Assembly (NCBI GenBank): GCA_002842395.1 | Contig: PHCV01000015.1 | Coordinates: 1 to 64,000 of the forward strand | Origin: Betaproteobacteria bacterium HGW-Betaproteobacteria-11 | Lineage (GTDB): Bacteria; Pseudomonadota; Gammaproteobacteria; Burkholderiales; Rhodocyclaceae | Length of the DNA stretch: 64,000 nt | Reading direction: 5' to 3' | Part shown: piece by piece, positions 1 to 64,000 of the stretch | Layout: each line of letters begins with the position of its first letter | Position numbering within the stretch: position 1 is the first letter of the stretch | Position numbers and translations under genes: made by a program | Notes under the pieces: generated by a model | What the model was told of the DNA's origin: nothing | What the model saw: only the letters and a program-made list of their open reading frames with translations | Database searches by the model: none

Positions 1-108
<108 letters not shown>

Positions 109-137
109 TCATCGAAAATACTGTCTGTTACACAAAA

Positions 138-212
<75 letters not shown>

Positions 213-233
213 GAAACTTGTTTTCAAACAACC

Positions 234-307
<74 letters not shown>

Positions 308-411
308 CCACTCCAAATGCAACCTAACATCCAAGCCAGACCGTCAATTACCAGTTACCACCAAGAACAACCCACGGACTGTCGGGCTCCATAACTTAAC
401 CATGTCAATTC

Positions 412-497
<86 letters not shown>

Positions 498-510
498 AGC
501 GAAACCCTGA

Positions 511-539
511 ATTCTCTCAGGTTTCTTGCAAGCCGTCAA
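511..539 (-). promoter_or_regulatory. sigma-70 promoter of the tRNA-tuf operon
   Basis: On the minus strand TTGACG (539-534) and GAGAAT (516-511) are separated by exactly 17 bases. The predicted transcription start is a few bases before the tRNA-Tyr 5' end, as expected for a stable RNA operon. Confidence 0.7.
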
Positions 540-558
540 CGCAAATCTACGCGTCGAA

Positions 559-1683
559 TCACACCTCACCGACCGCAAACAATCGTCGGTACTCCTTTAT
601 CGCATAACGATCGGTCATCCCCGCAATGTAATCTGCCGCTGCTCGCGCCTTGCCTGCAGAGGCTGCCATCGCCAGATACTGCGGCGGCAACAACCTTGGC
701 TCGGTCATGAATGCCGCGAACAAATCGCTAATGATCCGGCGCGCTTTGGAGGTCATGCGTACCACTTGATAATGACGATAAAGCTGCTCACGCAAGAATC
801 CTTTCAGTGCATTATTTTCCCGGTACATGACATCCGAGAATCCGACCAGGGGGGGTGTGGCATGGACATCGGTTAGCGACCGTGGCGCCGCCTCTATAAT
901 TCTTTTCCGTGTTTCATTCAGCAAATCAGTTACTTGAGCATCGATAACACGCCTGATCGTTTCATGTATCCGGCGCCGGTCCGCGAGTTGCGGGAAAGCG
1001 CGATCAACCTCGCCGAGATGGCGTCGGAACAGCTCAACATCCTGTAATTGTTCGAGGCTGATCAGTCCGGAGCGCAAACCATCATCGACATCATGATTGT
1101 TATAGGCGATTTCATCGGCTAGATTGCATATCTGCGCTTCCATGGATGGTTGCCATCCCTGGAGAAACCGCTCCCCCAGATCGCCCAGCGTACGTGCCCG
1201 CGCAGGCGAACAATGTTTGAGGATACCCTCCCGCGTTTCAAATAGCAGGTTAAGGCCATCGAATGCCGCATAGCGCTGTTCAAGCAATTCGACGATGCGA
1301 AGCGACTGGAGGTTGTGCTCGAATCCACCATGCTCACCCATGCATTCATTAAGCGCATCCTGTCCGGCATGGCCAAAAGGAGTATGACCAAGATCGTGGG
1401 CCAGGGCGATGGCCTCCGCCAGATCGTCATTCAAGTTCAGTGCCCGAGCGATCGAGCGGGCGATCTGCGCTACTTCGATACTGTGGGTCAGGCGCGTTCG
1501 GAACAAGTCGCCTTCGTGATTGACGAAAACCTGGGTTTTGTATTCAAGGCGGCGAAAAGCCGTCGAATGGACGATCCGGTCGCGATCGCGCTGAAACTCG
1601 CTGCGAGTACGCGGGGATGGCTCGGCCACGCGACGCCCGCGACTGCGCGCATCGGTAACGGCGTAGGGCGCCAGCTCACTCAT
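559..1683 (-). CDS. dgt: dGTPase-like HD-domain triphosphohydrolase
   Basis: A 374-residue cytoplasmic nucleotide hydrolase of the deoxyguanosinetriphosphate triphosphohydrolase-like family, which cleaves dNTPs to deoxynucleoside and triphosphate. The HD metal site is visible: H67 (in RLTHS), H96-D97 (in [13 protein letters not shown]) and a later D in [17 protein letters not shown] start at the ATG at 1683 (MSELAPYAV), which overlaps the aroB stop by 8 bases; a longer frame with nine more residues is open but lies deep in aroB. It is the last gene of the pilMNOPQ-aroK-aroB-dgt series. Substrate preference within the family cannot be read from sequence. Confidence 0.92.
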
Positions 1684-2770
1684 GGCAACACGCGGCGATG
1701 GCTTCGGCAATTGTTTCGCGCGGTGCCGCAGCCCAGGTCACGCCCTCGCCAAGGGCTTTGAGCAATACTAGACGCAACTGTCCGTCCACAACCTTCTTGT
1801 CATGTGCCATCAGTTCAAAATAACGCTCCGTGCCGAGTTGTGGCGCCCTCACCGGCAGGCCGGCGCGCCGCAGTAATTCGCGCACGCGATCCACATCCGC
1901 CGTCGATAACCAGCCGAGGCGATGTGATAATTCGACAGCCACCATTGTTCCTGCCGCGACGGCTTCGCCATGCAACCAGGTTCCATACCCGAGGCCGGCT
2001 TCGATTGCATGGCCAAAGGTATGCCCCAGATTGAGCAATGCGCGTCCCCCTTCACGCGCCGTTTCGAACTCATCCGCAACCACGATTTCGGCCTTGTTGG
2101 CACAGGAGCGCTCTATGGCGTAAGCAAGCAATTCTCCGTCGCGATTGACCAGACCTTCAATGTTGGCTTCCAGCCATTCGAGAAAACGCGGATCGCGGAT
2201 CAGCCCATATTTGATGACCTCGGCCAAGCCTGCCGAAAGCTCGCGTGACGGCAAAGTTGCCAACGTATCGGTATCCGCCAGCACCAGTCGTGGTTGCCAG
2301 AAAGCGCCGATCATGTTCTTTCCACGCGGGTGATTGATCCCGGTCTTGCCCCCGACGGATGAGTCCACCTGCGCCAAGAGCGTCGTCGGCATCTGGATGA
2401 AGGGCACGCCGCGCTGGTAAGTAGCTGCCGCAAAGCCGGCCAGATCACCGATGACCCCCCCACCCAGCGCAATCACCGTCGTGCCCCGATCACATCGCGC
2501 GGCCAGTAGGGCATCGTAAATCGCGTTGAGCGACTCCCAGGTTTTGTGGATTTCACCATCTGGCAAAATGATCGGCGTTACGCCAGCGCCGACTTTTTGG
2601 AGTGTGCCGGCCAGTCGATCGAGGTACAGGGGGGCCACGGTTTGATTGCTGATCACCGCTGCACGCTTCCCGTGTAGATAGGCTTCCAAAGCCCCGGACT
2701 GTGTCAGCAGTCCCTTGCCGATCAGGATCGGATAGCGACGGTCGGCCAGTTCGACGTTCAGACGGCGCAT
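1676..2770 (-). CDS. aroB: 3-dehydroquinate synthase
   Basis: Converts DAHP to 3-dehydroquinate, the second step of the shikimate pathway, using NAD and Zn. The 364-residue length is typical. Visible signatures are the NAD loop [11 protein letters not shown], the active-site segment [16 protein letters not shown], and metal ligands in [20 protein letters not shown] and HGEAVAAG. The ATG at 2770 ([11 protein letters not shown]) is chosen because family members begin there; it overlaps the aroK end by 13 bases. A copy of the window's dispersed 16-base motif encodes KVGAG at about residues 60-64. Confidence 0.96.
2582..2597 (+). repeat. Dispersed 16-base motif, copy 1
   Basis: GCCAGCGCCGACTTTT inside aroB; in the gene's sense it is read as KVGAG. 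One of nine copies in the window. Confidence 0.8.
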
Positions 2771-3285
2771 CGCTGACGCAACTCGCGTTCTATGCGGGTG
2801 ACCATGTGGCAAACGCTGCCATCCCCGCTGGTCACCACAACATCCGCGGCATCCTGATAAAGCGGATCGCGCCGGGAAAAAAGTTCTTCGATTCGCATCA
2901 TTGGATTAACCACTTGAAGCAATGGGCGGTTGGTGTCATGGCGTGTTCGCTCAAAAAGAATTCGCGGTGGAACCCGAAGATAAATGACGATCCCGCTACG
3001 TTTCAAAATGCCCCGATTCTCCGTTCGCAATATGGCGCCGCCCCCGGTGGCAACGATCAGTCCGGCTTGATGTGCAAGTTCCGCGAGCACCGATGTTTCG
3101 CGATCCCGGAACCCGGTCTCGCCCTCAAGCTCGAAAATTACCGGGATCTTCACCCCGGTTCGCGCCTCGATTTCGTGGTCGGCATCCACAAACCTGCGCT
3201 GCAGACGACGCGCCAGCTGTCGCCCTACCGTTGTCTTGCCGGCTCCGGGCATGCCTACGAGATAGATATTTCCGGTCGCATCCAC
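2758..3285 (-). CDS. aroK: Shikimate kinase
   Basis: Phosphorylates shikimate at the 3-hydroxyl with ATP. The 175-residue protein shows the Walker A GMPGAGKT at residues 11-18, the shikimate-binding DAD near residues 34-36, R in FRDRE, and GGGAI near residue 80. The start appears to be GTG at 3285 ([11 protein letters not shown]); no ATG lies in frame before the P-loop except inside it. It lies between pilQ and aroB, as in many beta- and gammaproteobacteria. Confidence 0.95.
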
Positions 3286-3308
3286 GTGCCGATTGTATCA
3301 GTGCAAAT

Positions 3309-3337
3309 GCAAAGGGCCGGTGGCACCGGCCCTTTGC
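3309..3337 (-). terminator. Strong hairpin between pilQ and aroK
   Basis: GCAAAGGGCCGGTG and its complement face each other across a very short loop. No T-run follows on either strand, so it may be an attenuator or RNA-stability element rather than a classic intrinsic terminator. Confidence 0.45.
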
Positions 3338-3354
3338 AGCGTGGAGGCTGGATG

Positions 3355-5559
3355 CTAACGCTGTGCCAGCGAGTCGGTGACGATACGCGGCGTGATGAAC
3401 ACCAGCAGTTCGGAACGTGTCCGGCTTCGCGTCTTGGCCTTGAACAGAAACCCGACATAAGGCAGATCCCCGAGGAACGGCACGCGCTCCTCGGCACTGA
3501 TGTCGTTGTCCCGGGCAAAGCCGCCAATCACCACCGTTCCTCCATTCTCGACGATCACACTGGTATTCAATGTGTTGGTGTCAAGACTTCCGGTGCTCGC
3601 ATTGGTGATGGTGCTCTTGGCGATTTTCAGTTCCATGCCGATCTTGTTGTCCGGGGTGATCGTCGGCGTCACATCGAGTGTCAGCGGTGCCGAATACGTC
3701 TGGTAAATCGGCAGCCCAGTCTGCGCATTCACCCCGACCAGCAAGGTCACCTGTTGCGTGTTGTTGATCGTGGCATTCTTCCGGTTTTGCGTGACGACCC
3801 GTGGCGCGGAGATCGTCTTGTTTTTCGAGTCGGACTCCGCTGCCAGCAATTCGAGTTGTAAAAGCCGTGTGGCTGCATTATTGAACAGCATCAGGTTGAT
3901 TGCTGTCGTGCCACTGGCAGTAAAACTGGTGCCAAAACCCTGGGTCGTGGTCCGCACCAGGGCTGGGGTCACCGGTGCGCCGAACGCATCCACATTACTG
4001 AATCCGCCGGTACCCGGCGTTCCCAACGACGCGTTCACCCCTCCGCCCAGATGGGTGACGGCCTTACCGAAATATTTCATGCGCACGCCAAGCGCATCGG
4101 TAAATCCCGTCGAAGCCTCGACGATACGAGCCTCGATCATCACCTGCCTGGGCGGCACGTCGATCGAATGAATGACTTCGCGAATGGCTTCTATCACGGC
4201 GGCCGTATCACGCACGAAGATCTGTCCGGTGGATGCATGCTGCGAAACACTCCCGCGTGCCGAGAGCATTCCCTTGCCGCTGCTTCCTGTTCCCGTAGCC
4301 GGAGCCGCGGCGGGTGCGGCAGCGGGTATTCCTGCCTCGGGAGTATTCGCGGATTGGCCAAAACTGCTGTTGATCAGGGAAAGCACATCGGCCGCCTTCA
4401 CATAGTTGAGCTTGAATGTTTCCGTTACCAGCGGCGCCGTATCGTTGGCCCGCGCCGCCTCATCGGCCACATCCTGATCACGTTTCTGCAATGCCGCCCG
4501 GTCGCCAAACAAGATGACGTCATTACGCACGCGCATGCCGGCATTCACTTGCGACATGATGATCTCGAGCGCCTGATCATAGGGCAGGTTTTCCAGATTG
4601 ACCGTCACCCGACGACCGCCCAGCGAGGGGTCGATCAGAACATTCTTGCCCGAGATTTCGGCGAGGGTTCGCAGCACCATCGCGGCATCGGCATCGAAGA
4701 AATTGATCGACACCTTCTGCCCCTGCTGCCCAGTCTGCACCAGCTTGTTGGCATCATCTACCGGAATGGGCTTGATCTCGATGGTCAGCTGATTGTTGGC
4801 CAGATGGGATTGATGGAACCAGCGGCCACCTTTGGCGACGATATCCATGCGCGCAAGACGGTCGCTCATGGCGCGGGTGCTGATCGACGTTACCGGCGTT
4901 GCAAAATCATTGACATCACGTTTGCTCTGCAAGCGTTCGGGTAATTCAACATCGCGCAGTTCCACGGCAACACCGTTGCCTGCCCGACGGACATCGATCG
5001 GTATGGTTCCGTCCGTAAGATCGACAGTGATGATCGCCTCTCCATCTTCACCACGACGAAACACGATGTCTCGTATGGCAGCCGTGTCGGCAGCGCCAAT
5101 CGTCTCGTTTCTGGTTTTTGGCACTCCAGGTTGATAGACGCTCGGAGCCGCTTCCTGACCGGTCGCAACGGTTTGTGTCCGCAGTTTGATGAACAGGGCA
5201 TCGCCGACAATCTCCGTGGAGAATTTCGTCGGTCGATAAAGATTCAACACCAGTCGCGTCAGTTTGTCGGTCTGCACCAGATTCAGGCTCTTGAGGTCGC
5301 CTGTCGTGATCTGCTGGGCAGACTGGCCGGATTGATTGTCGGTCTCCGGGAAATCGAAGACGACCCGTGGTGGCTCGACCACACTCCAACTCCCTGGTAG
5401 CGACTTCAAAGGCGTGGCCATTTGTATCTTGAGCAGCACTTGATCGCCATCATTGCGAACCTGGATCTGCTTGATCGAATTTTCCGCCGCCAGAAGGCCC
5501 GCAGGCAGGGCCAGCCCGAAAATCGCCAGAACGACAGCTGGGTATTTTGTCAGTTTCAT
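3355..5559 (-). CDS. pilQ: Type IV pilus secretin PilQ
   Basis: Forms the outer-membrane channel through which the type IV pilus passes. The 734-residue precursor has a Sec signal peptide (MKLTKYPAVVLAIFGLALPA...), two AMIN peptidoglycan-binding regions in roughly the first 250 residues, a secretin/TonB short N-terminal domain near 285-355, an Ala/Pro-rich linker near 420-440, and the C-terminal secretin domain containing VPFLGDLPYVGFLFK. The ATG at 5559 follows GGAGAAGATCA and fits the signal peptide; an upstream in-frame codon at 5574 would overlap pilP. It is the last pil gene of the operon. Confidence 0.96.
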   Translation of the reverse strand: MKLTKYPAVVLAIFGLALPAGLLAAENSIKQIQVRNDGDQVLLKIQMATPLKSLPGSWSVVEPPRVVFDFPETDNQSGQSAQQITTGDLKSLNLVQTDKLTRLVLNLYRPTKFSTEIVGDALFIKLRTQTVATGQEAAPSVYQPGVPKTRNETIGAADTAAIRDIVFRRGEDGEAIITVDLTDGTIPIDVRRAGNGVAVELRDVELPERLQSKRDVNDFATPVTSISTRAMSDRLARMDIVAKGGRWFHQSHLANNQLTIEIKPIPVDDANKLVQTGQQGQKVSINFFDADAAMVLRTLAEISGKNVLIDPSLGGRRVTVNLENLPYDQALEIIMSQVNAGMRVRNDVILFGDRAALQKRDQDVADEAARANDTAPLVTETFKLNYVKAADVLSLINSSFGQSANTPEAGIPAAAPAAAPATGTGSSGKGMLSARGSVSQHASTGQIFVRDTAAVIEAIREVIHSIDVPPRQVMIEARIVEASTGFTDALGVRMKYFGKAVTHLGGGVNASLGTPGTGGFSNVDAFGAPVTPALVRTTTQGFGTSFTASGTTAINLMLFNNAATRLLQLELLAAESDSKNKTISAPRVVTQNRKNATINNTQQVTLLVGVNAQTGLPIYQTYSAPLTLDVTPTITPDNKIGMELKIAKSTITNASTGSLDTNTLNTSVIVENGGTVVIGGFARDNDISAEERVPFLGDLPYVGFLFKAKTRSRTRSELLVFITPRIVTDSLAQR

Positions 5560-5570
5560 TGATCTTCTCC

Positions 5571-6089
5571 TCATTTGGGCACGAACAGTGTCTTTTCCTG
5601 CTCAACCCACGCACCGTTGATGTCCTTGACGGTTTCACGAACGGTGACGCCCTCACGCGTAATTGCAATGATCTTGCCGTAGCTCTGGCCCATGTACTCG
5701 CCCACGCGCACGTGCTTGGGCTTGTTGGGCGGTGGCGTCTGGATCAGCGCATAAGGCACGGCCCCCGAGAGAATGATGCCGACCACCTTTAAGTCCTCCA
5801 GGGGGAAGCTTTCCAAAGGCTGGATCGGCCGGTTGCGATCGGGGGCCGTTTTATCCAGCGTAGCCTCTACGGTGACGATCTTGCCGGGGGAAAATGGCGA
5901 AGTCATCGACTCCGTTTCATACGCCACCGGAGGAAACGGCCGTATCTCGGGCAGTGGCGGCACCCTGCCGCGCATCTCCTTGGACTGCTCATGCATCCAT
6001 TCCTTGATATCCTGATGTTCCTCCGAGGCACATCCTGCCAGCAAGCTGGCAAGGCCGAGGACAACAAGAGCAAAGCGGAACACTTTCAT
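5571..6089 (-). CDS. pilP: Type IV pilus assembly lipoprotein PilP
   Basis: Inner-membrane lipoprotein that links the PilMNO alignment complex to PilQ. The 172-residue protein has a lipobox (SLLAGC, C20), a proline-rich linker (PPLPEIRPFPP) and the C-terminal beta domain with VGIILSG and RVGEYMGQSYGKI. Its ATG overlaps the pilO stop by 4 bases. Confidence 0.94.
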   Translation of the reverse strand: MKVFRFALVVLGLASLLAGCASEEHQDIKEWMHEQSKEMRGRVPPLPEIRPFPPVAYETESMTSPFSPGKIVTVEATLDKTAPDRNRPIQPLESFPLEDLKVVGIILSGAVPYALIQTPPPNKPKHVRVGEYMGQSYGKIIAITREGVTVRETVKDINGAWVEQEKTLFVPK

Positions 6090-6817
6090 TTTTGCGTCCC
6101 CTTGCCTGCATTCGCCTTTTTCTGCCGGGCCAGCTCTTCCTCATCGAGGTAACGGAAGGTCTTGGCGGTGGTCCTGAGTACCAGCGAACCCTCTTTATTG
6201 CCCGCAGTCAAATTAAGATCATTGAGTGTAACGATGCGCGGCAACTTGGCGATGTCGCCGGTAAAGCCACCAATATCGTGATACCCGCCGGTGAGCGTCA
6301 GGGTGATCGGGACCTCGGCATAAAAGTCGCGTGGCGCCTCGCCACCCGGCTTGAACAGTTCGACCGACAATCCGCGGCCCTGTGCCGCCTTGTTGATATC
6401 GACCAGCAGATCGCCCATTTCGGCTCGATTTGGAAGCTGCTTCAGCAATGCACCGAAAGAACGATCGATCTCTGCCAATTGACGTCGATATTCATCGAGA
6501 TTGACTGCTTGCGTCTTCTTTGCGACCCATTCCTCCTTGAACGTTACTTCCTCGACCTTTTGCGCCTCCAGATCGTCCAATTGAGCATTCCAGCCGAACC
6601 ACCAGGCCACCGCAAGCAAGCCGACGAACAGCCCCAGCAAGATGATGATGCGTGGCGCCAAAGGCCAGAGCCCCGGATCCTTGGGGTCGAGGGTCTTAAA
6701 ATCCTCGACGAGTTGTTTGAAGTCAAGCAACGGGCGCTTCGGCTCGGCAAATTTGTCCTTATCCGCCCTCACCCCGCGTTCCGCCGTCCTTTTTTTCAGC
6801 AGGTCAGCCAGCTTCAT
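6086..6817 (-). CDS. pilO: Type IV pilus assembly protein PilO
   Basis: Bitopic inner-membrane component of the PilMNOP alignment complex; dimerises with PilN. 243 residues: cytoplasmic N-terminus, one membrane segment near 53-75 (IIILLGLFVGLLAVAWWFG), a coiled-coil region, then a ferredoxin-like periplasmic domain (FYAEVPITLTLTGGYHDIG). The start overlaps the pilN stop by 4 bases. The charged N-terminal 45 residues are longer than in some homologues. Confidence 0.94.
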   Translation of the reverse strand: MKLADLLKKRTAERGVRADKDKFAEPKRPLLDFKQLVEDFKTLDPKDPGLWPLAPRIIILLGLFVGLLAVAWWFGWNAQLDDLEAQKVEEVTFKEEWVAKKTQAVNLDEYRRQLAEIDRSFGALLKQLPNRAEMGDLLVDINKAAQGRGLSVELFKPGGEAPRDFYAEVPITLTLTGGYHDIGGFTGDIAKLPRIVTLNDLNLTAGNKEGSLVLRTTAKTFRYLDEEELARQKKANAGKGTQK

Positions 6818-7398
6818 TTCTTCCTCCCCGGCGGCGACGCCGCACTGGCGTCCGTTGTCTGCCGTGTAATGAGAGTCGTGATGCTGAAACTGTTCAGGCG
6901 CCTGTTGTTGATGACTTCCGCCTTGGTTTCGATCAACGTCGAATTTTCCAGCAGTGGCGAATCATCCAGATTGTTCATCAAAGTCGTGATGCGGGCGTTC
7001 GACTGAGCCACTCCGGAGAGCACAATTTTCTGGCCTGTCTGCGTCAAACTGCGCAGATAGATACCCTCGGGCACCTGCTTCGCCAGTTCATTGAACAGAT
7101 GCACCGTTTCGGTTCGATTGGCCTGCAGTGCCTCGATCACCCGTTTTCTGGCCAACAAGGCATCCGTCTGCGCTTTCAGGCGTTTTATCTCGGCAATATC
7201 CTTGTCCAGCACCGCAAGCTCTTTTTTCAGAAACTCGTTCTTGCCATTTTGAACATCGATCTGCCGATTGATGATGGTAAATCCAAGAAACCAGATCACG
7301 CCTACCAGTATTGAGACCAGACCGAGCAGGGCGTAGAACTGCTGTCGGCGCGCCCGGCGCGCAGCCTCGCGGTGGGGAAGCAGATTAACCCGGATCAT
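6814..7398 (-). CDS. pilN: Type IV pilus assembly protein PilN
   Basis: 194-residue bitopic inner-membrane protein. Its N-terminal MIRVNLLPHRE is the conserved motif that binds PilM; it is followed by a membrane segment (FYALLGLVSILVGVIWFLG), a coiled coil and a periplasmic domain that pairs with PilO. The ATG at 7398 overlaps the pilM stop by 4 bases and places the INLLP motif at the very start. Confidence 0.95.
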   Translation of the reverse strand: MIRVNLLPHREAARRARRQQFYALLGLVSILVGVIWFLGFTIINRQIDVQNGKNEFLKKELAVLDKDIAEIKRLKAQTDALLARKRVIEALQANRTETVHLFNELAKQVPEGIYLRSLTQTGQKIVLSGVAQSNARITTLMNNLDDSPLLENSTLIETKAEVINNRRLNSFSITTLITRQTTDASAASPPGRKK

Positions 7399-8486
7399 TG
7401 GTCGAACTTCCTCAATGCAAGACCGCATGCCAGCATCAACGCCGGGGCATCCGCAGCCAGTTGGCGCGCGCGGATGCGGGGAGCGATCGCCATGCCGGCG
7501 AAAGGATCGGCCAGCAGGACATTCGCATTGGTACGCGCGCGGATCGCGTCAACCACACCAGGTACCAGCACCGCCCCTCCCGCCATCACGATGTGATGCA
7601 CCTCGCCATACGATGATGAGGTAAAGAAAAACTGCAGGGCCCGTGCAACCTCCTGCGCCATGTTTTCGACAAAGGGATGAAGAACCTCCGCCTCATAGTT
7701 GTCAGGGGGTGTACCCGATCGTTTCAGGCTTTCCGCCTCTTCCGCCCCCAGACCATAAGCGCGCATGATTTCATCGGTGAGTTGGGTACCCCCAAAAGCC
7801 TGCTCCCGCACATACAGCTGCTGGTCGTCCTTCAGCAGCGTAACCTTCGTTGCGACAGCCCCCACATCCACCAGCGCGACGATTTGTCCTTTCCCTTCCT
7901 GCGGCAGCTGCTTGGCCACCAGTTCATAGGCTGACTGAATGGCAAAAGCCTCAACATCCATCACCACCGGCTTCAGTTCCGCCAGCTCGGCGACGACGAC
8001 ACGGTCGTCCACGCGCTCCTTGCGCGAGGCTGCCAGCAACACCTCGACATCATCGGGGCTCGAAGGAGATGGGCCAATTACCTGAAAATCAAGGTTGACC
8101 TCGTCCAATGCAAAGGGAATGTACTGATTCGCCTCCGACTCGACCTGAATTTCCATTTCCTGCTCGCGCAAGCCGGCGGGAAGAATGATTTTTTTGGTAA
8201 TCACAGCCGACGTGGGCACCGCCATGGCCACAAACCGCGTCGATGTCCCCATGCGTTTCCAGCAGCGCCGGACGGCTTCAGCAACAGCCTCGAGCGCAGC
8301 CATGTTGCCATCGACCACGGCATCCCGCGGCAACAACTCGATCGCATAGCGCTCGACCCGGGGCTCGCCATGCCCGGCATCCACCAGTTCGACCATCTTG
8401 ACGGATGTCGAACTCACATCCACGCCAATCAATGGACGCAGCTTCGGATTGAAGACGGCTTTCAGCGCAGAGAAATCGATCTGCAA
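7395..8486 (-). CDS. pilM: Type IV pilus assembly ATPase-like protein PilM
   Basis: Cytoplasmic actin-like protein that binds the PilN tail and nucleates the alignment complex. Visible signatures: phosphate-1 loop GVDVSSTSVKMVEL, phosphate-2 VALVDVGAVATKV, and adenosine loop IVMAGGAVLVPG. I choose the TTG at 8486 because AAGGGA sits about six bases upstream and a good promoter with predicted start near 8534 lies upstream; a GTG at 8528 would leave almost no leader. Length with TTG is 363 residues, normal for the family. First gene of pilMNOPQ. Confidence 0.93.
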   Translation of the reverse strand: MQIDFSALKAVFNPKLRPLIGVDVSSTSVKMVELVDAGHGEPRVERYAIELLPRDAVVDGNMAALEAVAEAVRRCWKRMGTSTRFVAMAVPTSAVITKKIILPAGLREQEMEIQVESEANQYIPFALDEVNLDFQVIGPSPSSPDDVEVLLAASRKERVDDRVVVAELAELKPVVMDVEAFAIQSAYELVAKQLPQEGKGQIVALVDVGAVATKVTLLKDDQQLYVREQAFGGTQLTDEIMRAYGLGAEEAESLKRSGTPPDNYEAEVLHPFVENMAQEVARALQFFFTSSSYGEVHHIVMAGGAVLVPGVVDAIRARTNANVLLADPFAGMAIAPRIRARQLAADAPALMLACGLALRKFDQ

Positions 8487-8540
8487 CTTTTTTCCCTTAT
8501 AAAATATTGCGTTACACCAAGTACGCACAATTCACTTCAA

Positions 8541-8569
8541 ATGCTAGCAGCAACCATATCGGCTGTAAA
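8541..8569 (-). promoter_or_regulatory. Putative pilM operon promoter
   Basis: On the minus strand TTTACA (8569-8564) and TAGCAT (8546-8541) are spaced by 17 bases, upstream of pilM and divergent from mrcA. Confidence 0.6.
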
Positions 8570-8648
8570 GTTAAATTACCGAGCCGATTAGGCTGCTTCC
8601 TCTCGCTATACCCGCAGACCCGCAGCCACGCCCTCCCGTGACTATATA

Positions 8649-11084
8649 ATGCCCCGGCTGTTTTCTGCCGAACATACCGTGCCCAATCCGACTCTTCCTG
8701 CGCTCCCTGCTTCCCTCCGTCGTCTGTTGATACCCCTGCTGCTGGCCGGCGGCTTGATCCTGTCCATCGCCGCGCTGATCGGCATCGTGGCAATTCTGGC
8801 CTATCCGATGCTGCCATCGCTGGATGTGCTGACGGACTATCGGCCAAAGATTCCATTGCGCGTCTATTCGAGCGACGGCGTCCTCATCGGAGAGTTCGGC
8901 GAAGAACGCCGGGACTTCGTTCGCATCGAGGACGTCCCCACGATCATGAAGCAAGCCATCCTGGCCGCCGAGGATGAACGGTTTTACCAACACCCCGGCG
9001 TGGATACACTGGGTGTGCTTCGCGCGGCTTATTCCAACTTTGTCAGCGGTGGCCGCCGGCAGGGCGCCTCAACGATCACCATGCAGGTCGCCCGCAACTT
9101 CTTTCTCTCCTCGGAAAAAACCCTGACGCGCAAACTCTACGAGGCAATGCTGGCGCTCAAGATCGAGCACAGCCTGTCGAAGAACGAAATTTTTCAGCTT
9201 TACATCAACCAGATTTATCTGGGCCAGCGGGCCTACGGGTTTTCCTCCGCCGCCCAGATTTACTTCGGCAAGCCGTTGAAAGACGTCAGCATAGCCGAGG
9301 CGGCCATGCTGGCCGGCCTGCCCAAGGCACCCTCGTCCTACAATCCGGTCGCCAATCCGCATCGGGCCCAGTTGCGTCAGGGCTATGTGCTGCGGCGCAT
9401 GCGCGAACTGGGCTTCATCAACGAGACGCAATTTGTCGAAGCACAGAAAGAACCCCTCCACGTCAAACGCGATGCCAATGATTTTGGCTTGCATGCCGAT
9501 TATGTCGCCGAGATGGCACGCCAGATTGCCGCCGAACGCTTCCCCGATGATCTCTACACCCGTGGGTATCGCGTCATCACCACCATAACCCGTAGCGATC
9601 AACAGGCCGCCTGGCGATCGCTACGTCGTGGCGTCCTCGATTACGACCGTCGTCATGGCTACCGCGGTGCCGAAGCCTATGTCGGCCTGGCCAGCCTCGG
9701 CGCGGATCAGGATGAAGCACTGGAATATCTGCTCCACGAGCATGAAGACCAAGACGACCTGCTCGCGGCAATCGCGCTGGAAGCCTCGCCACAACAGATC
9801 ACGGTCTGGTTGCGCAGCGGCGAAACAGTCAAAATTGGTAGCGATGGCCTGAAGTTCGCCGCCGCCATGCTGAGCGAGAAGGCACCGCCCAACAAGCGCA
9901 TCCGGCGCGGCGCGGTGGTTCGCGTGCAGAAAACCGGGAAAGGCTGGCAAATCGCCCAGTTGCCCGACATAGAGGCGGCCTTCGTTGCCGCCAGTCCGGT
10001 CGATGGTGCGATACGCGCCCTGGTCGGCGGTTTCGATTTCAACCGCAACAAGTTCAATCATGTCACCCAGGCCTGGCGCCAGCCGGGTTCGAGCTTCAAG
10101 CCCTTCATCTACTCTGCCGCGCTGGAAAAAGGCTATACCCCGGCTTCGGTGTTTCCCGACGAGCCGATCGTCATTTCGGCTGAAGAAACCGGCTCGCAGG
10201 CATGGGAACCGAAAAATTACGATGGCAAATACGAAGGACCGATGCCCCTGCGCACGGCGCTGGCCAAATCGAAGAACATGGTCTCGATCCGCCTGTTGCG
10301 GACCATTGGGTCGAAGTATGCGCAGGATTACATCACCCGCTTCGGCTTCGATGCCGACAAGCACCCGCCCTACCTGACCATGGCGCTCGGTGCCGGCTCG
10401 GTCACCCCATGGCAGCAGCTCGTTGCCTACTCGGTCTTCGCCAACGGCGGGTATCGCATCGAGCCCTACGTCGTGCGCCAGATTCTCGACGACAAGGGGC
10501 GCGTGCTGGCAGCGACACAACCCGTGGTCGCCGGGGACGAATCATTGCGCGTCATCGATCCGCGCAATGCCTACCTGATGGACAGCATGCTGCATGACGT
10601 GGTCCGCCGCGGCACGGCAACCCGCGCCGCGGCCGCCTTGAAACGCGGCGATCTGGCCGGCAAAACGGGAACCACCAATGACTATGTCGATGCCTGGTTC
10701 ACTGGCTACCAGCCGACAGTGGTCGGCGTTGCCTGGATCGGCTTCGACCAGCCCAAACGCATGGGCAGCGGTGAAACCGGGGCAGCGGCCGCCCTGCCGA
10801 TCTGGATCGGATTCATGGAGCAGGCATTGAAGGGGGTGCCGGAAAGCTGGATGGATATCCCCGAGGGGCTGGTCGCCGTCAGCGCCAATGATCCGGCCGG
10901 CAATGCCAGCAAGGAGCTTGTGTATAAGGAACACCTGCCTCCCGTGGCGGAAGACCGGCACGAACCCGAAGTGCAGCAACCCCCGGCGCCGGTCGAAGAG
11001 GCCAAGCCGAAGGTGGTGGAAAAACCCGCAGTACCCCGGCCGGGGAAAGCGGCCGAGCACAAGCCGGCCGAGATCAAAAACTGA
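8649..11084 (+). CDS. mrcA: Penicillin-binding protein 1A
   Basis: Bifunctional class A PBP: polymerises lipid II (glycosyltransferase family 51) and crosslinks peptides (transpeptidase). 811 residues with one N-terminal membrane anchor (about 25-52), the GT51 catalytic E108 in AAEDERFYQHPG and the motif RQGASTITMQ; then transpeptidase SxxK in GSSFKPF (about residue 481), SKN and the KTGTT box (about 670); the tail is Pro/Glu/Lys-rich. A TATAAT overlaps the ATG at 8649, so the true start may be the GTG at 8679. Divergent from pilM, the usual neighbour. Confidence 0.95.
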   Translation: MPRLFSAEHTVPNPTLPALPASLRRLLIPLLLAGGLILSIAALIGIVAILAYPMLPSLDVLTDYRPKIPLRVYSSDGVLIGEFGEERRDFVRIEDVPTIMKQAILAAEDERFYQHPGVDTLGVLRAAYSNFVSGGRRQGASTITMQVARNFFLSSEKTLTRKLYEAMLALKIEHSLSKNEIFQLYINQIYLGQRAYGFSSAAQIYFGKPLKDVSIAEAAMLAGLPKAPSSYNPVANPHRAQLRQGYVLRRMRELGFINETQFVEAQKEPLHVKRDANDFGLHADYVAEMARQIAAERFPDDLYTRGYRVITTITRSDQQAAWRSLRRGVLDYDRRHGYRGAEAYVGLASLGADQDEALEYLLHEHEDQDDLLAAIALEASPQQITVWLRSGETVKIGSDGLKFAAAMLSEKAPPNKRIRRGAVVRVQKTGKGWQIAQLPDIEAAFVAASPVDGAIRALVGGFDFNRNKFNHVTQAWRQPGSSFKPFIYSAALEKGYTPASVFPDEPIVISAEETGSQAWEPKNYDGKYEGPMPLRTALAKSKNMVSIRLLRTIGSKYAQDYITRFGFDADKHPPYLTMALGAGSVTPWQQLVAYSVFANGGYRIEPYVVRQILDDKGRVLAATQPVVAGDESLRVIDPRNAYLMDSMLHDVVRRGTATRAAAALKRGDLAGKTGTTNDYVDAWFTGYQPTVVGVAWIGFDQPKRMGSGETGAAAALPIWIGFMEQALKGVPESWMDIPEGLVAVSANDPAGNASKELVYKEHLPPVAEDRHEPEVQQPPAPVEEAKPKVVEKPAVPRPGKAAEHKPAEIKN

Positions 11085-11394
11085 CGGCGCCCCCGGTTTG
11101 CTCGGCCAGGGTGCGCGCAATCGCCGCGAGCAATTCCTCTCCGCTACGGGTATCCACCCAGCGCCCGGCCGCGGGGCGGAAGTGATAACCGCCGGATTTC
11201 GCCGCCAGCCAGATTTCGCGTGCCGCGCCATGCCGGTTGATGATGATTTTAGAACCGTTGCCGCACTCGATCTCGATCACCCCGCCGGGTTTGGCCTCGA
11301 AATCGAAATCGGCCGCGGCGCTGGCACGCTCCAGCGCCGCCTCGATGCGCGCCATTTCCGTATCGGCCAGTCCGTTGAACTCCTGTTCATCCAT
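11074..11394 (-). CDS. cyaY: Iron-sulfur cluster assembly protein CyaY (frataxin)
   Basis: Bacterial frataxin, an iron-binding regulator of IscS and Fe-S cluster assembly. 106 residues, the family length, with an acidic N-terminal helix (MDEQEFNGLADTEMARIEAAL), the beta-sheet segment IIINRHGAAREIWLAA and GGYHF. The ATG at 11394 is the only sensible start. It converges on mrcA and the two coding ends overlap by 11 bases; it diverges from lptM-lysA, the common arrangement. Confidence 0.94.
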   Translation of the reverse strand: MDEQEFNGLADTEMARIEAALERASAAADFDFEAKPGGVIEIECGNGSKIIINRHGAAREIWLAAKSGGYHFRPAAGRWVDTRSGEELLAAIARTLAEQTGGAVSF

Positions 11395-11446
11395 CGCGTG
11401 ATACCATCCCCCGCCTGTTTTTAGACACTTCCCAAAGGCTTCCGCC

Positions 11447-11623
11447 ATGCGTCCGATTTGCCTCCTCGCCAGCTTGGCTGCCCTGCTCGCGCTTGCCGCC
11501 TGCGGCACCAAAACACCGCTCACCCTGCCTTCGCCGCCACCGGCCACGCCGGTCGCCGTCTCGCCAACGCCGACTTTTTCGCCGACCGATGATAGCAACA
11601 AAGCGGGACGCGACGCCAAATGA
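11447..11623 (+). CDS. lptM: Small LPS-assembly lipoprotein LptM (YifL type)
   Basis: A 58-residue lipoprotein: signal peptide with lipobox LALAAC (C19) followed by GTKTPLTLP, the LptM/YifL signature, then a Pro/Thr/Ser tail. In E. coli LptM matures the LptD translocon. Its stop overlaps the lysA ATG (ATGA at 11620-11623), and cyaY-lptM-lysA is the usual neighbourhood. The tail SPTPTFSPTDD is formed by copy 2 of the dispersed motif. Confidence 0.88.
   Translation: MRPICLLASLAALLALAACGTKTPLTLPSPPPATPVAVSPTPTFSPTDDSNKAGRDAK
11563..11578 (+). repeat. Dispersed 16-base motif, copy 2
   Basis: GCCAACGCCGACTTTT inside lptM, read as PTPTF; preceded by CGCCGTCTC, an extension shared with copies 4 and 9. 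Confidence 0.8.
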
Positions 11624-12894
11624 CCCTGACCACGCCTCACACTGACGGCCTGCAGGTCGAAGGGGTCGCCCTCGCCACCCTCGCCGAACGCTTCGGCACG
11701 CCCTGTTACGTCTATTCGCGCGCAGCGCTGACCGCCGCCCATGCAGCCTATCGGGACGCGCTCGCCGCCCACGGCATGCGCGGGCGCAGCCTGATCTGCT
11801 ATGCCGTCAAGGCCAATTCCAACCTCGCCATCCTCGACCTGTTCGCCCGTCTGGGCGCCGGTTTCGACATCGTCTCCGGCGGCGAGCTCGACCGTGTCAT
11901 CAAGGCCGGCGGCCGCGCCGACAAGGTTGTCTTCTCCGGTGTCGGCAAATCGCGGCAGGAAATGCAAAAGGCCCTCAAGGCCGGCATCCGCTGCTTCAAT
12001 GTCGAATCGGCCAGCGAGCTTGGGCAACTGAATGAAGAAGCGGGCAGGCTCGGCCTGATCGCGCCGATCTCGCTGCGCGTCAATCCCGACGTCGATGCCA
12101 AAACCCACCCCTACATCGCCACCGGCCTCAAGAGCGCGAAGTTCGGCATCGACATCGAGCAGGCTTTCGACCTCTATCTGCGGGCGGCGGCCATGCCGCA
12201 TCTTGCCGTCAAGGGCATCGACTGCCACATCGGCTCGCAACTGCTCGACCCGGCGCCCGCCGCGGAAGCCGTCGGCAAGGTGCTGGCGCTCACCGACCGG
12301 CTGGCCGCCGCCGGACTGCCGCTCGAACACATCGACATCGGCGGCGGCATCGGCATCCAGTACCAGGCCGATGAGCCGGCGCCCGCAGTGGCGGATTATC
12401 TCGCCCCGCTGCTCGCCCAGTTCGCCGACCGGCGCGAGCACCTGATCCTCGAACCCGGCCGCTCGCTGGTCGGCAATGCCGGCCTGCTGCTGACCCGGGT
12501 CATGGTGCTGAAACCGGGAACGGACAAAAACTTCGCGGTGGTCGATGCGGCAATGAACGACCTGATGCGTCCGGCGCTGTATGACGCCTGGCATGACATC
12601 GTCCCCGTCGCTGCGGCTGGAAAAGTCGGCCCTGGCGATACGGCGTTACCTTGGGAAATCGTCGGCCCGGTGTGCGAGTCCGGCGACTTTCTCGGTCACC
12701 AGCGGAAACTGGCCCTGCACGAAGGCGACCTGCTGGCCATCCTCTCCGCCGGCGCCTACGGCATGGCCATGGCCTCGAACTACAACAGCCGGCCACGCGC
12801 CGCCGAGGTCATGATCGATGGCGGCGAAGCTCATCTCATCCGCCGCCGGGAGACGGTCGGGGAACTCTACGCGCTCGAAGCGTGCCTGCCTTGA
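11620..12894 (+). CDS. lysA: Diaminopimelate decarboxylase
   Basis: PLP enzyme for the last step of lysine synthesis, decarboxylating meso-diaminopimelate. 424 residues; the PLP lysine is in YAVKANSN (about residue 64), HIGSQL and the glycine-rich GGGIGI bind phosphate, and EPGRSLV and CESGDF line the active site. It is translationally coupled to lptM by ATGA. A variant copy of the dispersed motif encodes KVGPG near residues 335-339. Confidence 0.96.
12621..12636 (-). repeat. Dispersed 16-base motif, copy 3 (variant)
   Basis: Plus strand AAAAGTCGGCCCTGGC, one base different from the consensus complement, inside lysA (KVGPG). The flank GATACGGCG also matches other copies. Confidence 0.7.
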
Positions 12895-12925
12895 CTGGCG
12901 GCTGGCTTCCGCCCACTTCACTCCG

Positions 12926-13018
12926 GCCCCCCTTCGCCCCCCTCACGGGGGGGGTTCCTGATTCGCTCGCTTCGCTCGAATCTCGACAGGATGCGAAATG
13001 AGCGAGTTGCACGTTAAC
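12926..13018 (+). repeat. Dispersed repeat family B, copy 1
   Basis: A C/G-rich hairpin segment (CCCCCCTTCG...) followed by GGGGTTCCTGATTCGCTCGC, TTCGCTCGAATCTCGACAGG, ATGC and ending CGTTAAC. The last roughly 68 bases recur inverted at 26390-26455 with few changes, and the hairpin half recurs at 26284-26336. Confidence 0.8.
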
Positions 13019-13135
13019 CGGCGAGCACCCAGCCCAATACCAATGGGATAATGGCCGGGACCAGCGGCCATAAGCGAAGCCGGCCGCGATCAGGGGATAG
13101 ACCGGAAAGACGATGCCGAGGATGCGTTCCAGCAT
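13014..13135 (-). pseudogene. Remnant of an AEC-type membrane transporter gene
   Basis: Directly after hslU (TAATG overlap) an ATG opens a frame reading [20 protein letters not shown] and AYGRW, which resembles the N-terminus of auxin-efflux-carrier family permeases. After about 28 codons the likely frame shifts by one to read VPAIIPLVLGWVLAG and a stop at 13014. Family B repeat abuts the end. I infer a permease gene reduced by deletion and frameshift; the assignment rests on a short match. Confidence 0.4.
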
Positions 13136-14526
13136 TACAACACGTAGCGCGCCAGATCCTCGTCCTGCGCCAGTTGCCCCAGGCTGGCTTCGACCCGTGC
13201 GGCATCGATCACGACCGGAGCGCCCTGCCGCCGTTCGGCATCGAAGGCGACTTCCTCGAGCAGCTTTTCCATCACGGTGTATAGCCGGCGGGCGCCGATG
13301 TTCTCGGTCTTTTCGTTGACCTGAAAGGCGATCTCGGCCATGCGCCGGATGCCGTCGACGGCAAATTCGAGGATAACGCCCTCGGTTGCCAGCAGCGCCT
13401 GGTACTGCCGCGTCAGGCAGGCATCGGTCTGGGTCAGGATGCGCTCGAAATCCTCGACCGACAGCGAATCGAGCTCGACCCGGATCGGAAAGCGGCCCTG
13501 CATCTCGGGAATCAGGTCGGACGGTTTGGCCAGGTGAAACGCGCCGCTGGCGATGAACAGGATGTGATCGGTCTTGATCATGCCGTACTTGGTCGACACC
13601 GTGGTGCCCTCGACCAGTGGCAGCAGATCGCGCTGCACGCCCTGGCGCGAGACGTCGGCGCCGCCGGCCTCCGAGCGGGTGGCGATCTTGTCGATCTCGT
13701 CGAGGAAGACGATCCCGTTCTGCTCGACATTCTGCAGGGCTTCGAGCTTGATTTCCTCGTCGTTGATGAAGCGCGCGGCTTCTTCATCGGTCAGCACCTT
13801 CAACGCATCGCGGATCTTCAGCCGGCGGGTGTGCTTCTTGCCCCCGCCGAGATTCTGGAACATGCCCTGAATCTGCTGGGTCAGATCTTCCATGCCGGGC
13901 GGCGCGAAGATTTCCATGCTCGCTGCCGGTGCGGATGTTTCGATTTCGATTTCCTTGTCGTCGAGTTCGTCCTCGCGCAGCTTCTTGCGAAACTTCTGCC
14001 GGGTCGACGAATCCTCGCTCGCCGTCTTGGCGGCCCGCGCAGCGGAATCCCCGTCATGCAAAGCACTGCCAGCGCTGCGCTGTGCGTCCTGCGGAACTCT
14101 TGCCGACGGCAGCAGGATGTCGAGGATGCGCTCTTCCGCCGCGTCCTCGGCGCGGTGGCGCACGGCGCGCATGGCCGCTTCGCGGGCATCCTTGATCGCC
14201 GTCTCGGCCAGATCGCGGATGATGGTATCGACATCGCGACCGACGTAGCCGACCTCGGTGAACTTGGTCGCCTCGACCTTGATGAACGGCGCATTCGCCA
14301 GCCGGGCCAGGCGACGCGCGATCTCGGTCTTGCCGACGCCGGTGGGGCCGATCATCAGAATGTTCTTCGGCGTGATCTCCGAACGCAAGGGCTCGGCCAC
14401 CTGCATGCGCCGCCAGCGGTTGCGCAGGGCGATGGCCACCGCGCGCTTGGCGCGGGTCTGGCCGACGATGTGCTTGTCGAGTTCCGAGACGATCTCGGCC
14501 GGAGTCATGGGCATCATGGCAATCAT
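13135..14526 (-). CDS. hslU: HslUV protease ATPase subunit HslU
   Basis: AAA+ unfoldase (ClpY) that feeds substrates to HslV. 463 residues: Walker A GPTGVGKT (about 60-67), GYVGRD pore loop, acidic I-domain insertion (about 145-240), Walker [12 protein letters not shown], sensor [15 protein letters not shown] and C-terminal LARYVL, the hydrophobic tail that docks into HslV. The ATG at 14526 overlaps the hslV stop (ATGA); later ATGs at 14517, 14514 and 14508 are also possible. Confidence 0.96.
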
Positions 14527-15059
14527 TCCAGGGTCTCGATCAGATGATTCTGGTTGGTGTAGATGCAGATATCGGCGGTAATCGCCAACGCACGCCTGAC
14601 GATCTCGGCCGGCGGCAGCTCGCTGTTTTCCAGCAAGGCGCGCGCCGCCGCCTGGGCGTAGGGACCGCCGCTGCCGATGGCGACGATGCCGTACTCCGGC
14701 TCGAGCACATCGCCGTTGCCGGTGATGATCAACGAGTGCTCGCGATCGGCGACCGAGAGCATCGCCTCCAGCCGGCGCAGGGCGCGATCGCTGCGCCAGT
14801 CCTTGGCCAGCTCGACGGCCGAACGCAGCAGATTGCCCTGGTGTTTTTCCAGCTTGGCCTCGAAGCGCTCGAAGAGGGTGAAGGCATCGGCCGTGCCGCC
14901 GGCGAAACCGGCCAGGATGCGTTCGTTGTAAATCTTCCTCACCTTGCGCGCGGTGGACTTGATGACGATGTTGCCCAGCGTGACCTGGCCGTCGCCGCCG
15001 AGGGCCACCTGCGCGCCGCGACGCACGGAAAGGATGGTGGTGCCGTGATACTGCTCCAT
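14523..15059 (-). CDS. hslV: HslUV protease peptidase subunit HslV
   Basis: Threonine protease of the proteasome-like family. 178 residues; the short propeptide MEQYHG precedes the catalytic Thr (TTILSVRRG), and [17 protein letters not shown] and GSGGPYA are conserved. The ATG at 15059 gives the propeptide length typical of betaproteobacteria. Coupled to hslU. Confidence 0.96.
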
Positions 15060-15078
15060 GACGATGTCCTCGTAAAAC

Positions 15079-16215
15079 TCAAGCTGTCCGCTCGACCAGC
15101 CCGGCACTGCGAGCCAATCCCTGAAGTTCGAGAAAAACCGCATTGAGTACCGACAGCCCGCGGATGACGACCTGCCGGCCGCCAGCGACGAGCCCGGCCA
15201 CCACCTGTTCGAGGGCCTGGGCGCTGCCGGCATCGATACGCGCCAAGGGCTCCGCGTCGATCTCGATCTCGTTGCCCTCCAGCGCCGCCAGTGCCGCAAA
15301 GGCCTCCGGCCCGGCGCCAATCATCTGCCCGCGCAGGAAAAATCCATGGCTGCCGACCAGCGGCACCGGCGACAGCTCCCTGGATGGCAGGGCCTCCCAC
15401 GAAGGGGGTGATTTCTCGAAGCTCACTGCATAATTCACCGCCGCCTCCTCGAATTCATTCTGCATGAATGCCTGCTGGTAGAGTTCGAGCAGCAGCAGCC
15501 ACAAGGATTCATTTTCGCGCTTGCCGGCCTCGAGGCCGGGGGCGATGATGCCCGCGAGATGCCGCGGGTTGCCGATCACGTACTCCTTCCCGGCTTTCTT
15601 CAGGGCCGCCAGCGCTCTCAGGAGCAGCGTGGCGCCCGCCGCATCGGCGGCGTCCACGCCCGCCAGGTCGAAGCGCGCCACGGCGCCCGGCCGCGCCAGC
15701 TTGAGCGCCTCCTTGAGCACGGCACCGGCCCGTGCATCGAGCGCGCCGGTCAGTTGGACGTGGGCATGGCCGCCGGTCGTGGCATGGGCCACGTGCGGGG
15801 TTGCCGCGACCCCGTTCCAGGTCGGCGGCGAAAGCTCGAAATGCCGGGCAAAGGCCAGGGCCAGGGCGTCGAAGGCCTGCCGCCGGCCGAGAATCTGCAA
15901 CACCTCGAACAGCGCCCGCCAGACCCGCACCGGATTCTCGCCGAGCGCCTCGCCGCGCTTGATGGCCGTCTCCAGCCGGCGCATCGCTTCCAGGTCATCG
16001 CCGGCGGCATGCAGCCTGGCCGCCTCGACCAGCACCGGCGGCAGATGGGCAGGCGGCGCTTCCTCCGCAACCGGTTCGGCTTCCACAGGCTGCTCTGCCG
16101 CCATCGGCGGCGGTGGCACGGCTGGCTGTGGCGGCGGCAAGTCGAATGCGCCGGGCAAGGTGAAATCGAGAGAGATCAGATCGTCGTCGGACACGAGAGG
16201 CAAGCCGCTGTCCAT
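15079..16215 (-). CDS. STAS-domain protein (MlaB/anti-sigma antagonist-like)
   Basis: 378 residues, cytoplasmic. The N-terminal third contains a proline-rich linker ([11 protein letters not shown]) and a helical segment; two STAS-like beta-alpha regions follow, about 150-235 ([35 protein letters not shown]) and 305-375 ([33 protein letters not shown]). STAS domains bind partners in sigma-factor regulation or lipid transport; no partner gene lies nearby. It is 20 bases upstream of hslV and probably cotranscribed. Exact role unknown. Confidence 0.75.
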
Positions 16216-16264
16216 GAAAGCGGACAGTATACCGCGCCGGGATGTCGCTCATCCAGGCGACGGT

Positions 16265-17083
16265 TCAGGCTCGGGGGCTATCGTGCAGACGTTGCCAGAA
16301 CGCCACGCTCAGGCCCGCAGCAGCGAGTACCAGCACGAGCAGCGGCCCGAAAGGCTGATCGAGCATCAGCGCCAGCACGAAGGCCAGCGTGTAAGCCATG
16401 ACACCCAGGGTCACCGCCCGCATCTGTGCGCCGCGCCAGCTCTGCGCCTGGCGGAAGGCCAGCCAGGGCGGCACGAAGATCAGCGCGAAGGCGCTCATCA
16501 CGCCGATGCTCATCGTCGCCAGGGCCAGCGTGGCGGCCACCAGCACGTCGAACAGCAGGCCGATCCGCTTGGCCGAGCCACCCCGGCTGCGAAAGAAGTC
16601 CGGGAAGAAATGCGCGGTCAGCAGGCGGGGCGAGAGCCGCCACAGGCCGCCGGCCACCATCGCGGCACAGGCCACGGCGGCGACCAGATGCGGGACTTCG
16701 GTGAAGTACAGCTGGCCGTCGAACAGGGCATGGCCGACCCGGTCGGCCAGCGGCAGATTCGACACCAGCAGCACCGAAATTCCCCAGCCGATCAGCAGCA
16801 GCAAGGCATAGGCCGCGCCCTGGCGATGGCGCTGGCCGCCTTCGTAGGCATACTTCAGGGCCACCGCGGCGAAAGCTCCGGCCAGGCCGCCGGCCATCAA
16901 CGGCAGGGAAGTCAGCAGCGAGAGCAGCGCCCCGGCGGCGGCCATCTGCGCCAGCGCCAACGCCGCCAGCCATTCCTCGCGCAGGCGCAGGTAACAGCCA
17001 AGCAGCGGCAACAGCGCGGCGAACACCAGGCCAATGGCAAAGGGCCGCGCGAACAGGGGGTCGAAGAGAAGTTCGAAATTCAT
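16265..17083 (-). CDS. znuB: Zinc ABC transporter permease
   Basis: 272-residue ABC-3 family permease with about eight membrane segments and the conserved segment ALATMSIGVMSAFALIFVPPW near residues 186-206. The ATG at 17083 overlaps the ATPase stop by one base (TGATG). Its place in a zur-headed operon points to zinc rather than manganese, though the family transports both. Confidence 0.88.
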   Translation of the reverse strand: MNFELLFDPLFARPFAIGLVFAALLPLLGCYLRLREEWLAALALAQMAAAGALLSLLTSLPLMAGGLAGAFAAVALKYAYEGGQRHRQGAAYALLLLIGWGISVLLVSNLPLADRVGHALFDGQLYFTEVPHLVAAVACAAMVAGGLWRLSPRLLTAHFFPDFFRSRGGSAKRIGLLFDVLVAATLALATMSIGVMSAFALIFVPPWLAFRQAQSWRGAQMRAVTLGVMAYTLAFVLALMLDQPFGPLLVLVLAAAGLSVAFWQRLHDSPRA

Positions 17084-17664
17084 CAGCCGAGCCTTTCGAT
17101 GCGATGACAGACGGCCGCGAGGAATTCGCCGTCGTGGCTGACGAGGACGATCGCCGCGCCTTGTGCGGCGCGCTGGCGCAGCGCCGTCGCCAGAAACTCG
17201 ACGCCGGCCGGGTCGAGGTTGTTGGTCGGCTCGTCGAGCAGCACCACCTCGCCCGGCGCATCGAGACAGGCCCACAGATGCAGGCACTGGCGCTGGCCGC
17301 CGGAGAGCCGGTCGAGCCGCTCGAAAAGTCGGCGCTGGAGATACGGCGGCAAGCCCGTCGCCGGCGCCCCGGTGAGGCGCAATAATTCGCTGCCGGAAAG
17401 CGGGATGCCGGAAAGCTCGGGGGTCTGCTGCATCTGCAGGGCCAGCCGCGCGCCGGGGGCGAGCGTCACGCCGCCGGAAAAGACCTGCGCCGCACCGCTG
17501 ATCGCCGCCAGCAGCGTCGACTTGCCGGCGCCGTTGGGACCGGCCAGACCGAGAATCTCGCCGCCCTGCACGGCAAACGAGACCGGCCCGACCACCGGCC
17601 CGCCGGAACGGCTCCAGCCGGCGCAGAGCCGGTCGACGGCGAGCAGCGACAGGTCGCCGCTCAT
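17083..17664 (-). CDS. znuC: Zinc ABC transporter ATP-binding protein
   Basis: 193-residue ABC ATPase with Walker A GPNGAGKST (42-50), Q-loop in LQMQQTPELSG, signature LSGGQRQ (120-126), Walker B VVLLDEPTNNLD and H-loop VLVSHD. It ends soon after the H-loop, shorter than E. coli ZnuC, which has a C-terminal extension. It overlaps znuA by 4 bases. Confidence 0.9.
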   Translation of the reverse strand: MSGDLSLLAVDRLCAGWSRSGGPVVGPVSFAVQGGEILGLAGPNGAGKSTLLAAISGAAQVFSGGVTLAPGARLALQMQQTPELSGIPLSGSELLRLTGAPATGLPPYLQRRLFERLDRLSGGQRQCLHLWACLDAPGEVVLLDEPTNNLDPAGVEFLATALRQRAAQGAAIVLVSHDGEFLAAVCHRIERLG

Positions 17665-18563
17665 CGCACCTCCATCCCTTGCAGCAGACGACGAACGGTG
17701 TCGTCGAACAGCGAGAAGATGTCTCTCGCCTCGTTGGTGCCACCGATCGTGAATGGCAGGATCACCACGTTGATCTTCGTCCGTTCGGCGAGCCAGCGCG
17801 AGGGTGCATCGTACTGATAGGCCGGGCGCAGCACCATCTTCGCCGGCTGCTGTCGCTGCCGCGACAGGACGGCTTCGAGCTGTCCGCTGGTCGGCTCCAT
17901 CCCGGGTTTGGCTTCGAGGCTGCCGAGCTGATTTAGCCCGAGCCAGTTTTCCAGATAGGGAAAAGCCTTGTGTTGCACCAGGATCGGAACGCCGCGCAAG
18001 GGCGCGGCGGCCTTCTCCCAACGGGTGATGGCCTCTGTCAGGCGTTCGCGGAACCGCTTTTCGTTGGCCGCATAGAGCGCCGCATGGGCCGGATCGAGCT
18101 GCGCCAGACGCTCGGCCAGGGCGCGGCCGACGCGCAGGAAGTTGCGCGGATCGGTCTGGATGTGCGGATTGCCGGCGGCATGCACATCGCCCTCGGCACG
18201 GTCGAGCCGCGCAGGTTTTTCCAGCAGGGACACATAGCGCGCCGCCTCGAAATAGCCCGGCTGGCCGCTCTGGATGCTCGGGTTGGCCGACTCGCGCTGC
18301 ACCAGCGGCAGCCAGCCGACCTCCAGTTCGGCGCCGGTGGCGATGAGCAGATCGGCATTGCGCGCCCGCGCGATCAGCGAGGGCTTGGCCTGGATGCGGT
18401 GCGGGTCCTGCAGGCCGCCGGTGGCGACGAAAACCTCGACCTCGCTGCCGCCGATCGCCTCGGTCAGCGCCCCCCATTCCGGGACGGTGGCGAAGACCTT
18501 GAGCGCCGCCCAGGCCGGCGAGACGATGAGGAGAAACATCACCAGAGTGAATAGGCGTTTCAT
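17661..18563 (-). CDS. znuA: Zinc ABC transporter substrate-binding protein
   Basis: 300-residue periplasmic metal-binding protein (SBP_bac_9 family). It has a Sec signal peptide ending near PAWA, and three candidate metal-ligand histidines in QDPHRIQ, GNPHIQTD and LVQHKAFPYL. The His-rich loop of E. coli ZnuA is absent, as in many ZnuA/MntC-like proteins. Transcribed after the outer-membrane protein gene, 12 bases away. Confidence 0.9.
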   Translation of the reverse strand: MKRLFTLVMFLLIVSPAWAALKVFATVPEWGALTEAIGGSEVEVFVATGGLQDPHRIQAKPSLIARARNADLLIATGAELEVGWLPLVQRESANPSIQSGQPGYFEAARYVSLLEKPARLDRAEGDVHAAGNPHIQTDPRNFLRVGRALAERLAQLDPAHAALYAANEKRFRERLTEAITRWEKAAAPLRGVPILVQHKAFPYLENWLGLNQLGSLEAKPGMEPTSGQLEAVLSRQRQQPAKMVLRPAYQYDAPSRWLAERTKINVVILPFTIGGTNEARDIFSLFDDTVRRLLQGMEVR

Positions 18564-18575
18564 CGAACGGGACTC

Positions 18576-20003
18576 CTAGAATTTGTGGGCGCCATGCGTG
18601 CCCAGGCTCATGATGTAGTGCAGCCACAGCTGGTTGTCGGTGACCTCCGGCCGCGTCTGGTCGCGCGCCACCTGGAAGCGGATGCGCGAAAACTCGGACG
18701 GCGACCAGTCCACCATCGCGGTCTGCCGCTGCGGCCGGTAGGCCGAAAGAATCGGCAGGTCTGCGGCGGTGAGCGCGCCTGACTCGATCAGCCCGTTGCT
18801 GATCGAAGGCGAACTCAACTGGTCATAGCGATAGCCGACGCGCCAGGCCGGCCTGAACTGCCAGATGCCCTGGACATAGAAGCCGGACTGGGCGGAGCGA
18901 AAATCGCCCGTCAGGTTGGCGGCCGGGGTGATGCCCGTGGTATCGAAGGCGAGCGCGCCCTCCTCGCGGCGGCGGAACCATTCGCCCTGCAAGGTGAAAT
19001 TATTCACCTGCGGATTGCCTTGCGGCGCCCATTTCCAGACAAAATCGGCGACCAGCGTCCGGCTCTTGCCGGAGAAGGCATTGGTCACCTGATTGCCCGC
19101 ACTGTCCACATCGTCATAGACGCGGTTCCGCGGCTTGGCCTGGAAATACGACAGCCCGCCGCGCCAGCTGCCGGAGACGCCGAGATCGCCGCCGAGATGG
19201 GCGAACAGGCTGCCGGAAAGAAAGCCATTCTTGCTCGCCGCGTGGTCGGTGGCCGGAAAGCCGCGCGCCCGGCCGCTCTCGGCGCCGAGTTCGAGGAACA
19301 GATCGGTCGGTGCCAGCCATTTCACCTGCACCCCGTCATACCCCAGTTGCGGCCCGAAAAAAGCCTGATAAGGCAGCGCCGCATCGGAAAAATCCCACAC
19401 GTGCGCGTGCTGTTCGTTGGCATAACCGATGCCGGAAAAGAACCGCCCGGCCTTGACCGTGAGCCCATGGCCGAGACCCAGCGTCTGGATCTGCGCCTCC
19501 TCGACGCCGACGGTATCGTCAGGGGCGATCGAGAGCAGGAGATTGCCGCGGAACAGCGGGTCGATCATGCTCGACAACGCCAATTCCGATTCGCCCAGAT
19601 TCCACGAACGCGCCTCGACGCCGCTGACCAGGCCGCTCGGCAACACGCCTTGCGGCCGCCGCTCGCGGCCGGCCACGCCCGTCGGATCCTGCCGCGCATC
19701 CCGCGCGGTGTTGGTGTACATGCCGGAAAGAATCAGCGAGATTTCCGGGTTGAAGGCATTGGCGGCGGCAGGGGCGGAACCCTCGCTCGCTGGCGCAAGC
19801 GCCGCCTGCCCGCTATCTGCCGCGGCAGCCTTCGCTTCGCGCTGGGCGAGGCGTTGTTCCAGCGCCGCGATGCGCTGCTCATAGACAGCCTTCATCTGCG
19901 CGAGGTCGGCGCGCAGCGCCTCCAGATCGGCATCCGCGGCCAGCGCCGGCAGACTGCCCAGCGCCGCGCCGATGGCGAGCGCCCACTTCAAAAAGGTGTG
20001 CAT
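18576..20003 (-). CDS. Outer-membrane beta-barrel protein of the zinc operon
   Basis: 475 residues. Signal peptide MHTFLKWALAIGAALGSLPA with cleavage near ALAADAD, a coiled coil at about 25-60 (DLEALRADLAQMKAVYEQRI), an Ala/Pro linker, then a C-terminal domain rich in alternating strands (GVQVKWLAPTDLFLELGAES, FYVQGIWQFRPAWRVGYRYD) typical of a porin-like barrel. No TonB box or plug domain is seen, so it is not a ZnuD-type receptor. Its position between zur and znuA suggests a zinc-responsive outer-membrane entry route; this is inference. Confidence 0.75.
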   Translation of the reverse strand: MHTFLKWALAIGAALGSLPALAADADLEALRADLAQMKAVYEQRIAALEQRLAQREAKAAAADSGQAALAPASEGSAPAAANAFNPEISLILSGMYTNTARDARQDPTGVAGRERRPQGVLPSGLVSGVEARSWNLGESELALSSMIDPLFRGNLLLSIAPDDTVGVEEAQIQTLGLGHGLTVKAGRFFSGIGYANEQHAHVWDFSDAALPYQAFFGPQLGYDGVQVKWLAPTDLFLELGAESGRARGFPATDHAASKNGFLSGSLFAHLGGDLGVSGSWRGGLSYFQAKPRNRVYDDVDSAGNQVTNAFSGKSRTLVADFVWKWAPQGNPQVNNFTLQGEWFRRREEGALAFDTTGITPAANLTGDFRSAQSGFYVQGIWQFRPAWRVGYRYDQLSSPSISNGLIESGALTAADLPILSAYRPQRQTAMVDWSPSEFSRIRFQVARDQTRPEVTDNQLWLHYIMSLGTHGAHKF

Positions 20004-20080
20004 CGATGTACTCCTGTCGGGATTGAAAACCAATCCGCCCCGGCGCTGGCGTTGCGTCCGGCACGGCATCGGGTGTTTCT

Positions 20081-20425
20081 TCAGACAGGAACGTCGGGCG
20101 GCGCGCGCGGCGCGAAGGCCGGCCAGTACGCAAAAGTCGGCGCTGGCGAGACGGCGAATGGCGTGACGAACAGCGCGTCCGCCGGGGGCAAACCCTGCGC
20201 CGAGAACGCCGGCGGCGCGCCAGGACTGCCACTGAACGCGGTGCACAGCGGACAGGCCTGCTCGGCAGCGTCGAGCGGAACGGGCTCGGGTGAGCGCGCC
20301 TCGCTCTGCGTCGCCACCGCGCGCAACGTCGGCAGATGGCTGAAGACATGCAGCAGGCCCGCCTGCTGGGCCAGCAGCAGAGCCCAGATCAGCGCGAACA
20401 AACGAACCGGGCGCAAGGAGTTCAC
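20081..20425 (-). CDS. DUF2946-like small membrane protein
   Basis: 114 residues starting at a GTG (20425) that overlaps the zur stop (GTGA). One N-terminal hydrophobic segment (RLFALIWALLLAQQAGLLH), then a CPLC motif in EQACPLCTAF and a Pro-rich tail. This layout resembles DUF2946 proteins of metal-transport operons; function unknown. Copy 4 of the dispersed motif encodes SPAPTF near the C-terminus. Confidence 0.65.
   Translation of the reverse strand: MNSLRPVRLFALIWALLLAQQAGLLHVFSHLPTLRAVATQSEARSPEPVPLDAAEQACPLCTAFSGSPGAPPAFSAQGLPPADALFVTPFAVSPAPTFAYWPAFAPRAPPDVPV
20132..20147 (-). repeat. Dispersed 16-base motif, copy 4
   Basis: Plus strand AAAAGTCGGCGCTGGC followed by GAGACGGCGAA, in the DUF2946-like gene (PAPTF in its frame). 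Confidence 0.8.
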
Positions 20426-20919
20426 CGCGCTTGCCCTCCGCGCCGTTCCTCGGCCCCGCAGCGGGCGCAGGTGCCGGCCAGATCGAGTTCCATCTTGTGC
20501 AGGCGAAATCCTTCCGGCAGATGCGGCAGCGCGGGCAGCGGCGCCTCGAGACAGAACATGCCGCCGCAGGCCTCGCAGCGAAAATGCGGATGACATTGAT
20601 GCGCGGCCGCCACCGGCGGCGCCGAGAAGCGCCACACGCCTTCGGCGTCAAACGCCTTGAGTACCAGCCCCGCGGCCACCAGCGCATCGAGCACGCGGTA
20701 CAGCGTGACCCGGTCCGGGCGCGGCAAGGCGTCTTGCGCGAGCCTGATCTCGATCTCGCCATGCCTGAGCGGCCGTGGCGTAGCCGTCAGCAACTCGAGC
20801 ACGGCAACCCGCGCCGCCGTGACCTTGAGCCCGGCCTGGCGCAGCCGGTCGACAGAGGAGCGGGGCGAAGCGTTAGTCGATGGCGCAGTGAGCGTAGCCA
20901 GGTCGGGTGCGTTCTGCAT
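20422..20919 (-). CDS. zur: Fur-family zinc uptake regulator Zur
   Basis: 165-residue winged-helix metalloregulator. DNA-recognition region VTLYRVLDALVAAGLV, the metal-binding HQCHPHFRCEACG and the C-terminal CARCG pair that holds the structural zinc. The Fur-type HHXHH is reduced to HQCHPH, as in Zur proteins. Being first in an operon with znuABC supports Zur over Fur or PerR. A perfect palindrome lies 24-52 bases upstream of its ATG and may be its own operator. Confidence 0.88.
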   Translation of the reverse strand: MQNAPDLATLTAPSTNASPRSSVDRLRQAGLKVTAARVAVLELLTATPRPLRHGEIEIRLAQDALPRPDRVTLYRVLDALVAAGLVLKAFDAEGVWRFSAPPVAAAHQCHPHFRCEACGGMFCLEAPLPALPHLPEGFRLHKMELDLAGTCARCGAEERRGGQAR

Positions 20920-20935
20920 GCCCGAATTGGAACAT

Positions 20936-20971
20936 AAAAAAACCAGAGATGCAACACTGTTGCATCTCTGG
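20936..20971 (-). terminator. 29-base perfect palindrome: nemA terminator and/or Zur operator
   Basis: CCAGAGATGCAACA-C-TGTTGCATCTCTGG (20943-20971) is a perfect inverted repeat. On the minus strand seven T follow at 20942-20936, so it can terminate the upstream nemA transcript. The core TGCAACA-C-TGTTGCA is also a 7-1-7 dyad of the type bound by Fur-family regulators, and it sits just before zur. Confidence 0.65.
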
Positions 20972-21026
20972 CAGATGCCCTCCTCGTACGGAGGAAAGGG
21001 CTGGGGAGAAACTTGTCTGCTGTGAC

Positions 21027-22145
21027 TTACCCTGTCAGCGTCGAGTAATCCGTATAGCCCTTTTCACCGCCGCCGTAGAAGGTGGCCGGATCGGGTTCGT
21101 TGAGCGGCGCATGACAGCGGAAACGCTCAGGCAGATCAGGATTGGCGAGAAAAACCCGGCCGAAGGCCACGGCATCGGCGATCCCGCGGGCAATCAGATT
21201 TTCAGCCTTTTCCGCGGTATAGCCGCCGGCGAAGACCAGCGTGCCGCCAAAGCGCTGGCGCAGTCCCGTACGGAAGGCATCGGTCAGCGGCGGTCCGCCC
21301 GCCCAGTCCGGTTCGGCGATGTGGAGGAAGGCGATGCCGCGCTTCCCAAGCTGCTCTGAGAGGTAATAGGCCATCGGCTCGGCTTCGTCATCCGTCATGT
21401 CGTTGAACACGCCAAAAGGCGAGAGGCGAATGCCAACCCTATCCGCACCCAGTTCGGCGGCGACGGCATCGACCACCTCGAGCGCGAAACGCGCCCGGTT
21501 TTCCAAGCTGCCGCCGTAGGCGTCGGTGCGCTGGTTGGTGCCTGTGGCCAGGAACTGATTGACCAGGTAACCGTTGGCGCCATGGATTTCCGCCATGTCG
21601 AAGCCGGCTTCACGGGCGCGCCGCGCGGCGTTGCGGAACTGCGCGATCATGCCGGGAATTTCGTCCGTCTCGAGAGCCCGCGGCGGATCGCAGGACACGT
21701 TGCTTGGTGTGCCGTCGGGCAGGACGACGAAGGACTGCGACTTGGCCTGGATCGCCGAAGGCGCCACCGGCGCGGCGCCGTTTTCCTGCAGCAGGTGATG
21801 CGAGATACGGCCGACGTGCCAGAGCTGGATGGCGATGCGACCACCGGCGGCATGCACGGTCTCGGTTACCTTGCGCCAGCCGGCCACCTGGGCATCGGTA
21901 TAAATCCCTGGCGTCCACGCATAGCCCTGACCTTGTTTCGAGACCTGCGAGCCCTCGCTGATGATCAGTCCGGCACTGGCGTGCTGGGCATAGTAGCGGG
22001 CATTGAGCTCGGTCGGCACATCTCCCGGCTGGCCGGCGCGGCTGCGCGTCATCGGTGCCATCCAGATGCGGTTGGGCAGGTCGAGCGAACCGGCCTTCAT
22101 GGGCGTGAAAAGTTTTTCCAACGTCATACCGCTCTCCAAAGTCAT
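21027..22145 (-). CDS. nemA: N-ethylmaleimide reductase (old yellow enzyme)
   Basis: FMN-dependent ene-reductase of electrophiles such as N-ethylmaleimide and quinones. 372 residues, TIM barrel: catalytic HGAN (His/Asn pair) in FDMAEIHGANGYLVNQF, the flavin segment DRVGIRLSPFGVF and FGRVFLANPDLPER near the C-terminus. The ATG at 22145 has a strong AAGGAG six bases upstream. An operator identical to the one at nemR lies just upstream, so it is controlled by the neighbouring TetR protein. Confidence 0.93.
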   Translation of the reverse strand: MTLESGMTLEKLFTPMKAGSLDLPNRIWMAPMTRSRAGQPGDVPTELNARYYAQHASAGLIISEGSQVSKQGQGYAWTPGIYTDAQVAGWRKVTETVHAAGGRIAIQLWHVGRISHHLLQENGAAPVAPSAIQAKSQSFVVLPDGTPSNVSCDPPRALETDEIPGMIAQFRNAARRAREAGFDMAEIHGANGYLVNQFLATGTNQRTDAYGGSLENRARFALEVVDAVAAELGADRVGIRLSPFGVFNDMTDDEAEPMAYYLSEQLGKRGIAFLHIAEPDWAGGPPLTDAFRTGLRQRFGGTLVFAGGYTAEKAENLIARGIADAVAFGRVFLANPDLPERFRCHAPLNEPDPATFYGGGEKGYTDYSTLTG

Positions 22146-22162
22146 GCTGTACTCCTTTCTAA

Positions 22163-22177
22163 TAGACTGGTCGTCTA
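22163..22177 (-). promoter_or_regulatory. NemR operator before nemA
   Basis: TAGAC-TGGTC-GTCTA, an inverted repeat lying between a TTTACA-like -35 and a TCTATT-like -10 of the nemA promoter. Identical to the site at 22852-22866. Confidence 0.8.
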
Positions 22178-22227
22178 GTCGGTGTGTAAAAAAATCGTCT
22201 CGCGACGTTTCATCGATCAGCTGGCGC

Positions 22228-22830
22228 TCATCCAGCAGGCGCCAACCACGATTCGGTGACGGCGAAGGCCACGTGCAGCGGTTCGGCGGCGCGGCGCACC
22301 TTCGACAAGGTACTCGCTCCTACCCAGAGCGCATACAAGGCCTGCGCCATGGTCGCCGCATCGATGGCCCTGCTGAGCGAGCCATCCCGCTGCCCGGCGA
22401 GGATGGCCGTCTCGATCCGGCGGATCACCCGCTGCATGCCCTCATCCAGCGCCTCGCGCATCGCCGCGGAAAGATCCACCACCTCGGCGGCCAGCTTGAC
22501 GGCCAGACACTGCTCTTTGGCATCACCGCAAGCCTGGTGATCGAGCCATTGTCGCCAGTAACTCAGCAGCCGCTCGCGCGCCGGAAGCGCGGCCTCGGCG
22601 AGCAGCCCGGCCATCACCTCGTCATAGCGCGCGAAATAGTCGTGGATCAACTCGGCACCGAAGGCTTCCTTCGATTCGAAGTAATGATAGAAGGACCCCT
22701 TCGGCACCTCGGCCGCGGCCAGGATTTCGCTCAGACCGACGGCGGCGAACCCCTTGCCGAGAATGATGGACTGCCCGTTGGCGAGAATGTGCTGGCGGGT
22801 GTCCTGATAGTAGGGGCGTGGTGAATTCAT
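22228..22830 (-). CDS. nemR: TetR-family repressor, NemR-like
   Basis: 200-residue repressor with an N-terminal HTH (VGLSEILAAAEVPKGSFYHYFESK) and a ligand domain containing EQCLAVKLAAEV, which matches the NemR region carrying the redox-active Cys that senses electrophiles and hypochlorite. It lies between nemA and a YdhR-like gene; identical operators precede nemA and sit between nemR and the YdhR-like gene. Confidence 0.88.
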   Translation of the reverse strand: MNSPRPYYQDTRQHILANGQSIILGKGFAAVGLSEILAAAEVPKGSFYHYFESKEAFGAELIHDYFARYDEVMAGLLAEAALPARERLLSYWRQWLDHQACGDAKEQCLAVKLAAEVVDLSAAMREALDEGMQRVIRRIETAILAGQRDGSLSRAIDAATMAQALYALWVGASTLSKVRRAAEPLHVAFAVTESWLAPAG

Positions 22831-22851
22831 GCGCTGTATACTACTTTGAAT

Positions 22852-22866
22852 TAGACTGGTCGTCTA
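22852..22866. promoter_or_regulatory. NemR operator between nemR and ydhR-like gene
   Basis: TAGACTGGTCGTCTA, identical to the nemA site. On the minus strand it lies inside a TTGAAA-N17-TCTAAT promoter for nemR; on the plus strand inside TTGAAT-N17-TCATTT for the divergent gene. One bound repressor could shut both. Confidence 0.8.
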
Positions 22867-22897
22867 GGTCATTTTCAAAACTTTCCAGGAGCCCCGC

Positions 22898-23212
22898 ATG
22901 ATCACTGCCATCGTCAATTTCCAACTCCCCACACCACTCACGCGCGAGGCGGCAAGAGCGCTGTTTCTCCAGTCGGCGCCGAAATATCAGGCCCTCGACG
23001 ACCTGCTGCGCAAGTATTACCTGCTCTCCGCCGACGGCCGCACGGCGGGCGGGGTCTATCTGTGGCACTCGCGAGCCGCGGCCGAGGCGTTCTACGACAC
23101 GGCCTGGAGGGATTTCATCCGCAGCAAATACGGCTGCGATCCCGTGGTCGAATATTTCGAGACCCCGGTGGTAATCGATAACCAGAGCGGCGAAATCCTG
23201 CGCGATGGCTAA
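22898..23212 (+). CDS. YdhR-like monooxygenase-fold protein
   Basis: 104-residue ferredoxin-like (antibiotic biosynthesis monooxygenase superfamily) protein resembling YdhR: MITAIVNFQLPTPLTREAAR, a KYYLLSADGRTAGGVYLWHS core and WRDFIRSKYGCDPVVEYFE. Members of the fold are small dimeric oxygenases of aromatic or quinone compounds, but the activity here is unknown. The shared NemR operator suggests a role in electrophile or quinone stress. Confidence 0.75.
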   Translation: MITAIVNFQLPTPLTREAARALFLQSAPKYQALDDLLRKYYLLSADGRTAGGVYLWHSRAAAEAFYDTAWRDFIRSKYGCDPVVEYFETPVVIDNQSGEILRDG

Positions 23213-24408
23213 TCGACCAGCACCAGCAGTCCCTTGAGATATTCCCCTTCGGGGAAGGTCAGATCGACCGGGTGGTCGGCGGCGCCGAACAGGCGCTCGA
23301 CGATCCGCGCCGAGCGGCCGGCATCGCGCGCCGCGCCGGCGACGATCGACTGGAAGAGTTCGAGGCCGATGCCGCCGGAGCAGGAGTAGGTCATCAACAG
23401 GCCGCCGGGCGAAAGCAGCCGCAGCGCGGCCAGATTGATGTCCTTGTAGGCGCGCGCCGCGCGCTCGGCATGCTTGGCCGACGGCGCGAATTTGGGCGGA
23501 TCGAGAACCACGAGGTCGAAGCGCTCGCCGGCCTGATGGAGTTCGCGCAGCGCGGTGAACACATCGGCTTCGCGGCTCGCCGACCGCTCGTGCGGCAGTT
23601 GGGGATTGAGCGCGAGGTTGTGTTCGAACATGGCCAGCGCCGGCGCGGACGAATCGATGGAAACCACTTCCCGGGCGCCGCCGGCCAGCGCCTGCAGGCT
23701 GAAGCCACCGCTGTAGCAGAAACAGTTGAGCACGCGCCGATCCCGCGCCAGCTGCGCCAGACGGCGGCGGTTGTCGCGCTGATCGAGGTAGAAGCCGGTC
23801 TTGTGCCCGGCGAAGATATCGACCTGCATGCGCACGCCATATTCCTCGATCACCAGCGGCGCATCGAGTGAACCGGGCGCTGCGCCATGCAGCCAGCCGG
23901 TGGCCGCTGGCAGGCCTTCCATCGCCCGCACCCCGGCATCGGAGCGCTCATAGACGCGGGCACAGCCGGTGGCCTGATGCAAATACTCGGCGATGGCGGC
24001 ACGCCACTTGTCGGCGCCGACACTGGTCAGTTGCAGCACCACGGTATCGCCATAGCGGTCGGCGACCACCCCCGGCAGGCCATCGGATTCGGCGTGGATC
24101 AGACGCAGTCCTTGCTGGCCCACCAGTTCCGGCAAGGCCTGGCGACGGGCGAGGCTGGCGGCGATGCGCCGCTTGAAGAAGGCATGGTCGACCGGCTCGT
24201 GCTCGTCGAAGGTCCACGCCCGAACGCGAATCTGCGATTCGGGGCTGTAGGCGCCACGCGCCAGCCAGCGGCCATCGCAGGCCAGGATATCGACGGTATC
24301 GCCCGGCCGGGCCCGGCCCTCGAACCGCTCGATCGCGCCGGCAAACAGCCAGGGATGCTGGCGCAGCAGCGACTTTTCCCGGTCGGGCTTGAGTATCAGG
24401 CAGGCCAT
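23209..24408 (-). CDS. rlmI: 23S rRNA m5C1962 methyltransferase
   Basis: 399-residue class I SAM methyltransferase with N-terminal PUA domain (LILKPDREKSLLRQHPWLFAGAI), central RlmI domain (FAGHKTGFYLDQRDNR) and catalytic domain with SAM motif VLNCFCYSGGFSL, VVLDPPKFAP and the catalytic Cys in LLMTYSCSG. Its 3' end meets the convergent YdhR-like gene with a 4-base overlap. Confidence 0.9.
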   Translation of the reverse strand: MACLILKPDREKSLLRQHPWLFAGAIERFEGRARPGDTVDILACDGRWLARGAYSPESQIRVRAWTFDEHEPVDHAFFKRRIAASLARRQALPELVGQQGLRLIHAESDGLPGVVADRYGDTVVLQLTSVGADKWRAAIAEYLHQATGCARVYERSDAGVRAMEGLPAATGWLHGAAPGSLDAPLVIEEYGVRMQVDIFAGHKTGFYLDQRDNRRRLAQLARDRRVLNCFCYSGGFSLQALAGGAREVVSIDSSAPALAMFEHNLALNPQLPHERSASREADVFTALRELHQAGERFDLVVLDPPKFAPSAKHAERAARAYKDINLAALRLLSPGGLLMTYSCSGGIGLELFQSIVAGAARDAGRSARIVERLFGAADHPVDLTFPEGEYLKGLLVLVD

Positions 24409-24423
24409 CGGCTGCTCCGTCGT

Positions 24424-25284
24424 TCAGCTTTTGCAGGCACGCGCCAGCAGGCTCTCGAAGCCCGGATAGCGTGCGGCGGTCAGCGTGTATTTGCGCACCG
24501 TCTCGCCCCAGCGCTCGCCGGCGGCGCAGCGGACGAGGAACGCCTCGGGTGCGACCACCCAGCTGCCGCCGATCGCCGTGATGCCGGCGGCAAACAGCGG
24601 ATCGGGCAGGCAGCCGGCGCTCGGCCCGACCAGGGCCACGGCCCGGGCGGCGTGAAAGTGGGGCGCGAGACGCTCGAAGGTGTCGTTGAGCAGCAGGGTG
24701 CTGGTCGAGATGATCTTGTTGCAGCCCGCGAGCCGCCCGGGATCGAGGGTGACGGTCAGGCCCGGCTCCTCGCGCACCAGCTCGGCCTTGAGCTCCAGCA
24801 CGACGAGCGGGATGCCGAGTTCGCGCGCCTTGGCCACCAGCGGCGGGAAAAAGCCGACCATGCCGAGCGTATCGCCGGTAGCGAGTCCCAGCGTGCCGAA
24901 GGAATCGACCGCATCATCGGGAATGAAACCGGCGCGCTCGAACAGCTGACGGGTAAGCGCATTGATCGTCGCCAGGCCCAGCGCGCGCAGGGCACCGTCG
25001 TCGCTGCCGTAGCCGGCCACCAGTTCGCCGGCCGGACGGCCGCGAAAGACATCGGCAAGATCGCCGCGGTGGAGTGAATCGAGCGTTCCAGCCAACAGGG
25101 TGAATGCCGTGCCGATGCTGCCATCGTCGAGCATCACCGCACAAAATTCGCCCATCTGGCCGGGTGCGTCGACCGGCGGCGGCAGCACCACGCGCTCGAT
25201 CCGGCGCGGGCCGAGGCTCGCCTCGATGCGCCCGGCAGCCTCGATCAGCCAGCGCCGGACAGGGGGAAGGAGCGGCGTGTTCAT
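24424..25284 (-). CDS. DUF364/heavy-metal chelation domain protein
   Basis: 286 residues resembling the DUF364 family (putative heavy-metal chelation domain). Visible: GRPAGELVAGYGSDDGALRA, FGTLGLATGDTLGMVGFFPPL, and VALVGPSAGCLPDPLFAAGI. The N-terminus (FCAVMLDDGSIGTAF) resembles an enolase-like family lead domain. Substrate unknown. The ATG overlaps the xerC stop by 4 bases, so the two genes are cotranscribed. Confidence 0.7.
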   Translation of the reverse strand: MNTPLLPPVRRWLIEAAGRIEASLGPRRIERVVLPPPVDAPGQMGEFCAVMLDDGSIGTAFTLLAGTLDSLHRGDLADVFRGRPAGELVAGYGSDDGALRALGLATINALTRQLFERAGFIPDDAVDSFGTLGLATGDTLGMVGFFPPLVAKARELGIPLVVLELKAELVREEPGLTVTLDPGRLAGCNKIISTSTLLLNDTFERLAPHFHAARAVALVGPSAGCLPDPLFAAGITAIGGSWVVAPEAFLVRCAAGERWGETVRKYTLTAARYPGFESLLARACKS

Positions 25285-26183
25285 GGCGTGGTTTTTCTTT
25301 TTGCCCGTGGATGCGCGGCGTCGTAGACTTTCGCCAGATGCTGAAAGTCGAGATGAGTATAAATCTGCGTCGCGGCGATGCTGGCGTGTCCCAGCATCTC
25401 CTGTACCGCGCGCAGATCGCCCGAGGATTGCAGCAGATGCGAGGCGAACGAATGGCGCAGCATGTGCGGATGCACGCTATGGCCCAAACCGGGGCCCAGA
25501 CCCTGCCGCGCCGCCCAGAGGGCGAGACGTTTTTCCACCTGCCGCGGCGAGATCCGCGCGCCACCCCGCCCGACGAACAGCGCCGGCTCATCGCTCGCGG
25601 CGAACCGCGGCCGCAGTTCGAGCCAGACGGCGAGCGCGGCGCAGGCTTTCGCGCCGACCGGCACGCTGCGCGTCTTTTGCCGCTTGCCGGTGACGGTGAC
25701 TTCGCCGGCGGCGAGATCGAGACCGCCCGCAATATCGAGGCCTACCAGCTCGGCCAGCCGCAGGCCGGAGGAATAAAACAGCTCGAACATCGCCGCATCG
25801 CGCTGCTCGAGCGGCGTCACGGCCGGTGCATCGAGCAGGGCCGCCAGCTGGTCGGCGCCCAGGGTCTTGGGCAGGGTGCGAGCGCGCTTGGGCGCCTTGA
25901 GGCCCTCGGCCGGATTGCTGCCGATCGCGCCGCGGCGGGCGAGCCAGGCATAGAAGCTGCGCCAGGCCGAGAGCGTGCGTGCGATCGAGCGCGGCGACAG
26001 GGAACGGGCATGGAGTTGCATCAGGCCGCGCTTGAGCTGCGGCGGCGCAAACCCGGCCGGATCGGCTGCAGCGGCGAGCCGTTCGAGCTGTTCCAGATCA
26101 CGACGGTAAGCGGCCAGCGTGTGGGGACTGGCCCGCCGCTGCACCGCCAGATCGGCCAGGAAGGATTCGAGTGTGGCGTGCAT
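25281..26183 (-). CDS. xerC: Site-specific tyrosine recombinase XerC
   Basis: Resolves chromosome dimers at dif together with XerD. 300 residues: N-terminal SAM-like core-binding domain (LESFLADLAVQRRASPHTLA) and catalytic domain with R in SSGLRLAELV, K in TGKRQKTRSVP, HMLRHSFASHLL (HxxR), the second H in LGHASIAATQIYTH and nucleophile Y before THLDFQHLAKVYDAAHPRA. Full-length, ending with the usual AHPRA segment. Confidence 0.94.
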   Translation of the reverse strand: MHATLESFLADLAVQRRASPHTLAAYRRDLEQLERLAAAADPAGFAPPQLKRGLMQLHARSLSPRSIARTLSAWRSFYAWLARRGAIGSNPAEGLKAPKRARTLPKTLGADQLAALLDAPAVTPLEQRDAAMFELFYSSGLRLAELVGLDIAGGLDLAAGEVTVTGKRQKTRSVPVGAKACAALAVWLELRPRFAASDEPALFVGRGGARISPRQVEKRLALWAARQGLGPGLGHSVHPHMLRHSFASHLLQSSGDLRAVQEMLGHASIAATQIYTHLDFQHLAKVYDAAHPRAKRKTTP

Positions 26184-26195
26184 GCCTACGGACTA

Positions 26196-26263
26196 ACTTT
26201 CATGATGCGGGAAGCATCACCCCGTTTCCTGATGCGTGAAATATCACCCCGCATCATGAAAGT
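26196..26263. repeat. Long hairpin with internal direct repeats
   Basis: Outer arms ACTTTCATGATGCGGG (26196-26211) and its complement (26248-26263) flank two direct repeats, TGATGCGGGAAGCATCACCCCG (first copy, in two parts TGATGCGGGAA + GCATCACCCCG) and a diverged second copy at 26230-26251. The first half is itself a small hairpin (TGATGC/GCATCA). It lies in the DUF484-xerC gap. Confidence 0.75.
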
Positions 26264-26283
26264 CAGCCCATTCGAAAACTCCC

Positions 26284-26336
26284 GCCCCCCTTCGCCCCCC
26301 TCTCGGGGGGGTCCTGATTGGCTCGCTACACTCGAA
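26284..26336 (+). repeat. Dispersed repeat family B, partial copy 2
   Basis: CCCCCCTTCGCCCCCCTCTC followed by GGGGGGGTCCTGATTGGCTC matches the first half of the copy at 12926-13018 in direct orientation. Confidence 0.75.
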
Positions 26337-26389
26337 GGAAGTGCAAAGCCGCTCGAGGTTTGACCCGGCATTCAATTTCGCACTTTCAT

Positions 26390-26455
26390 GTTAACGAAAC
26401 TCACTCATTTGGCATCCTGTCGAGGTTCGAGCGAAGCGAGCCAATCAGGAACCCC
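26390..26455 (-). repeat. Dispersed repeat family B, copy 3 (inverted)
   Basis: The minus strand reads GGGGTTCCTGATTGGCTCGC, TTCGCTCGAACCTCGACAGG, ATGC and ends CGTTAAC, matching 12951-13018 with few changes. It runs into the last codons of the DUF484 gene. Confidence 0.8.
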
Positions 26456-27098
26456 TCGTGCGCAGCAGCGCGGCGGCGCTCATCTCGCCGATCTGTTCCA
26501 GATACAGCGTGCCGAGCTCGGGATAGAAGCGATGCGCCTCCTCGCTGGCCAGGACGACGAGGCCGATGCAGGCGCCATCCTTTTCGCGCAGCGGCAGCTG
26601 CACCATCGAGCGCAGATGGGGCGCGGCCTCGCCAAACCAGGCGAGCGCGCCCTGCCCGGCGGCAGGGCCGCAATACGGCCGCGACAAAGCCGCGGCGAAG
26701 GCCTTGAGCGATTCATCGAGCGGGGCGAATTCGCGGCGGCCATCGCCGTCCAGGCCCCACAGCCGCAGGGCGACGTGCGGCACGGCAAAGGCTCCGCCCA
26801 GATGCGAATACAGCGCGCGCAGCACGTCATCGAGGCTGGCCGCGGTGATCAGCGCCACGGCCAGGGCATGTACCTTGGCGGCGATGGCATCGTTCTCGTG
26901 GCCGAAGCTGATCAGCTCGGCGAGCTTGGCTTCCAGCGCGCGCACTTTTTCGCGCAGCGAGAAGAGCTGCTTCTCGGTGATCGAAATCGCCCGCCCGCTA
27001 TGCGGATCGGGGAGGGTGACCAGGGCCAGGACATCGGCGTACTGGTCGAAGAATTCGGGATGATCGTGCAGGTAACGGGCGATGTCTTCGGCTTTCAT
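26445..27098 (-). CDS. DUF484 family protein (GAF-like)
   Basis: 217 residues: N-terminal helical segment [20 protein letters not shown] typical of DUF484, a coiled-coil part ([20 protein letters not shown]), then a GAF-like fold ([20 protein letters not shown]). The family usually stands between dapF and xerC, as here; function unknown. Its last residues LLRTRGS are encoded in family B repeat, so the natural 3' end may have been altered. Coupled to dapF by ATGA. Confidence 0.88.
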
Positions 27099-27949
27099 TG
27101 CAAGTCCTCGGGTAATTCGATGGTGCCACGGAATACGGTGACGGCCGGGCCGGTCATCATGACCGAAGCATTGATGCCCGGCCAGGCGATGGTCAGCGCG
27201 CCGCCCGGCATGGCGACCGCGACCGGCGAATCGAGCAGGCCGCGCCGGATGCCGGCCACCACCGCGGCGCAGGCGCCGGTGCCACAGGCCAGCGTCTCGC
27301 CGGCGCCACGCTCCCAGACCCGCAGGCGAATCGCGTGGCGATCCTCGATCTGCATGAAACTGGCGTTGACCCGTTGCGGGAAGCGCGGGTGATGTTCGAT
27401 CGCCGGACCAAGCTCGGCCAGCGGCGCCCGATCGAGGTCGCCGACCACCTGCACGGCATGGGGATTGCCCATCGACAGGGCGGAAATTTCCAGCGTGCGG
27501 CCGGCCACTTCGAGCGGATCGGTCACCGCCTCGCGCTCGGCGAGGAAGGGAATCTCGGCCGGGACGAAGCGCGGCGGGCCCATGTCCACCGTCACCTGGC
27601 CATCGGCCTCGAGCCGCAAGCCGATCAGACCGCCCTTCGTCTCGACGCGGATCTCGCGCCGGTCGGTGAGTCCGGCTTCATGCACGAAACGGACGAAACA
27701 ACGCGCGCCGTTGCCGCACTGCTCGACCTCGCTGCCATCGGCATTGAAGATGCGGTAGCGGAAATCGGCCGCGGCCGTCGTCGGCTCTTCCACCAGCAGG
27801 ATCTGGTCGCAGCCGATGCCGAAGTGCCGCTCGGCGATGAAGCGGGCCTGGGCCGGCGTTGGATTGAAACGCGGAGCGCGGCGGCCGGTGGCATCGAGCA
27901 CGACGAAGTCGTTGCCCAGGCCCTGCATTTTGCAAAAGTCGATTCTCAT
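27095..27949 (-). CDS. dapF: Diaminopimelate epimerase
   Basis: Converts LL- to meso-diaminopimelate for lysine and peptidoglycan. 284 residues with both catalytic cysteines: C in [10 protein letters not shown] and C in [11 protein letters not shown], plus [10 protein letters not shown] at the N-terminus and NPHAVQVV. The ATG at 27949 ([10 protein letters not shown]) is the family start. It heads dapF-DUF484-xerC-DUF364. Confidence 0.96.
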
Positions 27950-27998
27950 GGTTCGCATGGTAGCCCAAGCGCGGCACGGCGATCGTCGAAGACGCCGC

Positions 27999-28868
27999 TC
28001 AATAGACCGCTTTTTCTCCCTCCGGACGCGTCTTGAACCGCTTGTGAATCCACAGGTACTGCTCGGGGGTGCGCCGGATCTCGCCTTCGAGGAAGGCATT
28101 CATGCGCCGCGTCGCCGCCGCGATGTCCTCGCCCGGATAATCCGCCCACGCCTCGCCGATGCTGAGCACATAACGGTGGCCGACCTGCCGGGTAATCACC
28201 GGCAGCACCGTGGCGCCGGTCAGTTCCGCCAGGCGCGCCAGCCCGGTGATGGTCGCCGCCGGGATGCCGAAGAACGGCACGAAGACCGCATCCTTGCGAC
28301 CGTAATCCATGTCCGGCAGGTAATAGAAGGGCAGCTCCCGGCGCAGGGGATCGAGGATTTTCCTCACGCCCTCGAGGCGCGAAACCAGCAGGCTGTGGCC
28401 GAAGCGCGAACGGCCGCGGCGCAGCGCCGCATCGAACAGCGGATTCTTCGCCTTGGCATACACCGTCACCATGTCGGCTTCGAGGGTGAGCCGCGTCCAG
28501 CCGGCATCGAGGCCGACGAAATGCGGCGCGAACAGGATCAGCGGCCGGCCGCGGGCGGCCGCCAGCCGCTCGCCGTGCTCGATCACCACCAGGCGCCGGA
28601 TGCGTGCCGGCGAGGCCCACCACCACAGCCCCAGTTCGAGCATGGCACGGCCGAAAGCCATGAAGTGGCGTCTTGCCAGCGCCGACTTTTCGGCCTCCGC
28701 AAGCTGGGGAAAACACAGCCCGAGATTGGTCAGCGCGACATGGCGCCGTTCGCGCACGAGCAGCCAGAACACCAGTCCCAGACCGCGGCCGAGCGGCGCC
28801 AGCAGCGGCAGCGGCAGCCAGTGGAGCAGCCACATCAGCCCCAGCCACAGGCGCATGCCGGGCCGCAT
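27999..28868 (-). CDS. Lipid A late acyltransferase (LpxL/HtrB family), second copy
   Basis: 289 residues, one N-terminal membrane segment, catalytic HX4D in FAPHFVGLD (about residues 115-121), and [18 protein letters not shown] at the end. It adds a secondary acyl chain to lipid A at the inner membrane. Coupled to the preceding acyltransferase by ATGA at 28868. Copy 5 of the dispersed motif encodes EKSALA near residues 60-65. Which acyl position it modifies is not evident. Confidence 0.88.
28675..28690 (+). repeat. Dispersed 16-base motif, copy 5
   Basis: GCCAGCGCCGACTTTT in the acyltransferase gene; read as KSALA, a third reading frame compared with other copies. Confidence 0.8.
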
Positions 28869-29719
28869 CAGGCGCCCGCCCGATCCGGCGCGGGCGGCTC
28901 GCCGGCGCCACGCACCTTCTTGTAGCGGTTGTAGCCCCACAGGTATTGCGTCGGACATTCGCGGATCAGCCCTTCCAGCGCGGCATTGATCTGCGCGGTG
29001 CGCTCGGCGAGACTCCCGGCCAACGGTGCGCGCAAATCGAACAGGCGCAGGTGAAAGCCCGCGCCATACGACAGCCGCTCGGCATACGCCAGTATCGGGG
29101 TCGCGCCGGTTTCGGCCAGTCGCGCGGCCAGCGTCATGGTGTAGGCCGGGCGGCCGAAGAACGGCGCCCAGACACCCTCGCCCTTGCCCGGTACCTGGTC
29201 GGGCAACAAGCCGACCGCCTCGCCGGCCTTCAAGGCCTTGAGCAGCCGGCGCACGCCGGAAAGATCGGCCGGCGCGAGCGTCAGGTGCGCACCGCGCCCG
29301 TTCTCGATCAGGGTTTGCAGCCAGGCCTGTTTCGGCGGCCGGTAGAGCACCGTCATCGGCCGCCGCGCGGCGTAATACTGGGCGGTGATCTCGAAACAAC
29401 CCAGGTGCGGAGTGAGGAAGACAATACCGCGGCCGACGCTCCAGGCCGCCTCGACCTGCTCCCAGCCACTCACCCGCACCACCCGGGCGACCACCTCGGC
29501 CTGCGGCCGCAGCCAGACTTTCGGCAATTCAAGGAGTCCTTTACCGGCTTCCGCCACCGCCGCCCAGTGCACCGCCGCGAGCCCGGCCGCCGCCAGGTTT
29601 TCGCGCAGATGACGGCGATAGGCAGGCGAGGCGAGCCAGACCAGAAGGCCGACGAGCGCGCCGAGGTTATGCAGGACGTGGAGCGGCAGACGGGAGAGAA
29701 AACGGAACAGGGCGATCAT
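28868..29719 (-). CDS. lpxL: Lipid A late acyltransferase (LpxL/HtrB family), first copy
   Basis: 283 residues with an N-terminal membrane anchor (LHVLHNLGALVGLLVWLASP), catalytic HX4E in TPHLGCFE, LYRPPKQAW, VGLLPDQVPGKGEGVWAPFFG and ECPTQYLWGYNRYKKVRG. The two tandem genes resemble the pair found divergent from metK in many betaproteobacteria; here the gnn-lpxA genes lie between them and metK. Confidence 0.9.
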   Translation of the reverse strand: MIALFRFLSRLPLHVLHNLGALVGLLVWLASPAYRRHLRENLAAAGLAAVHWAAVAEAGKGLLELPKVWLRPQAEVVARVVRVSGWEQVEAAWSVGRGIVFLTPHLGCFEITAQYYAARRPMTVLYRPPKQAWLQTLIENGRGAHLTLAPADLSGVRRLLKALKAGEAVGLLPDQVPGKGEGVWAPFFGRPAYTMTLAARLAETGATPILAYAERLSYGAGFHLRLFDLRAPLAGSLAERTAQINAALEGLIRECPTQYLWGYNRYKKVRGAGEPPAPDRAGA

Positions 29720-29797
29720 CGAGCGGGCGGCGTGAACAGGCGAAGAAAGGATTGGCAGGTAGAATTATCGCCTACTGTCCGTGCTTCAAACTCTTCA

Positions 29798-30841
29798 ATG
29801 ACCAGCAAACTTCGCGCCGCCGTGATCGGCGTCGGCTATCTCGGCCGCTTCCATGCCCAGAAATACGCGACCCTGGCGGCGCAAGAGCCGCATGCGCTGG
29901 AACTCGTCGGCGTCGCCGATGCCGATCCGGACACCGCCCGGCGCGTGGCCACCGAACTCGGCGTGGCGGCCTTTACCGACCCGGCGGCCCTGCCCGGTCA
30001 GGTCGACCTGGTCTCGATCGCCAGCAGCACGGCCAGCCACTACGCGCTCGCCCGCCAGTTCCTCGCTGCCGGCGTGCATGTGCTGGTGGAAAAACCGATC
30101 ACCGTGACGGTGGCCGAGGCCGACGCACTGATCGCGCTGGCCGCGGCAAAAAATCTCGTGCTCCAGGTCGGCCATCTCGAACGCTTCAATCCGGTATGGC
30201 TCGCGGCGCGGCCGCGGGTCACCCGCCCGCAGTTCATCGAGGCCCACCGCATGGCGCCCTTCAAGCCGCGCGGCACCGACGTCTCGGTGGTGCTCGACCT
30301 GATGATCCACGATCTCGACCTGATCCTGCCGCTGATCGCCAGCCCCCTGGTCGACCTGCGGGCCGCCGGCGTGGCGGTGCTCACCGACGGCATCGACATC
30401 GCCAATGCGCGGCTCGAATTCGCCAGCGGCTGCGTCGCCAACCTCACCGCCAGCCGCACCTCGACCGCTTCGCTGCGCCGCCTGCGGGTGTTCCAGCATC
30501 ACGACTATCTCTCGCTCGATTTCGGCGAGCGGCAAGTCGCGCACTGCCACAAGAAGGACGGCATCGACCCCGCCGCCGATGCCGCCGCCGCGCTCGATTG
30601 CGCCAGTCAGACGCTGCCGCCGGCCGATGCCCTGCTCGCCGAAATCGAAGCCTTCATCGCCGCCATCCGCCAGCAAACGCCGCCGGTGGTGAGCGGCGAA
30701 GACGGCCGGGCCGCGCTCTTCGTCGCCAGCGAGATCGAGCGCATGATCCACGCCCGCCAGCACGCCTTCGACGCGCCGCCCGCGGCGGCGACCGGCGTCC
30801 CGCCAGCGCCGACTTTTCTTGCCACGAAAGCCATGCCATGA
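29798..30841 (+). CDS. gnnA: Gfo/Idh/MocA oxidoreductase, GnnA-like
   Basis: 347-residue NAD-dependent dehydrogenase: Rossmann GVGYLGRFH (about 11-19), the EKP motif in VLVEKPITV, and a Gfo C-terminal sheet domain (LMIHDLDLILPLI). With the next two genes it matches gnnA-gnnB-lpxA of Acidithiobacillus ferrooxidans, where GnnA oxidises UDP-GlcNAc at C3. WlbA/WbpB is the alternative family. Copy 6 of the dispersed motif forms the C-terminal PPAPTF. It overlaps gnnB by ATGA. Confidence 0.8.
   Translation: MTSKLRAAVIGVGYLGRFHAQKYATLAAQEPHALELVGVADADPDTARRVATELGVAAFTDPAALPGQVDLVSIASSTASHYALARQFLAAGVHVLVEKPITVTVAEADALIALAAAKNLVLQVGHLERFNPVWLAARPRVTRPQFIEAHRMAPFKPRGTDVSVVLDLMIHDLDLILPLIASPLVDLRAAGVAVLTDGIDIANARLEFASGCVANLTASRTSTASLRRLRVFQHHDYLSLDFGERQVAHCHKKDGIDPAADAAAALDCASQTLPPADALLAEIEAFIAAIRQQTPPVVSGEDGRAALFVASEIERMIHARQHAFDAPPAAATGVPPAPTFLATKAMP
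30802..30817 (+). repeat. Dispersed 16-base motif, copy 6
   Basis: GCCAGCGCCGACTTTT in the last codons of gnnA (PAPTF), preceded by GGCGTCCC as in other copies. Confidence 0.8.
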
Positions 30842-31944
30842 ACATTCCGATGCTCGACCTCAAGGCCGAATACGAACTCCTGCGCGCCGAGATCGAACCG
30901 GCCATGCTCCAGGCCCTGGCCGCCTGCCAGTACATCGGCGGCCCCAACGTCAAGGCCTTCGAAGCCGAGGCCGCGGCCTATGCCGGCTCAAGGCATGCGA
31001 TCGCCTGCGCCTCCGGCACCGATGCGCTGCTGCTCGCCCTGCGTGCCTGCGGCATCGAAGCGGGCGATGAGGTCATCACCACGCCGTTCACCTTCGTCGC
31101 CACCGCCTCGACCATCCTCATGTGCAAAGCGACGCCGGTGTTCGTCGACATCGATCCGCGCAGCTTCAACCTCGATCTCGACCAGGTCACCGCCGCGATC
31201 ACGCCGCGTACCCGGGCCATCGTCCCGGTGCACCTGTTCGGCCAGCCGGTGCAACTCGCCCCGCTCAGGGCGCTGTGCGAAAAACACGGCTGCAAGCTGA
31301 TCGAAGACGCCGCCCAGTCCTTCGGCGCCGACCTCGGAGCCCGATGCGCCGGTCGTAAATCGGGAGCCTATGGCGACATCGGCTGCACCTCGTTCTACCC
31401 GTCGAAGAATCTCTCCGCCTTCGGCGATGGCGGCCTGACGCTGACCGACGACGACGCGCTGGCCGCCGAGTTGCGCGTGCTGGCCAGCCACGGCTCGCGC
31501 CAGCGTTACCACCACCACGTCCTCGGCTACAACTCGCGGCTCGACGAACTGCAAGCGGTGATCCTGCGCATCAAGCTCAAACGCCTCGACGAGTTCAACA
31601 CGCGCCGGCGCGCCATCGCCAGCTTGTATGACCGGCTGCTCGCCGACGTGGTGGAAACGCCGTTCGCCGACGGTCACGGCCGCCACGTCTATCACCAATA
31701 CACCATCCTCTCCGACCGCCGCGACGAGCTCCAGAAAACCTTGACGGAGGCCGGCATCGCCTGCGCCGTGTATTACCCGGTGCCGCTGCACCGGCAGGAA
31801 CTGTTCGCCGCCAGCCACGGCGACGTGCGCTTGCCGGTCGCCGAGCGCACCGCGCAACGCTGCCTGTCGCTGCCGATCTCGCCGCTGCTGCGCGACGAGC
31901 AGATCGAGCGGATCGCCACGGTAATCCGGGAAGCGCTGCAATGA
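30838..31944 (+). CDS. gnnB: DegT/DnrJ aminotransferase, GnnB-like
   Basis: 368-residue PLP aminotransferase of the sugar-aminating family: ASGTDALLLAL (phosphate-binding), EDAAQSFGA, PLP lysine in SFYPSKNLSAFGDGG and GYNSRLDELQAVIL. It would aminate the 3-keto product of GnnA to UDP-2-acetamido-3-amino-2,3-dideoxyglucose (UDP-GlcNAc3N). Coupled on both sides by ATGA overlaps, supporting one three-gene operon. Confidence 0.82.
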   Translation: MNIPMLDLKAEYELLRAEIEPAMLQALAACQYIGGPNVKAFEAEAAAYAGSRHAIACASGTDALLLALRACGIEAGDEVITTPFTFVATASTILMCKATPVFVDIDPRSFNLDLDQVTAAITPRTRAIVPVHLFGQPVQLAPLRALCEKHGCKLIEDAAQSFGADLGARCAGRKSGAYGDIGCTSFYPSKNLSAFGDGGLTLTDDDALAAELRVLASHGSRQRYHHHVLGYNSRLDELQAVILRIKLKRLDEFNTRRRAIASLYDRLLADVVETPFADGHGRHVYHQYTILSDRRDELQKTLTEAGIACAVYYPVPLHRQELFAASHGDVRLPVAERTAQRCLSLPISPLLRDEQIERIATVIREALQ

Positions 31945-32711
31945 TCCATCGCACCGCCCTCGTCGCGCCCGACGCCCGGCTCGGCGCCAACGTCCGCATC
32001 GGCCCCTACGCGGTGATCGAGGAAGACGTGGTGATCGGCGAAGGCTGTGAAATTGCCGCCCACGCGGTGATCAAGCACCACACCCGGCTCGGTGCGCGCA
32101 ACCGCGTCGCCGAGCATGCCGTAATCGGCGGCGACCCCCAGGATTTCAAGTTTCGCCCGGACTGCCTGTCCTACACCGAGATCGGCGACGACAACTGGCT
32201 GCGCGAAGGCGTCACCGTGCATCGCGGCTCGCGCGAAGGCAGTGCGACGAAAATCGGCAACCATTGCTTCCTGATGGTCGACTGCCATGTCGCCCACGAC
32301 TGCATCCTCGAGGATCACGTCATCGTCGCCAACTACACCGCGCTGGCCGGCGAGGTGGTGGTCGAGCAACGCGCCTTCGTCTCCGGCCTGGTCAGCGTGC
32401 ATCAGTTCTGCCGTATCGGCCGTAACGCGATGATCAGCCAATCCACCCGGCTGACCCAGGACGCGCTGCCCTTTTTCATCACCGAAGGCAGCCCAAGCCA
32501 CGCCCGCGGGCTCAATCTGGTCGGCCTCAAACGCAACGGCTTCGCCCGCGAGACGCTCGCCGCGCTGAAAGAGGCGTACCGCCTGCTCGCCTCGAATACG
32601 CCGCTGGCCGAAGCGCTGGACACCCTGCGCGACTCCCCCGACCCCGCCGTGCAGCATCTGGCGCGCTTTATCGCGGCCTCGAAACGCGGTTTTACCCATC
32701 CCGGACGATGA
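31941..32711 (+). CDS. lpxA: LpxA-type UDP-sugar acyltransferase
   Basis: 256 residues, the LpxA length: left-handed beta-helix hexapeptides followed by a C-terminal helical domain (LKRNGFARETLAALKEAYRL). The catalytic His of LpxA is at H119 (HVAHDC); H154 matches E. coli H160. The E. coli ruler residue G173 aligns with Q167, suggesting a shorter acyl chain, and E200 aligns with V194. Next to gnnAB it probably N-acylates the 3-amino group of UDP-GlcNAc3N. A second, conventional lpxA elsewhere cannot be excluded. Confidence 0.85.
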   Translation: MIHRTALVAPDARLGANVRIGPYAVIEEDVVIGEGCEIAAHAVIKHHTRLGARNRVAEHAVIGGDPQDFKFRPDCLSYTEIGDDNWLREGVTVHRGSREGSATKIGNHCFLMVDCHVAHDCILEDHVIVANYTALAGEVVVEQRAFVSGLVSVHQFCRIGRNAMISQSTRLTQDALPFFITEGSPSHARGLNLVGLKRNGFARETLAALKEAYRLLASNTPLAEALDTLRDSPDPAVQHLARFIAASKRGFTHPGR

Positions 32712-32728
32712 GGTAGAATCCGTCCCGA

Positions 32729-32889
32729 TCCGCCGAGTTAAAGACAACTTGCGTGGCGGAGAAAGTACGGCGGGAAATTCGCCGGCACCGGAAAACAAAT
32801 TTCGCTAAAGCGTCGCCGCTCACGCCCCGGAGCCGGCCTCGCCGGCCATATCCACACATGGGAGCGTTGGTTTTTTTAAGGAGCGGAAC
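32729..32889 (+). promoter_or_regulatory. Structured 5' leader of metK
   Basis: The 178-base gap before metK can fold into several hairpins: TCCGCC (32729-32734)/GGCGGA (32755-32760) with inner AGTT/AACT; CGGCG (32768)/CGCCG (32784); GCCGGC-CTC-GCCGGC (32832-32846). T7 at 32871-32877 precedes the AAGGAG ribosome site. Leaders of this kind often sense SAM or SAH, but I could not match it to a named riboswitch class. Confidence 0.4.
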
Positions 32890-34059
32890 ATGTCAAACGA
32901 TTACCTCTTCACCTCCGAGTCGGTCTCGGAAGGCCATCCGGACAAGGTGTCCGACCAGATTTCCGATGCGATCCTCGATGCCATCCTGGCCCAGGATCCG
33001 CATTCCCGCGTCGCCGCGGAAACCCTGTGCAACACCGGGCTGGTCGTGCTGGCCGGTGAAATCACCACCGCCGCCAACGTCGATTACATCCACGTCGCCC
33101 GCGAAGTCTTGAAGCGCATCGGCTACGACAACACCGAATCCGGCATCGACTACAAGGGCTGCGCGGTGCTGGTCGCCTACGACAAGCAATCGCCGGACAT
33201 CGCCCAGGGCGTGAACAAGGCCTACGACGACGACATCGACCAGGGCGCCGGCGACCAGGGTCTGATGTTCGGCTACGCCTGCAACGAAACCCCGGTGTTG
33301 ATGCCGCTGCCGATTCATCTCGCGCACCGGTTGGTCGAACGCCAGTCGATGCTGCGCCGCGACGGCCGTCTGCCCTGGCTGCGCCCGGACGCCAAGTCAC
33401 AGGTTACGGTGCGCTACGAAAACGGCAAACCACACGCGATCGACACCGTGGTGCTGTCGACCCAGCACGCACCCGACATCGCGCTGGCACAGATCCGCGA
33501 AGCGGTGATCGAGGAAATCATCAAACCGGTGCTGCCCAAGGAACTGGTCAAGGGCGAGATCAAGTATCTGGTCAACCCCACCGGTCGCTTCGTCGTCGGC
33601 GGCCCGCAAGGCGATTGCGGCCTCACCGGGCGCAAGATCATCGTCGACACCTACGGCGGCGCGGCGCCCCACGGCGGCGGCGCGTTTTCCGGCAAGGACC
33701 CGTCCAAGGTCGACCGCTCGGCCGCCTACGCCGGCCGCTACGTGGCGAAGAACATCGTCGCCGCCGGCCTCGCCGACAAGTGCCTGGTGCAGATCTCCTA
33801 TGCCATCGGCGTCGCCCGGCCAACCTCGGTCTGGGTCACCACCCAGGGCACCGGCCGGATTTCCGACGAGAAGATCGCCGCGCTGGTGAAGGAACATTTC
33901 GACCTGCGGCCGAAAGGCATCGTGCAGATGCTCGACCTGCTCCGCCCGATCTACGAAAAAACCGCCGCCTACGGCCACTTCGGCCGCGACGAGCCGGAAT
34001 TTACCTGGGAAAACACGGACCGGGCCGCAGCGCTACGCACGGCGGCGGGCCTGCAATAA
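32890..34059 (+). CDS. metK: S-adenosylmethionine synthetase
   Basis: Makes SAM from methionine and ATP. 389 residues; signatures [26 protein letters not shown] and the P-loop-like [16 protein letters not shown] are all present and the length is normal. AAGGAGCGGAAC precedes the ATG. Confidence 0.97.
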
Positions 34060-34090
34060 GGCCCAAGAAAACGCTGAAAAGCCCGGTTTC

Positions 34091-34190
34091 GTCATTCCCG
34101 CAGTCTCGACACACCCGGGGCTTTGCATGCCTGGAATTCCCCTGCGGGGGCAGGCAACTCCGCTTCGCGGCGGGCGAAGCGGGAATCCAT
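34091..34190. repeat. 100-base REP-like element, copy A
   Basis: Starts GTCATTCCCGC and ends GCGGGAATCCAT, so its ends form an inverted repeat (ATTCCCGC/GCGGGAAT). It matches 39992-40091 with a single difference in 100 bases. Both copies lie just after a strongly expressed gene (metK, groEL). Confidence 0.9.
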
Positions 34191-34205
34191 GAACAGCAAC
34201 CAACT

Positions 34206-34232
34206 GGATGCCCGCCTGCGCGGGCATGACGA
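34206..34232. repeat. Short REP hairpin beside copy A
   Basis: GGATGCCCGCCTGCGCGGGCATGACGA (split as GGATGCCCGCCTG + CGCGGGCATGACGA) is a hairpin of the same family as the one inserted in gmd at 60793-60820. Confidence 0.75.
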
Positions 34233-34288
34233 CATTCAGCGATTCCTCCATAATTCGACAATCGCTTGTCTCTCCCGGAGCTTCCACC

Positions 34289-34678
34289 ATGTCGGACCTG
34301 ACCAGAAATGTTCTCGGCGGCGTGCTGCAACCGTGCAGCCTCGCCCCCCTCACCGGCTTTCTGCGTAACGGCTGCTGCCAGGTGACCGAGGAGGACACCA
34401 GCAATCATGGCATCTGCGTGCGGGTCACAACGGCTTTCCTGGCCTTCTCGAAAGCCCGCGGCAACGACTTGTCCACGCCGCGTCCCGAATTCGAATTCCC
34501 CGGCCTCAAACCCGGCGATCAGTGGTGCCTCTGCGCTGCGCGCTGGCAGGAGGCGCTGGAGGCCGACATGGCGCCGCCGGTGGTGCTCGCCGCCAGCTCG
34601 CTGGCCGTGCTCGAGGTGGTACGACTGGCCGATCTGCGCCGCCATGCCATCGATGACGCCGACCAGGCCCGATCATGA
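34289..34678 (+). CDS. DUF2237 family protein
   Basis: 129 residues beginning MSDLTRNVLGGVLQPCSLAP and containing TGFLRNGCC, DTSNHGICV and KPGDQWCLCAARW, the conserved Cys and aromatic pattern of DUF2237. Cytoplasmic and of unknown function. Its stop overlaps the gpx start (ATGA), suggesting cotranscription with the peroxidase. Confidence 0.85.
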   Translation: MSDLTRNVLGGVLQPCSLAPLTGFLRNGCCQVTEEDTSNHGICVRVTTAFLAFSKARGNDLSTPRPEFEFPGLKPGDQWCLCAARWQEALEADMAPPVVLAASSLAVLEVVRLADLRRHAIDDADQARS

Positions 34679-35175
34679 CCACGGTCTTCGACTTCACCGC
34701 CCGCCGGCTCGATGACAGCGAGCAGGCACTCGCCGACTATCGCGGCAAGGTGCTGCTGATCGTGAATGTGGCCAGCCAGTGCGGCTTCACGCCGCAGTAC
34801 ACCGGACTGGAGCAGCTCTGGCGCGACTATCGCGAGCGTGGCCTGCGGGTGCTCGGCTTTCCCTGCAACCAGTTCGGGGCGCAGGAGCCGGGCGATGCCG
34901 CCGCCATCGCCGGCTTTTGCGCGAGCCAGTACGCGGTGAGCTTTCCGCTGTTCGCCAAGATCGAGGTCAATGGCCCCGCCACCCACCCGCTCTGGCAGCA
35001 CCTCAAACAGGCCGCGCCGGGACTGCTCGGCAGCACGGCGATCAAATGGAACTTCACCAAGTTTCTTGTCGCCGCCGATGGCCAGGTGATCGGGCGTTTC
35101 GCGCCGGCAACCCGGCCCGAAGAACTGCGCGGCGAAATCGAGCGACTGCTTCAGCCGATCACGCCGGCGACGTAA
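34675..35175 (+). CDS. Glutathione peroxidase family protein
   Basis: 166-residue thioredoxin-fold peroxidase of the GPx/BtuE type. Peroxidatic Cys in VNVASQCGFT (about residue 36), second Cys in GFPCNQFGAQEPG, and catalytic Trp/Asn in KWNFTKFLV. Reduces hydroperoxides, in bacteria usually with thioredoxin or glutathione. No signal peptide. Confidence 0.92.
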   Translation: MTTVFDFTARRLDDSEQALADYRGKVLLIVNVASQCGFTPQYTGLEQLWRDYRERGLRVLGFPCNQFGAQEPGDAAAIAGFCASQYAVSFPLFAKIEVNGPATHPLWQHLKQAAPGLLGSTAIKWNFTKFLVAADGQVIGRFAPATRPEELRGEIERLLQPITPAT

Positions 35176-35201
35176 TACCAGCGCCGGCGGAAACTTTCGC
35201 C

Positions 35202-36653
35202 TTACCCGCCATGCTGCCAGACCCATTTCAGCAGCGCATCCATCGCCGGACCGGCGCGCGCGGCGCGCGGATGATTGACCAGAAAGACCACGATCCAGCG
35301 CCGGCCGTTCCGGTCGAGGACGAAGCCAGCGAGGCTTTTCACGCCATCCAGCGAACCGGTCTTGATGTGCGCCTGGCCGGCGACCCCATTCTCGTGCAGA
35401 CGTTTTTTCATCGTGCCATCGACGGCGACCACCGGCAGCGAGGCCATCAGCTCCGGCATCACGGCACTGCGCCAGGCGGCTTGCAGCAACCGGGCGAGGC
35501 TGGCCGCGCTGATACGCTCGCGGCGCGAAAGTCCGGCGCCGTTTTCCAGCACCAGTTCGGGGAAATCCAGGCCGCGCGATTGCAGCCATTGGCCGATCGC
35601 CGCGACCCCGTCCGCCGTGCCGGCCGGGCGATGGCCGGCGGCCAGGCCGAGGGTGAGGAATAGCTGTCGCGCCATGACGTTGTTGCTGTACTTGTTGATG
35701 TCATGCACCGCTTCGCCCAAAGTCGGCGCTGGCAACACGGCGAACAGATGCGCCGCAGGCGGGGTCGGGCCGTCGCGTACCGCGCCCTGCAACGCGCCGC
35801 CCAGTTGCGTCCACAGCGCACGGAAGACACCGGCGACGAAGCCCGTGTGATCGGCCAGCGCGATATGCCAGCGCTGTTCCTCGCAGCGCGCCGGATAACG
35901 CCCGGAGAGCACCAGGCGGATCGCCGCGGGATGGGCGAACACGTCCGCCCGCGGTCCTTCCCGCCAGTCGCCGCATTCGGCGCCGGGATCGAGCTCGATC
36001 CGGTTTACCAGGTCGAGACCGGCCACTGGCGGTTCCGGCAACAGGGTCAGGCTCAGCGCATTGAAATTCAGCAGCAGGGCATCAGGGGCGACGTTGTACG
36101 GTCGCAGCGGCTCGGCGTCGAAGGCGCCGGGATCGTTCGGCGGGACGGCAAAGGCGCCACGGTCGAGCACCAGGTCGCCACGGATTTCGCGCAGACCACG
36201 GGCGCGCAGTTGCTGCAACAACCGCGCAAACTGCTCCCAGGTCAGCTTCGGATCGCCACCGCCGCGCAAAATCAGGTCGCCGTGAAGAATGCCCGCGTTC
36301 AGCTCGCCACCGAGATAAGCCTCGGTCTGCCAGGTGAAGGCCGGGCCCAGCCGGTCAAGCGCGGCGAAGGTGGTGACAAGCTTCATGACCGAGGCCGGAT
36401 TCATCGCCTGCCGCGCGTTGACCGCCCGCTGCGGCCAGCGTCCATCGACCGCCTGGGTCACCACCGCCACTGCCGTGGGGGGGATGCTTGCCGCTTTCAA
36501 TTCAGCGGCCACCTGCAGCGGCAGCGCTGCGGCCCGTGCCGATGCGGCCAGCCCGAGCCACAGGGCGCAAGCGAACCCGCACAACGCGATGCGGCGTCTG
36601 GAAACCTGGGCAACGGCGGTGCGCTGCGGGAGATGCGGAACCCGTACCCTCAT
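35202..36653 (-). CDS. dacB: D-alanyl-D-alanine carboxypeptidase/endopeptidase (PBP4)
   Basis: Class C penicillin-binding protein that trims or cleaves peptidoglycan peptides in the periplasm. 483 residues: twin-Arg-containing signal peptide (RRRIALCGFACALWLGLAAS), SxxK in NPASVMKL, SxN in KYSNNVMARQ and KTG in HIKTGSLDGVKS; the domain inserted between the first two motifs is typical of PBP4. The ATG at 36653 is preferred to a GTG three codons earlier. Copy 7 of the dispersed motif encodes LPAPTL. Divergent from the GGDEF gene. Confidence 0.93.
   Translation of the reverse strand: MRVRVPHLPQRTAVAQVSRRRIALCGFACALWLGLAASARAAALPLQVAAELKAASIPPTAVAVVTQAVDGRWPQRAVNARQAMNPASVMKLVTTFAALDRLGPAFTWQTEAYLGGELNAGILHGDLILRGGGDPKLTWEQFARLLQQLRARGLREIRGDLVLDRGAFAVPPNDPGAFDAEPLRPYNVAPDALLLNFNALSLTLLPEPPVAGLDLVNRIELDPGAECGDWREGPRADVFAHPAAIRLVLSGRYPARCEEQRWHIALADHTGFVAGVFRALWTQLGGALQGAVRDGPTPPAAHLFAVLPAPTLGEAVHDINKYSNNVMARQLFLTLGLAAGHRPAGTADGVAAIGQWLQSRGLDFPELVLENGAGLSRRERISAASLARLLQAAWRSAVMPELMASLPVVAVDGTMKKRLHENGVAGQAHIKTGSLDGVKSLAGFVLDRNGRRWIVVFLVNHPRAARAGPAMDALLKWVWQHGG
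35718..35733 (-). repeat. Dispersed 16-base motif, copy 7
   Basis: Plus strand CAAAGTCGGCGCTGGC, one base from consensus, in dacB (PAPTL in its frame). Confidence 0.75.
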
Positions 36654-36770
36654 CGAGCGCACCGGAACAAAACGGGAAGCATATCACTTGCGCCTGCCAT
36701 TTCAGCTAGAATACCGGCCACAATAAACCCTGTCCTTGCAAACAGGATGGGGAAATGCGGGAGGGGCTCG

Positions 36771-37733
36771 ATGGACCAGCCGGGCGCAGAGACACGCGAA
36801 TTTGCCGTCAAACTGATGGCGAATCTGATCGTGCCGACTTTCGTGCTCGATACCAACGGCTGCGTCATCATCTGGAACCGGGCCTGCGAACGCCTGACCG
36901 GCGTAGCGGCGGCCGAGGTGCTCGGCACGCGCGAACATTGGCGGGCGTTCTATGAAACGCATCGTCCCTGTCTGGCCGACCTGCTGGCGGAGGGGCGCAT
37001 TGACGAAATCCCTGTGTTCTACGCCGATTCGGACGCATTGACCACTCTCGAACAGGGCGTACACGCCGCCAACTGGTGCGGCATGCCGCGCATCGGCAAG
37101 GAACTTTACATCGCCATCGATGCCGGCCCGATCTATGGCGACGACGGCCGTCTGCTCGCCGTAGTGGAAACGCTGCGCGACATGACCCGGCAAAAGAACG
37201 CGCAGATGACGCTCGAAGCGCTTGCCGCCCGTGACGGCCTCACCGGACTGATCAATCGGCGCAGTTTCGACGACATCCTGCTGCGTGAATGGCAACGCGC
37301 GCGACGCGATCGTCGGCCGCTGGCACTGATCATGACCGATGTCGACCAGTTCAAGCGCTACAACGACACCTACGGCCATCCGCAGGGCGATGAATGCCTG
37401 CGCCAGGTTGCCGCCGTGCTCCAGTCCGCGCTGTTTCGCCCCGGCGATGCGGCTGCCCGTTACGGTGGCGAGGAGTTCGTCGTACTGCTGCCCGCGGCCG
37501 ATGCCACCGGCGCAATGCTGGTCGCCGAACGGATCAAGGAGCACCTCGCTCGACTGGCCTTGCCCCACCCCGCCAGCACACATGGCCGGGTGACCGTCAG
37601 CATGGGGATCGCCGCAACCGAACCGGACAGCGAGCATGAACCCGCGGTATTGCTCGCCGCCGCCGATGCCGCGCTCTATCAGGCCAAACATGCTGGTCGC
37701 AACCAGTTCGCCATCGCGCCGGGTGTGGAATAA
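36771..37733 (+). CDS. PAS-GGDEF diguanylate cyclase
   Basis: 320 residues: PAS domain at about 15-145 (IVPTFVLDTNGCVIIWNRAC, VVETLRDMTRQKNAQ) and GGDEF domain at 150-315 with the active site YGGEEF and an allosteric I-site RPGD exactly five residues before it. It should make cyclic di-GMP and be product-inhibited. No transmembrane segment is seen. The ATG at 36771 is preceded by GGGAGGGG; an ATG at 36747 lacks a good site. Confidence 0.92.
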   Translation: MDQPGAETREFAVKLMANLIVPTFVLDTNGCVIIWNRACERLTGVAAAEVLGTREHWRAFYETHRPCLADLLAEGRIDEIPVFYADSDALTTLEQGVHAANWCGMPRIGKELYIAIDAGPIYGDDGRLLAVVETLRDMTRQKNAQMTLEALAARDGLTGLINRRSFDDILLREWQRARRDRRPLALIMTDVDQFKRYNDTYGHPQGDECLRQVAAVLQSALFRPGDAAARYGGEEFVVLLPAADATGAMLVAERIKEHLARLALPHPASTHGRVTVSMGIAATEPDSEHEPAVLLAAADAALYQAKHAGRNQFAIAPGVE

Positions 37734-37792
37734 CCTCGAAGGCGAGCTCCGTCGGCACATCCGAGGCGCGGCTCTGTTTCTTTCCTTGCCTC

Positions 37793-37821
37793 TTGATAAT
37801 CCGGCCCCGAGGCCTTATTAT
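37793..37821 (+). promoter_or_regulatory. sigma-70 promoter of groESL
   Basis: TTGATA (37793-37798), 17 bases, TATTAT (37816-37821). The CIRCE operator begins at the last base of the -10 box. Confidence 0.75.
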
Positions 37822-37847
37822 TAGCACTCACTCTTGATGAGTGCTAA
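37821..37847 (+). promoter_or_regulatory. CIRCE operator (HrcA binding site)
   Basis: TTAGCACTC-N9-GAGTGCTAA, a perfect match to the CIRCE consensus, directly downstream of the groESL promoter. It predicts heat-shock control by the repressor HrcA. Confidence 0.96.
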
Positions 37848-37909
37848 TAACCCATTGTTTCGTAGGCAGGACAAGTCCTGCGTTTTGTTCAACCAGAAGG
37901 AGTCAATCA

Positions 37910-38200
37910 ATGAAAATTCGTCCCTTGCATGATCGCGTGATCGTCAAGCGTCTTGAAGAAGAACGCAAAACAGCTTCCGGCATTGTCATCCCCGACGCGG
38001 CGGCCGAAAAACCCGATCAAGGTGAAGTCAAGGCCGTGGGCAACGGCAAGATTCAGGAGGACGGCAAGGTGCGCCCGATGTCACTCAAGGTCGGTGACCG
38101 TGTGCTGTTCGGCAAATATTCCGGCCAGGCCGTCAAGGTCGACGGCGAAGAGCTGCTGGTGATGCGCGAAGAAGACATCATGGGCGTGGTCGAAGCCTGA
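37910..38200 (+). CDS. groS: Co-chaperonin GroES
   Basis: 96-residue Hsp10 cap of the GroEL chaperonin: [29 protein letters not shown] mobile loop, [19 protein letters not shown] preceded by AGAAGGAG. First gene of groESL, downstream of CIRCE. Confidence 0.98.
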
Positions 38201-39898
<1,698 letters not shown>

Positions 39899-39930
39899 TC
39901 GGTCAGACCGATTGCTGTTCCTGTCGCACC

Positions 39931-39964
39931 AGAAAAGCCCGGCCTTGCGCCGGGCTTTTCTTTT
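39931..39964 (+). terminator. Intrinsic terminator of groESL
   Basis: AGAAAAGCCCGGC and its exact complement around a short loop, followed by TTTT; 33 bases after the groEL stop. Confidence 0.92.
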
Positions 39965-39991
39965 AAGGAAATGCTGAACAAGCCTGTTTTT

Positions 39992-40091
39992 GTCATTCCC
40001 GCGGTCTCGACACACCCGGGGCTTTGCATGCCTGGAATTCCCCTGCGGGGGCAGGCAACTCCGCTTCGCGGCGGGCGAAGCGGGAATCCAT
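39992..40091. repeat. 100-base REP-like element, copy B
   Basis: Same element as 34091-34190, same orientation, one mismatch (CGGTCTC instead of CAGTCTC). Contains an internal CCCCTGCGGGGGCAGG hairpin and ends in GCGGGAATCCAT. Confidence 0.9.
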
Positions 40092-40159
40092 TCAGTGTTT
40101 CCTTAAAGTGACAACCGATCACCGGCCCAGCCGCAATCCATCAGTGTTAAATGATAGAT

Positions 40160-40323
40160 GGCCGACGGTTTGTAACCTGATGTATCATTCGCGCCGTTTC
40201 GCCGGATGGACAAACATGGCTTGAACGCTCCCGGCAAGCGTCGCTCGGTGCGGCGTCATGCGACACTGGAAGAGGAGAGGGGAATACCCCGCATTGAGCC
40301 GACCCGCGAGGGTCGGCTTTTTT
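40160..40323 (+). ncRNA. Candidate small RNA with its own terminator
   Basis: Between the groEL terminator and actP lies a second plus-strand intrinsic terminator, AGCCGACCC-GCGA-GGGTCGGCT followed by T5 (40297-40323), with no coding gene in front of it. Upstream are small hairpins (ACGCT/AGCGT near 40225-40245; GGGG-AATA-CCCC near 40280) and GGA-rich unpaired stretches (GGAAGAGGAGAGGGG). No convincing -35/-10 pair was found, so the 5' end is uncertain. Confidence 0.35.
40297..40323 (+). terminator. Intrinsic terminator of the candidate small RNA
   Basis: Nine-base stem AGCCGACCC with tetraloop GCGA, then a run of T. The T-run orientation is plus-strand only, so it does not serve actP. Confidence 0.8.
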
Positions 40324-40364
40324 ATCGCCCGTTTTTCTCCGGCGACTACGCTGGCCGCCGTCCT

Positions 40365-40380
40365 GCCAGCGCCGACTTTT
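40365..40380 (+). repeat. Dispersed 16-base motif, copy 8
   Basis: GCCAGCGCCGACTTTT immediately after the actP stop codon (the last T is part of the TAA on the other strand). Confidence 0.8.
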
Positions 40381-42056
40381 TAGTGCCCCGCAGCGCCAGC
40401 CGCGCCCAACCCCGTCTCCGAACGAATCTGCTGCGCATCGAACAGGGCACGTTCGCGCTGCGCCTGTGCACTGCGGTCGGTCAGCGACACCAGCCAGATC
40501 ACGACGAACGCGGACGTCATCGAGAACAGCGCCGGCGAGGCATAAGGAAACCAGGCCGAGCCCTTCGGGTTGCCGAGCACCGCTTCCCACACCGCGGGCG
40601 AGAGGATGGTCAGCGCCACGGAAAGGATCAGGCCGACGAAACCACCGGCCACGGCGCCACGCGTGGTGCAGTTCTTCCACAGCACCGACATGAACAACAC
40701 CGGGAAGTTGGCCGAACAGGCGACAGCGAAGGCCAGCATCACCATGAAGGCGACATTCTGCTTCTCGAAGGCGATGCCGAGCAGCACGGCGACGATGCCC
40801 AGCACCACCGTGGTGATCTTGGAGACTCTCAGTTCGGCCCAACTGTCGGCCTTGCCCTTTTTGATTACCGTGGCATACAGATCGTGGGCCACGGCCGAGG
40901 CGCCGGACAGCGTCAGTCCGGCCACCACCGCCAGAATCGTGGCGAAGGCGACGGCCGAAATGAAGCCGAGGAATACATTGCCGCCGACCGCGTTGGCCAG
41001 ATGCACGGCGGCCATGTTGCCGCCTCCCTTCAGCCCCTTGGCCAGGTCGCCATCAACGTAATACATGGCCGGATCCTGCGTCAGCAGGACGATGGCACCA
41101 AAGCCGATGATGAAGGTGAGGATGTAGAAGTAACCGATCCAGGTCGTCGCCCAGGCCACCGACTTGCGCGCCTCCCTGGCCGACGGCACGGTGAAGAAGC
41201 GCATCAGGATGTGCGGCAGTCCGGCGGTGCCGAACATCAGCGCCAGGCCAACCGAGACGGCGGAAACCGGATCCTTGATCAGCCCGCCCGGCGCCATGAT
41301 CGCATCCTTTTTGGCATGGACCTCGACCGCCTTGGCGAACAAAGCCTCCGGGCTGAAATGGAACTGGAGCAGCACGGCAAAGGCCATGAACGAAGCGCCG
41401 ACCAGCAACAACACCGCCTTGATGATCTGCACCCAGGTGGTCGCCGTCATGCCGCCGAACAGGACATACGACATCATCAGCCCGCCGACCACCACCACCG
41501 CCACGGCATAGTCGAGGCCGAACAGCAGCTTGATCAACTGCCCCGCGCCGACCATCTGTGCAATCATGTAGAACGCGACCACCACCAGCGAACCGCAGGC
41601 CGCGAAAGTGCGGATCGGCAACGGCGCAAAACGGTAGCCGGCGACATCGGCAAAGGTGAACTTGCCCAGGTTGCGCAGGCGCTCGGCCATCAGGAAGGTC
41701 ACCACCGGCCAGCCGACCAGCCAGCCGATGGAAAAAATCAGGCCGTCGAAACCGCTGGCGAAGACCAGCCCGGAGATGCCGAGAAACGAGGCCGCCGACA
41801 TGTAATCGCCGGCGATCGCCAGGCCATTCTGAAAGCCGGTGATGCCGCCGCCGGCGGTGTAGAAATCAGCCGCGGTACGGGTCTTGGCCGCCGCCCATTT
41901 GGTGATCCACAGGGTGACCAGGACGAAACCGACGAACATGGCGATTGCCGTCCAGTTGGTTACCTGTTTCTGCGCCTGCCCCAGATCGGCGCCCGCGGCC
42001 CACGCCCCGCCGGCCACGAACAACAGCAGCATGGCCCATCGGCTGCGGCTCTTCAT
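40380..42056 (-). CDS. actP: Cation/acetate symporter ActP
   Basis: 558-residue solute:sodium symporter of the acetate/glycolate type with about 13-14 membrane segments. Signature SSS-family region [25 protein letters not shown] (in parts [11 protein letters not shown] and [14 protein letters not shown]), [14 protein letters not shown], and [15 protein letters not shown]. An N-terminal cleavable signal-like segment ([16 protein letters not shown]) is typical. Overlaps the yjcH stop by 4 bases. Confidence 0.93.
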
Positions 42057-42364
42057 TTGCCCGCCTCACGCAGGACTTCAGCCGCCATCCGGTCAAAGCG
42101 CGTATTGGCCAGATGCACATACACCGCCGTGATGAGAATGGTGAACAGGATCACGCCCAAGCCCATGGGAATGCCGATCGAAATCACCGAGCCGGGCGCC
42201 AGTTTGGTGGCAAGCAAATCCCTGTCGAAAGCAATCAACAGGATGTAGCCAAAATAGACCACGACCACCAGCAAGGTCAGCGCCGTCGCCCAGGCATTGC
42301 GGGTTCTGACCAGATGACGAAATTTCGGATTGCTCCGGATGTGCTCGGCCATTGCATGACTCAT
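42053..42364 (-). CDS. yjcH: DUF485 inner-membrane protein YjcH
   Basis: 103 residues with two membrane segments ([20 protein letters not shown] and [20 protein letters not shown]). DUF485 proteins accompany actP in acetate-uptake operons, as here. The ATG at 42364 is preceded by AAAGGAGGAGC. Confidence 0.9.
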
Positions 42365-42397
42365 TGCTCCTCCTTTCAGGGAAAAAGGCTTTTTGTT

Positions 42398-42426
42398 TTG
42401 ACCTCGATACCGCAAGCCCCTATAAT
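42398..42426 (+). promoter_or_regulatory. Promoter of tRNA-Phe
   Basis: TTGACC (42398-42403), 17-base spacer, TATAAT (42421-42426): a near-consensus sigma-70 promoter with the tRNA 5' end 22 bases downstream of the -10 box. Confidence 0.9.
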
Positions 42427-42447
42427 ACGCGGCCTCCATATCTTCTT

Positions 42448-42523
<76 letters not shown>

Positions 42524-42530
42524 AAATCAA

Positions 42531-42560
42531 AACCCCAACTCATCCCGGTTGGGGTTTTTC
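42531..42560 (+). terminator. Intrinsic terminator after tRNA-Phe
   Basis: AACCCCAAC, eight-base loop, GTTGGGGTT, then TTTC. Confidence 0.88.
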
Positions 42561-42609
42561 TTTGTGCGTTCGCGAGAGCCTACGGATTGCCGGTCATGCC
42601 GCCTTTTGC

Positions 42610-44481
42610 TCAACCGGTGGTGAAAGGTGATCGCACAGTCTTTTCATTTTCCGCCGGGCTGCGGTACTCCGCCACCCGCGCCCGCAGTCCGTTTTTGGTG
42701 GCGGCCTCGTCGCGCAGCGGCGCGGCCAGCCAGGCTTCGAGCTCGGCAAGCCAGTCGCCGTCGGGTACGCCCTCGGGCCGGGCGATGCGCAGTTTGGGGT
42801 GCGGCGTCGGCTGCGTCGCCTCGCCATCGGCGAGCAGTTCCTCGAAGAGCTTTTCGCCGGGTCGCAGGCCGGTGAATTCGATGCGGATATCTTCCTCGCC
42901 GAAGCCCGAGAGCCGGATCAGGTCGCGCGCCAGATCGGCGATTTTCACCGGCTCGCCCATGTCGAGCACGAAAATCCGCCCGCCCGCCGCTTCCCGGCTG
43001 GCCAGCAGCCCGGCCTGCAGCACCAGTTGCGCCGCCTCGGGGATCAGCATGAAGTAGCGGATGATCTCCGGATGCGTCACCGTCACCGGCCCGCCGGCGG
43101 CGATCTGCTCGCGAAAGCGCGGAATCACGCTACCGGAAGAACCCAGCACGTTGCCGAAGCGCACCATCACGAAACGGGTGGTCGCCGACTCTGCCTGCAG
43201 GGCCTGGCAGGCCAGCTCGGCCAAGCGTTTGCTGGCGCCCATGACATTGGCCGGATTGACCGCCTTGTCGGTCGAGATCAGCACGAATTCGCGCGCGCCG
43301 TGGGCCATCGCCGCGCGGGCGACGTTGAGCGTGCCCTGCACGTTGTTCCTCACCGCCGCCCAGGCATTGGCGTTTTCCATCAGCGGCACATGCTTGTAAG
43401 CCGCGGCATGGAACACCACTGCCGGCCGCACTTCGGCGAACACTTGCGCCAGCCGGGCCGCATCCTTTACATCGCCGATTACCTCGGCCAGCGGCAGTTC
43501 CGGAAACTGGCCGGCGAATTCCTGCGCAATGCGATACAGCGCATATTCCGACTGCTCGAACAACACCAGTTGCGCCGGCGCAAAGCGCGCGATCTGGCGG
43601 CACAACTCGGAACCGATCGAGCCGCCGGCGCCGGTCACCAGCACCACCCGGCCGCCGAGCAACTCGGCCAGCCCTGCGCTATCGAGCGCGATCGGTTCGC
43701 GGCCGAGCAGGTCTTCGAGCTCGACCTTGCGCAGCTGCGACACCGCCACCCGGCCGGAGAGCAGATCGTCCATGGTCGGCACAGTGAGTACGGAAAGACC
43801 GGCCTTTGTTGCTGCTTCCGCCGCCCGCCGGCGCACCCCGGCGGCCACATGCGGCATGGCGATCACCGCATGGCGAACGCCGAGTTTTTCCGCCACCGGC
43901 CCCACCTTGGCCAGCGACGCCAGCACCGGCACATCGAGCACCCGGCGGCCGATCTTGGCTGCATCGTCATCAAGGAAACCAACCACCCGCCACTGCCGCG
44001 TCCCCGCCAGCGCGCGGGCAAGCTCCACCCCCGCGCTACCGGCGCCAAGTACCAGCAGCGGCTCGCCCCCCAGTTCGCCGAGCGAGAGCAGATGCCCATC
44101 CTTCCACGAGCGGTAGGCAAAGCGCGCACCGCCCATCGCCAGCACCAGCAGCAACGGATGCAGCACCAGCACCGAACGCGGCACATCGACCAGACGCTGG
44201 GTCATGAACAGCACCAGCGGCACTACCAGCGCCGCCAGCCCCACCGCCAGCAGGATGCGCTTCAGATCCGGCAGGCTGGCGAAGCGCCACATCCCGCGAT
44301 AGAGGCCGAAACGATAAAAGCTCGCCGCGTGCACCGCCAGCACCCAGGGCAGCGTCATGCCGATGGCGTGCCAGACGGTCGCCGTCGCATTGAAATTGAA
44401 GCGCAGCAAAAACGAGGCAACCCAGGCCAGCGCCACGGCAAAGAGATCGAAGAGGATGACGGCGAGGATGCGAGTGGTCAT
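42610..44481 (-). CDS. pglF: Membrane-bound nucleotide-sugar 4,6-dehydratase (PglF/WbpM type)
   Basis: 623 residues: four N-terminal membrane segments, a CoA-binding-like Rossmann domain (VLGAGSAGVEL, about 140-250) and the C-terminal SDR dehydratase domain with VTGAGGSIGSELCRQI. The catalytic triad has Met in place of Tyr (VMGASK), typical of large membrane 4,6-dehydratases acting on UDP-GlcNAc. It would give the 4-keto-6-deoxy sugar that the PglE-like gene aminates. Last gene of the glycan operon. Confidence 0.88.
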   Translation of the reverse strand: MTTRILAVILFDLFAVALAWVASFLLRFNFNATATVWHAIGMTLPWVLAVHAASFYRFGLYRGMWRFASLPDLKRILLAVGLAALVVPLVLFMTQRLVDVPRSVLVLHPLLLVLAMGGARFAYRSWKDGHLLSLGELGGEPLLVLGAGSAGVELARALAGTRQWRVVGFLDDDAAKIGRRVLDVPVLASLAKVGPVAEKLGVRHAVIAMPHVAAGVRRRAAEAATKAGLSVLTVPTMDDLLSGRVAVSQLRKVELEDLLGREPIALDSAGLAELLGGRVVLVTGAGGSIGSELCRQIARFAPAQLVLFEQSEYALYRIAQEFAGQFPELPLAEVIGDVKDAARLAQVFAEVRPAVVFHAAAYKHVPLMENANAWAAVRNNVQGTLNVARAAMAHGAREFVLISTDKAVNPANVMGASKRLAELACQALQAESATTRFVMVRFGNVLGSSGSVIPRFREQIAAGGPVTVTHPEIIRYFMLIPEAAQLVLQAGLLASREAAGGRIFVLDMGEPVKIADLARDLIRLSGFGEEDIRIEFTGLRPGEKLFEELLADGEATQPTPHPKLRIARPEGVPDGDWLAELEAWLAAPLRDEAATKNGLRARVAEYRSPAENEKTVRSPFTTG

Positions 44482-44521
44482 GGGGTTATCTGATCAGCTT
44501 GCGGTAAGTGTCAAATCAACC

Positions 44522-44619
44522 GTCATTCCGGACGGCGCGCAGCGTCGATCCGGAATCCAGTCGGGAGCCAAGGCGAAGTCAGCGGGCCATTCATGGATTC
44601 CTAGCGGGCCCGGAATGAC
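44522..44619. repeat. 98-base palindromic element of the REP family
   Basis: Ends are a 10-base inverted repeat, GTCATTCCGG (44522-44531) and CCGGAATGAC (44610-44619), with further inner pairing. Related in ends to the GTCATTCCCGC elements at 34.1 and 40.0 kb. It supplies the last codons of the pglE-like gene. Confidence 0.8.
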
Positions 44620-45898
44620 GCGGCAAGGCGGAGCTTTGTTGCGAACGAACATTCGCCGTCTCGCCAACGCCGACTTTTTGCGTGGCGGCACGCATCACTT
44701 TGACCACGACGCCAATCGTGGCGGACATCTCGGCCTCGCCCAGCGTCGGGTGCACCATGAACATCAGGCTGGTCTCGCCCAGCCGCTGCGCCACGGGCAA
44801 TCTCGCCGCCGGGCTCCAGCCGCGAGCGGTGAAAGCATGCTCGCGATAGATTTCCGGACAGCTGCCGGCAAGGCAGGGCACGCCCTCGGCATTGATCGCC
44901 TCGATGACCCGTGCCGTGTCCCAGCCCGACGCCAGCACCGCGGGCTCGACGAAGACATAGTATTTGTAATAAGCGTGGCCGATCCCGGTCCCGGGACGGG
45001 TGGCCCGCAGTCCCCGAACCGTCGCAAAGCCCTCATCCAGAATCGCCGCATTGCGCTGTCGCACGGCCAGCCAGTGCGGCAGCTTGCGCAACTGCAACCG
45101 ACCGATGGCCGCCTGCATCTCGGTCATCCGGAAATTGCTGCCGAAAGATTCGTGCAGCCAACGGAATCCCGGTGGATGCGGACGGTTGAACACCGCGTCA
45201 TAGCTTTTTCCGTGATCCTTGTAGGCCCAGGCCTTCTGCCACAAGCGATCATCGCTGGTCACCAGCAGCCCGCCCTCGCCGCCGGTGGTCATGATCTTGT
45301 CCTGGCAAAACGAAAACGCCGCGGCATCGCCCAGGCTGCCCACCGGACGGCCCCGGTAGGTCGCGCCATGCGCCTGGGCGCAGTCTTCCACCACCTTGAG
45401 ACCGCGTTCGCGCGCCAGCGCCATGAGCGAATCCATGTCGCACGGCCAGCCGGCCAGATGCACGGCGACGATGGCCCGGGTGCGCGGCGTCAGTACGGCG
45501 CGCACGGTTTCCGCGGTCAGATTCTGGCTCAGCGGATCGACATCGGCCACCACAGGCACCGCGCCGCGCGCCACCACGCAGCTCGCCGAGGCGATGAAGG
45601 TACGCGCCGGCACGATCACTTCGTCGCCCGGCCCGATGTCCAGCGCATAAAGCGCCAGCTCCAGCGCCAGGGTGCCATTGGCCAGCGAAATGGCGTGGCG
45701 CGTACCGGTGAAGGCAGCGAATTCCGCCTCGAACTGCCGGCATTCCTCGCCCGTCCAGTAATTGACCTTGCCCGAGGCAAGGACCGTCGTCACCGCCTCG
45801 ATTTCATCGGTAGCGAAAACCGGCCACGGCGGAAAGGGAGCATCGCACAACGAACGCCCACCATCGAGCGCCAGCTTATCGGAGACCGGGGCGCTCAT
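44591..45898 (-). CDS. pglE: DegT-family sugar aminotransferase (PglE type)
   Basis: 435 residues. PLP aminotransferase: NGTLALELAL, EDCAQAHGA, PLP Lys in SFCQDKIMTTGGEGG, and FRMTEMQAAIG. Between PglF- and PglD-like genes it should aminate the 4-keto sugar at C4 on the way to bacillosamine. The natural end is probably near VVVKVMRAA; the following about 25 residues (QKVGVGETANVRSQQSSALP...) are encoded by copy 9 of the dispersed motif and by the REP element. The ATG overlaps the pglD stop by 4 bases. Confidence 0.86.
   Translation of the reverse strand: MSAPVSDKLALDGGRSLCDAPFPPWPVFATDEIEAVTTVLASGKVNYWTGEECRQFEAEFAAFTGTRHAISLANGTLALELALYALDIGPGDEVIVPARTFIASASCVVARGAVPVVADVDPLSQNLTAETVRAVLTPRTRAIVAVHLAGWPCDMDSLMALARERGLKVVEDCAQAHGATYRGRPVGSLGDAAAFSFCQDKIMTTGGEGGLLVTSDDRLWQKAWAYKDHGKSYDAVFNRPHPPGFRWLHESFGSNFRMTEMQAAIGRLQLRKLPHWLAVRQRNAAILDEGFATVRGLRATRPGTGIGHAYYKYYVFVEPAVLASGWDTARVIEAINAEGVPCLAGSCPEIYREHAFTARGWSPAARLPVAQRLGETSLMFMVHPTLGEAEMSATIGVVVKVMRAATQKVGVGETANVRSQQSSALPRHSGPARNP
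44663..44678 (+). repeat. Dispersed 16-base motif, copy 9
   Basis: GCCAACGCCGACTTTT preceded by TTCGCCGTCTC; in the pglE-like gene it reads KVGVGE. Confidence 0.8.
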
Positions 45899-46503
45899 GC
45901 GTCGGCTTCCATGTCCCGGATGACGATCGTGCCCGCCTTGACCAGACAGCCGGGACCGATGCACACACCCGGCAGAACCACCGCGCCGGCACCCACCAGA
46001 GTGCCCGCGCCCACCGTTGCGCCGCCGCACAGCACCGCCCCTGGCGCGACATGCACAGCGGCTTCTATGTCGCAGTCATGCTCGACGATGGCGCCCGAGT
46101 TGATGATCGTGTTCTCGCCGATGCGAGCCTCGGCATTCACCACCGCCCCCGGCATGATGAGCGTACCCGCGCCGATTCGGGCCGAGCGCGCGACCACCGC
46201 CGCCGGATGCACCACGCAGACCAAGGTCAACCCATGCTCGCCAAGCCAGCGGGCCGCCGCGGCACGCGCGCGATTGTCGCCAATGGCCACGATCACGCCA
46301 TCGATTTCATCACGCCGGGCCAGCAGCACCTCCCGTCCGCCCGCCAGCGGATGGCCAAGCAAAGTGGCACCCGCCAGCGGCCGGTCATCCACCACGCAGG
46401 CCACCGTCAGGCCCGCAGTGCACTCGATGGCATCCACCACCACCTTGCCATGGCCACCGGCGCCGAAAACGGCAATCCGCTGCTTTTGCTGTTCCATGTC
46501 CAT
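45895..46503 (-). CDS. pglD: Sugar acetyltransferase, PglD/NeuD family
   Basis: 202 residues: N-terminal Rossmann-like domain with AVFGAGGHGKVVVDAI and a C-terminal left-handed beta-helix (GTLIMPGAVVNAEARIGENT). The catalytic His of PglD-type enzymes is in IVEHDCDIE. It would N-acetylate the 4-amino sugar with acetyl-CoA, completing UDP-di-N-acetylbacillosamine. Length and domain order match PglD. Confidence 0.87.
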   Translation of the reverse strand: MDMEQQKQRIAVFGAGGHGKVVVDAIECTAGLTVACVVDDRPLAGATLLGHPLAGGREVLLARRDEIDGVIVAIGDNRARAAAARWLGEHGLTLVCVVHPAAVVARSARIGAGTLIMPGAVVNAEARIGENTIINSGAIVEHDCDIEAAVHVAPGAVLCGGATVGAGTLVGAGAVVLPGVCIGPGCLVKAGTIVIRDMEADA

Positions 46504-46531
46504 TTCCCGTTGCCTGTCCTATTGGCCCGCT

Positions 46532-47128
46532 CTATCGACCCGCCGTGCCACGAAACTTCTCCGTGGTGGCAAAGCCTTCCTTCGACACCCCCGCGCCGGA
46601 AAAAACCCGTGCCACCGTCATGACCAGTATTTTCAGATCCAGCCAGAAACTCTGGTGATCCACATACCAGACATCGAGGGCAAATTTTTCTTCCCACGAC
46701 AACGCATTGCGTCCCATGACCTGGGCCCAGCCGGTAATTCCCGGCCTGACCTCGTGCCGCCGCGCCTGCTCGGCACTGTAGAGAGACAGGTATTCCATCA
46801 GCAGGGGACGCGGCCCGACCAGGCTCATGTCGCCCTTCAGCACATTGATAAGCTGAGGCAATTCGTCCAGGCTATAGCGGCGCAGGAAGGCACCCAGCGG
46901 CGTCAGACGCGCTTCGTCGGACAACGGCTGGCCATCCGCCCCCGCCACCGCCATGGTGCGGAACTTCAGCACCTCGAAGGGCAGGCCTTTCAGTCCGGGC
47001 CGCTGCTGACGAAACAATACCGGTAACCCCATGCGCCAGGCTATGAATGCTGCAGTCGTCATAATTACCGGCGACGACAGCACGACGAGCAACAGGGCAA
47101 CGACGAAGTCAAACAAGCGTTTCTGCAT
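46532..47128 (-). CDS. pglC: Initiating phosphoglycosyl transferase (PglC type)
   Basis: 198-residue monotopic phosphoglycosyl transferase: N-terminal re-entrant membrane helix (DFVVALLLVVLSSPVIM), KFRTM, the Asp-Glu catalytic dyad in SLDELPQL, and DMSLVGPRPLL. It transfers the sugar phosphate from a UDP-sugar to undecaprenyl phosphate. The small size, without the extra membrane domain of WcaJ/WbaP, and its neighbours fit PglC using UDP-diNAcBac. Confidence 0.9.
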   Translation of the reverse strand: MQKRLFDFVVALLLVVLSSPVIMTTAAFIAWRMGLPVLFRQQRPGLKGLPFEVLKFRTMAVAGADGQPLSDEARLTPLGAFLRRYSLDELPQLINVLKGDMSLVGPRPLLMEYLSLYSAEQARRHEVRPGITGWAQVMGRNALSWEEKFALDVWYVDHQSFWLDLKILVMTVARVFSGAGVSKEGFATTEKFRGTAGR

Positions 47129-47143
47129 CGCCGGGATTCTACG

Positions 47144-48277
47144 TCAGCCAAGCAAGCGCTCATAAAAGCGCACCCAGACCTGCGTGACGGCATCGCCGGA
47201 AAACAGCCGCAACACCCGCTCGCGGGCGGCCAGGCCCAGCGCGATTCGGCGTGGCGCGTCGCGGGTTAGCACGGACATCCCCCACAAAATCTCTTCCACA
47301 TCACCGGGCTGATGCAGCAGGCCGGTCACCCCATCCGCCACCGCATCGGTGACGCCATAGATGCGCGAAGCGATCGCCGGAATCCCCGCCGCGGCCGCTT
47401 CGATGACGACCATGCCAAAACCTTCGCGGTAACTTGGCAGACAAAATACATCCGCCGCAGCCATGAAACCCTCGGGGCGATCGGTATAACCAATAAAACG
47501 GGCGCGCGACAGCGCTGCCCCGAGACGTGATTCCATCTCGCCGCGCAGACTTGCCTCGTCCGGACCGACGACCAGCAGCCAGGCGGCGGGATCGTCCAAC
47601 CGAGCAAAGGCCTCGGCCAGATCCAGCACCCCCTTGTCGCGATTGAGGCGACCAAGAAACAAAAAAGCGACAGCGTTCTGCGGTATGCCCAGGGAAAGAC
47701 GAATATCGGTGCGAATCCTGTCGTCAGGGTGAAAGCGCATGCCATCCACGCCACAAATCGACCCCTCTCCCAGCACCTGAATCTTTTCCGCGGCGACGAT
47801 CCCCTCGGCAATCAGGAAATCCCGCTGTGACGGGCTGTCCGCCAGCACATGCGTGGCAAGGTGCGCCATCAGCCGGTCTGCCGCCTTGAGCAACAGGCGT
47901 TTCCAGCCCGTGCGTGTGGCCCACACCTGACCGGTGAAGATATGAATCCGCCGCGGCACCCGGGCCATCGTGGCGGCCAGCAACGCCAGCATGCCGGCCT
48001 TCGGCGTGACCGAACTGACCGCCGCATAGCGCTCGCGCCGGAACAGAACGAAAAGTCGCAGTAGAGCCGCCAGATCGGCCAGTGGCGCAATCCGGCGTCG
48101 GATACGAACCGGAATGACTCGGGCATAAGCCGAAATCCCGCCTAGTTCGATGGGATTGTCAGCGTCTACGGCTAGATCGACCCTGTAACGTTTGCTCAAC
48201 GCCACAATATGACCACTCAGAAACGCCTTTGCCGTGAGTGGGCTAGAGACGACGAAACAGATCGTTGCGGCTGTCAT
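47144..48277 (-). CDS. GT4 glycosyltransferase (PglA-like)
   Basis: 377-residue GT-B enzyme: N-terminal acceptor domain (ICFVVSSPLTAKAFLSGHIV) and C-terminal nucleotide-sugar domain with FLFLGRLNRDKGVLDL and the E-x7-E motif in PSYREGFGMVVIEA. Its place next to the PglC-like gene suggests it adds the second sugar, as PglA does in Campylobacter; donor unknown. The ATG at 48277 overlaps the upstream stop (ATGA). Confidence 0.85.
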   Translation of the reverse strand: MTAATICFVVSSPLTAKAFLSGHIVALSKRYRVDLAVDADNPIELGGISAYARVIPVRIRRRIAPLADLAALLRLFVLFRRERYAAVSSVTPKAGMLALLAATMARVPRRIHIFTGQVWATRTGWKRLLLKAADRLMAHLATHVLADSPSQRDFLIAEGIVAAEKIQVLGEGSICGVDGMRFHPDDRIRTDIRLSLGIPQNAVAFLFLGRLNRDKGVLDLAEAFARLDDPAAWLLVVGPDEASLRGEMESRLGAALSRARFIGYTDRPEGFMAAADVFCLPSYREGFGMVVIEAAAAGIPAIASRIYGVTDAVADGVTGLLHQPGDVEEILWGMSVLTRDAPRRIALGLAARERVLRLFSGDAVTQVWVRFYERLLG

Positions 48278-51129
48278 GGCGAATCGGTGACATACCGCCG
48301 TGCCGCAGCGAACCCCCACTCGCCAATCATCAGGAAAGCGAAGGCTAAAATCGCAGCGGCCACGCCGGCATAGCTGCCGTAATGCAGACAGACCGCCAGC
48401 GCCAGATACAGTATCCAGTTCGTCACGATGAACACCATGTCCACCCAGTTCACTTCGCCCAGCCGACAGAATAAAAGCAGTAACAAACCCGCCGCCACGG
48501 CCGCAGCCAGCGTCATCGAAAGTGCAATACCCGGGACACCTATCCGGTTCATCAATGCCAGATTGAGCAGGATGTTCGCCGCCAGGCCGACGAGCGAAGC
48601 CAGCATCACCCGGCCCGGGCGGCGAATGGCAATAGCAAATTTCAGCAGCAGCACGTTGACCACGAAGAACGGAAGCTGCAGGATGCCGTAGGCCATCACC
48701 CGCGAGACGAGGCTCACCTCGGCAGAGCCGAATGCGCCACCCTCGAAAGCCAGGCGCACGAACGGCTCGGAGAGCAGGTGCAGCACGACGGCTACGGGAA
48801 TCGATATCGTGGTTCCGGCCAACAGCAGAAAGGATAATTCCCGGCGCGCATCGAGCAGGCGGTTCTGTGCCATGTAGTGCGAGAAGTAAGGCAACACCAC
48901 CGACGCGATGGCGGTGCCGATCAGCGCGGTAATGAAGATCACGGCCTTGCTACCCAGGCCAAGCGCCGCCACGCTGCCTTCCGGCAGTACCGAGGCCATG
49001 GCCGTACTCACCGGCACGGCCAGTTGCATAAACACCGCCGTCGCCACCAGCGGCAGATACTGCGAAAGAAACTGTCCCGTTCCGGCCGTCTCGATTTTCG
49101 TCGCAGTCAGCAGCGACACGCCGCGTAGCGCAAGCACCCGATGGACCAGGGTGAGGTTGACCAGCTGGCCGGCGAACATGGCCACCACCACCACGATCGC
49201 GCCATGCGTACTGCCGAAGATCAACAGGGCGACGATAGTAATAACCGGCACGATCGCCTGCGCCGCGGCCGGTACGACATAGTGACCGAGGGCGTTGAGT
49301 AGGCCGTTAGCAAGCGTGACCAGTCCACTGAAGATAAAAATCGCCAGCATCCACCACATGATCGTTTGCGTCAGGGCCGTCTTTTGCGGCAGCGTCGCCC
49401 AACCCGCCACCTCGAGCAGCCACGGCCCCGCCATGGCCAGCAGTATTGCCAGCACCAGTGCCGCGGCAAAAAACAGCAGCGCCACCCGCCGTGCCAGCGC
49501 CTGCGCTGCAGCTGGCGAATCACGTTCCCGAACCGCCAGGAAAACCGGCACGATGGCGGTGCCGATCGGTACACTGAACACCGCCACCAGAAACATCGGC
49601 ATCACCGTCGCAGCCACGAAGGCATCGAGTTCGCTGCCGAGGCCGAACAGCCGTGCCATGACGATGTCGCGAATAAAAAGTCCGACGAAAGTAACAGCGG
49701 TCACTGCAGCGACGGTAATGCCGGAACCGATCAGGACCGATCTGGCCTGCCGCATTTCCTTGTCTGCTGCCGGCACGGGCGTCTCGCGCAACGCAGTATC
49801 ATCGCCGCCCTTCGGCAGCCAGCCGCGCCGCTCGAAAAAACCCAGCCAGCCGGCCAAGCCGATCAGTATCAGCAGAAACAGGTAGGGATAGCGAATGCGG
49901 TAGAGCGTACCGACGTTGGCGATGGTGATGCCATACAGCGTCAACAGGGCCAGCGAGAACACCATCACTGCCAGCATGGTGCGCGAACGCCCCAGCCCAA
50001 GCCACAGCGCCAGCAGCAGGCCCGGAGCGATCAGGTACCAGATCGCCATCTCGCCAACCGCCACCAGACGCGTGACGCTGAGCTTCTCGAACCACAGCGA
50101 GGGAAACGGCGCGAACAGCGCGATCTGCAGTGCACGCGGCGCGTAAGCCACTACCTGCGGCGTGCTGGCCGGAAGTCTGTCGGTATCGTAGAGCGAACCG
50201 GCCTGGATCTTCAGTTCTTCGTCGATCAGTCCAGCCCGCGTCCGCGCCATCACCTCCACATATTTCTCGATAACCTGCGGCATCCAGGATGTCGGCTGCC
50301 ATGTCCATCCGGTCGTTCCCTTGGCCGTCCACCTGGCGTAGCCTTGCTCATCGGCGCCGGTCCGGGGCGCCATGTACGCCGCCATGCCCACCAGAATGAC
50401 AAGCGCCAGTTGCAAGGCAAGGGCACGTCGGTATGCAGACGACCCACCGTTCTTCCCGATCGAAGCGAGTTTGACGGTCAGCATCACCAACATGCCGCCA
50501 AGCACCGGCATCAGGCTGTATGGGCGAACAAACACAATCAGCGCCATGCCGGCCAGTGCCGCCGCAAGAGCGGTCGGTACCTGCCAACAATCCGGCTTCC
50601 CGGTTTCGGTGACAACCCAGGCGGTCAGCACCAGCATCGTGCCGGCAATCGCAAACCCGTCCTTGGAGATTTGGCCGTACCAGTTCAGCGCCGAGGGAAA
50701 AATGACGAACAGCGTGCCTGCGACCATGCCGGCCAGCGTGCCGACGCGGCCCGGCCACAGCATGCGGCCAAGCAGGAGCAACAACGTGCCGCTAAGCGCA
50801 TGAATGGCGGCATTCACCGGCACCATCAGCGAAGGATCATCGCCGAATAACGCGTAAAGACCCGCCAGTAGCGCAACATTGCCAGTCGCGCCAACCGCCG
50901 GATAGATTCGCCATTCCGTCCAGCCGTGCAGGCGGATGTGCTCGGCCAGGTCAACGGCGACGGCATGAAAATAGGCGGAATCTCCTTCCACCAGCCCCTG
51001 GCCGTGGTGAGCCGAAGCAACCAGCGGCAGCAGGAACTTCTGGAACAACAACGCCGCCGCCGTTGCGTAGCTGAAGAACAGCAGGAAAACGATGGCCGGG
51101 GACAAGGGCCGGAGACTGCGTTCGGTCAT
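48274..51129 (-). CDS. Fusion of a GT-C-like membrane glycosyltransferase and a MurJ/MVF-fold flippase
   Basis: 951 residues and about 24 membrane segments. Residues 1-440 resemble GT-C/GT39-like polytopic enzymes: a first membrane helix (IVFLLFFSYATAAALLFQKF), then an acidic loop GLVEGDSAYFHAVAV comparable to the GT-C active-site loop. Residues 459-951 are a complete MurJ/MviN-like domain (GLFIRDIVMARLFGLGSELD, IPIAVVLH-like segments, MNRIGVPGIALSMTLAA). An internal ATG at 49755 preceded by AAGGAA could also give the flippase part alone. Donor, lipid substrate and whether the parts work together are unknown. Coupled to the next gene by ATGA. Confidence 0.75.
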   Translation of the reverse strand: MTERSLRPLSPAIVFLLFFSYATAAALLFQKFLLPLVASAHHGQGLVEGDSAYFHAVAVDLAEHIRLHGWTEWRIYPAVGATGNVALLAGLYALFGDDPSLMVPVNAAIHALSGTLLLLLGRMLWPGRVGTLAGMVAGTLFVIFPSALNWYGQISKDGFAIAGTMLVLTAWVVTETGKPDCWQVPTALAAALAGMALIVFVRPYSLMPVLGGMLVMLTVKLASIGKNGGSSAYRRALALQLALVILVGMAAYMAPRTGADEQGYARWTAKGTTGWTWQPTSWMPQVIEKYVEVMARTRAGLIDEELKIQAGSLYDTDRLPASTPQVVAYAPRALQIALFAPFPSLWFEKLSVTRLVAVGEMAIWYLIAPGLLLALWLGLGRSRTMLAVMVFSLALLTLYGITIANVGTLYRIRYPYLFLLILIGLAGWLGFFERRGWLPKGGDDTALRETPVPAADKEMRQARSVLIGSGITVAAVTAVTFVGLFIRDIVMARLFGLGSELDAFVAATVMPMFLVAVFSVPIGTAIVPVFLAVRERDSPAAAQALARRVALLFFAAALVLAILLAMAGPWLLEVAGWATLPQKTALTQTIMWWMLAIFIFSGLVTLANGLLNALGHYVVPAAAQAIVPVITIVALLIFGSTHGAIVVVVAMFAGQLVNLTLVHRVLALRGVSLLTATKIETAGTGQFLSQYLPLVATAVFMQLAVPVSTAMASVLPEGSVAALGLGSKAVIFITALIGTAIASVVLPYFSHYMAQNRLLDARRELSFLLLAGTTISIPVAVVLHLLSEPFVRLAFEGGAFGSAEVSLVSRVMAYGILQLPFFVVNVLLLKFAIAIRRPGRVMLASLVGLAANILLNLALMNRIGVPGIALSMTLAAAVAAGLLLLLFCRLGEVNWVDMVFIVTNWILYLALAVCLHYGSYAGVAAAILAFAFLMIGEWGFAAARRYVTDSP

Positions 51130-51479
51130 GCTGCGCGTCCCTGCCAGACCGCAACCAGTTCGCACAGCGCGTCATCCAGTTTCATGACATCATTGTATCC
51201 AAGCGCGCCGCAAATCCGCTCCGTGGAATACCGTACACGGCTCGTCAGGATATCCACTTGTGCTGGCGTCAACTTCCCTGGCGCGATCCGCTCGGCAAGC
51301 TCGACGGCAATCGCATGAAAGTAGGCCGAATCTCCTTCTACCAAGCCTTGTCCGTAGTGAACTGAAGTCACTATGGGCAGGAAAAATTTCTGGAAAAGAA
51401 GCGCCGCCGCCGTCGCAAAGCTGAAGAACAGCAGGAACACAACCGCAGGAGGGGGAGTCTCAAGGGTGCGTTCAGTCAT
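51126..51479 (-). pseudogene. Truncated chimeric duplicate of the GT-C N-terminus
   Basis: 117 codons. Residues 1-54 (MTERTLETPPPAVVFLLFFS...) are about 75 % identical to the start of the neighbouring fusion protein, including GLVEGDSAYFHAIAV, then an unrelated tail begins (APGKLTPAQVDILTSRVRYS...CGALGYNDVMKLD). The tail resembles the C-terminal segment of some sulfotransferases. I infer deletion between an older GT-C gene and a downstream gene. It still has a start codon and the ATGA coupling, so it may be translated. Confidence 0.6.
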
Positions 51480-51565
51480 GAGGAGTAAGCGATTGAGAAA
51501 TTTGGATACCACCTGAATCCGCGTTTGAAAGGGTTCAAACTTGTCCGGATTTACAAACCCGCCTC

Positions 51566-52375
51566 TCATCTAAAAATTTTGCAAACGATTAAGCGGCGAA
51601 CATATTTCAGCAGTGAAAATAAAATAGACACGGATAACAAGCCTGCGCCGATTTTTCTTTGTTGTTTTAGGAAGAGAAGGTTATCTAACTCCCCCTTTTC
51701 CATTGCCCACAGCCTGGCACTTAGTCCGCCGTCCCCGTAAGGGTGCTTGAGAATATATGCTAAGGCGATTTCCAGCCGTACAGTTTTATAGCCTGCAAAT
51801 GCTAGTTGCTGCCATAGGCGCAAATCTTCTGCGAAAAAATGTCCACCCGTAAAACGAACAGGAAGATCTTTTTTAAGCATGACAGTTGGCGTAGAAAATG
51901 GGTTGCGAAATAGAAGACTTACCGGGCTGATTACACTTGCAGTTGGCTCTGTGTCTGACACAATAGGCGCGTTAAAAGCAGAAGCAGCGTAAGGACAATG
52001 ATGACCACAAGCAGCAACATCTTTGTGCAACGACATATACTTACGTTGGATTCGTATTTTCTCAGGATGCCAAACATCATCTGCATCAAGAAAGGCGATG
52101 TACGGTTGAGTGGCCGCATTCCATCCGACGTTTCGTGCTGCAGACGGTCCTTTATTGAACGGCAAGGACAATACTCTCACCCATTCAGAATACTGCCGTT
52201 CGAGAGCCTTCAGAACGCCAAGCGTGTCATCGTTACTTCCGTCATCGACAAGCAAGACTTCGGCAGGACGATGGGTCTGTGCTGCAACTGACGCAAGTGC
52301 TCGTTCAATAGTCCCAGAACATCGGTAGCAGGGGATTACGACAGACACTGGAGCGACAGTAAGGTTATCAATCAT
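51566..52375 (-). CDS. GT2 family glycosyltransferase
   Basis: 269-residue GT-A enzyme: VSVVIPCYRCSGTIERAL, LLVDDGSNDDT, and the donor-metal motif FLDADDVW. The C-terminus is basic and hydrophobic and may associate with the membrane. Base composition is clearly more AT-rich than the flanks, suggesting separate acquisition. Sugar donor unknown. Confidence 0.85.
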   Translation of the reverse strand: MIDNLTVAPVSVVIPCYRCSGTIERALASVAAQTHRPAEVLLVDDGSNDDTLGVLKALERQYSEWVRVLSLPFNKGPSAARNVGWNAATQPYIAFLDADDVWHPEKIRIQRKYMSLHKDVAACGHHCPYAASAFNAPIVSDTEPTASVISPVSLLFRNPFSTPTVMLKKDLPVRFTGGHFFAEDLRLWQQLAFAGYKTVRLEIALAYILKHPYGDGGLSARLWAMEKGELDNLLFLKQQRKIGAGLLSVSILFSLLKYVRRLIVCKIFR

Positions 52376-52388
52376 ATAACTGGATTCA

Positions 52389-53468
52389 TTACTTTATTTT
52401 GCTTTTGAGCCAATAAATGATTGAGTTGATGACCGCCCCCGCTCTTCGCATTGAGACATAAATACTACTTTGCTTATCTATCCCGAGCGCCGATAGCAAA
52501 AACAGTACAGAGGCACGGCCCAAATTACGTCCTAGCAATCGCGTCTGCGTGGCCGTAATTAGTGAAATCCAGTTCCTGAGCACCTGGGAGTCTTGCTTCG
52601 CCAAGCGCGCAAACACTCTAAAGCTGTTGAACAGTATTATTTCCTTGGCTTCCGGCGGGTAACGACATAACAGATGCTTGAGTGCGGGCAACAGGTCATC
52701 AGAGCGCCCATGACCTCGGCCTATTACATCGATTATTCGCATTGACTTGTCATCGCTCAAGAAGGATAGTAATGCGCGCCAGTGCCGCTCACGAACGATA
52801 TTTGTAGCATGTGCTTGTTCTAAACGGTGCAGAGTGGTTACTTGGCCGGAGTGGATTCTGTAACGTAAGACCACCTGTGGAACGTTGGCCATTCGCATAC
52901 CTTCGGCCCAAGCACGTTGCCATAAGTCATAATCTTCACAGTGCATGAATTCACTACGATATCCAAGTTGAGCGAAGGCGGTTCGCCTGCCAACGATAGC
53001 AGGATGAGCGAAGGGAACCCCAAATAACAACTGAACTTCACATCCTTCAGGTGTCGTCGGATAAGTCCAGATTGTCTTCCACCCCCCAACACATTCAATC
53101 GCCCCGCCGCAAAAATCAAATGCAGACGTTTTTAGAAAATCCAATTGGCGCGACAATCTATCCAGCACTGAGACATCATCCGCATCCATGCGCGCGATCC
53201 ATTCGCCTCGTGCAAGCCCAATGCCTTCGTTAAGTGTGGCCACAAGACCGCGTGCCTCACGGCACACGAGACGGATGCGCGGGTCAAGGCGAGCATAACG
53301 CTCCAGGATGGCAGGCGTTTCATCGGTCGAGCCGTCATCGATGATGAGCAGCTCAAAATCCTTGAAGGTCTGCGCAAGAATCGATTCGATCGCCTCGCCC
53401 ACGTACTGTGCGGCATTGTGCACGGGCAGAAGCACTGTCACGGAGGGATGCTTGATTGCGCGGTTCAT
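52389..53468 (-). CDS. GT2 family glycosyltransferase
   Basis: 359 residues, GT-A fold: VTVLLPVHNAAQYVGEAIES, LLIIDDGSTDET and ARMDADDVS, then a helical C-terminal region. The ATG at 53468 overlaps the fucosyltransferase stop by 4 bases. Linkage and donor unknown. Confidence 0.86.
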   Translation of the reverse strand: MNRAIKHPSVTVLLPVHNAAQYVGEAIESILAQTFKDFELLIIDDGSTDETPAILERYARLDPRIRLVCREARGLVATLNEGIGLARGEWIARMDADDVSVLDRLSRQLDFLKTSAFDFCGGAIECVGGWKTIWTYPTTPEGCEVQLLFGVPFAHPAIVGRRTAFAQLGYRSEFMHCEDYDLWQRAWAEGMRMANVPQVVLRYRIHSGQVTTLHRLEQAHATNIVRERHWRALLSFLSDDKSMRIIDVIGRGHGRSDDLLPALKHLLCRYPPEAKEIILFNSFRVFARLAKQDSQVLRNWISLITATQTRLLGRNLGRASVLFLLSALGIDKQSSIYVSMRRAGAVINSIIYWLKSKIK

Positions 53469-54346
53469 AAAATGATCCAGCCGGGACAGTAGATATCTTT
53501 GGTATCGAACGACGTAACCCGGAACCACTGGCGTGGAGCGATCACGATTTTCTCCGGAGAAGGGTTGAGCCATGCCCCCCACCAGCTAAACGAGCTGTTC
53601 GCAATGAGATGATGGCGGCAGGCGGCCATGAGCTGCATGTCCCGATAGCTGTCCGGCCCGCGATTGTGATCGACCAGCGTGATCGGCCCGGGGAGTGCGA
53701 GATTTTTCGCAACCCATTCCGGTTCATCCGAAAAAACAAAAAAACGGGGAGATGCAACGCGCCGGGTAATTTCCGTGACGGCCGCCGGGTAGTAGGCAGA
53801 CAAATCGACGCCATGAACCCGCCGGACGGTCGGATCGCGGGAGAAATCGCCACAACGGACATGGAGGGAGACGCTGTTGCAGGCCGCCATCTGCTCGGCG
53901 AGCGCTGCGCTGCGTGCATCGAGCGGCAGTGCAAAGCGAAACCGGGCGCGCACTTCCGGCTCGATGGCGGCGAAATAGCGGGCGCTCTGCCAATAACCCT
54001 CCAAATAGGCGAAAGGCCCGATCGCCTCGAATCCCGGCCAGTAGTGGAAATGGGGTTCGATCACCCAGCTTGTGGGTCGCAGAGACCGGAAGACTGGCCG
54101 GGCCATGATGCGTCGCGCCAAGGAATGAGAGCACCAGCGCAACACCTGGCGCATTTCCGACTCGCTCGCCCGCAGCACATCCAGTCCGAACACCCGCGGG
54201 AGCTCAAGCCCCTGATGGAGCTGGGTGCGATCGAACCATTCGAGATCAAAACGCAGCGCGACACCATGCCGCTGGGCGAGTGCCAACCCCGCCGCATGCT
54301 GAAACATCTGGTTGCCCAAACCCCCACTGATGCGAACGACGATCAC
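53465..54346 (-). CDS. GT11 alpha-1,2-fucosyltransferase-like protein
   Basis: 293 residues. VVRISGGLGNQMFQHAAGLA at the N-terminus and the GDP-fucose motif SLHVRCGDF (HxRxGD type) plus HHLIANSSFSWWGAWL are signatures of GT11. It would transfer fucose from GDP-L-fucose, which manC-gmd-fcl in this operon can supply. The start is a GTG at 54346 overlapping the wzx stop (GTGA). Confidence 0.88.
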   Translation of the reverse strand: MIVVRISGGLGNQMFQHAAGLALAQRHGVALRFDLEWFDRTQLHQGLELPRVFGLDVLRASESEMRQVLRWCSHSLARRIMARPVFRSLRPTSWVIEPHFHYWPGFEAIGPFAYLEGYWQSARYFAAIEPEVRARFRFALPLDARSAALAEQMAACNSVSLHVRCGDFSRDPTVRRVHGVDLSAYYPAAVTEITRRVASPRFFVFSDEPEWVAKNLALPGPITLVDHNRGPDSYRDMQLMAACRHHLIANSSFSWWGAWLNPSPEKIVIAPRQWFRVTSFDTKDIYCPGWIIL

Positions 54347-55809
54347 ACGCCCTCCCGCAAGCGATGGGAAAACAGAAATCGCACATCGGGCGAAGTTCTC
54401 AAATGAATGGCGACCGGGACGGCAACGATGGCCGACACGGCCAGCAGATACACCAAGGCCGGCACAGGATCGAATCGCGTTGGCAGCATGAAACTGGCCG
54501 TAACCGCCACCGCCAACACAGCCAGGGCTGGCAGCAGGCGCCTGAGCGAGACATGAATCGGCATACGCCCGCGCATCGCAGCCACATTGAGGGCCATTTT
54601 GAGATAGAGCGCGGCCAGTAGCACATGGCCGAACTGGCCGGGTTGCCATGCAAACATGGCAGAGAGCCCCGCCCCGGCAAGGACGCCGACCGCGCCGACG
54701 GCAAACGGCAATACCGTCGGCGCGAAGTTCTTCTCGGCCTGGGCGACAAGCTGCCAGGCATTCCCGATCAAGCGCGCGATTTCCGCCGCCACGCCCACGA
54801 ACACCCACTGCGCCGCCTCGTGATAACGACTATCGGTGAGCAAACGCAGCACATGCGGAGCCGAGAGCAAAAGAAACGCGCCCCACAGCACATAAAGCGG
54901 CAACAGCACATTGACCATGCTGCTCACGATGCGGGCATGGTGCGGGGCAGAAGCCTCGCCCGACAGCGCCTTGAAGAAATAGGGGTACACCAGCTGCGTG
55001 ACGATCGACTCCAAAAGGGCCGTCATCTGTGCGGGCACACTCAGCGCCAGTGCAAATAGCCCAAGGAGGGACAAAGACCAGGCACGCTCCAGAATCAGGC
55101 GATAGCCATTGCCCTCCAGCCAAAGCAGCGAAGTCACCAGCGCCAACGGCAGGGCAAAGCGCAGAAAATCGGCTTGCAGCAATAGCTCTCTTGCCCGATA
55201 GCGCTTCGCTTCAGCTTCGCTCTTCCCGGCCCGACGCAACACACGCCAAGCGCCCAGATGCGCAAGTCCGGCGCCCACCGCCTGACCCGCGAGCCAGGCA
55301 AGCGCCGAAGGCCAGAAAAAACTCAAGGCCGAGGAAAACGCCAGACCGGAAGCCGTTGCCGTCAATTGCCAGGTCACGCTCTCACGGCGATAGCCAAGCA
55401 TGTTGAGTCGGCTCACATCCATGCCTTGCAGGGTAAACAAATAGATCGCCGCCGCGACCGCAAGTCCAGTGCAATAAGCCAGGGACAGTCCACTGCCCGC
55501 CTGACTCTGCGCGAACCAGACAGCAGCAAGCACACCGGTCAGCACACTGACCCAAAGCCAGTAACGGGCATAAGCCTTGATGCGTGAGTCAAGGCTGCCC
55601 TCTGCATGCCACTGGTGGGTATGACGGTTGAGATATTGCCCGGAAGGGTTGAGCAAAATCAGGCCGGCAAACGCCTGGAAGGCGGTCAGCAGAGCCAACA
55701 GGCCGTAAGCATCGGGTGGCAGCAGGGTCGTCATCATCCGTAACGCCAACAGCAGAAGGATTGCATTGGCAATGCGCCCACCCACGATCCACAACGCCTC
55801 AGAGCGCAA
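54343..55809 (-). CDS. wzx: Wzx-type oligosaccharide flippase
   Basis: 488 residues, about 12-14 membrane segments, MATE/MOP superfamily polysaccharide transporter (GGRIANAILLLLALRMMTTL, PDAYGLLALLTAFQAF). It would flip the lipid-linked repeat to the periplasm. The likely start is TTG at 55809 with AAGGAG seven bases upstream, overlapping the GT10 gene by 11 bases. The locus thus carries two flippase domains, this one and the MurJ-like fusion. Confidence 0.86.
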   Translation of the reverse strand: MRSEALWIVGGRIANAILLLLALRMMTTLLPPDAYGLLALLTAFQAFAGLILLNPSGQYLNRHTHQWHAEGSLDSRIKAYARYWLWVSVLTGVLAAVWFAQSQAGSGLSLAYCTGLAVAAAIYLFTLQGMDVSRLNMLGYRRESVTWQLTATASGLAFSSALSFFWPSALAWLAGQAVGAGLAHLGAWRVLRRAGKSEAEAKRYRARELLLQADFLRFALPLALVTSLLWLEGNGYRLILERAWSLSLLGLFALALSVPAQMTALLESIVTQLVYPYFFKALSGEASAPHHARIVSSMVNVLLPLYVLWGAFLLLSAPHVLRLLTDSRYHEAAQWVFVGVAAEIARLIGNAWQLVAQAEKNFAPTVLPFAVGAVGVLAGAGLSAMFAWQPGQFGHVLLAALYLKMALNVAAMRGRMPIHVSLRRLLPALAVLAVAVTASFMLPTRFDPVPALVYLLAVSAIVAVPVAIHLRTSPDVRFLFSHRLREGV

Positions 55810-56848
55810 TACCCTGCTCCTTCAGATCGGCCACGATGTGGGACGCGACGGTCTCGGCAAAGCATTCGGCACTGAAGGGATAAGCGCGCGGACTTTCCAG
55901 AAAACCGCGGATGGCTTCCTGGTATTGCCTGTAGGTCTTCTCCGGCATGGCTTTCAGGCAGGCATACAGCTTTTCATGCGTGGCGAACGCACGGCGATCG
56001 ATGAAGCACTCTGCCGGAATGCAGTCGAGCACGTTCGGCGCGCCCCAATAGACCGGCACGCACCCCGCGCTGAAAGCATCGAAAACTTTTTCCGTAATGT
56101 AACCTCGAAAACCCGTCGCATTCTCGTAGCAGATCGCAAACCGTGACCTGCCCAGGACGCTGGCCTTTGTCTGCACCACCCCGTGCCAGGAAGGAAATTT
56201 CCGCCGTTTCCACGACGCCACCTCCTCTATGCGATGAAGGAGCCGCCCAACAATACCCGGTCGTTTTGGCGATAAATTCCACCCCGCACCGTACAACTGA
56301 AAATCCCCAGACGCGTTCCTTTCAAACCAGCGGATCGTTCGCACTCTCTCTTTATAAAGGTCACGCTCATCATTTCTCACGGGTAGTGCCTTGTTGGCAG
56401 CAATCAGCGCGCACAGCAAATGACGATTGGGAAAACCATCGGGTTCTTGCGGCCGCAGCCTGTTGCCAAGCTGGATATTGATCGCCTTTCCTGCCTCGAT
56501 CAGGTCAACGTTCCAAGCAAACCGCTGCCGATAGCGGCGCAGCGTCTCCCATTCCCCATTAAGCGAATGAATGAGCGCGCATTCTGAGAGCACGACGTGG
56601 CTCAACGGATGGTCAATCTGTTTCCGCGCGTTTATATGCAGTTCGAAGTCCGCCTTTCGTCCTGCTGGAAGCACGGTGGTCAACAGAATACCGTGATGAG
56701 CAAACTCGGCGCGCAACAATGACCATTTGGCAAACAGCCCATCCGGATTGGCCGACACATCGAAGATGCGGTCACCGGCTTGACCATCCTGCACAAGGAG
56801 GCCAACGATGCGTGGTCCGAATGTGTCAGGCTGATCAGAAGTAGCCAT
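55799..56848 (-). CDS. GT10 alpha-1,3/1,4-fucosyltransferase-like protein
   Basis: 349 residues. The C-terminal GDP-fucose site shows the GT10 motif: FAICYENATGFRGYITEKVF followed by DAFSAGCVPVYWGAPNV. The N-terminal acceptor domain (about 1-180) is less conserved. ATG at 56848; an in-frame TTG nine bases earlier is less likely. Overlaps the sulfotransferase gene by 14 bases. Confidence 0.88.
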   Translation of the reverse strand: MATSDQPDTFGPRIVGLLVQDGQAGDRIFDVSANPDGLFAKWSLLRAEFAHHGILLTTVLPAGRKADFELHINARKQIDHPLSHVVLSECALIHSLNGEWETLRRYRQRFAWNVDLIEAGKAINIQLGNRLRPQEPDGFPNRHLLCALIAANKALPVRNDERDLYKERVRTIRWFERNASGDFQLYGAGWNLSPKRPGIVGRLLHRIEEVASWKRRKFPSWHGVVQTKASVLGRSRFAICYENATGFRGYITEKVFDAFSAGCVPVYWGAPNVLDCIPAECFIDRRAFATHEKLYACLKAMPEKTYRQYQEAIRGFLESPRAYPFSAECFAETVASHIVADLKEQGIAL

Positions 56849-57794
56849 ATATTCCAAAATCCATTTGCATACGATCCGCGAGACGCTGGTTGCCGTGACG
56901 ATGAATCTTTCGGATATGATCCAAACTCTCCGTCGCCACGCTCATTGGATAAGCGCGTTCCAGGCCTAAAACGCGCATGATGCTTGGATCATGTTTGGCA
57001 ACTTCATGCAACAGCCTCCGGAATCTAGGCATCCAGACGAAGGGGATCGCCTGATCCACTTTCAACCCATGATAGACATCATCCCGCCGACTTGGATTTT
57101 CTTGTCTATCTGAAGGTGGTGCGATCGATTCATCCACGCCAAGAAACCGGTTGCAATGAACAAAAAAGTCCTTGGGCGACGAAGCGAGTTGTTCGTAAGG
57201 TAAGGCAAGCACATTGTCCTGCCCAAAAACGGCATCGTAAATTTCCAGGTAGGAAGACCATTCCATATCCACCACAGCCTGGCCCGGAGCCGCGGCACAG
57301 AAAAGAGTATCGAAGGTCACAAAACGCGCGAAGCGATCTTCAGCCAATAAAAACTGGCGCCAGAGCGAGACGGCATAATCTGTCTGCCGCCGGGTAATCA
57401 ACACTATACGGCCGATGCCGGCGGACTTGAGCAATGCCGCATGGTGTCTCGCAATGGGTAACGCAAGACTGGACAGCCCCTCAGCACTCAAGAGAGCGCT
57501 CAGCCCCTCGGTTTGTGAGGCAAACCTTCTTGCGGCCATCTCCCATTTTGGGAAACTCGACCCAACTGTCCGCTGATAGTTTTGTTCTCTCTCCTCTCGC
57601 GAAAAGAACTTGCTTCTCGCCAGGATATCCGCATACCAGACAGCATTCGTCTCAAAAACAAAACCCAGCTCCTCGGGCCAGGCAAACGGTGGTTGCGTGG
57701 AAAAAAAAGGGCAGCCGATTTTTGCGAAATAGTGGAGTTGCAAATAAGTGGAGGCTGCTTTGGGCAAACCAATGTGCGCGATATTCAATGCCAT
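56835..57794 (-). CDS. Sulfotransferase-like P-loop protein
   Basis: 319 residues. N-terminal IAHIGLPKAASTYLQLHYF matches the 5'-phosphosulfate-binding loop of PAPS-dependent sulfotransferases, and RIVLITRRQTDYAVSLWRQF resembles the 3'-phosphate-binding segment (R...S). PAPS could come from the CysC encoded in the operon. ATG at 57794 follows GGAG; an ATG at 57806 is also possible. Acceptor sugar unknown. Moderately AT-rich. Confidence 0.78.
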   Translation of the reverse strand: MALNIAHIGLPKAASTYLQLHYFAKIGCPFFSTQPPFAWPEELGFVFETNAVWYADILARSKFFSREEREQNYQRTVGSSFPKWEMAARRFASQTEGLSALLSAEGLSSLALPIARHHAALLKSAGIGRIVLITRRQTDYAVSLWRQFLLAEDRFARFVTFDTLFCAAAPGQAVVDMEWSSYLEIYDAVFGQDNVLALPYEQLASSPKDFFVHCNRFLGVDESIAPPSDRQENPSRRDDVYHGLKVDQAIPFVWMPRFRRLLHEVAKHDPSIMRVLGLERAYPMSVATESLDHIRKIHRHGNQRLADRMQMDFGIYGYF

Positions 57795-57818
57795 GTGCTC
57801 CAACATACAAGTACAGAA

Positions 57819-58490
57819 TCAGCGGCGTCGCCAACTTTCCCATACGAATTCATAGTTCCACATTTCAGTATGCGTTTTCGCAAGTTCAGCGCGGAGAGCG
57901 AGACGGCGTTCTTCGGCGCGATCCACGAAGTTATGGAACTGCACCTGCAGATAGCGAACTTTTTCGATCCAGCCAGAAATGATGATTGCTTCCAGCAAAT
58001 CGTATTCCCCACCTTCGATGTTGATTTTGAGCAAGTCAATGTGATCGACTCCAAGCTCGGGCAGGGCCTCGTCGATTTTTCTCAAACGCGCGATCCGCGC
58101 CGTTACAGCGGCTGTCGTTTGCGAGAACCGCGATCCGTCTGCGCAGACCTCCATAGGGAGAAGGGCATCAGTCGCCCCCAGGCCGTAGTTGAAGACCTCG
58201 ATCTTTTCATTTCCGGAGAAACGACTTTTGCACTGCCTGTAGAACTCCTCCACAGGCTCGAACACAAGAACACGACAGCCGTATCGTTCGTGAATCTGGT
58301 TCGCAAAGTCGCCCTGATAGCCCCCCACATCCAAGACAAGGCTCGTCGAATCCAAAGGATAAGCAAGACGCAAGGTCTGATCGCCTCGGTCATTGAACCA
58401 GCGTTGCACTTCTCGTACAAAGGGATCCCTTTTTATATACAAACGGTAGCGGTACCTTAGTGCATGACCCACTTCTTTCAGGAACTTCAT
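57819..58490 (-). CDS. FkbM-family methyltransferase
   Basis: 223 residues. SAM motif VLDVGGYQGDFANQI, VFEPVEEFY, and DLLKINIEGGEYDLLEAI are FkbM signatures; these enzymes O-methylate sugars or polyketides. Its start overlaps the previous methyltransferase stop by 4 bases, so it belongs to the glycan operon and probably methylates a hydroxyl of the glycan. Confidence 0.86.
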   Translation of the reverse strand: MKFLKEVGHALRYRYRLYIKRDPFVREVQRWFNDRGDQTLRLAYPLDSTSLVLDVGGYQGDFANQIHERYGCRVLVFEPVEEFYRQCKSRFSGNEKIEVFNYGLGATDALLPMEVCADGSRFSQTTAAVTARIARLRKIDEALPELGVDHIDLLKINIEGGEYDLLEAIIISGWIEKVRYLQVQFHNFVDRAEERRLALRAELAKTHTEMWNYEFVWESWRRR

Positions 58491-59023
58491 GCTTTATTTT
58501 CGCACTCCACATTCAGGCTGATCAGAATGCCGTTTTCCTTGTCCATGTGCGGGATGTACGCTTGCGAATAATCATCGACAGCGGCATGTTCGGTCTGGCG
58601 CCAGTCGTACCGCCGAACGGTTGCAAACCCGGCCCGTTCGAGCTCGCGCTTCAAGGTGTCGAAGTCGAAAACGTTGTAGTGAATGTTGTAGAGGTAATCC
58701 TGGCGGCCAAACAGTGCGCCCACGACCAGGTCAAGATTCTTGTATTTCTGATAAACCTCGCACAGCTTTTCAAAATCCGGCACCGAAACGCGCAAAATCC
58801 CGCCGGGTTTGAGCACGCGACGCCATTCCGTAAGAACACGCGGTACATCACGGCGCTTGAAATGCTCCAGCACATGGCAGTTGTAGATAAGATCAACGCT
58901 TGCATCCGGCAAGAATGAAAGGTTGTCGATGGTCGCCACATGATCGACGTGCGGATAATCGACAGCGTCGATGTGGATGAAGCCGGGAATGTGGCGTTTG
59001 CCACAGCCGAGGTGCAATTTCAT
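58487..59023 (-). CDS. Class I SAM-dependent methyltransferase
   Basis: 178 residues: [38 protein letters not shown] and LKPGGILRVSVPDFEKL are typical of methyltransferase type 11 proteins in polysaccharide loci. The start shares one base with the acetyltransferase stop (TAATG). Target not evident. Confidence 0.84.
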   Translation of the reverse strand: MKLHLGCGKRHIPGFIHIDAVDYPHVDHVATIDNLSFLPDASVDLIYNCHVLEHFKRRDVPRVLTEWRRVLKPGGILRVSVPDFEKLCEVYQKYKNLDLVVGALFGRQDYLYNIHYNVFDFDTLKRELERAGFATVRRYDWRQTEHAAVDDYSQAYIPHMDKENGILISLNVECENKA

Positions 59024-59589
59024 TAGTGCTCCCTTCTCTGTTCCTTTAGTTTTATGCCATTAGCAAACCTTTCTTCCCTGCTCGGCAATGCCTTGATTAT
59101 CCGCGCGGGGACACCCGCAACCAGGGTGTCCGGGGGCACGTCCCTGGTCACCACGGCGCCCGCTGCGACGATGGCGTCGCTGCCGATGTTTACGCCCGGC
59201 AGGATGAGCACGGCAGTGCCGATCCACACATCGTCACCGATCGTCACCGAACGGTTGATGCCTACCGATGCCACAGGTAGTACCGCGGGATCGTGGGTCG
59301 GCGTAATGATCTTGGTGTAAGCCGCGATGGCGCAACGCTCGCCAATCGTTATAAAGCCTTGGGAGGCCGCATGACAAGAAACGCCACCAGCAATGACGGT
59401 GCCTGCCCCCACCCGGACATGCTTCGGAAATCCAATTTTGACTCCTGGGCAAATCATGGCTCCTTCACCCACATGGGCCAGCCGTATCCGCCAGCGCAGC
59501 ATTGTGGCCTTGATACGCAGTATGGAAAGAAGCGCTCGAAGCGCCGAAATTTGATGTCGAATGGCCGTGGCCAGACGCCGGTCAGCCAC
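59023..59589 (-). CDS. Hexapeptide-repeat sugar O-acetyltransferase
   Basis: About 188 residues, left-handed beta-helix ([40 protein letters not shown]), catalytic His in IITPTHDP and the C-terminal GVPARIIK found in WcaF/NodL-type enzymes. I prefer the GTG at 59589, with AGGGGG upstream and an 8-base overlap with fcl; an ATG at 59619 would overlap fcl by 38 bases. Likely O-acetylates the glycan. Confidence 0.82.
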
Positions 59590-60568
59590 GAAGACCCCCT
59601 GTCTGCGACAAGTCGTCATAGCTTTGGGTCAAGCCGTAGGCGAGGGGTGTTTTGCTTTCCCAGCCCAGTTGTCTGATTCGCTCCACATCCAGCATCTTCC
59701 TCGGTGTTCCGTCCGGCTTACCGGAATCAAACACTACCTCGCCCGTATAGCCCACGGTCTCTTTGACGAGTCCGGCCAGTTCGCGAATGGTCAGGTCTTC
59801 GCCGGTGCCGATATTGACCAGAGGTGGCGTGCCGTTGTCGTGGTTACCGGCACACAGCGCGGTGAAGGTGTCTTGCGGCAGATTCATCAGAAAGACACAG
59901 GCCCCGGCCATGTCGTCGACGTAAAGGAATTCTCTTCGCGGCGAGCCGCTGCCCCAGACGACGACCTGCTTGTCGCCTCTTGCCTTTGCCTCATGAAACC
60001 GTCGAATGAGTGCCGGGATGACATGGCTGTTTTCCGGGTGATAGTTGTCGCCGGGGCCATAGAGGTTGGTGGGCATCACGGCGAGGAATTTCGTGCCGTA
60101 CTGGCGGTTGTAACTCCAGCACATTTCGATCCCCGCGATCTTGGCGATGGCATAGGGACGGTTAGTCGGCTCCAGCGGCCCGGTGAGCAGATATTCCTCC
60201 TTGATCGGCTGCGGGCAGTCGCGCGGGTAGATGCAGGAGGAGCCGAGGAACAGCAGGCGTTTGACGCCATGCCGCTTGGCAGCATGGATGACGTTGGTCT
60301 GGATGGAGAGATTCTGCTGGATGAATTCCGCCGGGTAGGTATCGTTGGCATGGATGCCGCCCACCTTGGCGGCAGCAAGGAAAACATGGCTGGGTCGTTC
60401 CTGTTCGAAGAATATCTCGACGGCTCCATGATCGGTCAGGTCAAGCTCGGCGCGAGTGCGCAGCAGAAGGTTGCCATAGCCCTTCCCCCGCAGTGTGCGC
60501 ACGAGGGCGGAGCCCACCAGGCCGCGATGCCCGGCAACAAATATCTTGTCATTCGGCTGCATGGTCAT
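59582..60568 (-). CDS. fcl: GDP-L-fucose synthase
   Basis: Epimerises and reduces GDP-4-keto-6-deoxy-D-mannose to GDP-L-fucose. 328 residues: NADP loop [38 protein letters not shown] (catalytic YxxxK) and [10 protein letters not shown]. Coupled to gmd by ATGA. Donor supply for the two fucosyltransferases in the same operon. Confidence 0.95.
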
Positions 60569-61689
60569 TCGTGGTAATTCATGGTCTGGTAGCCGTGTTT
60601 CTTGACCAGTTCGTCCCGCTCGGCGCTCTTCAGGTCCTCGCGCACCATCTCCGCCACCAGTTGATCAAAGGTGATTTTCGGCACCCAGCCGAGCTTGATC
60701 CTGGCCTTGGTGGCATCGCCCAACAGGGTCTCGACTTCGGTAGGTCGGAAGTAACGGGGATCCACGGCGACAATGGGATTGTCCATTTGGGCTGGATTCC
60801 CGCTTTCACGGGGATGACGATTTACCCAGTAGCCCTTTTCATCTACCCCTGTGCCTTCCCAATGAATGTTCATCCCCACCTCCTTCGCCGCCGCATTGAC
60901 GAAGGCGCGCACGCTGTATTGAGCGCCGGTAGCGATGACAAAGTCTTCGGGCTGTTCCTGCTGCAGCATCAGCCACATGGCTTCGACGTAGTCGCGCGCA
61001 TGGCCCCAGTCACGCAGGGCGTCAAGGTTGCCCAGATACAGGCATTTTTGCAGCCCGAGCTTGATGCGGGCTAGTGCCCGCGTGATCTTGCGGGTAACAA
61101 AGGTTTCGCCGCGCACCGGGCTTTCGTGGTTGAAGAGGATGCCGTTGCAGGCATACATGCCATAGGCTTCACGGTAGTTGACGGTGATCCAGTAGCCGTA
61201 GAGTTTGGCGGCGGCGTAGGGGCTACGGGGATAGAACGGTGTGCTTTCCTTTTGCGGAATCTCCTGGACCAGTCCGTAAAGCTCAGAGGTGGAGGCCTGA
61301 TAGAAGCGGGTTTTGTTTTCCAGCCCCAGGATGCGAATGGCTTCGAGGACGCGCAACACACCGAGCGCGTCCGAATTGGCGGTGTATTCCGGCTCTTCGA
61401 AGCTGACCGCGACATGGCTTTGCGCGGCGAGGTTGTAGATCTCGTCCGGCTGGGTTTTCTGGATGATGCGCAACAGGCTCGATGAATCCGTCATGTCGCC
61501 GTGGTGGAGATAAAACGGCGCGCCCTGTTCGTGCAAGTCATGAAACAGATGATCGATGCGCGCGGTGTTGAAGAGCGAACTGCGGCGCTTGATACCGTGC
61601 ACCTCGTAGCCCTTGGAGAGCAGGAGTTCGGCGAGATAGGCACCGTCCTGGCCGGTGATGCCGGTGATGAGCGCGGTTTTTCCCGTCAT
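60565..61689 (-). CDS. gmd: GDP-mannose 4,6-dehydratase, with a repeat-derived insertion
   Basis: 374 residues: [46 protein letters not shown] (catalytic YxxxK), [16 protein letters not shown] and [17 protein letters not shown]. Between EEKG-like VDEKGY and VAVDPRYF, residues 290-299 read [10 protein letters not shown], encoded by a REP hairpin (60793-60820) that has entered the gene in frame. The insertion is in a surface loop that varies in length in the family, so the enzyme may still work. Confidence 0.92.
60793..60820. repeat. REP hairpin inserted in gmd
   Basis: GGATTCCCGCTTTCACGGGG then ATGACGA; similar to the hairpin at 34206-34232. Read in frame as RHPRESGNP. Confidence 0.8.
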
Positions 61690-63110
61690 GAATCTTTCCT
61701 TCCATAGTGATCGGCAAGGCGAACGATGTCATCCTCGCCCAGGTAGCTGCCCGACTGGATTTCGATGATTTCAAGCATAACCTTGCCCGGATTCCTCAGG
61801 CGATGGACTTCGCCGATCGGGATGTAGGTCGATTGGTTTTCGGCAAGTAGAAAGGTTTCCTCGCCACGGGTGATCTCTGCCGTGCCTTTGACCACCACCC
61901 AGTGCTCGGCCCGATGGTGGTGCTTTTGCAGGCTCAGGCTGGCGCCGGGCTTGATGCCGATGCGCTTGACCTGAAAGCGATCGCCAATGTCGATGGCGTC
62001 GTACCAGCCCCAGGGACGAGCGACCTTGCGATGGGTAATAGCCTCGCCGCAGCATTCCGCTTCCAGCCGGGCGACCACGTCCTTGACCTGTTCGGCATAA
62101 TCGCGGTGGGCAATCAGCACGGCATCCGGGGTATCGATGATCAACAGGTTTTCCGTACCCAGCGCCACCACGGGCCGGTGCGGAGCGTGAATGAAGGTGT
62201 CGCGCGCGAGGTGGGCAACACCCCGACCGTGGATGCGATTGCCCTGCCGATCCGGGTCGGCGAGCTCCGCCACCACATTCCAGCTGCCGACATCGCTCCA
62301 CTGACCGGCAAAGGGCACGACAGCGACATCGGCATGGTGTTCGAGCACGGCATGGTCGATGCTTTGCGTGCGACAGGCGGTGAAGCTTTCCGTTTCGGGA
62401 CGGATGAACACCTGGCTGCCTGGCACAGTTTCACGGCGCGCCTTGCCCATGGCTTGCCGGCAGGCGGCGAGAATGTCGGGGGCATGGCAGGCAATGGCAT
62501 CAAGCAGGGTCTTCGCCTGACAGAGAAAAATACCGGCGTTCCAGTACACCTGGCCGGAAAGGAGGAGTTGCTCGGCTTTTGCGGCATCGGGCTTTTCGAT
62601 GAAACGGGCGGCCTGGCGGCTGCCGTCGGCACGAATAACACCTTGTTCGATATAGCCATAGGCGGTACTGGGGAAGCTGGGCGCGATGCCAAAGGTGACG
62701 ATGGCGCCGGCCAGAGCCGCGGGCAGGCCTTGCGCGACGGTCTGGAGGAAACACTGGCTGTCGGGAATATGGTGGTCGGCAGGGCAGAACAGCAGAACGT
62801 CGTCCGCATCGGCCTGTAAACCGGCCAGCGCCATGGCGGCTGCCGTGTTGCGCGGTGCGGGCTCGAGGATAACGGTGCCCGTCACATCCGCGACAGCGAG
62901 AGCATCGGCAACCAGGAAGCGGTGCTCCTCGGCGGCAATGGCGAGGACGCCCTGCCCCAGTCCGGCGACACGCTCCAAGGTGAGCTGCAGCAGGCTCCTG
63001 CCGCCGATCAGCGGTACGAACTGCTTGGGAAAGCTCTTGCGCGACAGCGGCCACAAACGCGTGCCGGAACCACCGCAGAGGATGACGGGGATGATGGGTC
63101 TCGTGCTCAT
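61686..63110 (-). CDS. manC: Mannose-1-phosphate guanylyltransferase / mannose-6-phosphate isomerase
   Basis: 474 residues, type II bifunctional enzyme. N-terminal pyrophosphorylase: [27 protein letters not shown]-terminal cupin isomerase domain: [35 protein letters not shown] and [12 protein letters not shown]. Supplies GDP-mannose to gmd. ATG at 63110 overlaps the cysC stop by 4 bases. Confidence 0.94.
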
Positions 63111-63724
63111 GACGCCCCGCGAAAACCGGCAGCGATGCTTCTTGCCGCAAGCAATTCCATGACGCTGGCGACACACTCTGCGATGGTCATCTTGCCGGTA
63201 TCCAGCGACAGTTCGGGGGCGACGGGCGGCTCGTAGGGGGAACTGATGCCGGTGAAGTCGGCGATCAGACCGGCCCTGGCCTTGGAATAAAGTCCCTTTG
63301 GATCGCGCGCCTCGCAGACATCGAGTGAGGCCGCACAATAAATTTCCAGAAAATCCCCGTGCGGCATCAAGTTCCGCACCCGTTCGCGTTCGGCGCGAAG
63401 GGGCGAGATGAAGGCGGCCAGGGTGATGATTCCGGCCTCGAGAAACAGCTTGGCCGCCTCACCCACGCGGCGCAGGTTTTCATCACGATCTTCAAGAGAG
63501 AAGCCGAGATCGCCGCACAAGCCATGCCGAATGTTGTCTCCATCCAGCACGAAGGTACGGCAGCCCGCGTGGTGCAGGGTTTCTTCCACGGCATGGGCGA
63601 TGGTGGACTTTCCGGCGGCGGAGAGCCCGGTAAACCAGAGCACCACACTCCGATGGCCGTTGGCATGCTCCCTCGCCTCGCGGCTTACGCTGGATTGATG
63701 CCAGACTGTTTTGCTTGATTTCAT
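63107..63724 (-). CDS. cysC: Adenylylsulfate kinase
   Basis: Phosphorylates APS to PAPS, the sulfuryl donor. 205 residues: P-loop [37 protein letters not shown] and [11 protein letters not shown] are all conserved. No cysD/cysN is adjacent, so APS comes from elsewhere. Being coupled to manC and in one operon with a sulfotransferase argues for a role in glycan sulfation rather than sulfate assimilation. Confidence 0.93.
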
Positions 63725-63809
63725 GTTTTCTGCCTGACTTGGGCGCGGTTCACAGCCACCCTCTCGACCGTCCTCGCCAAGGCTTGCGGCCGAACGATTG
63801 TGCTCGCGG

Positions 63810-64000
63810 TCACCATAACGGCACGCCCTCCTTCGCGGCAATTTCATGAATGGGCTGGCGTGTGATATTGGCCGCGGCAAGCACCACATCCACCTTGCGG
63901 CCGCCCAGGCGGCGTTCGAGCCGGGCTTCGAGCCGGGAAGCCAGGAGGGGCGCATTTTGCACGGGGTGCGGCAGTTCCACCAGCAAGTCGATGTCGCCGC
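63810..64000 (-). CDS. Nucleotidyltransferase-domain protein (partial)
   Basis: The last 62 codons of a gene entering from the right. [12 protein letters not shown] carries the GD-D-D type metal residues of minimal nucleotidyltransferases, and [20 protein letters not shown] follows, as in MNT/MntA antitoxins or Kan-type small NTases. A HEPN partner, if any, would be outside the window; nothing in the 85 bases before cysC encodes one. Confidence 0.7.

Follow-up and report, generated by a model that had tools for sequence, protein, structure and literature searches.

The window is a stretch of 64,000 nucleotides from Betaproteobacteria bacterium HGW-Betaproteobacteria-11 (contig PHCV01000015.1). 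It contains one open frame encoding a 951-residue protein in which a GT-C-like domain precedes a MurJ-type flippase; the coordinates, strand and length given for this single protein in a preliminary description of the sequence were correct. An alternative upstream GTG, listed by the ORF tool, would yield 963 residues; the ATG start matches the homologues L018 and L004. The parts of the gene are as follows.

48274-51129, minus strand: GT-C/MurJ fusion protein, 951 residues, ATG start at 51129
49810-51129, minus strand: N-terminal GT-C-like domain, residues 1-440 (approximate boundary, from the hhalign alignment to the PMT_2 set and conserved residues)
50980-50982 and 50659-50661, minus strand: conserved GT-C residues D50 and D157
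49735-49809, minus strand: linker, predicted cytoplasmic, residues 441-465 (hand-placed topology, checked by K+R density)
48277-49734, minus strand: MurJ-type flippase domain, residues 466-951
49666-49671 and 48946-48948, in the flippase half: diphosphate-triad positions R487-D488 and K728

The gene is embedded in a glycan cluster.

42610-44481, minus strand: PglF-like dehydratase (Polysacc_synt_2)
44591-46030, minus strand: DegT/PglE-like aminotransferase (the listed start overlaps the PglD-like gene and is provisional)
45895-46503, minus strand: PglD-like acetyltransferase
46532-47128, minus strand: PglC-like phosphoglycosyltransferase (Bac_transf), 198 residues
47144-48319, minus strand: GT4 glycosyltransferase (a likelier ATG at 48277 overlaps the fusion stop by ATGA)
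51126-51569, minus strand: 147-residue frame made up of a fragment of a second fusion 5' end and the tail of an epimerase-like gene
51566-52375 and 52389-53582, minus strand: two GT2 glycosyltransferases
53465-54808, minus strand: GT11-type glycosyltransferase
54343-55809, minus strand: separate Wzx-like flippase (PF13440 22.3 bits, cut-off 23; 10 predicted membrane segments)
55799-56857, minus strand: GT10-type fucosyltransferase
58487-63338, minus strand: methyltransferase, hexapeptide transferase and GDP-fucose genes (Fcl-like, Gmd, ManC)

The 147-residue frame is a recombination scar.

The fusion itself is confirmed as a real architecture. Eleven aligned loci encode the two halves as a single frame, with identities as low as 30% and from several families of Pseudomonadota. 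Because the halves share a frame at these 11 loci, the fusion is no sequencing artefact; an assembly or sequencing error joining two genes, for which we found no support (an interrupted frame was seen only in the relative L023), is ruled out by the recurrent join and retains a vanishingly small probability. The possibility raised earlier that close homologues might be two genes did not materialize either: they are fused. Only at two further loci, the distantly related L039 and L042, are the halves encoded by two neighbouring genes. In the tree of N-domains these 13 loci (11 fused and 2 adjacent-gene) form one clade, and their MurJ halves also form one clade, separate from canonical MurJ, which is present as well in 11 of the 13 genomes. 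The identities of the two halves are strongly correlated (r 0.95 over 55 pairs, versus 0.33 against canonical MurJ). No relative was found on viral contigs, and among 20 plasmid records with matches to the MurJ half none covered 80% of the query. In searches of the open-licence PubMed Central literature, we recognised no description of such a fusion among the titles and opening lines of abstracts listed.

In agreement with the preliminary description, the second half is a MurJ-like flippase: residues 491-913 match PF03023 with an E value of 4.7e-43 (147.9 bits, cut-off 27.4). TIGR01695 matches residues 469-896 with 160.5 bits, below its equivalog cut-off of 235.55. In MurJ, Arg52 is essential or conserved. 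The excerpted part of PMC6465408 says the same of Arg18, Arg24, Arg270, Asp25 and Glu57, and proposes the Arg24-Asp25-Arg270 triad as a diphosphate site. The flippase half does not carry the full set of residues of a MurJ lipid II flippase (Arg18, Arg24, Asp25, Arg52, Glu57, Arg270). Arg24-Asp25 is kept, Lys replaces Arg270 (9/9 aligned fused or adjacent-gene rows), and Arg18, Arg52 and Glu57 are lost in the same 9 rows; the resulting Arg-Asp-Lys combination is invariant across the 11 fused rows. The loss of Arg18, Arg52 and Glu57 makes it improbable that this half is the lipid II flippase, and a canonical MurJ is encoded elsewhere in this genome.

The loss of several MurJ residues would also suit a half that has ceased to flip and that supports the GT-C half as a scaffold or binding platform, in which case flipping would fall to the separate Wzx-like protein. 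The cluster does contain a Wzx-like gene in keeping with the separate Wzx claimed for it, its PF13440 score lying just under the cut-off, and Wzx-like genes are also found in the clusters of L040 and L050. However, the invariant Arg-Asp-Lys argues against a mere scaffold, as does the result that the L018, L037, L038 and L041 stretches, which are incomplete neighbourhoods, hold no other flippase-like protein. We regard a scaffold role as quite improbable.

The N-terminal half, approximately the first 440 residues, gave no Pfam match above cut-off; PMT_2 matched 2 of 19 N-domain members, the best with 19 bits against a cut-off of 26.1. When an alignment of these 19 N-domains was compared by hhalign with a set of 25 PMT_2 (GT-C) proteins, a probability of 91.1% was obtained (E 1.1e-6), versus 0.4% for Wzy_C, 0.2% for MurJ and 0.1% for an EpsG set of 5 sequences. 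This bears out the earlier view of the region as GT-C-like, and the MurJ value answers in the negative whether it consists merely of extra MurJ helices. As a noise control, the alignment was reversed: its highest value, 27.8% (E 6.4e-4), came from the Wzy_C set, and no other set exceeded 0.5%. The PMT_2 and Wzy_C sets retain 25 and 27, respectively, of 30 fetched loci each, the remainder having been dropped by filters; their members are the most hydrophobic long frames over each match, chosen by script and individually checked only in part. The match spans residues ~48-203 and brings the two acidic motifs into register. The motif EGDSAYFH, pointed out before, occupies residues 48-55; its Asp50 is present in 19/19 N-domains, D157 is kept in 18 and is Glu in one, and both are aligned to PMT_2 motifs. 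Two features expected of PMT_2-like GT-C enzymes, an acidic residue within the first outer loop and a further Asp, are both present in the N-domain. Taken alone, the 11 fused rows gave 61.2% against the PMT_2 set and the 8 unfused rows 91.6%, so that the GT-C relation rests mostly on the unfused relatives.

These profile comparisons, which covered PMT_2, Wzy_C, MurJ and EpsG sets, support the N-domain as a distant relative of PMT_2-type GT-C enzymes and relate it to neither Wzy_C nor EpsG. A profile search with the 19 N-domains against solved structures gave no match at E values up to 10, and AlphaFold models from 3-row alignments had mean pLDDT values of 36.0 and 32.6, too low for use. DUF6541, considered as a possible source of the domain, had matches at E 1e-5 in 0 of 120 genomes and was rejected, and PF14296 was uninformative, matching 0 of 200 genomes and none of the controls.

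Of the flanking genes, the GT4 gene adjoins the fusion in 9 of the 11 fused loci, and a PglC-like gene lies beside it in 8. The conserved neighbours (GT4, PglC-, PglD-, PglE- and PglF-like) would begin the assembly of a glycan on undecaprenyl-PP and fix its reducing end. The sequences establish the flippase family, the distant GT-C relation and the conservation and co-variation of the pair. The cargo, direct hand-over and type of transfer that we infer are these: the protein would be a two-domain inner-membrane protein in which an undecaprenyl-PP-linked oligosaccharide is flipped by the C-terminal, MurJ-type domain and then taken by the GT-C N-terminal domain as glycosyl donor at the periplasmic face, most likely for Wzy-like polymerisation; one chain would then have both the Wzx-type and the Wzy-type activity. 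As a whole, we consider this reading evenly poised between right and wrong. Fusion or adjacency, one clade per tree, co-variation, the triad residues, the PMT_2 relation and the conserved neighbours all support it. Because related bacteria carry the same pairing, flipping and use of a lipid-linked glycan may be one coupled step. The coupling proposed in the preliminary description was in this respect a sensible idea. Among the kinds of reaction, we favour polymerisation only tentatively, at less than an even chance; en bloc transfer and single-sugar addition each appear unlikely, and the remaining probability is assigned to no particular reaction.

The single Wzy_C match in this genome is on another contig, beside three GT9 (heptosyltransferase family) genes, and suggests ordinary O-antigen ligation. 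The earlier statement that the cluster has no recognisable Wzy and no O-antigen ligase is accurate for the cluster; as regards the ligase, it perhaps does not extend to the genome, given this Wzy_C protein. EpsG, also among the polymerase families searched, had no match in this genome; this and the remote position of the lone Wzy_C gene support the flip-and-polymerise reading. Against polymerisation stand the GT-CA relation and Wzz, for which no match was found in this genome at E 0.001. Wzz is present in 12 of 20 genomes, in none of them on the contig that carries a fusion or adjacent pair. The Wzy_C genes that share that contig in 7 genomes, and could be the polymerase there, also weigh against the reading, as do the Wzx-like genes, the 61% of the fused rows alone and the unusable structure models.

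The lack of a Wzz match would fit a flippase joined to a PglB-like en bloc transferase, which moves the whole oligosaccharide unpolymerised onto a protein or other acceptor, and the core genes (PglF, E, D, C and GT4) resemble the pgl locus. Nevertheless, WWDYG, the GT66 motif, is absent from the protein, there is no known acceptor protein, and the Wzy_C gene points to ordinary ligation; we find this alternative rather unlikely. In its favour, in Table 1 of PMC10920833 GT66 is the sole GT-CA family with a lipid-PP-oligosaccharide donor, the others using lipid-P-monosaccharides, and none is a polymerase.

The GT-CA relation would equally suit three-component periplasmic glycosylation in a compact version: a single lipid-linked sugar would be moved by the flippase half and attached by the GT-C half to an already completed glycan, the main chain possibly being built by the Wzx-like and Wzy_C genes of some clusters. 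A MATE-family flippase acts with a GT-C enzyme in one such system, according to an excerpt of PMC11127046. Yet no GtrB/ArnC-type polyprenyl-phosphate sugar synthase was recognised among the cluster proteins (of the two GT2 proteins, one has no predicted membrane segment and the other has 1, and neither has a match near the ArnC cut-off), and the partner conserved beside the fusion is PglC-like, an initiator of the PP-sugar type, which leaves this scheme of low probability too.

Returning to the coupled reading, it is difficult with separate proteins to tell whether a flippase hands its glycan straight to a periplasmic enzyme or lets it go into the membrane pool; the natural fusion and its adjacent-gene relatives make this testable. 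A MurJ-type flippase is here at home in surface-glycan clusters and, if the reading is true, would have been recruited to them from MurJ; the fusion would then represent a glycosyltransferase family not described before, and a machine in which flip and transfer are physically coupled. One polypeptide would flip an undecaprenyl-PP repeat unit and polymerise or transfer it, a proposition we hold with middling confidence. If the undecaprenyl-PP glycan is the donor, the N-domain would form a GT-CA-like family whose kind of donor is given, within that subclass, for GT66 alone in Table 1 of PMC10920833.

Among known systems, MurJ (MVF family, MOP superfamily) shares with the fusion the PF03023 match, Arg24-Asp25 and a cation at position 270, whereas the fusion scores below the TIGR01695 cut-off, lacks Arg18, Arg52 and Glu57 and is joined to a GT-C domain. 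PMT_2-type GT-C enzymes (GT39/GT83-like) resemble the N-domain over the aligned acidic motifs, but no N-domain exceeds the Pfam cut-off and its later arginines (298, 332, 411, 413) fall outside the alignment. As in the Wzx/Wzy pathway, a flippase and a candidate polymerase occur in a polyprenyl-PP glycan cluster; here, however, they form one chain, the flippase is MurJ-type rather than Wzx, profile comparison links the N-domain to neither Wzy_C nor EpsG, and Wzz had no match in this genome. The three-component system with GT136, in the excerpt of PMC11127046, likewise combines a MATE-family flippase and a GT-C enzyme, but as separate genes and with a polyprenyl-phosphate sugar synthase, unrecognised here. 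The Campylobacter pgl N-glycosylation locus is similar in its PglC-, PglD-, PglE- and PglF-like genes, GT4, flippase and GT-C enzyme. Its GT-C enzyme, PglB, belongs to GT66. Its flippase, PglK, is of the ABC type (excerpt of PMC5395944). In the present cluster, in contrast, the flippase is MurJ-type, the GT-C enzyme is PMT_2-like, and the two are fused.

An open frame at 48274-51129 (-) encodes 951 amino acids starting from an ATG. The Pfam model MurJ matched residues 491-913 (E 4.7e-43), TIGR01695 (MurJ) matched residues 469-896 with a score under its equivalog cut-off, and with phmmer the second half matched six solved MurJ sequences. No Pfam model matched the first half above cut-off, and the one other phmmer match to solved structures (residues 255-339, E 0.83) was at chance level. 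The genome of the window (G000; 2.34 Mb, 97% complete) also encodes a canonical MurJ, on a different contig from the fusion.

The preliminary description had proposed a GT-C-like glycosyltransferase joined to a MurJ-fold flippase, and had named a sequencing artefact among the possible refutations. The fusion is genuine and conserved, as the same architecture is present in 11 aligned fused loci (the window, L018, L004, L037, L038, L040, L041, L050, L051, L052 and L053), the other ten proteins being 30-74% identical to that of the window. We searched the N-terminal half in overlapping samples of 297 family, 399 order and 398 phylum genomes and obtained matches in 10, 9 and 6 genomes, respectively, each count including G000; the set of fused loci also drew on a scan with the 951-residue protein and on fetched stretches. 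Locus L005 was left out of the count because its sequence matches L004 at 99.97% identity across 11,963 bases; the two MAG contigs are titled Rhodocyclaceae and Gammaproteobacteria. Also outside the count are a short match in G930 (residues 363-433) and weak matches with internal stops in G003 and G103. At L042 and L039 the two halves are adjacent genes, which in L042 overlap by ATGA. L023:8004-10891 has the fused order with a frame interrupted inside the N-domain, by assembly error or decay. In L021 the N gene is separated from a MurJ-type gene within one stretch, and in L019, L020, L022, L043 and L044 the N gene has no MurJ-type partner; at a threshold of E 1e-10, the genomes of these last five contain canonical MurJ only. 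Among the 13 genomes that carry a fusion or an adjacent pair, 11 additionally encode canonical MurJ; it was not found in G885 (86% complete) and G943 (69% complete).

In a tree of the MurJ halves, the fused loci together with L042, L039 and L023 formed a clade of 14 (97/97), separate from 19 canonical MurJ proteins including that of E. coli (100/100). The N-domain tree, built without L023, grouped the 11 fused and two adjacent-gene rows (95/93) apart from six others; several rows in the trees have long branches. The identities of the two halves were correlated (r = 0.97, 78 pairs). Where a canonical MurJ was available for comparison (11 genomes, 55 pairs), r was 0.95 for the partner half versus 0.33 for canonical MurJ, and 0.84 versus 0.02 after removal of close pairs (51 pairs); as pairs are non-independent, we read the contrast of these values and not a probability. 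A second recruitment is perhaps seen at L021:2412-3797, where a MurJ-type gene in the glycan stretch of a congeneric genome branches outside the clade of fusion partners.

Nine rows (seven of the 11 fused, L042 and L039) were compared with E. coli MurJ. Arg24 and Asp25 (E. coli numbering) are kept and Arg270 is replaced by Lys in all nine, Arg18, Arg52 and Glu57 are lost in all nine, and Asp39 is kept in seven. The corresponding R487, D488 and K728 are invariant across the 11 fused rows. PMC6465408 describes Arg24-Asp25-Arg255 (Arg270 in E. coli) as a putative substrate-binding triad at the diphosphate. Taken with this triad, the residue pattern indicates that the MurJ-type half is probably a flippase of a diphosphate-linked lipid, and probably not of lipid II.

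D50, R298, W346, R411 and R413 are common to all 19 N-domains; K156, D157, R332 and E360 are kept in 18, and R202 in 17, with Lys in the other two. Using hhalign, the 19 N-domains aligned with 25 PMT_2 (GT-C) proteins at 91.1% (E 1.1e-6, residues about 42-191). In this alignment D50 pairs with the DE motif of PMT_2 and D157 with its second Asp; the fused rows alone reached only 61.2% against PMT_2. The same profile gave 0.4% against Wzy_C, 0.2% against MurJ and 0.1% against EpsG, and a reversed N-domain control gave 27.8% against Wzy_C. Single N-domains stayed below the Pfam cut-off, with PMT_2 in two and DUF6541 in five of the 19. A hydropathy count gave nine membrane segments ahead of the linker (residues 441-465), and a tenth was put by hand at 159-178, where homologues have one. 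The density of K+R is 0.165-0.267 in inner and 0.063-0.114 in outer loops in 11/11 rows with the N-terminus inside; with hand-placed segments this is a check on the topology, not a prediction of it. Such an orientation would leave the conserved N-domain residues outside and the linker inside.

Downstream of the fusion lie genes for a GT4 and a PglC-like enzyme, followed by PglD-, DegT/PglE- and PglF-like genes; a tRNA-Phe gene (42448-42523, (+)) is located just past the last of these, at the cluster edge. GT4 is the immediate downstream neighbour in nine of the 11 fused loci, with the PglC-like gene next in eight, the L004 stretch ending before that point; neither gene is seen in L040 or L041. 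The products of these conserved neighbours would determine which sugars come first on undecaprenyl-PP, and this portion must be bound by flippase and polymerase or transferase alike. The MurJ half would then flip the lipid-linked oligosaccharide, which the GT-C half would take as donor on the periplasmic face. Our first choice for the reaction of the GT-C half is polymerisation, because the cluster holds no other candidate from the polymerase families searched. In seven of the 19 genomes searched (G757, G885, G323, G408, G447, G372 and G543), a Wzy_C gene shares its contig with the fusion or pair; the only one in G000 is grouped with a GT4 and three GT9 genes, and is therefore probably the LPS ligase. 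Wzz is present in 12 of 20 genomes. Its absence from the matches in G000 speaks against polymerisation, as does the GT-CA relation of the N-domain, and the GT-C half may perform en bloc transfer or sugar addition. In none of the 20 genomes did Wzz share a contig with the fusion or pair, a weak point given the short contigs. A sulfated, fucosylated surface glycan is suggested by the cluster's sulfotransferase-like gene (56835-57806, (-); 21 bits versus a cut-off of 22), adenylylsulfate kinase gene (63107-63955, (-)) and GDP-fucose genes.

The genes upstream of the fusion differ between loci. Within the stretches covering the 11 fused loci (7.9-20 kb, often incomplete), a separate Wzx-like gene occurs in the window, L040 and L050. 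Just upstream of the fusion in the window is the following feature:

51126-51569, (-) strand, 147-residue frame: a second fusion 5' end joined to an epimerase-like tail

The second 5' end spans 165 nt and is 76% identical to the real one. The remainder corresponds to the tail of the gene directly preceding the fusion in L018, which we regard as a putative epimerase on the basis of a nucleotide-binding motif recognized by eye. The stretch running from PglF through the fusion has a G+C content of 64%, compared with 54% in this frame and 57% upstream. Judged from its sequence, the frame looks like the scar of a cassette exchange in the glycan cluster, and a cluster likewise carrying the fusion is the apparent source of the upstream block, including the separate Wzx-like gene.

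Neither Pfam nor NCBIfam showed a model for the joined protein or the N-domain, and we found no description of such a fusion in the open-licence literature of PubMed Central; each of the two halves is a member of a known superfamily.
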